A stretch of 34,541 nt of DNA from Anaerolineales bacterium (GTDB lineage: Bacteria; Chloroflexota; Anaerolineae; Anaerolineales; Villigracilaceae), in assembly GCA_014860745.1 (NCBI GenBank), contig JACZJC010000079.1, positions 1 through 34,541 on the forward strand, written 5' to 3'. Positions 1 through 34,541 of this stretch are shown in pieces. The notes beneath the pieces are model-generated. The model ran no database searches, was not told the DNA's origin, and saw only the letters and a list, made by a program, of their open reading frames with translations. Every line of letters starts with the position of its first letter. Within the stretch, counting starts at the first letter, position 1. A program made the translations under genes and the position numbers.

Positions 1-47
1 TCGGTTTTTTGCTTGACATCTGGCAGTTTCAGAACAACAATAGACAT
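1..47 (-). CDS. Probable transposase, N-terminal 15 codons only (runs off the window)
   Basis: An ATG at 47 on the minus strand opens a frame that stays open to the window edge and reads MSIVVLKLPDVKQKT. An AAGGA Shine-Dalgarno site lies about 8 nt upstream. The opening resembles, from memory, transposases that start MSVVVLKLPDVK and continue into a zinc-ribbon region, but 15 residues are too few for a firm assignment. The leader in front of it folds into a long hairpin that buries the ribosome site, as in several insertion sequences, which supports a mobile-element origin. The remainder lies outside the window, so family and integrity cannot be judged. Confidence 0.45.
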   Translation of the reverse strand, partial: MSIVVLKLPDVKQKT

Positions 48-109
48 GGATGAGTTCCTTATAAGCTTGGTGTCGATAACCTTATCTTACAAGAAACTCA
101 TCCTTTTTT
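48..109. promoter_or_regulatory. Long hairpin in the leader of the left-edge transposase; also a possible plus-strand terminator
   Basis: Arms 48-65 and 86-103 form an 18-bp inverted repeat with a 20-nt loop. On the minus-strand RNA all 18 positions pair, two of them as G-U. On the plus strand those two positions are C-A mismatches. The minus-strand helix includes the AAGGA site and ends right before the ATG at 47. On the plus strand the stem is followed by T6 (104-109), so it could also stop outward transcription. Confidence 0.6.
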
Positions 110-120
110 CGCCTCAAACC

Positions 121-475
121 CACCGCTTGTGTTACAGACTCTCTAATTTGGAGCCCCCTAAAATCTAATACAAAATGAATTCTTCCACCTTTCAGCGATG
201 CAAAGTAAATCTGATTCTCATCAGGTTTTTCGCAAATTCGTTGGTAACTTAAATTTCATACAATAAATATGGGCCGGTTCCTTAACAATATGAAAACATT
301 ACAAAAATGCGGGTTTGATTAGTACTCTGGTCATGTTCAATTACCCTATTTATTGATCATCATTATGTTACCCTGCCAACACAGCGCATTCTTTGATGCC
401 AGCGGTTATCCGGTCAGTGGGCTGTAAAGCAAACTCTTACTTGTTCGTAAAAAGGTTTGCTTGGAAAGGTAATTC
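121..475. other. Intergenic region, no gene recognised
   Basis: No convincing coding frame or RNA gene is visible. The only structure noticed is an 8-bp inverted repeat, 427-434 with 455-462, just before the GGAAAGG ribosome site of the gene at 476. It could form a small leader hairpin. Confidence 0.5.
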
Positions 476-2311
476 ATGCATAAAAGCATAAATCAACTTA
501 TAAGTACCATCGCAGCGTCGATACTTATATTGGGGAGTTTCACAAGTGTGGGCGCTTCTCCCCCACTTGTTCCACAGATCGCGCCGAATATATTTTTTGT
601 CTCCGCGGCAGGCAACGACACAACCAACTGTACTCAGGCTGCTCCGTGTAAAAGCTTCAGCAAAGCATCGAGCTTGGCTCAAGCTGGCGATGTGATTCAA
701 ATCATGGGTGTAATCCCGTCCATTACTGTCACAAAATCAGGCATTATCATCGAGGGTGGAACCGTAGATGGAATTGCTAACAAGACCGCCAACTCTGCAT
801 CGGTGATGATACTGGCGAGTAATGTTACCATCCGAAATATGGAGATCATCAACGGCTGGTCTTACGGTATTCGCACAGGGGCGGGCAAAGGCGACGGGTT
901 GGTTGTGGAAAATGTCGGTATCCACAATAACGTTCTGGAAAATAAATCGGGGGCGGCCTGTTTGCAGACAAATTCAAGCGGGTGGGGCAGCGCATTCCGT
1001 GCCTATTACTCCTCCAATGTAACGGTGCGAAACTCTCGCATTTATGAAAACTGCGGCGAGGGATTTTCAAGCATTATGTCCAGGAATGTATTCGGGACAG
1101 GGCTCGAAATTTACGATAACTTTTCTGTGAATGTCTATCCTGACCAGACACAGGGATTTACCGTCACCGATTCGGTCATTTCCTGTATCAAGCCCGAATA
1201 TCAGCGTCAGCCCTACGGTTCACGGGTGTTGCTGCTCGGCGCAGAGAATTACTCGGATATAACCACCAACATGCTGGACGGGGTGACCTTCGAGCGAAAC
1301 AAAGCTTTCAACTGTCGTGGTGTGGGAGCTTACTCCGAGACGGGTAGCCAGTGGAAAAATATCCGAATCGTAGGGAATGAATTTTATAATGTGTCTTCCC
1401 CCACCATTGTGTCTATTTCCGGGACGAATATTGTGACCAGTCCGAACATTTCTGCTGATTCTTCATCAACGACTCTACCAACACAGATAATTACCCCTGT
1501 AATTTCCATACAAAGCCAAACGCCTACACCCATCACCTTTACGCCAACGAACACATTTACTCCGGTACCCCTGTCCCCTACAATTACCCAAACACCCACC
1601 CTGGCTGTGCTGCCTATTGTCAGTCAATCAATAGTTCTGCCAACGATTACACAGACCGCTTCTCCCCTGCCGGTTATGCCGACCTCCACCCAAACATCCA
1701 TTCCGCTGACGGCAACCCAAACATCCATCCCGTCCACTCCTACCCAGACATCATCTCCTATCCCCCCTTCCCCAACAGCAACATTCACAGCTACTATTTT
1801 TGTTCCACCAACCGCCAGCCAGACAGCCATGCCACCAACCCCTATTCCAAGCAATACGCCCTTGCCCGAAGTACCTGCGCCAACTTTGATATCTGGGGCT
1901 ACGACGAATATTCCGCAGTCTCCTGGTTCGCCTGCCGGGGAAGTAATCTTTGACGACATTGCTTCTGGCTTTGTTTACTCTCAGGATTGGGAGATGGTAA
2001 GCAAGAAAAAAGCTTATGCCGGCTCATATCATGTGACTAATGTGATCGGTGCATCTGTGATGTTCACCTTCACCGGCCAATCCTTCAGTATCCTCTACAG
2101 TGGAGGACCCTCCTTTCGAAAAATGGATGTTTATGTGGATGGTATCCTCGTGGGAACGATCAATCAAAAGGCAAAGCGCGCTGCATTTCAGCAACGTTGG
2201 GATTATCCCGGCCAGTTCGAGTTAGGCGCTCATACAATAAACATTGTCTTTGTGGGCAGGGAAGGGTCGTCAGATTTCTACGGCTCCCTGGACGCCATCC
2301 TCGTGCGTTAA
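476..2311 (+). CDS. Secreted right-handed beta-helix protein with Thr/Pro linker and C-terminal beta-sandwich-like domain
   Basis: The 611-residue protein starts with a signal peptide (hydrophobic stretch about residues 8-27, no lipobox Cys). Residues about 40-310 look like a pectate-lyase-type parallel beta-helix. They open with the FFVSAAGNDT and AGDVIQIMG pattern of DUF1565-like domains and continue with repeated short strands such as VTIRNMEI and VTVRNSRIYEN. Residues about 326-485 are a low-complexity Pro/Thr linker, typical of Chloroflexota surface proteins. Residues about 487-611 form a compact domain (FDDIASGFVYSQDW, GSLDAILVR) that probably binds carbohydrate or surface material; this is inference. 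No catalytic residues can be assigned, so it may be a binding protein or a polysaccharide lyase. The start has a GGAAAGG site about 7 nt upstream. Confidence 0.8.
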   Translation: MHKSINQLISTIAASILILGSFTSVGASPPLVPQIAPNIFFVSAAGNDTTNCTQAAPCKSFSKASSLAQAGDVIQIMGVIPSITVTKSGIIIEGGTVDGIANKTANSASVMILASNVTIRNMEIINGWSYGIRTGAGKGDGLVVENVGIHNNVLENKSGAACLQTNSSGWGSAFRAYYSSNVTVRNSRIYENCGEGFSSIMSRNVFGTGLEIYDNFSVNVYPDQTQGFTVTDSVISCIKPEYQRQPYGSRVLLLGAENYSDITTNMLDGVTFERNKAFNCRGVGAYSETGSQWKNIRIVGNEFYNVSSPTIVSISGTNIVTSPNISADSSSTTLPTQIITPVISIQSQTPTPITFTPTNTFTPVPLSPTITQTPTLAVLPIVSQSIVLPTITQTASPLPVMPTSTQTSIPLTATQTSIPSTPTQTSSPIPPSPTATFTATIFVPPTASQTAMPPTPIPSNTPLPEVPAPTLISGATTNIPQSPGSPAGEVIFDDIASGFVYSQDWEMVSKKKAYAGSYHVTNVIGASVMFTFTGQSFSILYSGGPSFRKMDVYVDGILVGTINQKAKRAAFQQRWDYPGQFELGAHTINIVFVGREGSSDFYGSLDAILVR

Positions 2312-2333
2312 TAAATCAGTTTCAACCCTAAAG

Positions 2334-2380
2334 AAAGACATCATTGACTTCTTAGTTTACGAAGTCAATGATGTCTTTTT
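2334..2380. terminator. Bidirectional rho-independent terminator
   Basis: A perfect 18-bp inverted repeat (2334-2351 with 2361-2378) encloses a 9-nt loop and is followed by T-rich sequence. It sits between the convergent genes ending at 2311 (+) and 2398 (-) and can serve both. Confidence 0.92.
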
Positions 2381-2397
2381 ATGTCACACTTGCCTGT

Positions 2398-2676
2398 TCA
2401 CCGCGCCTGCCCGCGGACCTGGAACCTGAGTCCATCGACGAGGGACTGGATCTCTGCCGGGGCGGGGGGATGCTTCTCAGCATATCGGAAGACAACTGTC
2501 AGCAAAAAAGGAGGCGCGTGTTCCTCCAGCGGCATCCACTCGCTGGTGAGCATGATTCCAGCACGGCCATTAATCTTGACTGTATGATGGTCATAATTCA
2601 TTAGCGCTTCCGCCTGTTCGCGGGTGCAAATTGCAACGGCCTGATCGGGATAAAGTTGATTAAAGGGTTTGGACAT
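2398..2676 (-). CDS. Small conserved-looking hypothetical protein (92 aa)
   Basis: This is a 92-residue protein without signal peptide or membrane segment. I do not recognise the family. It is moderately charged, with a central HTVKINGRAGIM segment and a Pro-rich PPAPAEI stretch near the C-terminus. The ATG at 2676 is preferred over the TTG two codons upstream, although no strong ribosome site is visible. Its position, ending just before a strong terminator shared with the convergent upstream gene, supports a real transcription unit. It is divergent from the FAS1 gene, and the region between them contains repeated half-sites that could control both. Function unknown. Confidence 0.55.
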   Translation of the reverse strand: MSKPFNQLYPDQAVAICTREQAEALMNYDHHTVKINGRAGIMLTSEWMPLEEHAPPFLLTVVFRYAEKHPPAPAEIQSLVDGLRFQVRGQAR

Positions 2677-2763
2677 GATCAATTATTACCATCCAGAAAA
2701 TTGATGGACCTCAAAAAGGAGAAAAGCACTGATTCTAAGACTTTTATGAGAGATAAGTTCTTT

Positions 2764-2816
2764 GTATTGACAACATGTGCAATACCTGTATAATATTTAC
2801 ATAACTTGTGCAATAC
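2764..2816. promoter_or_regulatory. Consensus sigma-70-type promoter with repeated operator half-sites before the FAS1 gene
   Basis: TTGACA at 2767-2772 and TATAAT at 2789-2794 are separated by 16 nt and both match consensus. GTATTG (2764-2769) and CAATAC (2780-2785) form an inverted repeat over the -35 box and spacer. The decamer TGTGCAATAC occurs at 2776-2785 and again at 2807-2816, 31 bp apart (about three helical turns). This layout suggests a repressor or MerR-like regulator; its identity is unknown. Confidence 0.7.
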
Positions 2817-2863
2817 ATAGACAGGAAAATAATCTTAGAAAAGTTGGAAATAGGAGAAAAATC

Positions 2864-3838
2864 ATGAAACGTAGCTCGCTTATTTTATCCGTTGTTTTGG
2901 TTGCCGTTTTTGCATTGGCAGCCTGTGGCCCACAAGCCACGCCCGTCCCGACTCAGGTACCCCCCACTGCCGCTCCAACGGCTACCCCTAAGCCACAACT
3001 CAGCGATATTGTCGATACTGCTGTTGCCGATGGCCGCTTTACCACCTTGGCGGCTGCACTCCAGGCTGCGGATTTGGTGGATGCGCTTAAAGCCGAAGGT
3101 CCCTTTACGGTTTTCGCCCCCACAGATGATGCCTTTGCAGCCCTCCCCGAAGGTACATTGGACGAGCTTTTGAAACCTGAAAACAAGCAAAAGCTGACAG
3201 ATATTTTGCTCTACCATGTTGTAGAAGGAAAAGTGACGGCAGCGGATGTCACTGGCTTGAAAAGCGCCATCACTCTGCTCGGCAAGGATGTTGCCATCAA
3301 GGTCGATATGGGCAATGTGTACATCAATGACGCGAAGGTTATTATCACTGACATTGAGACTTCCAACGGCGTTATTCATGTAATCGACGCTGTTCTCCTC
3401 CCCGCCGCTGAAGAAGCCGCCTCCAACACCATTGTGGACGTGGCCGTGGCTGACGGACGTTTCAACACTCTTGTCGCTGCGGTAACTGCCGCCGATCTGG
3501 CTGGGACGTTGAGCGGAGAAGGTCCATTCACCGTTTTTGCCCCCACGGATGATGCCTTCGCAGCACTTCCTGAAGGCACCCTCGACAGCCTGCTTTTACC
3601 TGAAAACAAACAGCAGTTAACAGATATCCTTCTCTACCATGTCGTTTCCGGCAAAGTCATGGCCGCAGATGTAGTCACGCTCACCAGCGCCAACACCGTG
3701 CTTGGCAAGGATGTCACCATCACCGTAAAGGACGGCAAGGTCTACCTGAACGACAACGTGGAGGTCATTATTACAGATGTTGAAGCCTCCAACGGTGTAA
3801 TCCATGTAATTGACGCGGTTCTTCTCCCGCCTCAATAA
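2864..3838 (+). CDS. Lipoprotein with two FAS1 (fasciclin) domains
   Basis: The 324-residue protein has a lipoprotein signal peptide with lipobox LAAC and then a short Pro/Thr linker. Two FAS1 domains follow, at about residues 46-182 and 187-324. Each shows the H1-like block [15 protein letters not shown], a YHVV block ([22 protein letters not shown]) and the closing [13 protein letters not shown] block. The two domains are very similar, which suggests a recent internal duplication. FAS1 domains mediate adhesion to surfaces or other cells; here the protein is probably anchored on the outer face of the membrane. The ATG at 2864 is chosen over an in-frame ATG 29 codons upstream. It has an AGGAGA site, it starts the signal peptide, and the upstream start would lie inside the promoter. 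Confidence 0.92.
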
Positions 3839-3871
3839 ACACACTTTCTCTCCTCCTAAAGTGTGCAAGTA

Positions 3872-3900
3872 GAAAAGACGGGCTAACCGCCCGTCTTTTC
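3872..3900 (+). terminator. Rho-independent terminator after the FAS1 gene
   Basis: A perfect 12-bp inverted repeat (3872-3883 with 3889-3900) has a 5-nt loop, and its right arm ends in TCTTTTC. It lies 33 bp after the FAS1 stop codon. Confidence 0.88.
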
Positions 3901-3996
3901 GATTTAATTTCCCTGCGGTTATCCCGGCATCTTTCAAAAATGTAAACAATTCTCCCCGCTTCATTTGACCCCTTTGGGAGTAAATTTACCACTATG

Positions 3997-4017
3997 GTAT
4001 TGGGTAAACCAATAACC
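3997..4017. promoter_or_regulatory. Small palindrome upstream of the TolB-like gene
   Basis: TATTGG (3998-4003) and CCAATA (4009-4014) form an inverted repeat around a 5-nt centre, about 50 nt before the ATG at 4064. It may be an operator. No convincing promoter boxes could be assigned next to it. Confidence 0.3.
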
Positions 4018-4063
4018 TTCCAGGGTTTTGGAAACACATCAAATCGGTTATAAAAGGGAAATT

Positions 4064-5179
4064 ATGAAATTCAAGTTCAATAAAACAGGAATGATGATCC
4101 TCGCCTGGCTCACCGTAGTTGTGCTCGGAGCATGCGGCACAGGACCGGGCGGAAACTCTCTCGTCGGTGTGGCAGGCCAGCCCACCGTTACGTCCGACCC
4201 GCCTGCCGCAACTGAGCCTCCAGCGCCGACAGCAATTCCCATCCCCGAAACATTTGGACATATCATTTTCGTTTCCAACAGGGATGGCCAGAAGAACCTC
4301 TACATCACCAGCCCCAACGGTCTCGACCCCGCCCGCCTCACCGAAATCACCACAGAAAGTACGAACCCGCGCATTTCGCCGGACGGCAGCCGTGTCGCCT
4401 TCGTATCCACCTTCAACGGTAATATGGATATTTACGTTTTGGATCTCGCCACCCGCACCACTACCCGCATCACAGATGCCATCGAAAAGGATTCCTCCCC
4501 TTCCTGGTCTCCAGACGGAACCAAAATTGCATTCGAATCATTCAGGGATGGAAATTTCGAAATCTATATGGTCAACGCAGACGGCAGCAACCCCACCCGC
4601 CTCACCAACGACCCAGCCGGCGACAGCACCCCTGTCTGGTCGCCCACCGCCAACGAAATCGCCTTTGTCAGTAATCGATTCGGAAACGCCGATATCTTTC
4701 TTTTGACGCCGGGCGGCAGCGTATCAACTTTGACGACAAACACCGCCCCAGACTCCGCCCCCGCCTGGTCGCCCGACGGAACCAGACTCGCCTTCCAGAC
4801 CTATTCCGGCAACCTCTCGGAAATCTGCCTGATCGGTCGAGATGGATTGAACCAGCGTTGTGTCACAAGCTTCCCATCCGATTACGGCGCCCCGGCCTGG
4901 TCCCCTGATAATAATCAGATTGCAGTCAATGCAAAACAAAATACGGGCTATGGCATCAACATCTACAATATCAATGACGGAACCAAAATCGAGCTATCCT
5001 CCCCTGAAATCGATCCGCGCGGTAATCCAGTCTGGTCACCCGAAGGCCTGCGTCTGGTTTTTCAAGCTCAGGTCAACGGAGACATGGAATTGGTGCTCCT
5101 TCTTATTCCCACGGCCGAATTCACCCAACTCACGTCCATGCCCGCCTACGACGGCGACCCTGTCTGGGGAAATCAATAA
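4064..5179 (+). CDS. TolB-like PD40 beta-propeller lipoprotein
   Basis: The 371-residue protein has a lipoprotein signal peptide (lipobox VLGAC), then a short Pro/Ala linker, then a beta-propeller from about residue 65 to the end. The blades are marked by repeated PD40 signatures such as PRISPDGSRVAFVS, PSWSPDGTKIAFES, PAWSPDGTRLAFQT and PVWSPEGLRLVFQA, with strands naming DIYVLD or EIYMVN. About six blades are visible. The fold mediates protein contacts; an enzyme function is unlikely because no catalytic domain is attached. It probably sits on the outer face of the membrane. The ATG at 4064 follows AAGGGAA and begins the signal peptide, so the in-frame ATG 12 codons upstream is rejected. 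It shares its design with the C-terminal part of the large lipoprotein at 6461. Confidence 0.9.
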   Translation: MKFKFNKTGMMILAWLTVVVLGACGTGPGGNSLVGVAGQPTVTSDPPAATEPPAPTAIPIPETFGHIIFVSNRDGQKNLYITSPNGLDPARLTEITTESTNPRISPDGSRVAFVSTFNGNMDIYVLDLATRTTTRITDAIEKDSSPSWSPDGTKIAFESFRDGNFEIYMVNADGSNPTRLTNDPAGDSTPVWSPTANEIAFVSNRFGNADIFLLTPGGSVSTLTTNTAPDSAPAWSPDGTRLAFQTYSGNLSEICLIGRDGLNQRCVTSFPSDYGAPAWSPDNNQIAVNAKQNTGYGINIYNINDGTKIELSSPEIDPRGNPVWSPEGLRLVFQAQVNGDMELVLLLIPTAEFTQLTSMPAYDGDPVWGNQ

Positions 5180-5195
5180 ATTTGTCATCATATTC

Positions 5196-5236
5196 AATCA
5201 AAAAAGAGTCATCGAAAAGATGACTCTTTTTTGATT
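5196..5236. terminator. Bidirectional rho-independent terminator
   Basis: A perfect 18-bp inverted repeat (5196-5213 with 5219-5236) has a 5-nt GAAAA loop, and the right arm carries T6. It lies between convergent genes ending at 5179 (+) and 5250 (-). Confidence 0.93.
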
Positions 5237-5249
5237 CCACCTTGATTTG

Positions 5250-6047
5250 TTAGCGCCACGTGAAATTCAGATCACCCGCTGGCTTGTTTCCCCAATACCT
5301 GGGGTTGGGGCTCAGCGTCAGCCCGGTATCCGTCCAGGCGGAGATCACATAAGGACCGCTGGAAACAATCGTGCTGTCACGCCCGCCATAGCTCCCTGAT
5401 GCCAGCATGGTTGGATTCAAAATGGCAAAGGCCGGGTCTGCCAGATAAATCAATAGATCGGGGACAGGCCGGTTGAGATGCACAAGGACTGTATTGACAT
5501 CCACCTTTTGAATCCCATCCACTGTGGACTTTGCACGATTTTCGGCATCTCTCTCGCCATGGAAACCCAGGAAGATTCTTCCCCAGGCAAGGTAATCTCC
5601 ATTACCACGCAGGGAACTTTGCGGGTCAAACCAACGGTTGAAGTTTTCCACGATCACATCCGGTGTGATGGGCGTGCCATCACTAAAAACGAGACCCGGC
5701 CGAAGGGTGAAAATATAATCCAGTTGGTCATCGGAAATCACCCAGGATTCGGCGAGGGCTGGCTGCGGATTCCCGCTCCCACTCAAACCCACCAGGCCTT
5801 CATATAAGTATTGGGATACCCTCAAAGAATCCTCGTCTTGCGCCAGGGCGGGGTCGAGGAAAATATCTGCGCTGATTTGCAGGGAAGGTTCCTCAACAAC
5901 CTGTTCGGGAGTCGGTGTGGCAATCGTCACACTCTCCTCGGTGGAGGGCATTTCTGTGGGTGTGCTGGTGGGCTGGCAGCTCGCCAGCAAAAGCAGAAAG
6001 GCTGACAATAAAAAAATCGAATGGCGGGGGAGTATTTTGGGTTCCAT
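5250..6047 (-). CDS. Solute-binding protein family 5-like lipoprotein, N-terminal lobe only
   Basis: The 265-residue protein has a lipoprotein signal (lipobox LLASC), a short Thr/Pro linker and then a family 5 (peptide/nickel-type) solute-binding domain. It shows QYLYEGLVGL, PALAESWVISDD, FTLRPGLVFSDGTPIT, SSGPYVISAW and NPRYWGNKP in the usual order. Full family members have about 500-600 residues. This one stops a few residues after the YWGNKP block, where the second lobe would normally begin, so the central and C-terminal lobe is missing. A strong terminator follows directly and no downstream remnant is seen. It may be a degraded gene or a stand-alone lobe with an altered role. No transporter permease lies next to it. 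The ATG at 6047 is chosen because AAGGAAAT precedes it; an upstream GTG is possible. Confidence 0.75.
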   Translation of the reverse strand: MEPKILPRHSIFLLSAFLLLLASCQPTSTPTEMPSTEESVTIATPTPEQVVEEPSLQISADIFLDPALAQDEDSLRVSQYLYEGLVGLSGSGNPQPALAESWVISDDQLDYIFTLRPGLVFSDGTPITPDVIVENFNRWFDPQSSLRGNGDYLAWGRIFLGFHGERDAENRAKSTVDGIQKVDVNTVLVHLNRPVPDLLIYLADPAFAILNPTMLASGSYGGRDSTIVSSGPYVISAWTDTGLTLSPNPRYWGNKPAGDLNFTWR

Positions 6048-6460
6048 ATTTTTAAATTTCCTTATTTTCACGGCTTAATCATCCTCTTCATTCTAGCGCA
6101 AAATATTTAATTAAGGAATAAGATATTATTCCCAAAAAGCGTTCCTTATATTTCCTGTCATCTTGCAGAAGAATCTTATATCGCACAACCCTTTTTCCAC
6201 ACAATACCCGACTAAGACTATGGATTAATAACAGATCGGCCAGCCCCACGATATGGAGAATCGCGGGATATATCGAAAATATTTCAATTGCATGATTACT
6301 CTTCCAGTATTAAGACCGAAACCCTCTAATTCGTTATAATGAATCAACCCCACCTCGAGCAGGATTCATCCAAAACGAAATTTAGGTCCACGCTGTTTCA
6401 TAATTGACAGATTTTATTTTATCTAATCCGAGCCATAGATCTTTACAGAATAGAGGTTGT
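6048..6460. other. Divergent intergenic region
   Basis: This stretch separates the minus-strand gene starting at 6047 from the plus-strand gene starting at 6461. It contains a perfect 7-bp inverted repeat (6115-6121 with 6126-6132, 4-nt centre) and a TATAAT at 6335-6340 that could be a -10 box with a long leader. TTGACA at 6404-6409 has no well-placed -10 partner. No gene is visible. Confidence 0.45.
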
Positions 6461-9400
6461 ATGAAAACAAAAGGATTTCCCACAATTTTAAAGTTTGTCT
6501 CAGTGGCTGTTATCCTGTCCCTGATCCTGGCTGCTTGTGCTCCCGGGAGCAATCTCCCTGGTGCCGCCGGAGCTGATGCAACAGAACCCCCCGCCGCTAC
6601 AGAACCCCCAGCCACTGAACCACCAGCAACTGATCCGCCGGTTGTGGAACTCCCTACCGATACGCCCTTTCCCTCGAATACACCGGAGACTTCCCAAGCC
6701 CAGGCTGTTGTGGTGGCCACAGACACCCCAACGCCAACCATGACATTAACTCCCTCGGCTACTCCTACAAAGGATGGAGCCTCGAATCCGCCTGCGGGAG
6801 CGGGAGCAAACAATAATATTGCAGCCCCAACGGATACGCCAACTGCCACATCAACCCCGATACCACAGGCGGCAAATCAACAAAATCAACAATCCGCGCC
6901 TGTTGTCATAGATCCCTATCTTGGATTAAGTGTGGCTTGTAATAACGATCTTTCCGCCACATTTACGATCACTAATATTGGCGGGCCAATGAGCGGCGGC
7001 AGTCATACGATCAGTGAACCAGGGAAATCCCCGGTGACAACCTTGTTTGACCTAGGTACGAACCAAAGCATATCCTTTAATACTGCCGGCAATGCAACAA
7101 TTTCGGTTACATATTCAACCTCTGAGTTGGAACAGGTAAATCTCTCTGCAGTGGGAACCTGCCTGCCTCTGCCTTCCAGCACACCCACCAGAACCCCGAC
7201 CCCAACACGAACCCCGACTATAACCAGAACCCCAACACCGACGAATACACCCGGTCCTTCGCCCACGCCGACAAACACACGGACGCCAACCGCCACGCGG
7301 ACACCTACTTCAACCATAACGCCTGGCCCATCACCGACTGCAACCGGTACCAATACCCCAAGACCCACACGGACACCCACACCAACCAGAACGCCGACAT
7401 CAACGATTACACCGGGACCGTCCCCCACGCCTACCAACACCAGAACACCCCGGCCGACCAACACACCTTCCTTAACGCCTACCATTACATTGACCCCATC
7501 CCTGACGCCGACTCGCGAGATCGTAGACGGCCAGTTAGATTTGCAGGTTTTCTGTAACTCCGACCTGAGCGCGACGTTCATTATTCGCAACATCTCAGGT
7601 TCCGTCAGTAACGGGTCGTATAACCTATCTGACCCCTCCCAAACTGGGTCCATTAATCTCCAGCCCGGTGGAACCTTGTCTATAAAAGGCACCGGTTATG
7701 CAACCATGACCGTTACCTACAGTACTTCCTTCCTTTCATCGGTAACATTGAGCACCATTGGCTCCTGCTCGAAGCGCCCCACCAGCACACCGACAAATAC
7801 ACCGCCCAGCGCGCCTACCAATACGCCGACAAGTACACCGACATTCACTCCGCCTGCACCTGCGTCACTTTCTGCAACAGGCGTGTGCAGCGGTGTCAAT
7901 ACCGGCACAGCGACGTTCGTTATCACGAACAACGGTAGCGCCATGGCAACGCCCTTTACCTACAACATCACAGACTCGAACGGTATTGTTGTTGAAACTG
8001 GAACCTTCCAATTAAGTGCGGGTGGAAGCACGATCATCAATGTGAGTGGGCCTTCCGGCACATACACCTTATCCAGTCCTAATGACAACACGCTAACAGC
8101 CATAGTAGACATGTCCACATGCGTTCAGCCACAGGTCCCCCCTGTGCTGACCGTGACCGGCGCATGTACCTCGAACGCCGGGACAGCTTCATTCGTCATC
8201 GCAAACAATGGCGGCGATATGTCGACACCTTACACCTACAATGTGACAGACGCCAGCGGAAGTGTTGTTCAAACATCCACCTTCCAATTGGCAGCGAATG
8301 CAAGCACAACCGTCACCTTCACTGGTCCATCTACATCCTATACATTCTCAAGTCCCAATGACGCTGGTTTGACGGCTGTGGCGGATATGTCACTCTGTGT
8401 AGCTGCTGCTGCAGTAGCACCGCCTCCCCCACCTCCGGTTTTGACGGCAAGCGGTGTGTGTACTTCAAACGCAGGTACAGCAACATTCGTAATCACAAAC
8501 ACTGGTGCGGATATGACCATTCCATATACCTACGACATCACAGATTCCAATGGAGTCGTGGTCCAGACTTCCGCTTTTCAATTAGCCGTGGGAGCAAGTA
8601 CGACCATCAATGTAACCGGCAAGTCCAGTTCCTACACGTTGACAAGCCCCGATGACGGTAACCTGACCGCAGTGGCGGATATGACCACCTGCGTAACCCC
8701 GCCAACCAATCTTTCAGTAATGGGCGTCTGTACATCGAATGCCGGTGAAGCCACTTTCGTGGTTACCAACAGCGGTACAGCCATGTCCACTCCATTCACC
8801 TACAACATTACAGACGCGAGTGGAAATGTGGTTAAGACCGCAACCTTCCAATTGTTATCCGGTCAAAGTATTACCATTTCAGTAACGGGCAGTTCCAGCT
8901 CTTATAGATTCTCCAGCCCGAACGACAGCAGTTTGACCGCACTTGCGGACATGTCTACCTGCGTCGCACCGCCGCCACCGCCATCCATAACCGCGACAGG
9001 TTTGTGCACTGAAACCGACGGTACTGCCTCATTTACCATTACGAACAACGGCAGCGCAATGATAGTACCTTACCTCTATACCATCACAGATATTTACGGC
9101 AATGTCATCCAGGCCGGCACCCCCTTCCTGTTGGGAGCCGGGCAAAGCCTCAACCTGACCGTTACGGGCGTCACAACAGGGTTGATCCTATCCATCACTG
9201 ATGCCGGCAACCTGACAGCCCAAGCCGCCATGGCAAACTGCCATGAACCCGTGCCCAACGTTGCCCCTGCCCAGCCATCGATTTGCATCCAATGCCTCGT
9301 GTTCCATACCTTCCGGGACGATAACCTTGAAGTCTATCGCCTTGATGGTATCGAAGGCCAGCCCGGCTTCAAACTCTACAACCTCTCAAAGGATGAAGCC

Positions 9401-10249
9401 GTGGACAGCCGCCCCAGCCGCGCGCCCAATGACTCGACCGTGGTCTTCCAAAGCAACCGCGATGGGAATGTGGAGCTTTACTACACAGACCTGCTTGGCA
9501 GCGGCGAAGCTGTCCGATTGACGGAAACCCAATCGAACAATACCAATCCAATGTACGGTCCGGATGCGCGCACCATCGTTTATCAAAGCGACAGGAACGG
9601 GACCAGCGACTTGTTTAAGATCGACCAGGCCACCGGCAAAGAGCTTCAAATCACCAACGACCCGGCGGATGATGTCAACCCGTTCTACTCCCCGGACCTG
9701 AAGTGGCTCGTCTACCAAAGCAACCGCAACAACAATTGGGATATCTTCATCCTCAATATCGAAACCGGTAACGAGTTCCAACTGACCGACACCCCGATGG
9801 ACGAGGTTTTCCCGAGCTGGTCGCCAAATGGCAGACAGATCGCTTTCCTTGTGGACAGCGCCGGTGGAACAGACCTCTATATTGTAGATGTGGATGGCGA
9901 TAACCTCCAACGCATCACCATCGACGGCCGCACGAATAACCATGTCTGGTCACCGGAAGGCAACCGCATTGCCTATCAATCCGAACGGAATGGGAACCTG
10001 GACGTTTACAGCTATGACCTTCTCACAAAGAAGGAATATCGGGTGACCGATTACGAAGGTCTCGATTCAGGCCCGACCTGGGACTGCGGCGGCTCCAACC
10101 TGGCATTCACCTCCGACCGGGATGGCGACCCGAACATCTTCCAGGTGTTCTGGAAAGGCGGATCAGCCGGCAATATGACGATTGACCCCGCCACCGACAA
10201 ATGGTCACAATGGCGGCCTTCGAACGACGTATCAAGCGTCGGACATTAG
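6461..10249 (+). CDS. Large modular lipoprotein: two A-type and five B-type repeat modules, Thr/Pro linkers, C-terminal PD40 propeller
   Basis: The 1262-residue protein starts with a lipoprotein signal (LAAC) and an acidic Pro/Thr linker. Two related modules (A1 about residues 150-236, A2 about 352-437) share [18 protein letters not shown] and VTYSTS blocks and end in Cys. A long TPTRTPT-type linker separates them. Five tandem B modules of about 85-95 residues follow from about 467 to 940. Each has an early Cys, a [10 protein letters not shown]-like strand, a YNITDSNG turn, and an ADMSTC-like end, so a disulfide within each module is plausible. Residues about 941-1262 form a PD40 beta-propeller with [12 protein letters not shown]-type and [11 protein letters not shown]-type blades. 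It is probably a surface adhesin or scaffold; this is inference. The ATG at 6461 begins the signal peptide and follows an AGAGG site; an upstream in-frame start adds only an unlikely 19-residue tail. Confidence 0.88.
7180..7515 (+). repeat. Low-complexity Thr/Pro-coding repeat
   Basis: ACNCC-rich triplets encode a long run of TPT, TRTP and TNTP units between modules A1 and A2 of the large lipoprotein. It is a degenerate coding repeat, not a CRISPR or noncoding array. Its antisense strand stays open only because of this composition. Confidence 0.85.
7864..9240 (+). repeat. Five tandem protein-coding modules (B1-B5)
   Basis: Five consecutive copies of about 240-290 bp encode the B modules. B1-B4 are close to each other in sequence, and B5 is the most diverged. 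Copy starts are roughly 7864, 8140, 8437, 8706 and 8983. Proline-rich spacers, such as runs of APPPPPP, lie between some copies. Confidence 0.8.
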
Positions 10250-10270
10250 CAATACGCAGGTCTGAACGAA

Positions 10271-10304
10271 CAGAAAGGGCACCCCGGGTGTCCTTTCTGC
10301 TTTT
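10271..10304 (+). terminator. Rho-independent terminator
   Basis: A 14-bp stem (10271-10284 with 10286-10299, one G-T pair) is followed by CTTTT, 21 nt after the large lipoprotein gene. The innermost bases must open to give a loop. Confidence 0.8.
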
Positions 10305-10323
10305 AAGGTATTAAAACAACGGC

Positions 10324-10336
10324 TATAATTTGTGCA
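10324..10336 (+). promoter_or_regulatory. TATAAT box 6 nt before the ATG (leaderless-type promoter)
   Basis: TATAAT at 10324-10329 ends six nucleotides before the ATG at 10336, so transcription would start at or next to the A of the start codon. No Shine-Dalgarno site is present. The same spacing occurs at 14628 and 30074. Confidence 0.65.
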
Positions 10337-11346
10337 TGAGAACTGTCTTCACTTTTGTACCGTCGCGAAACCATGAATATCCCGGCCACCCGGAACACCC
10401 GGGCAGGTTGGAAATCATCGAATCGCAGCTTGCTTCATTTGAAGCGGAACGCATCGAGCCGGTGCGTGCAAGTGTGGAGGAAGTGGCGCGCGTTCACGAG
10501 CCAGCGATGATCGGAGCCATTGAGGAAGTCTGCAAGCAGGGAACGGGGGTCATCGACTACGCCCCCACTTTCGTGACTCGAACCTCCTATGAAGATGCCC
10601 TGCTTGCTGCCGGGGGAGTCATGGCCTGCACTCGTTTGGTGATGAGAGGTGAGGCGAAGAATGCCTTTGCCATTATCCGCCCGCCGGGACACCATGCCGA
10701 ACCGCATCGGGCAATGGGATTTTGCATTTTCAATAACATTGCGATTGCCGCGCAGGATGCCCTTGCAAACGGAATGGAGCGCGTGATGGTGATCGACTAT
10801 GACGCGCATCACGGCAACGGCACACAAGCCGCGTTTATGAACGACGAGCGGACTGGGTTTATTTCCACGCATCAGTGGGGAATTTATCCCGGCACAGGCT
10901 GGATCGAAGACGCGTCGCATGCCAAAAAGCGCATCGCGAATGTTCCGCTCCAATCCCATGCGGGAGATGAAACCTTTGTGCAAATTAGTAATGAAATCTT
11001 TAAGCCGATGGTCGCGGCGTTCCGTCCGCATTTGTTGTTGATATCGGCGGGGTTTGATGCGCATTGGAATGACCCGATCACTTCGCTGGGATTATCCACG
11101 CAGGGATTCTTAACCATCTCAAAAAAACTGGTTGAGATTGCGGAAGAATTTTGCGATGGAAAAATTGTTTTCGTGCTCGAAGGCGGCTATGACCGGCACA
11201 ACGTGGCTCACGGGGTGGATGCTGTGTTCGGCGCATTGACCAGCCGTCCGTTAAAGAATGAGGCGAATGATCCTTCCCCGTACAAGGAACCGGATCACGA
11301 ATCGCGTATCGCCGAAATCCGCACGTGGCACGGTTTAACGTCATAG
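10336..11346 (+). CDS. Histone deacetylase-family amidohydrolase
   Basis: The 336-residue soluble protein belongs to the HDAC/acetylpolyamine amidohydrolase/AcuC superfamily of zinc enzymes that remove acetyl groups from amines. The catalytic core is intact: RPPGHH at residues 115-120 with the His pair, GFCIFNN, and DYDAHHGNGT at 154-163 with zinc ligands D156 and H158. Further on are SAGFDAHWNDP with the third ligand, and LEGGYD carrying the catalytic Tyr. The length is normal for bacterial class II-like members. The substrate cannot be told from sequence; polyamines, acetoin-related lysines or other N-acetyl compounds are possible. The gene is monocistronic between a terminator and the next promoter. 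The ATG at 10336 is preferred over an in-frame TTG two codons upstream. Confidence 0.92.
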   Translation: MRTVFTFVPSRNHEYPGHPEHPGRLEIIESQLASFEAERIEPVRASVEEVARVHEPAMIGAIEEVCKQGTGVIDYAPTFVTRTSYEDALLAAGGVMACTRLVMRGEAKNAFAIIRPPGHHAEPHRAMGFCIFNNIAIAAQDALANGMERVMVIDYDAHHGNGTQAAFMNDERTGFISTHQWGIYPGTGWIEDASHAKKRIANVPLQSHAGDETFVQISNEIFKPMVAAFRPHLLLISAGFDAHWNDPITSLGLSTQGFLTISKKLVEIAEEFCDGKIVFVLEGGYDRHNVAHGVDAVFGALTSRPLKNEANDPSPYKEPDHESRIAEIRTWHGLTS

Positions 11347-11415
11347 GACAAATTGGGGTGTGTGTTTCATCCGGCTTTACTGTACACTTTTGCAATTAAA
11401 TTAGAGGAGTATTGA

Positions 11416-13422
11416 ATGAAAAAACTTTTTGTATTCGGACTGTTGTTGAGCATGGTCTCGCTGGCCTGCCAGACCCTGATGCCCACGCCTACGAACAGCA
11501 TCCCGCCGTCGGAATCCCCCGTAATTGTCAGTTCCAGCATCGCTCCCAAGCTCGAAGAAATGGGCGGGGCGGCCTGTGAAGAGACCCCGGAGCTTACTTG
11601 TGTCACCCTGCAAGTTCCTTTAAATCATTTCGATGAGGCAAACGCTGAAACCATCGGCGTAGTATTTGGAGTGCTGCCCGCTTCCGGAGAACGCTATGGC
11701 ATGTACATTCAAGCCTTCCCCGGCGGGCCGGGCGGCGAAGGCATCAGCAGCGCATATCTCGATTATTTTAGCGGCGCGGTCCTGGAGCATTACGATATCG
11801 TCTTTTACGACCAGCGCGGAATCGGACTTTCCAATCCTCTCGAATGTCCTGCGGCTTATGAAAAGGACTATATTCGTTACCTCACTGAAGTGGATGATAA
11901 CGGTGAAGAAGGCTATGACACGCCCGAAGAACAGCAGGCAGCCATCAATGGTGCGAAAAAGTACATCGAAGATTGTGTGGCTGAGATCGGAATCGACCCG
12001 GCCAAACTGGCTTTCTTCGGCACCGACCAGGTTGCTGAAGACCTTGATTCTTTCCGCGCGGCCATCGGCGATGAAAAGATCTGGATGTATGGCGTAAGTT
12101 ATGGAACCGCCGTCGCACAGACTTATGCATACGCACATCCGGACCGATTGGCGGGATTGATCCTCGACGGCACCATCAACATGACGCTGACCGGGGAGGA
12201 AAGCGCCCTTTCACAGGAAAAAGCCTTCGATAAAGTTTTGCTTGCGATCCTAAATGCCTGCAATGACGATGAAGCCTGTTCCGCGGACATGGGCGGCAAG
12301 GATGCGGTTGCGGTTTACGATGAGCTTGCGTCAAAAGTCGCCGATGCGCCAATCGCTTATGAATTTCCATTATTAAACGGCGAAAAGGCGAAAGGCACGT
12401 TCACTTTCAACCAGCTTGAATACACCACAGCCTATCAGCTTTACTCGCTTACCGGGCGAATGATCTACCTGAAAGCTTTAGCCGCCGCAAACAAAGGCGA
12501 CCTCGTGCCCATGCTGCGGTTGATGTATGAAAACACCTTGATCGACCCTGCCACGTATGATTATCTCGGCGACCCGACATTCTCCGACACCATGTTCCTC
12601 GGCGTGCTATGCACAGACGACACTTACTTTAGCGGGACTACAGAAGAGCGCATCGCTCAGACCATTGAAGCTGGTCAGGCTTCGAACGGCACGGTGCCGC
12701 GCATCGACGGAAGTGTGTACACCGGCCTGAGCTGTGCCTTCTGGCCCGCCTCTCCAAAAGAGACCGTTAAACGTGAGCCATTGGTTTTGGAAGGCGTGCC
12801 CACCTTTGTGCTCAACGCCACCCTCGACCCTGCCACACCTTTCGAAGAAGGGCAATTCGTTTACCAACATCTCGCAGACGGTTATCACATCTATGTGGAA
12901 GGCGGCGTTCACTCGATCTATGGCTGGGGATATGAATGCCCCGATAATCTCATTACTGCTTTCATGACGGAGGGAACCCTTCCCGCACAGCGCGAAACCG
13001 TTTGCAAGGATTGGGAATCAGAACCCTATTCCCACTACGTCCCCAATCTGCCGGGGAATGTCAGCGATTTTTCCGACCCGATGGAAATGATGGTCGCGTT
13101 GGATGATAATTTCTACTACATGCCCGAAGTCTATTATGGTGATTGGGAAGGGGATAAAACAATTGCCTGCACCTATGGCGGGACCCTCTCCCTCGCCCTC
13201 GTTGACAATGGTCCATCATACAAATTTGATCAATGCGCCATGATGCCCGGCCTGGCAGTGACGGGGTCAGGCGCCTACAACTCCAACCTTGGCATATTCA
13301 CGATGAACGTTGACATCGGTGGAAAAAAAACAGGCAGGTTGGACTACACCTATAATTATCAAACCAGTACGGCAACCCTCACCGGCGAATTCGACGGGAA
13401 AACCGTCAACCTTTCGCGCTGA
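11416..13422 (+). CDS. Alpha/beta-hydrolase lipoprotein, tripeptidyl-aminopeptidase-like (S33)
   Basis: The 668-residue protein has a lipoprotein signal (lipobox SLAC) and an S33-type alpha/beta-hydrolase domain. Visible motifs are FPGGPGGEG (oxyanion region), DQRGIGLS, the nucleophile elbow GVSYG with S228, LNATLDPATP with D471, and GGVHSIYG with H499. These complete a Ser-Asp-His triad. The order and spacing match tripeptidyl aminopeptidases of the SlpD/TAP type, which trim peptides from the N-terminus. About 120 residues after the hydrolase domain form an additional beta-rich segment of unknown role. The protein probably acts outside the membrane in peptide scavenging; this is inference. 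An AGAGGAG site lies about 8 nt before the ATG, and a TGTACACT -10-like sequence lies at 11381-11388. Confidence 0.88.
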   Translation: MKKLFVFGLLLSMVSLACQTLMPTPTNSIPPSESPVIVSSSIAPKLEEMGGAACEETPELTCVTLQVPLNHFDEANAETIGVVFGVLPASGERYGMYIQAFPGGPGGEGISSAYLDYFSGAVLEHYDIVFYDQRGIGLSNPLECPAAYEKDYIRYLTEVDDNGEEGYDTPEEQQAAINGAKKYIEDCVAEIGIDPAKLAFFGTDQVAEDLDSFRAAIGDEKIWMYGVSYGTAVAQTYAYAHPDRLAGLILDGTINMTLTGEESALSQEKAFDKVLLAILNACNDDEACSADMGGKDAVAVYDELASKVADAPIAYEFPLLNGEKAKGTFTFNQLEYTTAYQLYSLTGRMIYLKALAAANKGDLVPMLRLMYENTLIDPATYDYLGDPTFSDTMFLGVLCTDDTYFSGTTEERIAQTIEAGQASNGTVPRIDGSVYTGLSCAFWPASPKETVKREPLVLEGVPTFVLNATLDPATPFEEGQFVYQHLADGYHIYVEGGVHSIYGWGYECPDNLITAFMTEGTLPAQRETVCKDWESEPYSHYVPNLPGNVSDFSDPMEMMVALDDNFYYMPEVYYGDWEGDKTIACTYGGTLSLALVDNGPSYKFDQCAMMPGLAVTGSGAYNSNLGIFTMNVDIGGKKTGRLDYTYNYQTSTATLTGEFDGKTVNLSR

Positions 13423-13449
13423 CCACGAATTGAATAAACGAACGGCGAT

Positions 13450-13478
13450 TTGATTATGGATTTTGTTTGTTGTACACT
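13450..13478 (+). promoter_or_regulatory. Promoter for the zinc-ribbon gene
   Basis: TTGATT (13450-13455) and TACACT (13473-13478) are separated by 17 nt. The gene start follows 25 nt later with an AGGAG site, so this unit has a leader, unlike the leaderless genes nearby. Confidence 0.6.
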
Positions 13479-13503
13479 TAAGAAAATGAAACAGGAGTAA
13501 ACG

Positions 13504-14568
13504 ATGGCGAGAAAGGAAAGCAAAGGTTTCGTACAACTCGAATGGATCTGCCCAAACTGTGACGCGCGCAACCCAGGTCCGGAAAAAACCTGCGGGAGCT
13601 GCGGCGCGCCGCAGCCTGATAACGTCAAATTCCAACGCGCGGCAAATGAAAAGATCGTAACTGACGAAAAACTCGTCCAGGCCGCCAAAGCCAGCGCCGA
13701 CATCCACTGCGGATTCTGCGGAACGCGCAACCCTGCGACGGCAGTCACCTGCTCCCAATGCGGCGGCGATATAAAAGAAGGCAAAGCACGCCAGGCGGGA
13801 CAAATACTACAAGCGGCTCCGACTCCGCCGAAAGCTGTCACCTGCGCAAACTGCGGATTCGAAAACCCGGGCAGCGCCAACACGTGCGGCCAATGCGGCG
13901 CTCCATTACCAAAAACTGTCGTGCCCTCCCAAACACCCGCCGCTGCAAAAGCGCAAGGGACCGGCGTCTCAAACACTCAACCAAAAAAGAAAATAAACTG
14001 GATGGTGTTCGGCGGGATTGGTGCATTCCTGATGGTCTGCTGCATTGCCGTATTTATGTTATTTGTGCTGCCATCAAAAACGGTCGAAGGGACAGTGACC
14101 GATGTCAACTGGCAGACCTCCGTCCCCGTGCAGGAGGTGCAGGCGGTCAATTATTCCAACGAACGCGGGAGCCCGCCTTCAGATGCCTACAATGTCTCAT
14201 GTCAAACGGAGAGCCAGGAAGTCTGTGAAGAAAAAACCATCGACAGAGGCAACGGCTTCGCGGAAGTGGTGCAGGAATGCCACACCGAAACCGAACAATA
14301 TTGCAGCTACAGCGTGGACGAATGGACGACCATCCAGACGTATAGCCTGCAAGGCAATGACCTTTACCCTGTGTACGACCAGCCCAGTCTCTCCGGCGAA
14401 CAACGCATTGGCGACACCACCGAAACGTTAACCGTTTATTTCAGCACGCCCGACGGGCAGGAAACCTACACACCTGGCACTGTCAGCGAGTTCCAGCAAT
14501 TCCAGATCGGCAGCGTGTGGACTCTTAGGTTAAATGTATTGGGCGGGGTGCTGAGCGTGGAAAGATAA
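13504..14568 (+). CDS. Membrane protein with three N-terminal zinc ribbons and a Cys-containing extracellular domain
   Basis: The 354-residue protein begins with three treble-clef/zinc-ribbon units, each with two CxxC knuckles: CPNCDARNPGPEKTCGSC, CGFCGTRNPATAVTCSQC and CANCGFENPGSANTCGQC. They lie at about residues 17-37, 61-82 and 115-135. One hydrophobic segment at about 166-188 (MVFGGIGAFLMVCCIAVFML) would leave the ribbons in the cytoplasm and about 165 residues outside. The outer part has several Cys (VSCQTESQEVCEE, VQECHTETEQYC) that could form disulfides. No enzyme motif is visible. The function is unknown; zinc ribbons of this type often mediate protein or nucleic acid contacts. An AGGAG site precedes the ATG. 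Confidence 0.75.
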   Translation: MARKESKGFVQLEWICPNCDARNPGPEKTCGSCGAPQPDNVKFQRAANEKIVTDEKLVQAAKASADIHCGFCGTRNPATAVTCSQCGGDIKEGKARQAGQILQAAPTPPKAVTCANCGFENPGSANTCGQCGAPLPKTVVPSQTPAAAKAQGTGVSNTQPKKKINWMVFGGIGAFLMVCCIAVFMLFVLPSKTVEGTVTDVNWQTSVPVQEVQAVNYSNERGSPPSDAYNVSCQTESQEVCEEKTIDRGNGFAEVVQECHTETEQYCSYSVDEWTTIQTYSLQGNDLYPVYDQPSLSGEQRIGDTTETLTVYFSTPDGQETYTPGTVSEFQQFQIGSVWTLRLNVLGGVLSVER

Positions 14569-14594
14569 TCAATTGTGTCACCCTCCAGCAGAAA

Positions 14595-14627
14595 GAAAAC
14601 TCCTGACCCGTTCGGGAGTTTTCTCTT
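14595..14627 (+). terminator. Rho-independent terminator abutting the next promoter
   Basis: GAAAACTCC (14595-14603) pairs with GGAGTTTTC (14615-14623), followed by TCTT. It ends directly at the TATAAT box of the next gene (14628), so terminator and promoter are packed together. Confidence 0.75.
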
Positions 14628-14640
14628 TATAATGAACTCA
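14628..14640 (+). promoter_or_regulatory. TATAAT box 6 nt before the ATG (leaderless-type promoter)
   Basis: TATAAT at 14628-14633 ends six nucleotides before the ATG at 14640, with no Shine-Dalgarno site. The spacing is the same as at 10324. Confidence 0.65.
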
Positions 14641-15866
14641 TGGACAAAACAGTAGCGATCATCGGCGGCGGACCTGCGGGGCTTATGGCGGCGGAGGTAT
14701 TGAGCGAACATGGCGTGAAAGTGGATGTGTACGATTCGATGTCATCGCTTGGGCGAAAATTTTTGATGGCAGGCAAAAGCGGATTGAACCTGACGCACTC
14801 GGAGCCGTTCGAGAAATTTGTCTCGCGGTATGGAAAACGAAAAGGGGAAGTTGAAAAATGGCTGGAGGATTTCACCCCCGATAACTTACGCGAGTGGGCG
14901 CGTGGACTCGGAGTTGAGACTTTCGTCGGAACATCGGGGCGGGTATTTCCAAAGGAGATGAAAGCCAGTCCGCTGTTGAGGGCTTGGTTAAAGAGACTGG
15001 ATGAAGCGGGAGTCAATTTTCATCTACGTCATAGATGGAATGGGGTCATCACCGCCGAGGACGGCGGTGGGAGCAGAATTGAATTTGAAACACCCGATGG
15101 AGTCAAAACCATCAAAGCGGATGCAGTGATCCTCTCCCTCGGGGGCGGGAGCTGGCGCAGACTCGGCTCGGACGGGGCATGGGTCGATTGGCTGAGTCAG
15201 GCCGGGGTTAAGGTGGAAGCGTTGAAACCATCCAATTGCGGATTCGATGTGGCGTGGAGTCCAGTCTTCAAGGAGAAGTTCGAAGGGCATCCGATCAAAT
15301 CTGTGGTTTTATCCTTTGAGTCGTTCCACCAACAAGGTGAGTTCATCATTACGAAGGAAGGCGTGGAAGGGAGTTTGATCTATGCTGCTTCGGCGTTGAT
15401 GCGGGATGAAATTTTTACGAACGGAAAAGCGGTGATGCGCCTCGACCTTGCGCCCGATAAAACGGAAGCGCAGTTGATCGAGAAATTATCCAGGCCGCGC
15501 GGGTCGCGTTCGATGGCAAGTCATTTGGAGAAGACAGTGGGGATGAAGGGCGTGAAGGCGGGGCTGCTGCGTGAGTTCGTGCCGAAGGAAGAATTTACAA
15601 ATGCGGAACAGCTTGCGTTTTACATTAAACGCCTGCCCGTGCCTTTGATCGCAACCCGTCCTTTGGATGAAGCCATCAGTTCCGCGGGCGGCGTAAGCTT
15701 TGAATCGCTGGATGAAAATTTGATGTTGAAGAAGATCCCCGGCGTTTTTTGCGCAGGCGAGATGCTGGATTGGGAAGCGCCGACTGGCGGATATTTGCTG
15801 ACGGCATGTTTTGCAAGTGGAAGATGGGCAGGGGCAGGCGTGATTAGGTGGATGCGCACAAGGTAA
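14640..15866 (+). CDS. FAD-dependent oxidoreductase, BaiN/HI0933-like family (PP_4765 type)
   Basis: The 408-residue flavoprotein has the Rossmann dinucleotide site IIGGGPAGLMAAE at about residues 7-19. GRKFLMAGKSGLNLTHSEP and TSGRVFPKEMKASPLLRAWL follow; these are hallmark blocks of the HI0933/YhiN/BaiN family and fit the PP_4765 subgroup. The C-terminal FAD block is GVFCAGEMLDWEAPTGGYLL. The length is normal and no residue appears to be missing. BaiN-type members reduce bile acid intermediates, but most of the family has no known substrate, so the reaction here is open. The gene stands alone, with a leaderless-type promoter, and is convergent with the ammonia-lyase gene. Confidence 0.9.
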   Translation: MDKTVAIIGGGPAGLMAAEVLSEHGVKVDVYDSMSSLGRKFLMAGKSGLNLTHSEPFEKFVSRYGKRKGEVEKWLEDFTPDNLREWARGLGVETFVGTSGRVFPKEMKASPLLRAWLKRLDEAGVNFHLRHRWNGVITAEDGGGSRIEFETPDGVKTIKADAVILSLGGGSWRRLGSDGAWVDWLSQAGVKVEALKPSNCGFDVAWSPVFKEKFEGHPIKSVVLSFESFHQQGEFIITKEGVEGSLIYAASALMRDEIFTNGKAVMRLDLAPDKTEAQLIEKLSRPRGSRSMASHLEKTVGMKGVKAGLLREFVPKEEFTNAEQLAFYIKRLPVPLIATRPLDEAISSAGGVSFESLDENLMLKKIPGVFCAGEMLDWEAPTGGYLLTACFASGRWAGAGVIRWMRTR

Positions 15867-15884
15867 AGCGGAGAATCAATTCCA

Positions 15885-15921
15885 TTGGACACACAACTCT
15901 TTCATTATGTTGTGTGTCCAA
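15885..15921. terminator. Perfect 13-bp inverted repeat between convergent genes
   Basis: TTGGACACACAAC (15885-15897) pairs with its exact complement at 15909-15921 across an 11-nt loop. It lies between the convergent genes ending at 15866 and 15935. Neither strand has a clean T tract after the stem, so it may be an atypical terminator or an RNA-stability hairpin. Confidence 0.55.
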
Positions 15922-15934
15922 CAGGTAAAAAAAA

Positions 15935-17476
15935 TTAATATAATTTCCCTATCGTCTTTTCAACTTCCTCCAGAATCTCCCCGCTCTTCACTAATTTCTT
16001 CATCGCGTTGTGATCGTTATACAGCGGACGATCCACTTCGAGATGCTCCACGTGTCTGCGAATCACTTCGCGGGCTTTGAGGGAGCCTTTGCCCGGGGTG
16101 AACTCGCGGAAGTCCAATGCCTGCGCGGCTGCCATGAATTCGATTCCCAAAACACCATAAGCGTTATCCAAAATTTGTCCGTTCTTCAGGGCAGTGTTCA
16201 TGCCCATCGAAACAAAATCCTCCTGGTCCGCGGCGGCAGGGATGGATTGAATCGATGCGGGCGTGGAGAGAATTCGCTGCTCCACGATCAAATGATCGGC
16301 GGTGTATTGGCTGAGCATTAATCCGGAGTAGAAACCCGGCTGATGGGCGAGGAAATCAGGCAGTCCCTGCGAAAGAGCGGGGTTGGTTAAACGATTCAAG
16401 CGCCGCTCCGACATCACGCAAACCATCGTGATCGCCGCGCCGGCCATATCCATGGGCAGTGCAACGGGGGTTCCCTGGAAGTTTGCACCCGTCAATGTTA
16501 ATTTCATTTCGGGAACGAAGATCGGGTTATCGCCCACGCCGTTCAATTCGATCTCCACTTGCGACCTCGCATACGCAATCGCATCGCGCGCCGCGCCAAT
16601 GACCTGTGGAGTGGAACGCATCGAGTAGGCATCCTGCACTTTGGTTTTCATCTTGCCCGTTGTCAAATCAGAGCCTTCGATAACCTTCGCAATATTTTGA
16701 GCGGACGTAATCGCGCCTTTGAATCCGCGCAGTTCATGAAGTTTTGTGTTGTACGGCTTCATGTTCCCAAGCAAGGCTTCGATGGACATCGCCGCGGCAA
16801 TTTCCGCCTGTTTGAGGAATCGTTCCATGTCATAAATGTGAAGCGCCGACATCGCAGTGAGCAAATTGGAGCCATTGATCGCAGCCAGACCGTCGCGCGC
16901 CTGCAAACCTGGGATTGAAATCCCAGCTCTTCGCATCGCCTCCGCACCCGGTAGCTGTTCGCCGCCTGCCCCGCCATTGGGGTTATAAAAAGCTTCGCCT
17001 TCGCCCATGAGGAGCAACGCGGCTTGCGCCATCGGCGCCAAGTCGCCGCTTGCGCCCACCGACCCCTTCTGACAAACCACAGGCGTGACGCCTTTATTCA
17101 ACATCTCCACCATTGTTAATGTGATCTCGGGTCGGCAACCGGAATTCCCATGCGCATGGACATTGATCCGCCCCGCCAGCGCCGCGCGCACGTGTTCAAT
17201 CGGTGCGGGGTCACCGATGCCAGCGGCATGGTTGTAGATCAAATATTTCTGAAATTCCTTCACCTGCTCATCGTTGAGCATTGTCTCCGAGAACTCGCCG
17301 ATGCCTGTATTCGTGCCGTACATGACCTCTTTATTGGCAAGCTTCTCCTCCAGCATGGCGCGGCAGACTTTGATGCGCTCCAGTGCTGCGGGGGCAAGTT
17401 CCACTTTTTCGTTAAATCGGGCAATGGCAACGAGTTTTTCAACAGTGAGTTCTGATCCGTCGAGGATGATGGGCAT
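15935..17476 (-). CDS. MIO-type aromatic amino acid/histidine ammonia-lyase family enzyme
   Basis: The 513-residue protein belongs to the HAL/PAL/TAL lyase and aminomutase superfamily, which forms the MIO cofactor from Ala-Ser-Gly. The GSVGASGDLAPM block places that triad at A142-S143-G144, the numbering used for Pseudomonas putida HutH. Y53 (VMYGTNTG) and H83 (YNHAAG) also fall at HutH positions. Further family blocks are DAYSMRSTPQV, ELNGVGDNPIF and QEDFVSMG. At the substrate-selectivity pair this protein has Asn-His where HutH has Ser-His, and QEDF replaces QEDH, so the substrate may not be histidine. No hut genes lie nearby; it is divergent from the carrier-protein operon. Deamination to an aryl acrylate or conversion to a beta-amino acid are both possible. 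The ATG at 17476 is chosen for its AAGGAG site 8 nt upstream. Confidence 0.88.
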   Translation of the reverse strand: MPIILDGSELTVEKLVAIARFNEKVELAPAALERIKVCRAMLEEKLANKEVMYGTNTGIGEFSETMLNDEQVKEFQKYLIYNHAAGIGDPAPIEHVRAALAGRINVHAHGNSGCRPEITLTMVEMLNKGVTPVVCQKGSVGASGDLAPMAQAALLLMGEGEAFYNPNGGAGGEQLPGAEAMRRAGISIPGLQARDGLAAINGSNLLTAMSALHIYDMERFLKQAEIAAAMSIEALLGNMKPYNTKLHELRGFKGAITSAQNIAKVIEGSDLTTGKMKTKVQDAYSMRSTPQVIGAARDAIAYARSQVEIELNGVGDNPIFVPEMKLTLTGANFQGTPVALPMDMAGAAITMVCVMSERRLNRLTNPALSQGLPDFLAHQPGFYSGLMLSQYTADHLIVEQRILSTPASIQSIPAAADQEDFVSMGMNTALKNGQILDNAYGVLGIEFMAAAQALDFREFTPGKGSLKAREVIRRHVEHLEVDRPLYNDHNAMKKLVKSGEILEEVEKTIGKLY

Positions 17477-17598
17477 GAGCAATACTCCTTTTTGCATTTC
17501 GAGATTGTACTTCTCTTTCCCGGTCTTGGGATGACTCAGGGAGGGAACATGCCGCTTTTTTAATATGAGAAAGTCACTAACCCACCTTTAATCTAGAG

Positions 17599-17604
17599 TA
17601 AAAT
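17599..17604 (+). promoter_or_regulatory. Possible -10 box for the carrier-protein operon
   Basis: TAAAAT lies 41 nt before the ATG at 17646 in the 169-bp divergent region shared with the ammonia-lyase gene. No good -35 match is visible, so the operon may need an activator; the assignment is weak. Confidence 0.35.
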
Positions 17605-17645
17605 CAGAAAAAATATCGTCTTTCCGGTCATGACTAGGAGTATGT

Positions 17646-17885
17646 ATGGTTGTTGAAAAAGTGCGCGAAATCCTCTTAAAAACAGGTCGTTTGTCTGTAC
17701 CGGTGGAGCAATTGGCAGATGACAGTGATCTCTATATTGTGGGCTTGACCTCGCTTGCAACGGTCGGTTTGATGCTGGCCTTGGAAGAGGAGTTTGATAT
17801 CGAAATTCCCGATGCTATGCTGGGGAGAAAAACATTCGCAAGCATCGGGTCAATCGTTGAAGTGGTTCAACGATTGAATCGTTAA
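17646..17885 (+). CDS. Acyl/aminoacyl carrier protein
   Basis: The 79-residue acidic protein has the four-helix carrier-protein pattern with the attachment motif GLTSL. Ser36 is the predicted site for the 4'-phosphopantetheine arm. The usual DSL is replaced by TSL, a variation known in discrete carrier proteins. The helix II block LATVGLMLALEEEFDIEIPD and helix III (FASIGSIVEVVQRL) are standard. It starts the operon, and the amino acid:carrier ligase two genes downstream is its likely partner, so it probably carries an amino acid rather than a fatty acid. No phosphopantetheinyl transferase is in the window, so activation must come from a gene elsewhere. An AGGAG site precedes the start. Confidence 0.92.
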   Translation: MVVEKVREILLKTGRLSVPVEQLADDSDLYIVGLTSLATVGLMLALEEEFDIEIPDAMLGRKTFASIGSIVEVVQRLNR

Positions 17886-17906
17886 CAGAAAAGAAAGGGT
17901 CACTCC

Positions 17907-19097
17907 ATGGAGCTGTTAAACCAGACAGGAATCAGCCAGAAAGCTTTTGATGAGTTGCTGCAGAACGTTCATAAAATCGGCGAAGAGGTGATCCGTCCCA
18001 ATGCGACAGACGTGGATGCAAAAGCCCGCTTTCCACTGGAAGCCATAAACGCCATTAAGGCAATGAAATTGATGGGCGCCTACATTCCCACAGAACTGGG
18101 CGGGATGGGTTTGAACATCAGTCAACTGGCGTTGATTTGCGAATCACTGGGGCAATACTGCGGTTCCACCGCCATGATCTTCGCCATGCACCAAATTCAG
18201 GTGGCATGTGCAGTCAATCACGGATCATCCAATGAACATTTCCGAAACTATTTAAAGAAAGTCGCATCAGACCAACGACTGCTTGCCTCTGCCACGACAG
18301 AAATGGGCATCGGGGGAGATTTGCGCCAAAGCATATGCGCGGTTGAAGTGGTAGGTGAAAAATTCACCCTCACAAAGAATGCGCCCGTTATCTCTTACGG
18401 TTTACAAGCAGATGATTTATTCATCACATCCCGCCGAGCGCCAGAATCCTCCGCCAATGATCAGGTTCATGTGGTGGTCAGCAAGCAGGACTACGATTTA
18501 GAACCTACGATGAGTTGGGATACGATGGGATTTCGCGGTACATGCAGTGAAGGGTTTGTAGTTAAATCCAAGGGACATATTAAGCAAATTATCCCGGCGC
18601 CTTTTGCAGATATTTTGAGTCAGAGTATGCATCCAACCTCTCATATCCTTTGGGGATCACTCTGGCTGGGCATTGCAACAGATGCGGTAAACATGGCCCG
18701 TGCCTTTGTGCGCGACATGATGAAGAAGAATCCCAATGCCCCCCAGACGGCGGCTTTACGGCTGGCAGAAGTACACTCCGTTTTGCAGCTGATGCGTGAA
18801 AATGTGCATGGATGCGCCAACCATTATGAGCAATTATTGAAGGAAAATAATGTAGAGCTCCTGGATACGTTCAGTTTCTCTGTAAAAATCAATAACTTGA
18901 AGATTGCCTCTTCAAGTTTAATCATCGACATCGTCAGCCGCAGTCTTTTGATTTGCGGCATTGCAGGGTATCGCAATGATTCAAAATACAGCCTCAGTCG
19001 TCATTTGCGGGATGCCTATGGCGCTTCCCTGATGGTGAACAATGACCGCATTATGAATCACAATGCCACTTTGCTTCATATGCACCGTGGAGATTAA
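17907..19097 (+). CDS. Acyl-CoA dehydrogenase-family protein with altered catalytic residue
   Basis: The 396-residue protein has the acyl-CoA dehydrogenase fold. The N-terminal helical part includes GAYIPTELGGMGL. The middle beta domain includes SATTEMGIGGD and DTMGFRGTCSEGF, the FAD-contact block. The C-terminal helical part is also present. The C-terminal block RDAYGASLMVNND aligns without gaps to the RDAxxxxIYEG block of classical members and places Val377 where the catalytic Glu lies, so the usual base is missing. It may use another base, act on an aminoacyl thioester, or have lost oxidation activity. It lies 21 nt after the carrier-protein gene and 2 nt before the ligase gene, so its substrate is likely bound to that carrier (inference). 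Dehydrogenases acting on aminoacyl-carrier proteins, such as prolyl-PCP oxidases, are known. Confidence 0.88.
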   Translation: MELLNQTGISQKAFDELLQNVHKIGEEVIRPNATDVDAKARFPLEAINAIKAMKLMGAYIPTELGGMGLNISQLALICESLGQYCGSTAMIFAMHQIQVACAVNHGSSNEHFRNYLKKVASDQRLLASATTEMGIGGDLRQSICAVEVVGEKFTLTKNAPVISYGLQADDLFITSRRAPESSANDQVHVVVSKQDYDLEPTMSWDTMGFRGTCSEGFVVKSKGHIKQIIPAPFADILSQSMHPTSHILWGSLWLGIATDAVNMARAFVRDMMKKNPNAPQTAALRLAEVHSVLQLMRENVHGCANHYEQLLKENNVELLDTFSFSVKINNLKIASSSLIIDIVSRSLLICGIAGYRNDSKYSLSRHLRDAYGASLMVNNDRIMNHNATLLHMHRGD

Positions 19098-19099
19098 CC

Positions 19100-20032
19100 A
19101 TGTCTCACACCCATGAAAACCCAGTTGGATTGCAGGAAAAATATCAAAGGGAGCTGCTCAGCGCGGGACTTCTGATCGAAAGCAGCGTGCCGGGGGTGTA
19201 TGGACGGAGCGATGTTTTCGAAGGGGTGATCCAGCGATTCGAGGCGTATCTCACCAGGAACAGCCGTCACTTACAACCCGAGGTCATTCACTTTCCCCCA
19301 ATACTTAGCCGTGATGATTATTTAAAGACCTCCCACATCGAGACCTTTCCGCACCTGATGGGTTCTCTGCATGGCTTTCTCGGTAACGAACGCACCCATA
19401 TGGAACTGCTCAGAAAAAGGGAACACGGCGAAAACTGGGCCGCCGACTTGGAACCCATCGAATTGATGATGGCTCCTGCCGCCTGTTATCCCCTTTATCC
19501 AACTGCAAGAGATACGACACTTCCAGAAAAAGGCAGATTGATCGATCTCGTAGGCTTTGTGTTCAGACACGAACCCTCCAACGACCCTGCGCGGATGCAA
19601 TCTTTCCGCCAACGGGAGTTTGTGCAGCTCGGCACGCCTGAACAGGCTTTGAATCATCGCGATGACTGGATCGATAAAGGGATTGAATTATACAAAGGCG
19701 TCGGATTGGATGAAGTTCAGCGGGTGATCGCGAATGATCCGTTCTTTGGCCGCGGCGGACGCGCCATGGTCGTTTCGCAAATCGAACAGGCAATGAAATA
19801 TGAACTCGTTTTTCCAATCACCAGCACAGAAAAACCCACTGCAATTGCATCCAGCAACTACCATATGGACCACTTCAGCCATTCGTACAATATCAAGACA
19901 ACAAACGGCGAATTCGCACACACAGCCTGCATCGGCTTCGGCCTCGAACGTACCGCGCTGGCGATGTTCAAAAAATTCAGATTCGATGTGAAGGCATGGC
20001 CCTCTTCCGTGAAAACTGCGTTAGAGCTATGA
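19100..20032 (+). CDS. Amino acid:[carrier protein] ligase (class II aminoacyl-tRNA synthetase homologue)
   Basis: The 310-residue protein matches the family of truncated seryl-tRNA-synthetase-like enzymes first described in Bradyrhizobium and Agrobacterium. They activate glycine or alanine with ATP and load it on a carrier protein instead of tRNA. There is no tRNA-binding coiled coil at the N-terminus. The three zinc ligands known for the family are present as C129 (MMAPAACYPLYP), E173 (RQREFVQLG) and C277 (FAHTACIGFG). Class II motif 2 is FVFRHEPSNDP with R156, followed by FRQREF, and motif 3 is GFGLERTALAMF with R284. The amino acid cannot be fixed from sequence alone. It lies two nucleotides after the dehydrogenase gene and shares an ATGA overlap with the DUF1839 gene, so it is translated as part of one operon. 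Confidence 0.93.
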   Translation: MSHTHENPVGLQEKYQRELLSAGLLIESSVPGVYGRSDVFEGVIQRFEAYLTRNSRHLQPEVIHFPPILSRDDYLKTSHIETFPHLMGSLHGFLGNERTHMELLRKREHGENWAADLEPIELMMAPAACYPLYPTARDTTLPEKGRLIDLVGFVFRHEPSNDPARMQSFRQREFVQLGTPEQALNHRDDWIDKGIELYKGVGLDEVQRVIANDPFFGRGGRAMVVSQIEQAMKYELVFPITSTEKPTAIASSNYHMDHFSHSYNIKTTNGEFAHTACIGFGLERTALAMFKKFRFDVKAWPSSVKTALEL

Positions 20033-20997
20033 AAAAATCGATCCTGAACCTGGACGCTGATAAATATCAACGCCACCTGATTCACGGCCCCGACCGTATT
20101 TGGGCCGAAACCAATTGCTATTCCGATGTGTGGATCGAACTGCTTCACGCGCTAGGATTTGAACCGATTGCCTCTCTGCCATTCACCCTGGTCATTGATT
20201 TTGAAGGGGATCAATGGACGTTCTTCAAATTTCCGCTGTCGGATCTATATGAATTATACGGCCTGGATGTCCAGGAACTGGCCATTTGGAATCGTCTGGT
20301 GGAGCACATAGATGAACAAGTGGGGTTGGGCAGGCCCGTTCTCGTGGAAATGGATTCGTTTTACCTGCCCGATACGCATGGCACAGCGTATCACATGGCG
20401 CATGTCAAAAGCACCATCGCCATCGTCGAAATCGATCTTGAAATCAATCATCTTGGCTATTTTCACAACCAGGGATATTACAACCTTTCCGGCGGTGACT
20501 TCGAAAATCTACTCCGTCTGAATCAAAACGATCCGGTTTATCTACCACCTTATGTGGAATTCGTAAAAATCTGGGATCGCGCCAAAACGAACCGCGATCT
20601 CGTGAATGCATCTATCAACGTCCTGCGAAAACAACTCACGTTCCTTCCAGATAAAAATCCTTTCCACTCCTTCGCGGAGCGGCTTGCCAAAGATTTGGAT
20701 TGGCTCAGCAGCGAATCGCTGGACATGTTCCACCAATATTCCTTTGTCACTCTCCGCCAATTGGGCGCTTGTTACGAACTCTCGAAGACCTACTTGCAAT
20801 GGCTCACGCAAAACGGCGAAAGTGGTCTCGATAAAGCAATCGTATTGTTCGATGAAATTTCAACCACAGCCAAAACATCCCAGTTTCAACTCGCGAGGCT
20901 GGTCAGCAAAAAGAAACCGCTCGACTTCACACCCATCGAAAAAATGGGCCAATCCTGGCAAGCTGCCACGAAAATCCTGCTCGAAAAATACAATTAA
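20029..20997 (+). CDS. DUF1839 family protein, possible BtrH-like aminoacyl transferase
   Basis: The 322-residue protein belongs to DUF1839, often found next to amino acid:carrier ligases. I know of no proven function. Residues 28-50 (TNCYSDVWIELLHALG, with C30), 103-115 (PVLVEMDSFYLPDT, with D109) and H122/H125 (AYHMAHV) are laid out like the Cys, Asp and His of the BtrH N-terminal, papain-like fold. BtrH moves an aminoacyl chain from an acyl carrier protein to an aminoglycoside amine. By analogy this protein may transfer the carrier-bound amino acid to an acceptor; this is inference. Residues about 165-322 are mostly helical. The ATG at 20029 overlaps the ligase stop (ATGA), which indicates coupled translation. 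An upstream start at 19996 is less likely. Confidence 0.85.
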   Translation: MKKSILNLDADKYQRHLIHGPDRIWAETNCYSDVWIELLHALGFEPIASLPFTLVIDFEGDQWTFFKFPLSDLYELYGLDVQELAIWNRLVEHIDEQVGLGRPVLVEMDSFYLPDTHGTAYHMAHVKSTIAIVEIDLEINHLGYFHNQGYYNLSGGDFENLLRLNQNDPVYLPPYVEFVKIWDRAKTNRDLVNASINVLRKQLTFLPDKNPFHSFAERLAKDLDWLSSESLDMFHQYSFVTLRQLGACYELSKTYLQWLTQNGESGLDKAIVLFDEISTTAKTSQFQLARLVSKKKPLDFTPIEKMGQSWQAATKILLEKYN

Positions 20998-21003
20998 TCA
21001 TCC

Positions 21004-23493
21004 ATGATGGAATTATCCGCGAACTGGAACGTTTGTAGTACAGAAGCCGGTCAGCACGAGAACCCTGACTGGATGAAAGACGCCTCGTTGACGCCACTCC
21101 TGCCTGCTTCCGTTCCCGGAACCGTTGCCCAGCTGCTGCTGGACTCAAACCCCACCCGCGCCCTCGAATCCCTTGCCGACCTGGATGAATTCGATTGGTG
21201 GTACACAACAGATTTTGAATTTTCAGGCACGGGCTCCAAACATTCACTCGTCTTCGACGGCCTCGCCACGCTGACGGATATCTGGTTCAACGGGGAAAAG
21301 ATCCTGAGCGGAAATAACATGTATCTTCAATACAAAGTGGATGTTACCACCTTGCTGCTGAAAAAAAACAACCTGGTGATATGCTTTCGTTCCCTACGCC
21401 GCGCCTTCGATTCCTTCAAAAAAAGACCGCGCTGGAAGACAAAATTAGTTGAGCGCCAGCAATTGAGATGGATTCGCACCTCCTTGCTCGGCTACATCCC
21501 TGGGTGGACGCCTCCCGTAAAACCCATCGGACCGTGGCGGGGGGTGTGGCTCGAATCCGATTCCATTGCAACCTTGAGCGATTTGAATTTACAAACCTCC
21601 TTTCAAGACGGGAAGGGCATCCTCAAAATTAAAGCGAGTATTGACTGCCACACAAAAAATCCTTGTGAACTAATCCTTGAAATTAACGGCAAATCGCACG
21701 GTCTCTTTGCTGGTGTTGAGCCTGCGATTCATCTGGAGAAGGAAATCATAGTGCATGGTGCCGCACCATGGATGCCGCATACGCACAGCAAAGCGAATCT
21801 GTATCCGTGTAAGTTAATGCTTCGGTCCGGCGAACAGTTTCAAGTCCTGAAAGAGGCGCGGGTTGGATTCCGCGAGGTTCGATTGAAGCAAAAGGATGAT
21901 TTGTTCCAGTTGCAGATCAATGGAAAACCTATCTTCGCCCGCGGCGCAGTGTGGACAATTAACGACATCGTTACCTTGAATGGGAGCCGGGATAATTTGC
22001 GTTCCGCTTTGGTGCTTGCACACAATGCCGGCATGAACATGCTGCGCGTCGGTGGGACGATGGTGTATGAACAGGATGAGTTTTATAACCTGTGCGACGA
22101 ACTTGGAATTATGGTCTGGCAGGATTTCATGTTCGCCAACATGGATTACCCAGTCGGCGATGAAAATTTTCATGCTGGCATTTCTGCCGAAGCTGCCCAC
22201 CAAATAAAGCGGTTGCAATGCCACCCGTGTGTCGTTGTTTATTGCGGCAACAGCGAGATCGAGCAACAGGCTGCTATGCTGGGCATCCCGTCCGAAATGT
22301 GGCGCAACGAATGGTTTGACTCTGAATTGCCTGAGTTGATTCACACTCTTCATGAAAATACGATTTATGTTCCATCCACGCCAAGCGGGGGGGTCCTGCC
22401 TTTTTACACAAGCACGGGAGTCACACATTATTATGGAGTTGGCGCGTATCTGCGCGACATCAACGATGTGCGAATGTCGGATGTAAAATTCACGCCGGAA
22501 TGTCTCGGCTTTTCGAATGTCCCTGAAAATAAAACTATCTCAAATTTCATGGGAAACCGCATTCCGGTTACGAATGATCCGTTATGGAAGAGCCGTGTCC
22601 CAAAAGACAGCGGGACTGATTGGGACTTTGAAGATGTGCGCGATCATTATTTACAAGAGTTGTTCGACATAGACCCAATCCAATTGCGAAGCACAGACAT
22701 GCAGCGCTACCTCACACTCTCGCGCGTTGCCAGCGGCGAGATGATGAGCCGTGTATTTTCGGAATGGCGTTCCACGCAAAGCAAATGCAGCGGCGGGCTC
22801 GTCTGGTTTTATAAGGATTTATGGCCCGGTGCCGGCTGGGGCTTGTTGGACAACGACAACAACCCAAAGGCTGCATACTACTTTTTGAAACGGGTCTTTC
22901 AACCCCTCAGCCTGCTCCTGACCGATGAAGGATTGCAAGGCCTCAACATACACCTCATTAACGAGAGCCCTGCGCTGTTTGCAGGCCGCGTTGAATTTCA
23001 AATGCTCCACGACGGGAATGTCAACGTTGCAAAAGCCAGCCGGGAAATCACACTCCGAGCTAATGAAAAACTTTGCCTGTCAGCGGAAGATTTATTGGGC
23101 GGTTTTTACGATACCAGTTATGCCTATCGCTTTGGCCCACCCAAGCATGAAGTTGCATGTGCCTCCTTGAAAGACACGGATGGAATACTCTTGAGCCGTC
23201 AGTTTCATTTCCCTTTAAATAAGCTTTTTCCGGATGTCGAAGCGGAAGTTAGCGCATTTTCGGAAATTGCGAAAGATGGCTTCTGCCATCTTTCCATTTC
23301 CACCAACTCTTTTTTATATGCGGTTCAGATCGAATGCGAGGGTTTTCTGCCGGAAGATAATTTTTTTCACCTGATGCCAGGTGAAATCAAGCAGGTAGCC
23401 CTGCACCAACTTGCAGGCGCTTCACCGCCTTCCCAAATTCATGTCCGATCTGCAAACCTGCGGGATGTGGTCAACGTTGCGGCGCAGAAATAA
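21004..23493 (+). CDS. Cytoplasmic glycoside hydrolase family 2 protein, beta-mannosidase-like
   Basis: The 829-residue protein has the GH2 architecture: jelly-roll sugar-binding domain (about 1-185, with KPIGPWRGVWLE), an immunoglobulin-like domain, the TIM barrel (about 300-620) and a beta-rich C-terminal region. Acid/base E418 lies in CGNSEIEQ. The expected nucleophile E499 lies in FTPECLGFSNVP, the place of SEFGFQSxP in beta-mannosidases. Both are present, so activity is plausible. There is no signal peptide, so it should act inside the cell. It starts 6 nt after the DUF1839 gene and has no clear Shine-Dalgarno site, which suggests translational coupling. Its presence points to a glycan or glycoside in the pathway. 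The ATG at 21007 is an alternative start. Confidence 0.88.
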   Translation: MMELSANWNVCSTEAGQHENPDWMKDASLTPLLPASVPGTVAQLLLDSNPTRALESLADLDEFDWWYTTDFEFSGTGSKHSLVFDGLATLTDIWFNGEKILSGNNMYLQYKVDVTTLLLKKNNLVICFRSLRRAFDSFKKRPRWKTKLVERQQLRWIRTSLLGYIPGWTPPVKPIGPWRGVWLESDSIATLSDLNLQTSFQDGKGILKIKASIDCHTKNPCELILEINGKSHGLFAGVEPAIHLEKEIIVHGAAPWMPHTHSKANLYPCKLMLRSGEQFQVLKEARVGFREVRLKQKDDLFQLQINGKPIFARGAVWTINDIVTLNGSRDNLRSALVLAHNAGMNMLRVGGTMVYEQDEFYNLCDELGIMVWQDFMFANMDYPVGDENFHAGISAEAAHQIKRLQCHPCVVVYCGNSEIEQQAAMLGIPSEMWRNEWFDSELPELIHTLHENTIYVPSTPSGGVLPFYTSTGVTHYYGVGAYLRDINDVRMSDVKFTPECLGFSNVPENKTISNFMGNRIPVTNDPLWKSRVPKDSGTDWDFEDVRDHYLQELFDIDPIQLRSTDMQRYLTLSRVASGEMMSRVFSEWRSTQSKCSGGLVWFYKDLWPGAGWGLLDNDNNPKAAYYFLKRVFQPLSLLLTDEGLQGLNIHLINESPALFAGRVEFQMLHDGNVNVAKASREITLRANEKLCLSAEDLLGGFYDTSYAYRFGPPKHEVACASLKDTDGILLSRQFHFPLNKLFPDVEAEVSAFSEIAKDGFCHLSISTNSFLYAVQIECEGFLPEDNFFHLMPGEIKQVALHQLAGASPPSQIHVRSANLRDVVNVAAQK

Positions 23494-23504
23494 TTTACCA
23501 ATTT

Positions 23505-25337
23505 ATGATGACAAAAACCGACATCCTTCCCATCGAACGAATCCCCTTCTACATTGAGTCGGGGCGGGATGTTTTGCTTGCCTGGTGTCATCTTCCTGAA
23601 AAGCCGACGGATCATGCCATCATTATCTGCCCGCCTGTGGGACATGAATTCATCAACTCCTACCGCGGGCTACGCCACTTGGCGGACGGGTTCGCCCGAG
23701 CAGGCGTTACCGCATTTCGGATGGAATATCAAGGCGTGGGAGATTCCACCGGCCTAGATACCGACCCCGACCGCATTCAGAACTGGGCTTCCAGCATCGA
23801 ACGCGTGCAAAGTTTTATTCGGTGGAATTGCGGGATTAAACGCGTGAGCCTGTTTGGCCTTCGGATGGGCGCGACCCTTGCGTGCATGATCGCCGAAAAA
23901 CATGAGGTTGAGTCCCTGCTGTGCTGGGTGCCTGTCGTGGAAGGCAGGCGGTACATCCGCGAAATGCTGGCTCTGCAAAAGACGGGAGAAAATGCAAGCC
24001 AGGAAGTGGACAGCACCTCTTTGGAGGGTGGCGGATTTTTGATCACACGCGAAACGATGAACGAAGTCTCCACCCTCTCGATGCTGAAAATGAATCCTGC
24101 TCAGGCAAAGCGCCTGGTCCTCTTTCACAGTGATGATATGCCGCTGCCCAACGAATTGATTCAGCATTGGTCCTTCATACATTCAAAATTCCTTCACGAA
24201 TCCCTGTCTGGATATGCGGAAATGATGGAATTACCGCATAACAGCAAAGTCCCGTTCGGCGCGATCAATTCCATTGTTGAAACTTTCCTGCCGGCCTACA
24301 AAAACTCACAGGAAGTCGATAGGGCACTCTTCCTCAATTTGAAAAATTACCAGCAGTGCAGGTTCGATTGTTATACCTACGGTTCAACTGCCAAGGAAAG
24401 CATGGATGCGGGGGGCGGATTCCCCGTCAACGAAACGATATGCTGGTTTTCCAACGAGCCGCTGTTCGGTATTATGAGCCGCCCGATGCTAAGGGACGAG
24501 GAGGATAAACCGACAATCCTTCTTTTTAATGCGGGCGCAGTCCACCGGGTTGGTCCCAATCGTAATTACATCTACCTGACGCGACAATTACTTTCGCTAG
24601 GATTCAACGTGATGCGGATAGATTTCCTTGGGCTGGGTGATTCCGTTAACCCGGATGTTTCGCGTGAAAACAATCCCTATATACCGGAAGCACTGGATAA
24701 CATCCATGCAGCCATGTGCTACTTGAAGGAGGTATTTGACGTTGATAGATTGGTGTTGATGGGGTTGTGCTCCGGCGCGTATGCATCGTTCCAGGCGGCG
24801 TTAAACCTTGATGCTCCATCCATTCAGGAAATTGTGCCGGTGAATCCGTTGACCTTCTATTGGAGAGAGGGCATGTCCCTCGATGTGCCGAGTCTCGAAT
24901 ACCATTGGGATTGGAACCGGTATTCTGTAAATGTAAAGAAACGCGAAAAATGGACGAAACTGCTTGAAGGTAAGGTTAATCTCAAGGATGTTTTGACGAC
25001 CGTTACTTTAAGATTGATCGGGAAGATGCAGGCATCGTCCATGGTTTTCCTTAATGGATTCAAGCGGCGTCTTGGCGTGAAAATATCGGATGACCTGTCA
25101 TATGATCTTGCCCGTATTCACGCAAAAGGCATCAAAATCAGTTTTATCTTTGCCGATCTGGATCCCGGTTATAAGATCCTGATGGAATCGGCAGGGCATA
25201 GAGTCCAAAAATTATTGAAAAGCGGGGGAATCGATCTTTCCTTCATTGCAAAGGCTAACCACAATTTTTCATCCCATTTGGGGCGTTCCCGTCTGCTGGC
25301 ACAAGTGACCCGTTATTTTTCTTCCCATTTTGAATGA
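23505..25337 (+). CDS. Tandem alpha/beta-hydrolase protein, first domain without nucleophile, second with Cys
   Basis: The 610-residue protein consists of two alpha/beta-hydrolase domains. Domain 1 (about 1-270) contains CPPVGHEF, EYQGVGDS and the elbow GLRMG, where Arg120 occupies the nucleophile site, so it is probably not a normal hydrolase. Similar GLRxG elbows occur in exosortase-associated hydrolases (from memory). Domain 2 (about 310-610) has DFLGLGDS, the elbow GLCSG with Cys422 at the nucleophile place, ADLDPG with D551 or D553, and KANHNFSS with H586. A Cys nucleophile fits thioester or acyl-transfer chemistry. As the last gene of the carrier-protein operon, it may release or transfer the bound group (inference). 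The start at 23505 lies 11 nt after the glycosidase and lacks a strong ribosome site. Confidence 0.85.
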   Translation: MMTKTDILPIERIPFYIESGRDVLLAWCHLPEKPTDHAIIICPPVGHEFINSYRGLRHLADGFARAGVTAFRMEYQGVGDSTGLDTDPDRIQNWASSIERVQSFIRWNCGIKRVSLFGLRMGATLACMIAEKHEVESLLCWVPVVEGRRYIREMLALQKTGENASQEVDSTSLEGGGFLITRETMNEVSTLSMLKMNPAQAKRLVLFHSDDMPLPNELIQHWSFIHSKFLHESLSGYAEMMELPHNSKVPFGAINSIVETFLPAYKNSQEVDRALFLNLKNYQQCRFDCYTYGSTAKESMDAGGGFPVNETICWFSNEPLFGIMSRPMLRDEEDKPTILLFNAGAVHRVGPNRNYIYLTRQLLSLGFNVMRIDFLGLGDSVNPDVSRENNPYIPEALDNIHAAMCYLKEVFDVDRLVLMGLCSGAYASFQAALNLDAPSIQEIVPVNPLTFYWREGMSLDVPSLEYHWDWNRYSVNVKKREKWTKLLEGKVNLKDVLTTVTLRLIGKMQASSMVFLNGFKRRLGVKISDDLSYDLARIHAKGIKISFIFADLDPGYKILMESAGHRVQKLLKSGGIDLSFIAKANHNFSSHLGRSRLLAQVTRYFSSHFE

Positions 25338-25380
25338 GGAAAGGCTGGTGTTTTTACAGGTTTTTCTCGCCGGCTTCGAA

Positions 25381-26844
25381 CTAGTTTTTTCGAATCCCTG
25401 CCATTTCCAGCGCGCTCACAACCGAAGCCCGCTCGACAAACCAAACTGACACCATATACCCTGCTGCACCCGCCAGGCCAATAGCCATCAACCTGATAAA
25501 GGGGGAATATCCAATCGATAGATAATAGGCAGGAATCGCCAACAGGATCAAGCCAAGTCCGCAAATAAAGGCGGTAAGTTCTTTTGCCACCTCCATGAAG
25601 GAAAGTTTTAGAAAACGCGCCGCAACGAAATAACGGAGAATGGTGGAAATGACCGCAGCGGCGAGGTGGGCGATGGCAACGCCAACCAGACTGTATTGTG
25701 CGCCGAGCCATAACAGCAAAAGCCGAATGAAAAACATGGGGATGGAAGTTTTGATGAGAATGTCAGGCCGTCCGATGGCTTTGTAAACATCACCAACGTG
25801 GAACCCAATCGACACCACCCACGCATACAGACTTAGTACCTGCAATATTGGAATGGCGTCCAGCCATTGCTCGCCGAACGCCACACGGATGATCGGGTCC
25901 GCTGCTACGATCATGCCCAGACAGAGCGGCATGACAAGCAGCTCTACATACTTCATGGTGGAGAGAAAGCTTTTCTTTAATTCCTCCCGGTTCTCCTGCA
26001 GGGAGGAAAAAGCAGGAAAAAGAACGGCCGTCATGACCCAGAGGATGTTCAACACAAGTGTTTGAGGCAGCCTATATGCAAGAGCGTAAATTCCCAATGC
26101 CGCAGAGTTGTAGATAAGCCCGATCATAAAATAATCGAAGCTATCCTCCCATGCGGAAAGGGCATTATTCCCCATAATCGAAAGACCGTATTGGAGCATC
26201 TCCCTCGCAATTTGGGAGTCCCATGCCAGTTTTGGCCTCCACGATTCCACTATCCACAAAAGCGTGGATGCGACCGCTGTTCCGGCCAACTGACCAATGA
26301 CGAGAGACCAAACGCCAAATCCTGCCACAGCCAAAGCGATCGATACAACCGCCTTGATTGCAGTGTTTCCAAGTTCTGGGATGATCTTTTTTCTGAAGCT
26401 CATCTCCCGTTGGAGCAGGATGTTATGCGTAGCTCCAAAAGAGTTCAAAAGGAAGGTCAAACCCAGCCAGCGGATAACCGCCGTCACCTGGGGTTCGTCG
26501 AAAAAAATGGCTACATAGGGGGCGATCAAAAAAGTGACTATGGTCAGCAAGACACCGATAATAATTGTCAGGGAAAAAGCGACGTTGGCCGCCATCTCCA
26601 ATTTATCCGTCCGTTGGATTAAGGCAGCGCCAAGCCCCGTATCATTGATGATCGAAAGATAATCCATGGTGAGGGTTGCGAGAGTAATCAGCCCAAAATA
26701 TTCCGGCGCAAGCAGATGCGCAAGGATCGAGATCGCGATAAGATTTAGTGCTTTTCCAAGCCCGAAGGAAAGATAATTCCACCCCATGCTCCTTGTCGCC
26801 CTTTTTGTAACATCCTGATACCTACTGTTCGATTGTTCGGTCAT
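25381..26844 (-). CDS. Oligosaccharide flippase family protein (Wzx-like, MOP superfamily)
   Basis: The 487-residue integral membrane protein has about 12-14 hydrophobic segments and the N-terminal pattern of WzxC-type lipopolysaccharide exporters. The key blocks are GWNYLSFGLGKALNLIAISI, LLAPEYFGLITLA and LGAALIQR. Such flippases move lipid-linked oligosaccharides across the membrane for polysaccharide or glycan assembly. It is convergent with the carrier-protein operon (44 bp between stop codons), so the two are not co-transcribed. No glycosyltransferase lies beside it. The ATG at 26844 is chosen because AGGAAAG lies 5 nt upstream; a GTG two codons further upstream overlaps that site. Confidence 0.9.
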   Translation of the reverse strand: MTEQSNSRYQDVTKRATRSMGWNYLSFGLGKALNLIAISILAHLLAPEYFGLITLATLTMDYLSIINDTGLGAALIQRTDKLEMAANVAFSLTIIIGVLLTIVTFLIAPYVAIFFDEPQVTAVIRWLGLTFLLNSFGATHNILLQREMSFRKKIIPELGNTAIKAVVSIALAVAGFGVWSLVIGQLAGTAVASTLLWIVESWRPKLAWDSQIAREMLQYGLSIMGNNALSAWEDSFDYFMIGLIYNSAALGIYALAYRLPQTLVLNILWVMTAVLFPAFSSLQENREELKKSFLSTMKYVELLVMPLCLGMIVAADPIIRVAFGEQWLDAIPILQVLSLYAWVVSIGFHVGDVYKAIGRPDILIKTSIPMFFIRLLLLWLGAQYSLVGVAIAHLAAAVISTILRYFVAARFLKLSFMEVAKELTAFICGLGLILLAIPAYYLSIGYSPFIRLMAIGLAGAAGYMVSVWFVERASVVSALEMAGIRKN

Positions 26845-26950
26845 GTCCACTTTCCTGATGATTTATTTGTAAATAGAAGCTGTATTGGACCCGGAGGAGG
26901 TTGTTATTTTATCAGGGTGAACTTTATTTTGGAAAACTTTATTTAAATCA

Positions 26951-26978
26951 AAGAACGCGGAGAGAACTCCGCGTTCTT
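26951..26978 (-). terminator. Rho-independent terminator of the ABC exporter operon
   Basis: A perfect 12-bp inverted repeat (26951-26962 with 26967-26978) has a 4-nt loop. On the minus strand the stem is followed by T-rich sequence, 20 nt after the permease stop codon at 26998. Confidence 0.88.
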
Positions 26979-26997
26979 GCAAAGCAACTATTATTTT

Positions 26998-27852
26998 CTA
27001 ATAATTCGTTGTCCTGTCGATCAAGCCAAGTTCCCTTGCGCGAGCGTCGCATATCTTAAACACCCAAATGCTTACCGCACCAAAGAAGATGCTCAGACCC
27101 AGCAGGATGCCGAGGATTTGCATATTGCTGAAATTTGCCAACGTCGGGAAGGCTTGCGCCACATTCCCCACTAGGGACCGCCGCAGTAATTCAAGCCAAT
27201 AGGTTGTTGGCATGAAATACCCAACGGGACGAATCCATGCGGGCAGCACATCCAGCGGAAATACCGCGCCGCTGAAAATATACAACGCGCCCGCTGTCGC
27301 TTCGCCGATGAAGCCTTCGTGGCGGGCCACCGTCAATGTGATGCCAGCCAACAGCAAGCCCAGAAGCGCAAGCATCACCACGCCGAGGGTCAATGTGACG
27401 ATGAACAACCACCAATCCACTTCTGCAAATTTCAGCGGCACTTTCAGGAACAACACGCCCGCCGTGATGGTGATGAACACTGCAATCGAACCCGTGATAA
27501 AACGCGCGACGCCGCGCCCTAAAAGATAAATGGGAATATAGATCGGCGCGATGTACATGTATTTCAGAGTCTTGTAATGTTCGCGGTCATCCACCACCGC
27601 CCATGAGACGCCCGTCATCACCGCGCCAACATAGATATAAAAGGCGTTGCCCAGATAAATATATGGAAACAATGCGCTGTCGAAATTTCCCTGCGTGATG
27701 ATGCCATACATCACGACCAGAATCGCCGCGCCTGAAAGCGGTTTGACGATGGAATATACCGCGAACAGGAAGGGGTCAGTCCAGTTGGACTCGATTAACC
27801 AGCCCAGCCAGGCTGCCATGCGAAACGAACGCCATGAAGTTGATGTTTGCAT
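26998..27852 (-). CDS. ABC-2 type transporter permease (second permease of operon)
   Basis: The 284-residue protein has about six membrane segments and the ABC-2 permease layout. GAVFPLDVLPAWIRPVGYFM followed by PTTYWLELLRR is the usual signature before the last segments. It lies 94 bp after the other permease and follows the ATPase gene in the same direction, so the exporter probably has two different permeases and one ATPase. The ATG at 27852 is chosen because the upstream frame to 27894 crosses a repeat-containing spacer and lacks a ribosome site. The substrate is unknown; drug or lipid export is typical of DrrAB-type systems. Spacing from the previous gene is larger than the rest of the operon because of the inserted hairpin repeat. 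Confidence 0.88.
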   Translation of the reverse strand: MQTSTSWRSFRMAAWLGWLIESNWTDPFLFAVYSIVKPLSGAAILVVMYGIITQGNFDSALFPYIYLGNAFYIYVGAVMTGVSWAVVDDREHYKTLKYMYIAPIYIPIYLLGRGVARFITGSIAVFITITAGVLFLKVPLKFAEVDWWLFIVTLTLGVVMLALLGLLLAGITLTVARHEGFIGEATAGALYIFSGAVFPLDVLPAWIRPVGYFMPTTYWLELLRRSLVGNVAQAFPTLANFSNMQILGILLGLSIFFGAVSIWVFKICDARARELGLIDRTTNY

Positions 27853-27867
27853 AAAATCTCTTTTCTC

Positions 27868-27940
27868 ACCACGAAGGGTCACAAAGGTACACAAAGGTTT
27901 TTAAAGGTTTTCCTTTGTGACCCTTTGTCTCCTTTGTGGT
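27868..27940. repeat. Inverted repeat of CCACGAAGG/CACAAAGG words between the two permease genes
   Basis: GGGTCACAAAGG (27876-27887) is exactly complementary to 27912-27923, and the outer words ACCACGAAG and CTTTGTGGT pair with one mismatch. The words repeat with a period of 8-9 nt. It is a noncoding intergenic repeat, probably able to form a hairpin in the operon mRNA. Confidence 0.75.
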
Positions 27941-27946
27941 TAATAA

Positions 27947-28840
27947 TTACCTTCGGCTCTCCGTAATTCTTCCCTCACGTACCGCGATCTTCTCCACATA
28001 AGCCAGCAATATTTTTGCGGTCACTACAAAAACCACAGACATCACCGCCAGAATGAGAATTTCCAGCTTCACAGTCATAAAGCCAAATTGAAACCCCGAA
28101 GAGAAGATCAGCTGACGCATCGCATCCATGCCGAGTGTAAGCGGGATGATCGAAGCGCCAGCCGCCACCCAAAATGGCAGCGATTTGATCGGGAAGTAAA
28201 AACCTGAAGCGAGGAAGATCGGCTCCTGCGCCAGATTGGCCATGTGCCAGGCTTCGCGCCCGAAAAGAAGAAACGCCGATGCCATCAACATACCCATGCC
28301 ATACAAGGCGATCATTGCCAGCATGAACACTGAGAACAATTGAAGATAACTCGTCACTTCATAAGTAACACCAAAGATGAATGAGCCCATCAGGGTTACT
28401 GCAACGGCACGCATGGCAGTCGCCAGCATCCCGCCCAGTGCCATGCCAAGCAGGATCGCCATCATGGAATTCGGCGCCATGATGTAAAGAGCCAGGTTTC
28501 CCTGCTCCTTCTCCCAATACAACTGGCTGGACATGCTCCATAAAATGTTCATCCAAAATGCGGTCATTGCGCCGCCCATCACCACGAAACCGATATATTC
28601 CTCCGGCGCATTCAATGCGCGATATACGAATACATAGGCGATCACGGCCAGCATAGGCATGATCACATCGAACACCATCCACGAGACTTCACGCTGCTGC
28701 CCGATCAAACGCGGATATGCGCGGGCAATGATGGTCTTCAAGAACAAGCGCCAGCCCGTATCCTTGCGCGAGTATTTGCTGTGTACGGCGAGATTTATCT
28801 CGCCTTCTTGCGAAATAAATTTCGCGTTACTGGGTTTCAC
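27947..28840 (-). CDS. ABC-2 type transporter permease (first permease of operon)
   Basis: The 297-residue protein has about six membrane segments after a 50-residue cytoplasmic N-terminus and an ABC-2 signature near the end (LASGFYFPIKSLPFWVAAGA). The start is a GTG at 28840 that overlaps the end of the ATPase gene by 14 nt. A strong GGAGGAGGA site lies 5 nt before it inside the ATPase gene, which indicates translational coupling. An ATG frame start further upstream at 28888 would overlap the ATPase gene much more and has no such site. It likely pairs with the other permease to form the membrane channel of an exporter driven by the adjacent ATPase. Confidence 0.88.
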   Translation of the reverse strand: MKPSNAKFISQEGEINLAVHSKYSRKDTGWRLFLKTIIARAYPRLIGQQREVSWMVFDVIMPMLAVIAYVFVYRALNAPEEYIGFVVMGGAMTAFWMNILWSMSSQLYWEKEQGNLALYIMAPNSMMAILLGMALGGMLATAMRAVAVTLMGSFIFGVTYEVTSYLQLFSVFMLAMIALYGMGMLMASAFLLFGREAWHMANLAQEPIFLASGFYFPIKSLPFWVAAGASIIPLTLGMDAMRQLIFSSGFQFGFMTVKLEILILAVMSVVFVVTAKILLAYVEKIAVREGRITESRR

Positions 28841-29840
28841 TAGATTCCTCCTCCGCCATGCTGCGCCCGACCAAATCCACGAACACATCTTCGAGCGTGG
28901 GTTCGCGCTTGCTCAGGCTCATCACCTTCACATCCTTTTGCGTGAACAGATTGATGACCCGCGCCAGAGCAGATTCTTCGACCAGACCGAGACTTAGCTT
29001 CGCGCCTGTCTCTGTCTCCTCAATCGCCGCCTTCGTGACTTCGGGCTGATCCACCAGCATTTGCGGAGTCAACCCGTTGAGCGGACTCGTCTGAATCTCA
29101 AACAGCGCATCCTTCTGCAAACGATGCTTCAAGGCCGTCGGTGTATCGCAGGCAAGCACACGCCCCTTGTTGATGATGGCAACGCGGTCGCACAGTTCAT
29201 CCGCTTCGACCATGTAATGTGTGGTCAGCAAAAGCGTGCGTTCCCTATCCGCCTTCAACCACTCGATGATGAACTTGCGGACATCACGCGATGCGCCTAC
29301 GTCGAGTCCCAGGGTGGGTTCGTCGAGGAAGAGCACTTCGGGGTCGGTCAGGAATCCGCGCACGATGTTCATCTTCTGGCGCAGGCCTGTCGAAAGATCG
29401 GAGGATTTTGTGTGCATCCTGTCTTTCATGCCGACCATCGTCAACAATGCTTCAATACGTTCGTTGGCCTCCTTCGACGGCACACCATAAAACTGCGAGA
29501 ACATCCACAGGTTTTCACGCACGGTTAAAAGTCCATAGCCCGAGGATTCGCCGCCGGAGACCATGTTGATCTTCGGGCGCACCGAATCTGGTTCAGCGTG
29601 GACGTCTGCTCCTGCAACGCGCGCCCAGCCCGAGGTCGGGGAAAGAAGCGTGGTGAGGACTTTGATCAGGGTCGTTTTACCGGCGCCGTTCGGGCCGAGG
29701 AGTCCGAAAAGTTCGCCCTGTTCGACGGTCAAATTCACATCCTGCAAAGCGACAAGTTCCTTGCGTTTTTCTTTTTTGCTGCCGCGCAGTTTATAAATAC
29801 GGCCAAGGTCATGAGTTTCAATAGCAAGCGAGTGGGACAT
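28827..29840 (-). CDS. ABC transporter ATP-binding protein (DrrA-like)
   Basis: The 337-residue ATPase has Walker A GPNGAGKT at residues 49-56, the signature LSTGLRQKM, Walker B VLFLDEPTLGLD and the switch His in LLLTTHYMVEAD. A C-terminal extension of about 90 residues, ending in a block with EPTLEDVFVDLVGRSM, is typical of DrrA/NatA-type exporters. It energises the two permeases encoded downstream. All catalytic motifs are intact. The ATG at 29840 has an AAGGAG site at the usual distance; an upstream in-frame start at 29927 would add an unconserved 29-residue tail. It is the first gene of a three-gene minus-strand operon ending at a terminator near 26951. Confidence 0.93.
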   Translation of the reverse strand: MSHSLAIETHDLGRIYKLRGSKKEKRKELVALQDVNLTVEQGELFGLLGPNGAGKTTLIKVLTTLLSPTSGWARVAGADVHAEPDSVRPKINMVSGGESSGYGLLTVRENLWMFSQFYGVPSKEANERIEALLTMVGMKDRMHTKSSDLSTGLRQKMNIVRGFLTDPEVLFLDEPTLGLDVGASRDVRKFIIEWLKADRERTLLLTTHYMVEADELCDRVAIINKGRVLACDTPTALKHRLQKDALFEIQTSPLNGLTPQMLVDQPEVTKAAIEETETGAKLSLGLVEESALARVINLFTQKDVKVMSLSKREPTLEDVFVDLVGRSMAEEESSETQ

Positions 29841-29975
29841 TTTTCTCCTTAAAAAAGGCTCATAAAATACGTTGTGCAATCGTTCGAGTGGCGTAGGGCA
29901 TGCGTCAAGCGGGTTTCGAAGACCCATGATAAAGTTGCGGGTGTAAGGTGATTTCTCTTCTCCTCCTTTGTAAGA

Positions 29976-30003
29976 GAGAGCCGCGGTCGGCGCCGCGGCT
30001 CTC
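29976..30003. promoter_or_regulatory. GC-rich hairpin in the divergent promoter region
   Basis: GAGAGCCGCGG (29976-29986) pairs perfectly with 29993-30003 across a 6-nt loop. It lies between divergent genes (starts at 29840 and 30086) and is not followed by T on either strand, so it is not a typical terminator. It could be an operator or a leader structure. Confidence 0.5.
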
Positions 30004-30026
30004 GCAATTTAACAGAGCGAGAGAAG

Positions 30027-30042
30027 TAGAATGTACGTTCTA
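30027..30042. promoter_or_regulatory. 16-bp imperfect palindrome, possible LexA-like operator
   Basis: TAGAATGTACGTTCTA is symmetric except at one pair of positions. Its core GAAT-GTAC-GTTC differs by one base from the GAAC-N4-GTTC box of Bacillus-type LexA. It lies 32 nt upstream of the TAAAAT box at 30074. Only the sequence supports this. Confidence 0.4.
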
Positions 30043-30073
30043 TTTTACTACTGAATCATTTTTTGGTTTCAGG

Positions 30074-30086
30074 TAAAATCCCCCCA
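30074..30086 (+). promoter_or_regulatory. TAAAAT box 6 nt before the ATG (leaderless-type promoter)
   Basis: TAAAAT at 30074-30079 is followed by six C residues and then the ATG at 30086. The spacing equals that at 10324 and 14628, and no Shine-Dalgarno site is present. Confidence 0.6.
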
Positions 30087-30826
30087 TGACCAACGAAAAA
30101 GAATATTTTCCCAAACGCGCGATGAGCATTCACGCGCATCCTGACGACCAGGAATTTACTGTTGCCGGCACGCTGGCCAAATGGGCCAAAGCGGGATGCG
30201 AAATCATATCGATAGTCATTACAAGCGGAGATTCAGGTTCCAATGACCCAACAAAGGGAGCAGAATATAAAACCGAACTTGCACGCCTCCGCGAGACCGA
30301 ACAATTGGCAGCCAATCAAGTGCTTGGGGTTGCGCTGACACTTTTTTTGCGCCACCCGGATGGTGAACTGGAACCGACCATGGCCCTGCGCAAGGAACTC
30401 ACACGGATTATTCGTCAGCACAAACCGGATGTGGTGGTGATCGGTGATCCGCAGGGTGTCTTTTATGGGAACGGATACATCAACCACCCCGATCATCGTG
30501 CGGCATCGCAAGCTGCTTTGTATGCGGTCTTCCCATCCGCGGAGACGCGGCTTATTTTCACCGACCTGCTCGCAGAAGGGTTTGAACCGCACAAAGTCAA
30601 ACGGGTATATGTGCATGGCGTTGAAAAACCCGACACCTGGCTGGATGTCACTGAGACGATCGATGTGAAAATTACGGCATTGAAGCAGCATGCCAGTCAA
30701 CTGGGCGATTGGGCGCCGGATGATGAGATGCGCAAGTGGGCCGAAGAGGAAGGCAAGGAAAAGGGACTGGCTTTTGCCGAAGCGTATAAAGTGATGATTA
30801 ATGTGGAAGAGAAGCCTGAAAATTAA
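30086..30826 (+). CDS. PIG-L/LmbE family zinc deacetylase
   Basis: The 246-residue protein belongs to the PIG-L family of N-acetylglucosaminyl deacetylases (MshB, BshB and GPI-anchor enzymes). The zinc and catalytic motif AHPDDQE is at residues 17-23 with H18, D20 and D21. The second part is INHPDHRAAS at the usual distance, with the third zinc ligand His. VITSGDSGSND and RHPDGEL are also typical. All key residues are present. The natural substrate is probably an N-acetylated sugar or glycolipid, but it cannot be named. The next gene starts 3 nt downstream, so this enzyme is co-transcribed with an MBOAT acyltransferase and an SGNH protein, suggesting sequential deacetylation and acylation of one substrate (inference). 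Confidence 0.92.
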   Translation: MTNEKEYFPKRAMSIHAHPDDQEFTVAGTLAKWAKAGCEIISIVITSGDSGSNDPTKGAEYKTELARLRETEQLAANQVLGVALTLFLRHPDGELEPTMALRKELTRIIRQHKPDVVVIGDPQGVFYGNGYINHPDHRAASQAALYAVFPSAETRLIFTDLLAEGFEPHKVKRVYVHGVEKPDTWLDVTETIDVKITALKQHASQLGDWAPDDEMRKWAEEEGKEKGLAFAEAYKVMINVEEKPEN

Positions 30827-30829
30827 TCG

Positions 30830-32233
30830 ATGCAATTCACCAGCTACGCTTTTTTGCTTTTCTTTCTGACCGTTCTGGTTTTGTATTGGGCAGCCGGCGG
30901 ACGCCGCTGGCAAAATTTGATTTTGCTGGCGGCCAGTTTTATTTTTTACGGCTGGCTGGCTCCCTGGCACTCCGCGGTATTATTTGCCTCCATCGCCGTG
31001 GATTATTTCCTGGCATTGGCCATGGTCCGCTGGAAGCCAAGAGCTGTACTGTTCATGTGGCTGGGCCTGTCGTTGAATATTGGCCTGCTGGCCTTTGTAA
31101 AATATTATTTCACATTCGATGAAATCCTTGCGGCCTGGGCGGGCGGTTTTGGGATTTCGAGCGATCATTTTCTTTCGTTCATCATTTTGCCGCTGGGGGT
31201 CTCCTTTTATACGCTGAAAAAGATCAGCTACCTGATCGAAACAGCCAGAGGCACATTGCAGCCTGCGCGTGATTTTATCGCCTATGCGGCTTATATTTCC
31301 TTTTTTCCGCAGGTCTTCTCCGGACCAATCGATCGTCCTCAAAAACTTCTTTCCCAACTCGAAACCCCGCGCGTTTGGGCATCTTCTCATTTTTACAATG
31401 CCTGGCAATTGCTGCTGATGGGGTTGTTCAAGAAGATCGTCATCGCAAATACAGTGAAGGTTTTCGTGGATCAGATTTTTTTGATGAAGGAGCCGTCGAA
31501 GGTTTTCCTGATCGTAGGCGGATTGGGATTCACGCTTCAAATCCTCGCCGATTTTTCCTCCTACACCGATCTCTCGCGCGGACTCGCTTTTCTGCTGGGG
31601 CTGCAAACCACCGAAAATTTCAACAAGCCTTATCTTGCGCTCACCCCGGGCGAATTTTGGAACCGTTGGCACATTTCATTTTCCTCCTGGCTGCGCGACA
31701 CCATTTTCTTTCCCTTGCGCCGTACTCTGTTGAAGATGCAACGCCTTCCCGGTTTTCTGCCGGAGATCATTCCGCCGCTCGTTACGATGTTCATCAGCGG
31801 GTTATGGCATGGAACCGGCCTGACCTTTATTACCTGGGGATTATATTATGGGGTTTTGATCGTGATTTACCAATGGATCGGGATTCGGGGCAATTGGAAG
31901 CCTGCAAACGGGTTTGGGCGTTTTCTTGCCTGGTTGATGATGTTTCTGCTAATCGTTTTTGGCTGGATCATTTTCCGCGCGCCGTCCATGCCCTGGCTCT
32001 GGAACGCGCTCGTGTACAGTCCGCTTTACCGCAGCGTGGATGAATTGACAGCCTCGCTCGTGCTGGCCATCATGATCGCCTTTTACGCATCCCTGCTTCT
32101 TCTAAAATATATGCTCGAACTCGCCTGGCCCAGCCGAGAAAATATCCATGCCTTCTACTATGCCGCCGCAACTTTGTTGACACTGGTCTTCATGAACTCA
32201 TCTTCCCCCGATTTTATTTACTTTCAATTCTAA
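30830..32233 (+). CDS. MBOAT family O-acyltransferase (AlgI/DltB-like)
   Basis: The 467-residue integral membrane protein has about 11 hydrophobic segments. The MBOAT signature is visible as SGPIDRPQKL, WNRWHISFSSWLRD and the catalytic His block SGLWHGTGLTFITWG. AlgI and DltB-type enzymes move an acyl group across the membrane for O-acylation of a polysaccharide. The PQVFSGPIDRP block replaces the PRLIAGPI type seen in many AlgI proteins, which is within family variation. It shares a one-base TAATG overlap with the SGNH gene, the usual AlgI-AlgJ or DltB-DltD pairing. The polysaccharide substrate is unknown; no alginate or teichoic acid genes are near. Confidence 0.93.
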   Translation: MQFTSYAFLLFFLTVLVLYWAAGGRRWQNLILLAASFIFYGWLAPWHSAVLFASIAVDYFLALAMVRWKPRAVLFMWLGLSLNIGLLAFVKYYFTFDEILAAWAGGFGISSDHFLSFIILPLGVSFYTLKKISYLIETARGTLQPARDFIAYAAYISFFPQVFSGPIDRPQKLLSQLETPRVWASSHFYNAWQLLLMGLFKKIVIANTVKVFVDQIFLMKEPSKVFLIVGGLGFTLQILADFSSYTDLSRGLAFLLGLQTTENFNKPYLALTPGEFWNRWHISFSSWLRDTIFFPLRRTLLKMQRLPGFLPEIIPPLVTMFISGLWHGTGLTFITWGLYYGVLIVIYQWIGIRGNWKPANGFGRFLAWLMMFLLIVFGWIIFRAPSMPWLWNALVYSPLYRSVDELTASLVLAIMIAFYASLLLLKYMLELAWPSRENIHAFYYAAATLLTLVFMNSSSPDFIYFQF

Positions 32234-33252
32234 TGAAGTCAAAATCCGTTTTTACCCGTTATTTACTTTTCCTGTGCGGTTTTTTGCTCGCGGGTGGTTT
32301 TTACCTGCCTTTTCATTACAACATTCCCTTTCCTGCTCCTCTCGCTGCTGAATTCGAACCGGGCATAAAAACCGAGACCATCAAGGGCATTAACGAAAAT
32401 CGTGCCGACCTCGTGCTGATCGGAGATTCCGTCCTAAAGGAAGGAGTGGACGATGAAGAACTCTCGAGTTTGCTGGGGGTGAATTCTTATGCAATCCCTG
32501 TTCCCGGTTCCGGCACTGCAGCCTGGTATTTAGTCTTGAAAAACGTGATTCTGAAAGCCGAGCACCGCCCCAAATATGTTGCTATTTTTTTTCGCAACAC
32601 CATGCTGACCGTACCGCAATATCGAACGACGGGCAAATATTTCCCTTTGCTCGACGACTATGCCACCGATGACGAACCGCTGCTCGTGGAATTGGCCTTT
32701 ACCAGCCAGATGAATCCCATTGAAAAATTCTCGAAGCAATATATCCCCTGGTACAGCGCCCGTCTGGAGATCCGCGAAGACCTGGATAACCTCCTGCGCT
32801 ACCGGCCTGCTTCATTGCTGATCGGGTGCAATCGGGAATGCACAGACAATGCCGTCGGTTCCATCTTCGGCCGGGAGGTGGACTCTGCCGCGCTGAATCA
32901 GATGATGGAAGATGCGGCCGAGACCCTGTACGCCCCGGAAGAAATGAACTTCCAAAAGCAGGTTGACGAGTCGTTCCTTCCTTATATGATTCAATTGGCG
33001 CAGGAGAACGACATTAACCTGATTTTTGTCCGCACGAAGATCCTCGGCCTGGAGCCTTTGGAATTAACCGACTACGCCGGTTCCCTCGACTCTTATCTTT
33101 TGCAACAGGAACATGTTTTCCTTGTGGATTTCTCCCGCGACCCGCGCATCACGAACGAGTTCCAAATCGACTCGCTTCACATGAACGAATTTGGAAGGCG
33201 CGAGTTCACAAAGATCCTCGCAAACGAACTTCAATCCATTCTTGAGGAATAG
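32233..33252 (+). CDS. Membrane-anchored SGNH-family protein (AlgJ/DltD-like partner of the MBOAT)
   Basis: The 339-residue protein has one N-terminal membrane segment (about 9-25) and an extracellular SGNH-like domain. The GDS motif is LIGDSVLKEG with Ser66, and the closing Asp-x-x-His is IDSLHMN with D313 and H316, so the Ser-Asp-His triad is complete. In AlgJ, AlgX and DltD-type proteins such domains accept the acyl group passed on by an MBOAT and transfer it to the polymer. Overlap with the MBOAT stop codon (TAATG) indicates coupled translation. The exact acceptor is unknown. It lies 3 bp from the end of the convergent kinase gene, with no terminator visible between them. Confidence 0.88.
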   Translation: MKSKSVFTRYLLFLCGFLLAGGFYLPFHYNIPFPAPLAAEFEPGIKTETIKGINENRADLVLIGDSVLKEGVDDEELSSLLGVNSYAIPVPGSGTAAWYLVLKNVILKAEHRPKYVAIFFRNTMLTVPQYRTTGKYFPLLDDYATDDEPLLVELAFTSQMNPIEKFSKQYIPWYSARLEIREDLDNLLRYRPASLLIGCNRECTDNAVGSIFGREVDSAALNQMMEDAAETLYAPEEMNFQKQVDESFLPYMIQLAQENDINLIFVRTKILGLEPLELTDYAGSLDSYLLQQEHVFLVDFSRDPRITNEFQIDSLHMNEFGRREFTKILANELQSILEE

Positions 33253-33255
33253 CGG

Positions 33256-33957
33256 CTAAAAGAACCAATGTCCCACCAGCGCCGACGCGAGCGTCATGCT
33301 GATGTTATCGATGTCCTTGTAATGCAGCGACTCGACCAGCGCACCCGCAAAGGCAATGCCAGTGATGGGCAGAAGATAGCTCGTGAACGCAGCGGTAAAG
33401 ACACCAGCAGCCACGAAAATGTATATGATGACTGCAGACATCAGCCATCCGCCTAGAAAGACGCCAAGCGTCCCCGCTACGGACTTTTCCTTGCTCCACG
33501 GTAACTTTGCCGAAGCGAACATCCTGCCGACAATATCCGCCACGCCATCGCCGCCGCACATCATCATCAATGCGATGATGCCGATCGGGGAATCTTTCCA
33601 ATAAACCAACGTCAACACCACGAACATGATGCCGTAATACAGCGGGCCGCGCAGGATCTCTTTCGGGTCGCCCGTGCGGGACATGGCCTTCACGGAAGCA
33701 TCATCTTTGATCACACCCAGACCGATCAGAGCAAACCGCAGGGTGATCGCAAATGGAACGAGCGCCGCCAGCCAGCGCGCGGACGGGGCATCATTGAACA
33801 AAAGCCAGCAGGACACGAACACCGGACCCGTGCCAATATGGATGACCTTACGGCTGAGTTTGCCATCCATCCAACCGCGATGGGCAATGAAGTTCATGAG
33901 ACGCAGAAAGGCGAGCGATGCGGCAAAGGTGAGAGCGAGGGCGATAATGTTGTTCAT
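33256..33957 (-). CDS. Phytol/dolichol kinase-like integral membrane protein (VTE5/SEC59 family)
   Basis: The 233-residue protein has about seven membrane segments and the CTP-dependent prenyl-alcohol kinase pattern. KLSRKVIHIGTGPVF is at about residues 34-48, and GGDGVADIVGRMF is the nucleotide and metal-binding block. KEKSVAGTLGVFLGG follows it. Related proteins phosphorylate phytol, farnesol or dolichol. In a bacterium the likely role is recycling of prenyl alcohols or making a polyprenyl phosphate; this is inference. The ATG at 33957 has an AGGAGA site about 5 nt upstream. It is convergent with the MBOAT/SGNH operon and appears monocistronic. Confidence 0.88.
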   Translation of the reverse strand: MNNIIALALTFAASLAFLRLMNFIAHRGWMDGKLSRKVIHIGTGPVFVSCWLLFNDAPSARWLAALVPFAITLRFALIGLGVIKDDASVKAMSRTGDPKEILRGPLYYGIMFVVLTLVYWKDSPIGIIALMMMCGGDGVADIVGRMFASAKLPWSKEKSVAGTLGVFLGGWLMSAVIIYIFVAAGVFTAAFTSYLLPITGIAFAGALVESLHYKDIDNISMTLASALVGHWFF

Positions 33958-33972
33958 GGAAGTCTCCTGATT

Positions 33973-34012
33973 TTGTAGTTGGACAGTTTGATGGTTGAGT
34001 GGTTCGATAGTT
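33973..34012. repeat. Degenerate tandem repeat with 8-bp period
   Basis: Five successive 8-nt units end in GTT (ttgtagtt, ggacagtt, tgatggtt, gagtggtt, cgatagtt). It lies just upstream of the kinase start at 33957, so it could affect that promoter or be a slippage-derived repeat. Confidence 0.65.
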
Positions 34013-34055
34013 TAACCCAATTTGGAAGGAAAGGTTTTCAATGGAAAAATTCCAT

Positions 34056-34113
34056 CCACGAATAAGAGTCTCGAATACTCGAATGGAGTCCGCCTGTATT
34101 CGTTTATTCGTGG
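34056..34113. repeat. Imperfect inverted repeat of CCACGAATAA words
   Basis: CCACGAATAA (34056-34065) is complementary to 34104-34113, and inner CGAATAC and GTATTCG words also pair. The words CGAAT and ATTCG repeat at about 8-nt spacing. It is related in word use to the inverted repeat at 27868 (shared CCACGAA). Confidence 0.6.
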
Positions 34114-34179
34114 TCAATTCGTGGAGGATTTTCGCCGATTTGACGGGGAGGGGAATGAGTCAAGGGGAATGAAAAATTG

Positions 34180-34208
34180 TTGCGTTTCTGAAGGGATAGT
34201 TCTATAAT
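34180..34208 (+). promoter_or_regulatory. Promoter for the interrupted small gene
   Basis: TTGCGT (34180-34185) and TATAAT (34203-34208) are 17 nt apart, and a short gene with a GAGGAG site follows at 34262. Confidence 0.6.
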
Positions 34209-34261
34209 TTTGCTAAAGTAATCTTTGAGAATTACTTGTTCAGGATGAGGAGTGGAACTTA

Positions 34262-34405
34262 ATGTTTATAAATGCGAGAAAATTTTATGTCGAAAGTGTA
34301 CGCTCCAGTTATTATGATTTCATTGAACATCGAACAAGCAATAATTGGGGCGAAAATCAACTTCTTCGCAAGGGAGTTATTGCCTCCTCCTCTTTATTTC
34401 ATTAG
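34262..34405 (+). pseudogene. Small gene apparently cut by an IS insertion (47 codons remain)
   Basis: An ATG at 34262 with GAGGAG 9 nt upstream and a good promoter at 34180 opens a 47-codon frame (MFINARKFYVES at the start, GVIASSSLFH at the end). It stops at TAG 34403-34405, exactly where the insertion-sequence end is predicted to begin. The stop is therefore probably supplied by the IS, and the gene would have continued before insertion. I do not recognise the protein; it has no signal peptide. It could also be a genuine small protein that happens to end there. Confidence 0.45.
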
Positions 34406-34541
34406 ACCTCTTGCATAAGTGTGTCATAATAGGCACATGAACTACGAAACAATCGAATATCTAAAAGATAGTGATTTCAAACGACTAACGGGTGTCCAGC
34501 GTGAAACCTTCGGCCAGATGCTCGCAGTCATCGAGAAAGGG
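34403..34541 (+). mobile_element. Insertion sequence, IS5-like family, left end (runs off the window)
   Basis: The start of the element is placed at about 34403-34404, where AGACCTCTTGCATAAG looks like a terminal inverted repeat of IS5-type elements. A transposase frame begins 33 bp inside. The right end, the other repeat and the target duplication are beyond the window, so the exact boundary is an estimate. Confidence 0.65.
34437..34541 (+). CDS. IS5-like transposase, N-terminal part (partial)
   Basis: The ATG at 34437 opens a frame that runs to the window edge (35 codons). MNYETIEYLKDSDFKRLTGV and the following RETFGQMLAVIEKG match the helix-turn-helix region at the N-terminus of DDE transposases often annotated as HTH_Tnp_4. 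In these, LTGVxxETF is a typical block. The catalytic DDE region lies beyond the window, so activity cannot be judged. Confidence 0.75.
   Translation, partial: MNYETIEYLKDSDFKRLTGVQRETFGQMLAVIEKG

Follow-up and report, generated by a model that had tools for sequence, protein, structure and literature searches.

A conserved six-gene operon from an Anaerolineales bacterium may encode a carrier-dependent aminoacyl pathway linked to surface glycans

We describe a six-gene operon at positions 17646 to 25337 of the window (i.e., the whole 34,541-nucleotide stretch of contig JACZJC010000079.1 that was analyzed), which is a real, tightly conserved set found across several bacterial phyla. As its best explanation, which we give about an even chance of being right, we propose an aminoacyl-carrier pathway in which an amide bond attaches the aminoacyl group to a sugar that carries an amine (or to some comparable amine), itself part of, or destined for, an exopolysaccharide or another surface glycan. 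The core of this inference is not new, as it was made in print by Aravind, de Souza and Iyer in 2010, who predicted a SerRS-paralog neighborhood, with a note in proof and the open reading frame Atu2574 (PMC2922099, consulted in part). The portions of that paper that we consulted already describe a ligase, ACP, redox enzyme, glycosidase, glycan genes and the conserved Atu2574, which we take to be DUF1839, and already propose both an amide on a cell-surface sugar and a redox enzyme that alters the aminoacyl group. They differ from our account in calling the redox enzyme Rossmann-fold and in giving no fold for Atu2574. Relative to those portions (PMC2922099), what is new is the tandem hydrolase, the likeness of DUF1839 to the CcbD fold, the absence of the catalytic bases and the link to the Bep locus. 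A literature search, whose coverage left out most subscription papers, found no report of the operon's product.

RESULTS

The six genes form a recurrent operon

All six open reading frames lie on the forward strand, and the gaps of 21, 2, -4, 6, and 11 nt given in the original prediction were reproduced exactly. The -4 gap takes the start of DUF1839 at 20029, while its longest frame would open at 19996. The genes are as follows.

17646 to 17885, + strand: carrier protein, 79 aa (NF005480, PF00550)
17907 to 19097, + strand: acyl-CoA-dehydrogenase (ACAD)-fold flavoprotein, 396 aa (PF02771 N-domain, E 3e-19)
19100 to 20032, + strand: amino acid:[carrier protein] ligase, SerRS-derived, 310 aa (NF005479)
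20029 to 20997, + strand: DUF1839 protein, a papain-like presumed aminoacyl transferase, 322 aa (PF08893, E 9e-116)
21004 to 23493, + strand: GH2 glycosidase, beta-mannosidase type, 829 aa (PF22666, E 4e-26)
23505 to 25337, + strand: tandem alpha/beta hydrolase, 610 aa (TIGR03101 in the first half and TIGR03100 in the second, both below cut-off)

The original prediction required the genes to occur together in other genomes, and they do so. Among the best 80 loci of at least 584 relatives, a sample that is biased to close relatives, the order carrier-flavoprotein-ligase-DUF1839-GH2 is kept in 68, of which 51 also hold the tandem hydrolase; a further 6 of these 80 are interrupted by contig ends. 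Printed gene lists were inspected for about 25 of the 80, and gene edges beyond the cassette are approximate because a codon-trained gene caller was used for the relatives' loci. The order is likewise identical in all three other ligase-bearing genomes of the genus and in all 18 loci inspected in the Rhizobium order. Given this recurrence in the genus, the best loci and the Rhizobium order, the arrangement is not due to chance. Within the Rhizobium order, moreover, DUF1839 occurs in 36 of 249 genomes and the ligase in 48, and in 36 of the 36 the ligase lies no more than 460 bases away (hypergeometric p 2e-33 for co-occurrence across the 249 genomes).

The suggestion that a full set is special in Chloroflexota did not hold, since the set is patchy there (4 of 37 genomes in the genus; a ligase above cut-off in 3 of 301 in the phylum) and frequent elsewhere, as in the Rhizobium order. 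The operon in the window's lineage looks to have been acquired by transfer. Scans for promoters (8 hits, with 8.9 expected by chance, sd 3.4) and terminators (13 hits, with 9.4 expected, sd 3.1) revealed no clear excess.

The carrier protein and its ligase belong to curated families

Both family assignments made beforehand were borne out. The carrier protein scores 105.5 bits against NF005480 (cut-off 72), and its phosphopantetheine site, Ser36 (17751-17753, codon checked), is serine in all 77 aligned rows (gaps excluded). The ligase scores 398.3 bits against NF005479 (curated cut-off 357), and its closest solved relatives by profile are 4h2w (E 1.8e-98) and Bll0957, 3mey (E 1.6e-97). Cys129, Glu173, and Cys277, which we presume to be zinc ligands, are invariant in 81 of 81 rows (gaps excluded), and the same motifs appear in the 4h2w alignment. 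Relatives of this ligase load Gly or Ala.

Bll0957 (amino acid--[acyl-carrier-protein] ligase 1; 3mey, 4h2w) is of the same family (profile E ~1e-98), and an ACAD-fold gene, bll0958 acd, adjoins it according to the part of PMC10888616 that we consulted. Loci of the Bll0957 type differ from the operon in that DUF1839 and GH2 were absent from all 8 contexts inspected, which were drawn from 12 Rhizobium-order genomes with the ligase but without DUF1839 and whose ligases are 61-94% identical to the Bll0957 fragment. The Dlt system resembles the operon in holding a carrier-bound amino acid destined for the cell surface. It differs in that the operon has an aaRS-type ligase in place of the AMP-binding DltA, with no AMP-binding (DltA-type) match among the operon proteins, and is without DltB or DltD.

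The flavoprotein lacks the known dehydrogenase bases

The flavoprotein had been called dehydrogenase-like, and this stands for its fold: the predicted model (pLDDT 95.0) has the ACAD fold, with Z 44.4 to 8sgs. It does not stand for the catalytic residues. Val377 and Ser245 occupy the known positions of the ACAD catalytic glutamate (MCAD-type and IVD-type), and Glu occurs at neither base column in the cassette rows (0 in 75 and 76 rows). Baseless ACAD-family proteins are not peculiar to the cassette, as 2 of 7 in the bacterium's own genome have Glu at neither column and 5 have it at one or the other. Because Glu is absent at both known base positions, ordinary desaturation is unlikely, and oxidation at N or C-alpha, or oxygenation, becomes the likelier chemistry. 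The model also matches the monooxygenases DszC (Z 41.1) and TdsC (Z 40.9) and is not separable from dehydrogenases on this measure; Foldseek and VIA did not resolve it as one or the other. For alignment A4, 43 flavoproteins were chosen from the loci.

DUF1839 shares a fold with carrier-dependent condensing enzymes

The family assignment of DUF1839 is clear (PF08893 score 386.9, gathering cut-off 22.5), and its predicted model (pLDDT 94.1, pTM 0.92) supports a fold shared with carrier-dependent condensing enzymes. The model aligns over its whole length with CcbD (7yn1; Z 19.9, rmsd 3.6, 290 residues aligned), and the same whole-length fold is found in AziU3/U2 and CtaG (Z 18.1 and 17.0), while the next other fold reaches Z 7.8. 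AziU3/U2 and CtaG differ in their products, and AziU3 stands in a complex with AziU2. Indeed, all 16 Foldseek matches at E<=0.001 are AziU3/U2, CtaG, or CcbD, followed by a match at E 0.025. In contrast to the fold, no sequence similarity to CcbD/LmbD was detectable: a profile of 49 DUF1839 sequences searched against PDB sequences matched none of CcbD, AziU3, or CtaG at E<=10, with one coiled-coil match at E 0.9. The likeness to CcbD/LmbD extends to a kept Cys and to a carrier-bound amino acid as donor. According to the sections consulted, CcbD works by a ping-pong mechanism through its Cys and couples proline, tethered to a carrier, as an amide to an amino sugar, a thiooctose (PMC12945683).

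Three residues stand out in alignment A3, which comprises 49 DUF1839 sequences chosen from the loci.

20116 to 20118, + strand: Cys30, in 49 of 49
20413 to 20415, + strand: Thr129, in 48 of 49 (Ser in the other)
20464 to 20466, + strand: His146, in 49 of 49

They correspond to the Cys-Thr/Ser-His given for DUF1839 in the consulted part of PMC10318531, where Thr is modeled in the place of His; we matched them to that paper's numbering by conservation. CcbD is given as Cys-His-Glu. The spacing Thr129-His146 (17) is close to His128-Asp144 of CtaG (16), and Cys30-His146 (116) fits Cys11-His128 of CtaG (117) equally well. In the latter reading (Cys-His), Asp157, present in 48 of 49 rows, is a possible acid. 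Since residue spacing alone fits both readings, it does not establish a displaced His.

The glycosidase and the tandem hydrolase

The nearest solved relatives of the GH2 protein are beta-mannosidases (5n6u, E 1.1e-67), and from its sequence we predict an activity of the beta-mannosidase type. Its predicted acid/base, Glu418, is kept in 68 of 69 rows and its predicted nucleophile, Glu499, in 69 of 69 (roles by motif; gaps excluded). No signal sequence was seen by eye.

The two hydrolase halves score below the TIGR03100/TIGR03101 cut-offs (121 against 168; 72 against 203). Arg120 occupies the expected nucleophile place of the first half, where Arg or Gly is found in 51 of 52 non-gap rows, and the second half carries Cys422 in 52 of 53. 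The exosortase-A set also pairs a carrier protein with two hydrolase halves in an exopolysaccharide setting. The operon differs from the exosortase-A associated hydrolases (TIGR03100, TIGR03101) in its sub-cut-off scores, the fusion of its hydrolases, and its ligase.

The surroundings suggest a possible link to glycans

One neighbor is associated with the operon, toward which it is convergent, and is not part of the core.

25381 to 26850, - strand: Wzx-type polysaccharide flippase (PF13440, E 6.6e-78)

A PF13440 gene takes the same convergent place in two Acidobacteriota loci (L037 and L047). In the Rhizobium order, the 123 flank genes of 18 cassettes (from 18 of the 36 DUF1839-bearing genomes, three stretches being shortened by contig ends) include 11 group-1 glycosyltransferases, 5 Polysacc_synt, 3 Bac_transf, and 3 Wzy_C, whereas 123 genes from control stretches of the same genomes (of 126 listed, three were dropped to match the case genes) hold at most 1 of each polysaccharide family. 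For group-1 glycosyltransferases, the difference within this one bacterial order is 11 versus 1 (Fisher p 0.005).

This enrichment bears on another possibility, namely that the product is a small secreted, lincosamide-like aminoacyl amino sugar, with GH2 unmasking or recycling a glycosylated precursor and an ABC exporter releasing the product. A DrrAB-like ABC exporter does adjoin the operon in the window and in L010; the nearest folds, CcbD, AziU3, and CtaG, all belong to pathways for antibiotics or metabolites; and two planctomycete cassettes (L032 and L034) lie among seemingly unrelated genes. Set against these are the polysaccharide genes in the Rhizobium-order flanks, a glycosyltransferase-like gene (by eye) adjoining a third planctomycete cassette (L045), and the placement of the cassette within the Bep locus, and we regard the small metabolite as rather improbable.

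Upstream of the cassette, Rhizobium-type loci carry EF-P, an EpmA-like class II synthetase-like gene, and an EpmB-like radical SAM gene (family assignments checked for L078). These would suit a set that modifies a protein or lipid, such as EF-P or an aminolipid, with the glycan genes as mere neighbors. This neighborhood, however, was encountered solely among closely related Rhizobium-type loci (14 for the EpmA-like cluster) and is absent from the other printed loci, and we consider such a target very improbable.

In the window, an MBOAT gene 5.5 kb away from the operon scores 149 against a DltB cut-off of 375. We rejected it as a core member because none was found near the cassette in L011 and L012.

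The cassette lies in the Bep locus of Burkholderia cenocepacia

In B. cenocepacia, each of the six genes has a relative within the c-di-GMP-controlled Bep biofilm polysaccharide locus. By gene counting, the cassette sits between berB and berA there, and its hydrolase is Bcam1334. The published cluster, Bcam1330-1341, differs in ending at Bcam1341; a transposon screen hit six of its genes, and the text of that paper does not mention Bcam1342, 1343, 1344, 1346, 1347, or 1348. No mention of BCAM1343-1348 was found in the literature covered, which excluded most subscription papers. The Bep repeating unit is reported as Gal-Glc-Gal-Man, without an amino sugar (PMC7084887, consulted in part), and an amide on this repeat is therefore unlikely in B. 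cenocepacia.

These neutral sugars would suit a different linkage, in which the amino acid is esterified in a Dlt-like manner to a hydroxyl of a neutral or lipid-linked glycan, via DUF1839 or a partner acyltransferase. Treatment with 0.3 M NaOH would strip esters, distant ligases adjoin MBOAT genes in L160 and L161, and the window has its own MBOAT gene. Bep, all of whose sugars are neutral, was extracted with 0.3 M NaOH (PMC7084887, consulted in part). On the other side, CcbD, the best fold match, forms an amide in the account consulted (PMC12945683), and no MBOAT gene was found near the L011 or L012 cassette; we think an ester slightly less probable than a small secreted product.

DISCUSSION

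The preferred reading, an aminoacyl amide on a glycan-associated amine, can be laid out in steps. The SerRS-derived ligase, whose family is well supported, would adenylate a small amino acid and load it onto the phosphopantetheine of Ser36; Gly or Ala is the probable substrate. The flavoprotein may then alter the carrier-bound amino acid by N or C-alpha oxidation, or oxygenation, and this is the weakest step. Cys30 of DUF1839, a kept residue in a CcbD-like fold, would accept the aminoacyl group and pass it to an amine, as in CcbD. A cytosolic GH2 might trim a beta-linked sugar off the acceptor or off the product itself. The Cys-type hydrolase might edit misloaded carrier or perform a second acyl transfer. 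The product would leave with the glycan via the flippase or a transporter.

Several observations run against this amide pathway: the Bep repeat without an amino sugar, the Bep screen paper that names none of the six Bcam1342-1348 genes listed above, the polysaccharide enrichment shown for one order alone, the baseless ACAD-family proteins elsewhere in the bacterium's own genome, the flanks of L032 and L034 without an apparent polysaccharide gene, and AziU3, a fold relative that performs ring closure rather than amide transfer. So do the absent sequence similarity between DUF1839 and CcbD and a triad that may be arranged differently, judging by what we consulted of PMC10318531.

A more far-reaching proposal, which we advance tentatively as possible though doubtful, is that DUF1839 represents a second class of amide synthase that joins carrier-bound aminoacyl groups to sugars, built on the CcbD fold with a rearranged triad (PMC10318531, in the part consulted). 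It would act with a baseless flavoprotein, from which a rare modified amino acid would come. Jointly, they would decorate the glycan of a biofilm matrix, subject to regulation by c-di-GMP, in a cassette spread over at least five phyla.

Structures of amino acid:[carrier protein] ligases have been solved for years, and we found no established end use for these enzymes. The CcbD-like fold suggests a concrete reaction, and the Bep locus offers a genetically tractable setting. If the amide reading is right, amino acid decoration of surface sugars by this route would be common among bacteria of soil and biofilms and those associated with plants, and it may have escaped notice, as polymers can be base-extracted or screened for sugars alone.

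Gene order and distribution of the cassette

The coordinates confirm the six genes of the original note, all on the + strand, and their gaps of 21, 2, -4, 6, and 11 nt.

Features of the cassette and of the region downstream of it
17646-17885, +, carrier protein (105.5 bits, over the NCBIfam cut-off of 72)
17907-19097, +, ACAD-fold flavoprotein (Pfam ACAD N-domain match)
19100-20032, +, ligase (398 bits, over the NCBIfam cut-off of 357)
20029-20997, +, DUF1839 protein (387 bits; assignment certain)
21004-23493, +, GH2 protein (Pfam N-domain match)
23505-25337, +, tandem hydrolase (below the cut-off for both exosortase-A hydrolase families)
25381-26850, convergent with the operon, flippase gene
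26998-29927, beyond the flippase gene, ABC transporter genes
30086-33252, past the ABC transporter genes, PIG-L deacetylase-type gene, MBOAT gene, and gene for a 339-aa protein that matches no Pfam family

The first half of the tandem hydrolase resembles exosortase-A hydrolase 2 and the second hydrolase 1, both below cut-off. The MBOAT protein is DltB-like (149 bits, below the cut-off of 375), and a similar gene lies near the cassette of relative locus L010. Positions 6404-10249 of the window encode a 1281-aa protein bearing PD40 beta-propeller repeats.

The ligase occurs in 4 of 37 genomes of the window's genus, and all 4 carry the six genes in identical order; frame breaks interrupting the GH2 and hydrolase genes in one (L012) may be assembly errors. 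In a phylum sample of 301 genomes, 3 have a ligase over the cut-off, each together with DUF1839, and a fourth ligase gene, truncated at a contig end (350 versus the cut-off of 357), adjoins flavoprotein and carrier genes. A scan of named genomes yielded at least 584 relatives, of which the best 80 loci were studied using a simple gene caller written for this analysis. The genes co-occur elsewhere: the first five (core) genes are ordered on one strand in 68 of these 80 loci, and 51 of those 68 have the hydrolase somewhere in the fetched stretch. A contig end interrupts six further loci (L033, L041, L055, L075, L085, and L110), the carrier is turned or undetected in two from Ktedonobacteria (L066 and L089), and four have a ligase but not the set (L056, L058, L076, and L077, the last cut upstream). 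Record titles, among which MAG labels may be wrong, place the loci in Planctomycetes, Acidobacteria, alpha-, beta-, and gammaproteobacteria, myxobacteria, and Chloroflexota. The titles of L043 and L059, both given as Klebsiella pneumoniae MAG contigs, look wrong; their cassettes resemble those of other proteobacteria.

A ligase tree, for which three Bll0957-like ligases served as the root and in which some inner supports are low, puts the window group inside a mixture of gammaproteobacterial, acidobacterial, and planctomycete genes and apart from Ktedonobacteria and L028. This placement suggests transfer into the window's genus.

Sister and partial gene sets

In the order to which Rhizobium tropici (L094) belongs, 249 genomes were scanned: 48 have a ligase over the cut-off and 36 have DUF1839, in every case with a ligase at most 460 bases away. 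We inspected 8 of the 12 ligase-only genomes: the flavoprotein adjoins the ligase in all 8, DUF1839 and GH2 are absent from all 8 fetched stretches, and the ligases share 61 to 94% identity with a fragment of Bll0957, a solved amino acid--[ACP] ligase. The structurally studied Bll0957 is thus part of a sister system.

Other arrangements were also seen. A Thiomonas MAG (L058:9628-12762) encodes carrier, ligase, and hydrolase but no flavoprotein, DUF1839, or GH2, a reduced or decaying set. In L160 (5915-9000) and L161 (4604-8728), MBOAT and carrier genes flank a distant ligase of ~400 aa that scores under the NF005479 ligase-family cut-off; these sets are Dlt-like, but an aaRS-type ligase replaces DltA. 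Ahead of the L161 group stands a 361-aa gene that matches no Pfam family and looks SGNH-like by eye. Within the window's order, L013 (9014-13086), L014, L015, and L016 combine a further distant ligase with genes for a carrier and for GNAT-like and AAC(3)-like proteins; the surrounding glycan clusters also contain NeuB-like and sulfotransferase-like genes (functions by eye; L013 carrier checked); L029, from the window's family, also has such a ligase. Upstream of the L035 cassette, a second set (1389-6331) comprises an AMP-binding ligase (PF00501), a carrier, an ACAD-like gene, and two hydrolases, reminiscent of the exosortase-A carrier set. Downstream of the L036 cassette (16215-20756) lies a second tandem hydrolase gene, together with formyltransferase-like, SGNH-like, and acyltransferase-3-like genes (by eye).

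Predicted activities of the cassette proteins

Structure comparison assigned the flavoprotein, previously described as dehydrogenase-like, to the ACAD fold. Base columns were read from an alignment of cassette flavoproteins with ACADs of the window's own genome. The MCAD-type column holds Ile in 46, Val in 29, and Glu in none of 75 cassette rows (one more has a gap), and the IVD-type column holds Ser in 46, Ala in 20, Thr in 10, and Glu in none of 76. Own-genome ACAD-family proteins have Glu at one base column in 5 of 7 cases and at neither in 2 of 7, so the absence of both bases is not unique to the cassette. Three Bll0957-type flavoproteins likewise lack the base glutamates, and residues kept in both groups (e.g., His246, Trp249, Asn379, and Arg381) mark out a distinct active site. 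The ligase substrate is probably Gly or Ala, as reportedly found for related ligases in work from 2010, and glycine has no beta carbon available for desaturation. Monooxygenation, guessed for the redox enzyme in PMC2922099, would fit.

The DUF1839 AlphaFold model is confident (pLDDT 94.1, pTM 0.92). All 16 Foldseek PDB matches with E<=0.001 are AziU3/U2, CtaG, or CcbD (next E, 0.025), and VIA structure comparison gave Z scores of 19.9 over 290 residues for CcbD, 18.1 for AziU3, 17.0 for CtaG, and 7.8 for the next. CcbD passes a carrier-tethered proline via its own Cys to a thiooctose amino group (PMC12945683). PMC10318531 assigns DUF1839 to the papain-like superfamily, describes a C(T/S)H triad whose His and Thr/Ser have swapped positions, and guesses that the protein acts on cell-wall glycans. 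The residues that probably form this triad are kept: Cys30 in 49/49 rows, Thr129 in 48/49 with one Ser, and His146 in 49/49. The exchange rests on that paper; spacing from Cys is also compatible with His146 as the ordinary His and Asp157 (48/49 rows) as the acid. By its fold and nucleophile, DUF1839 would work like CcbD, but no sequence similarity to CcbD was detected, and DUF1839 is therefore not classed as a CcbD family member.

The GH2 protein is probably active, since both catalytic glutamates are kept and its nearest solved structures are beta-mannosidases (E 1e-67); no signal sequence was seen by eye. In the hydrolase, the first nucleophile place is Arg or Gly in 51/52 rows and the second is Cys in 52/53, a pattern that would fit an esterase no better than a thioesterase or an acyl transferase.

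Link to polysaccharide genes

The 123 genes flanking 18 cassettes include 11 group-1 glycosyltransferases, 5 Polysacc_synt, 3 sugar transferases, 3 Wzy_C, and 4 GH5. Among 123 control genes from other stretches of those 18 genomes, none of these families is among the 25 commonest of 185, giving at most one each (11 versus 1 for group-1 glycosyltransferases; Fisher p 0.005).

In Burkholderia cenocepacia, L099 and L113 come from one contig of 861896 bases. Two CRP-type regulators precede carrier, flavoprotein, ligase, DUF1839, and GH2, which are followed by a sigma-54 regulator, a 219-aa protein that matches no Pfam family, ManC, a beta-helix protein, two glycosyltransferases, a flippase, a glycosyltransferase, the tandem hydrolase, and an acyltransferase (ten families checked; the second of the paired glycosyltransferases by eye). 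This order agrees gene by gene with the published tables from Bcam1349 (berA) down to Bcam1333 (PMC3584217 Table 2; PMC9684580), so that, by counting, the cassette is BCAM1343-1347 and the hydrolase is Bcam1334, for which TIGR03100 is the published annotation. The window and B. cenocepacia hydrolases share 25% identity (E 5e-33). No mention of BCAM1343-1348 was found in the literature searched.

This locus makes Bep, a biofilm exopolysaccharide whose repeat, according to PMC7084887, is Gal-Glc-Gal-Man and contains no amino sugar; the polymer had been extracted with 0.3 M NaOH. The lack of an amino sugar counts against a simple polymer amide and leaves two options: a different acceptor molecule, or an ester linkage that base removed.

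A 2010 note in proof had already grouped ligase, ACP, redox enzyme, an Atu2574-type ORF, and glycosidase, and predicted a cell-surface sugar amide (PMC2922099). The operon belongs to this predicted type of system, and our analysis extends the picture with broad occurrence counts, the sixth gene, the likeness of the DUF1839 fold to CcbD, the absence of the flavoprotein bases, and the Bep locus.
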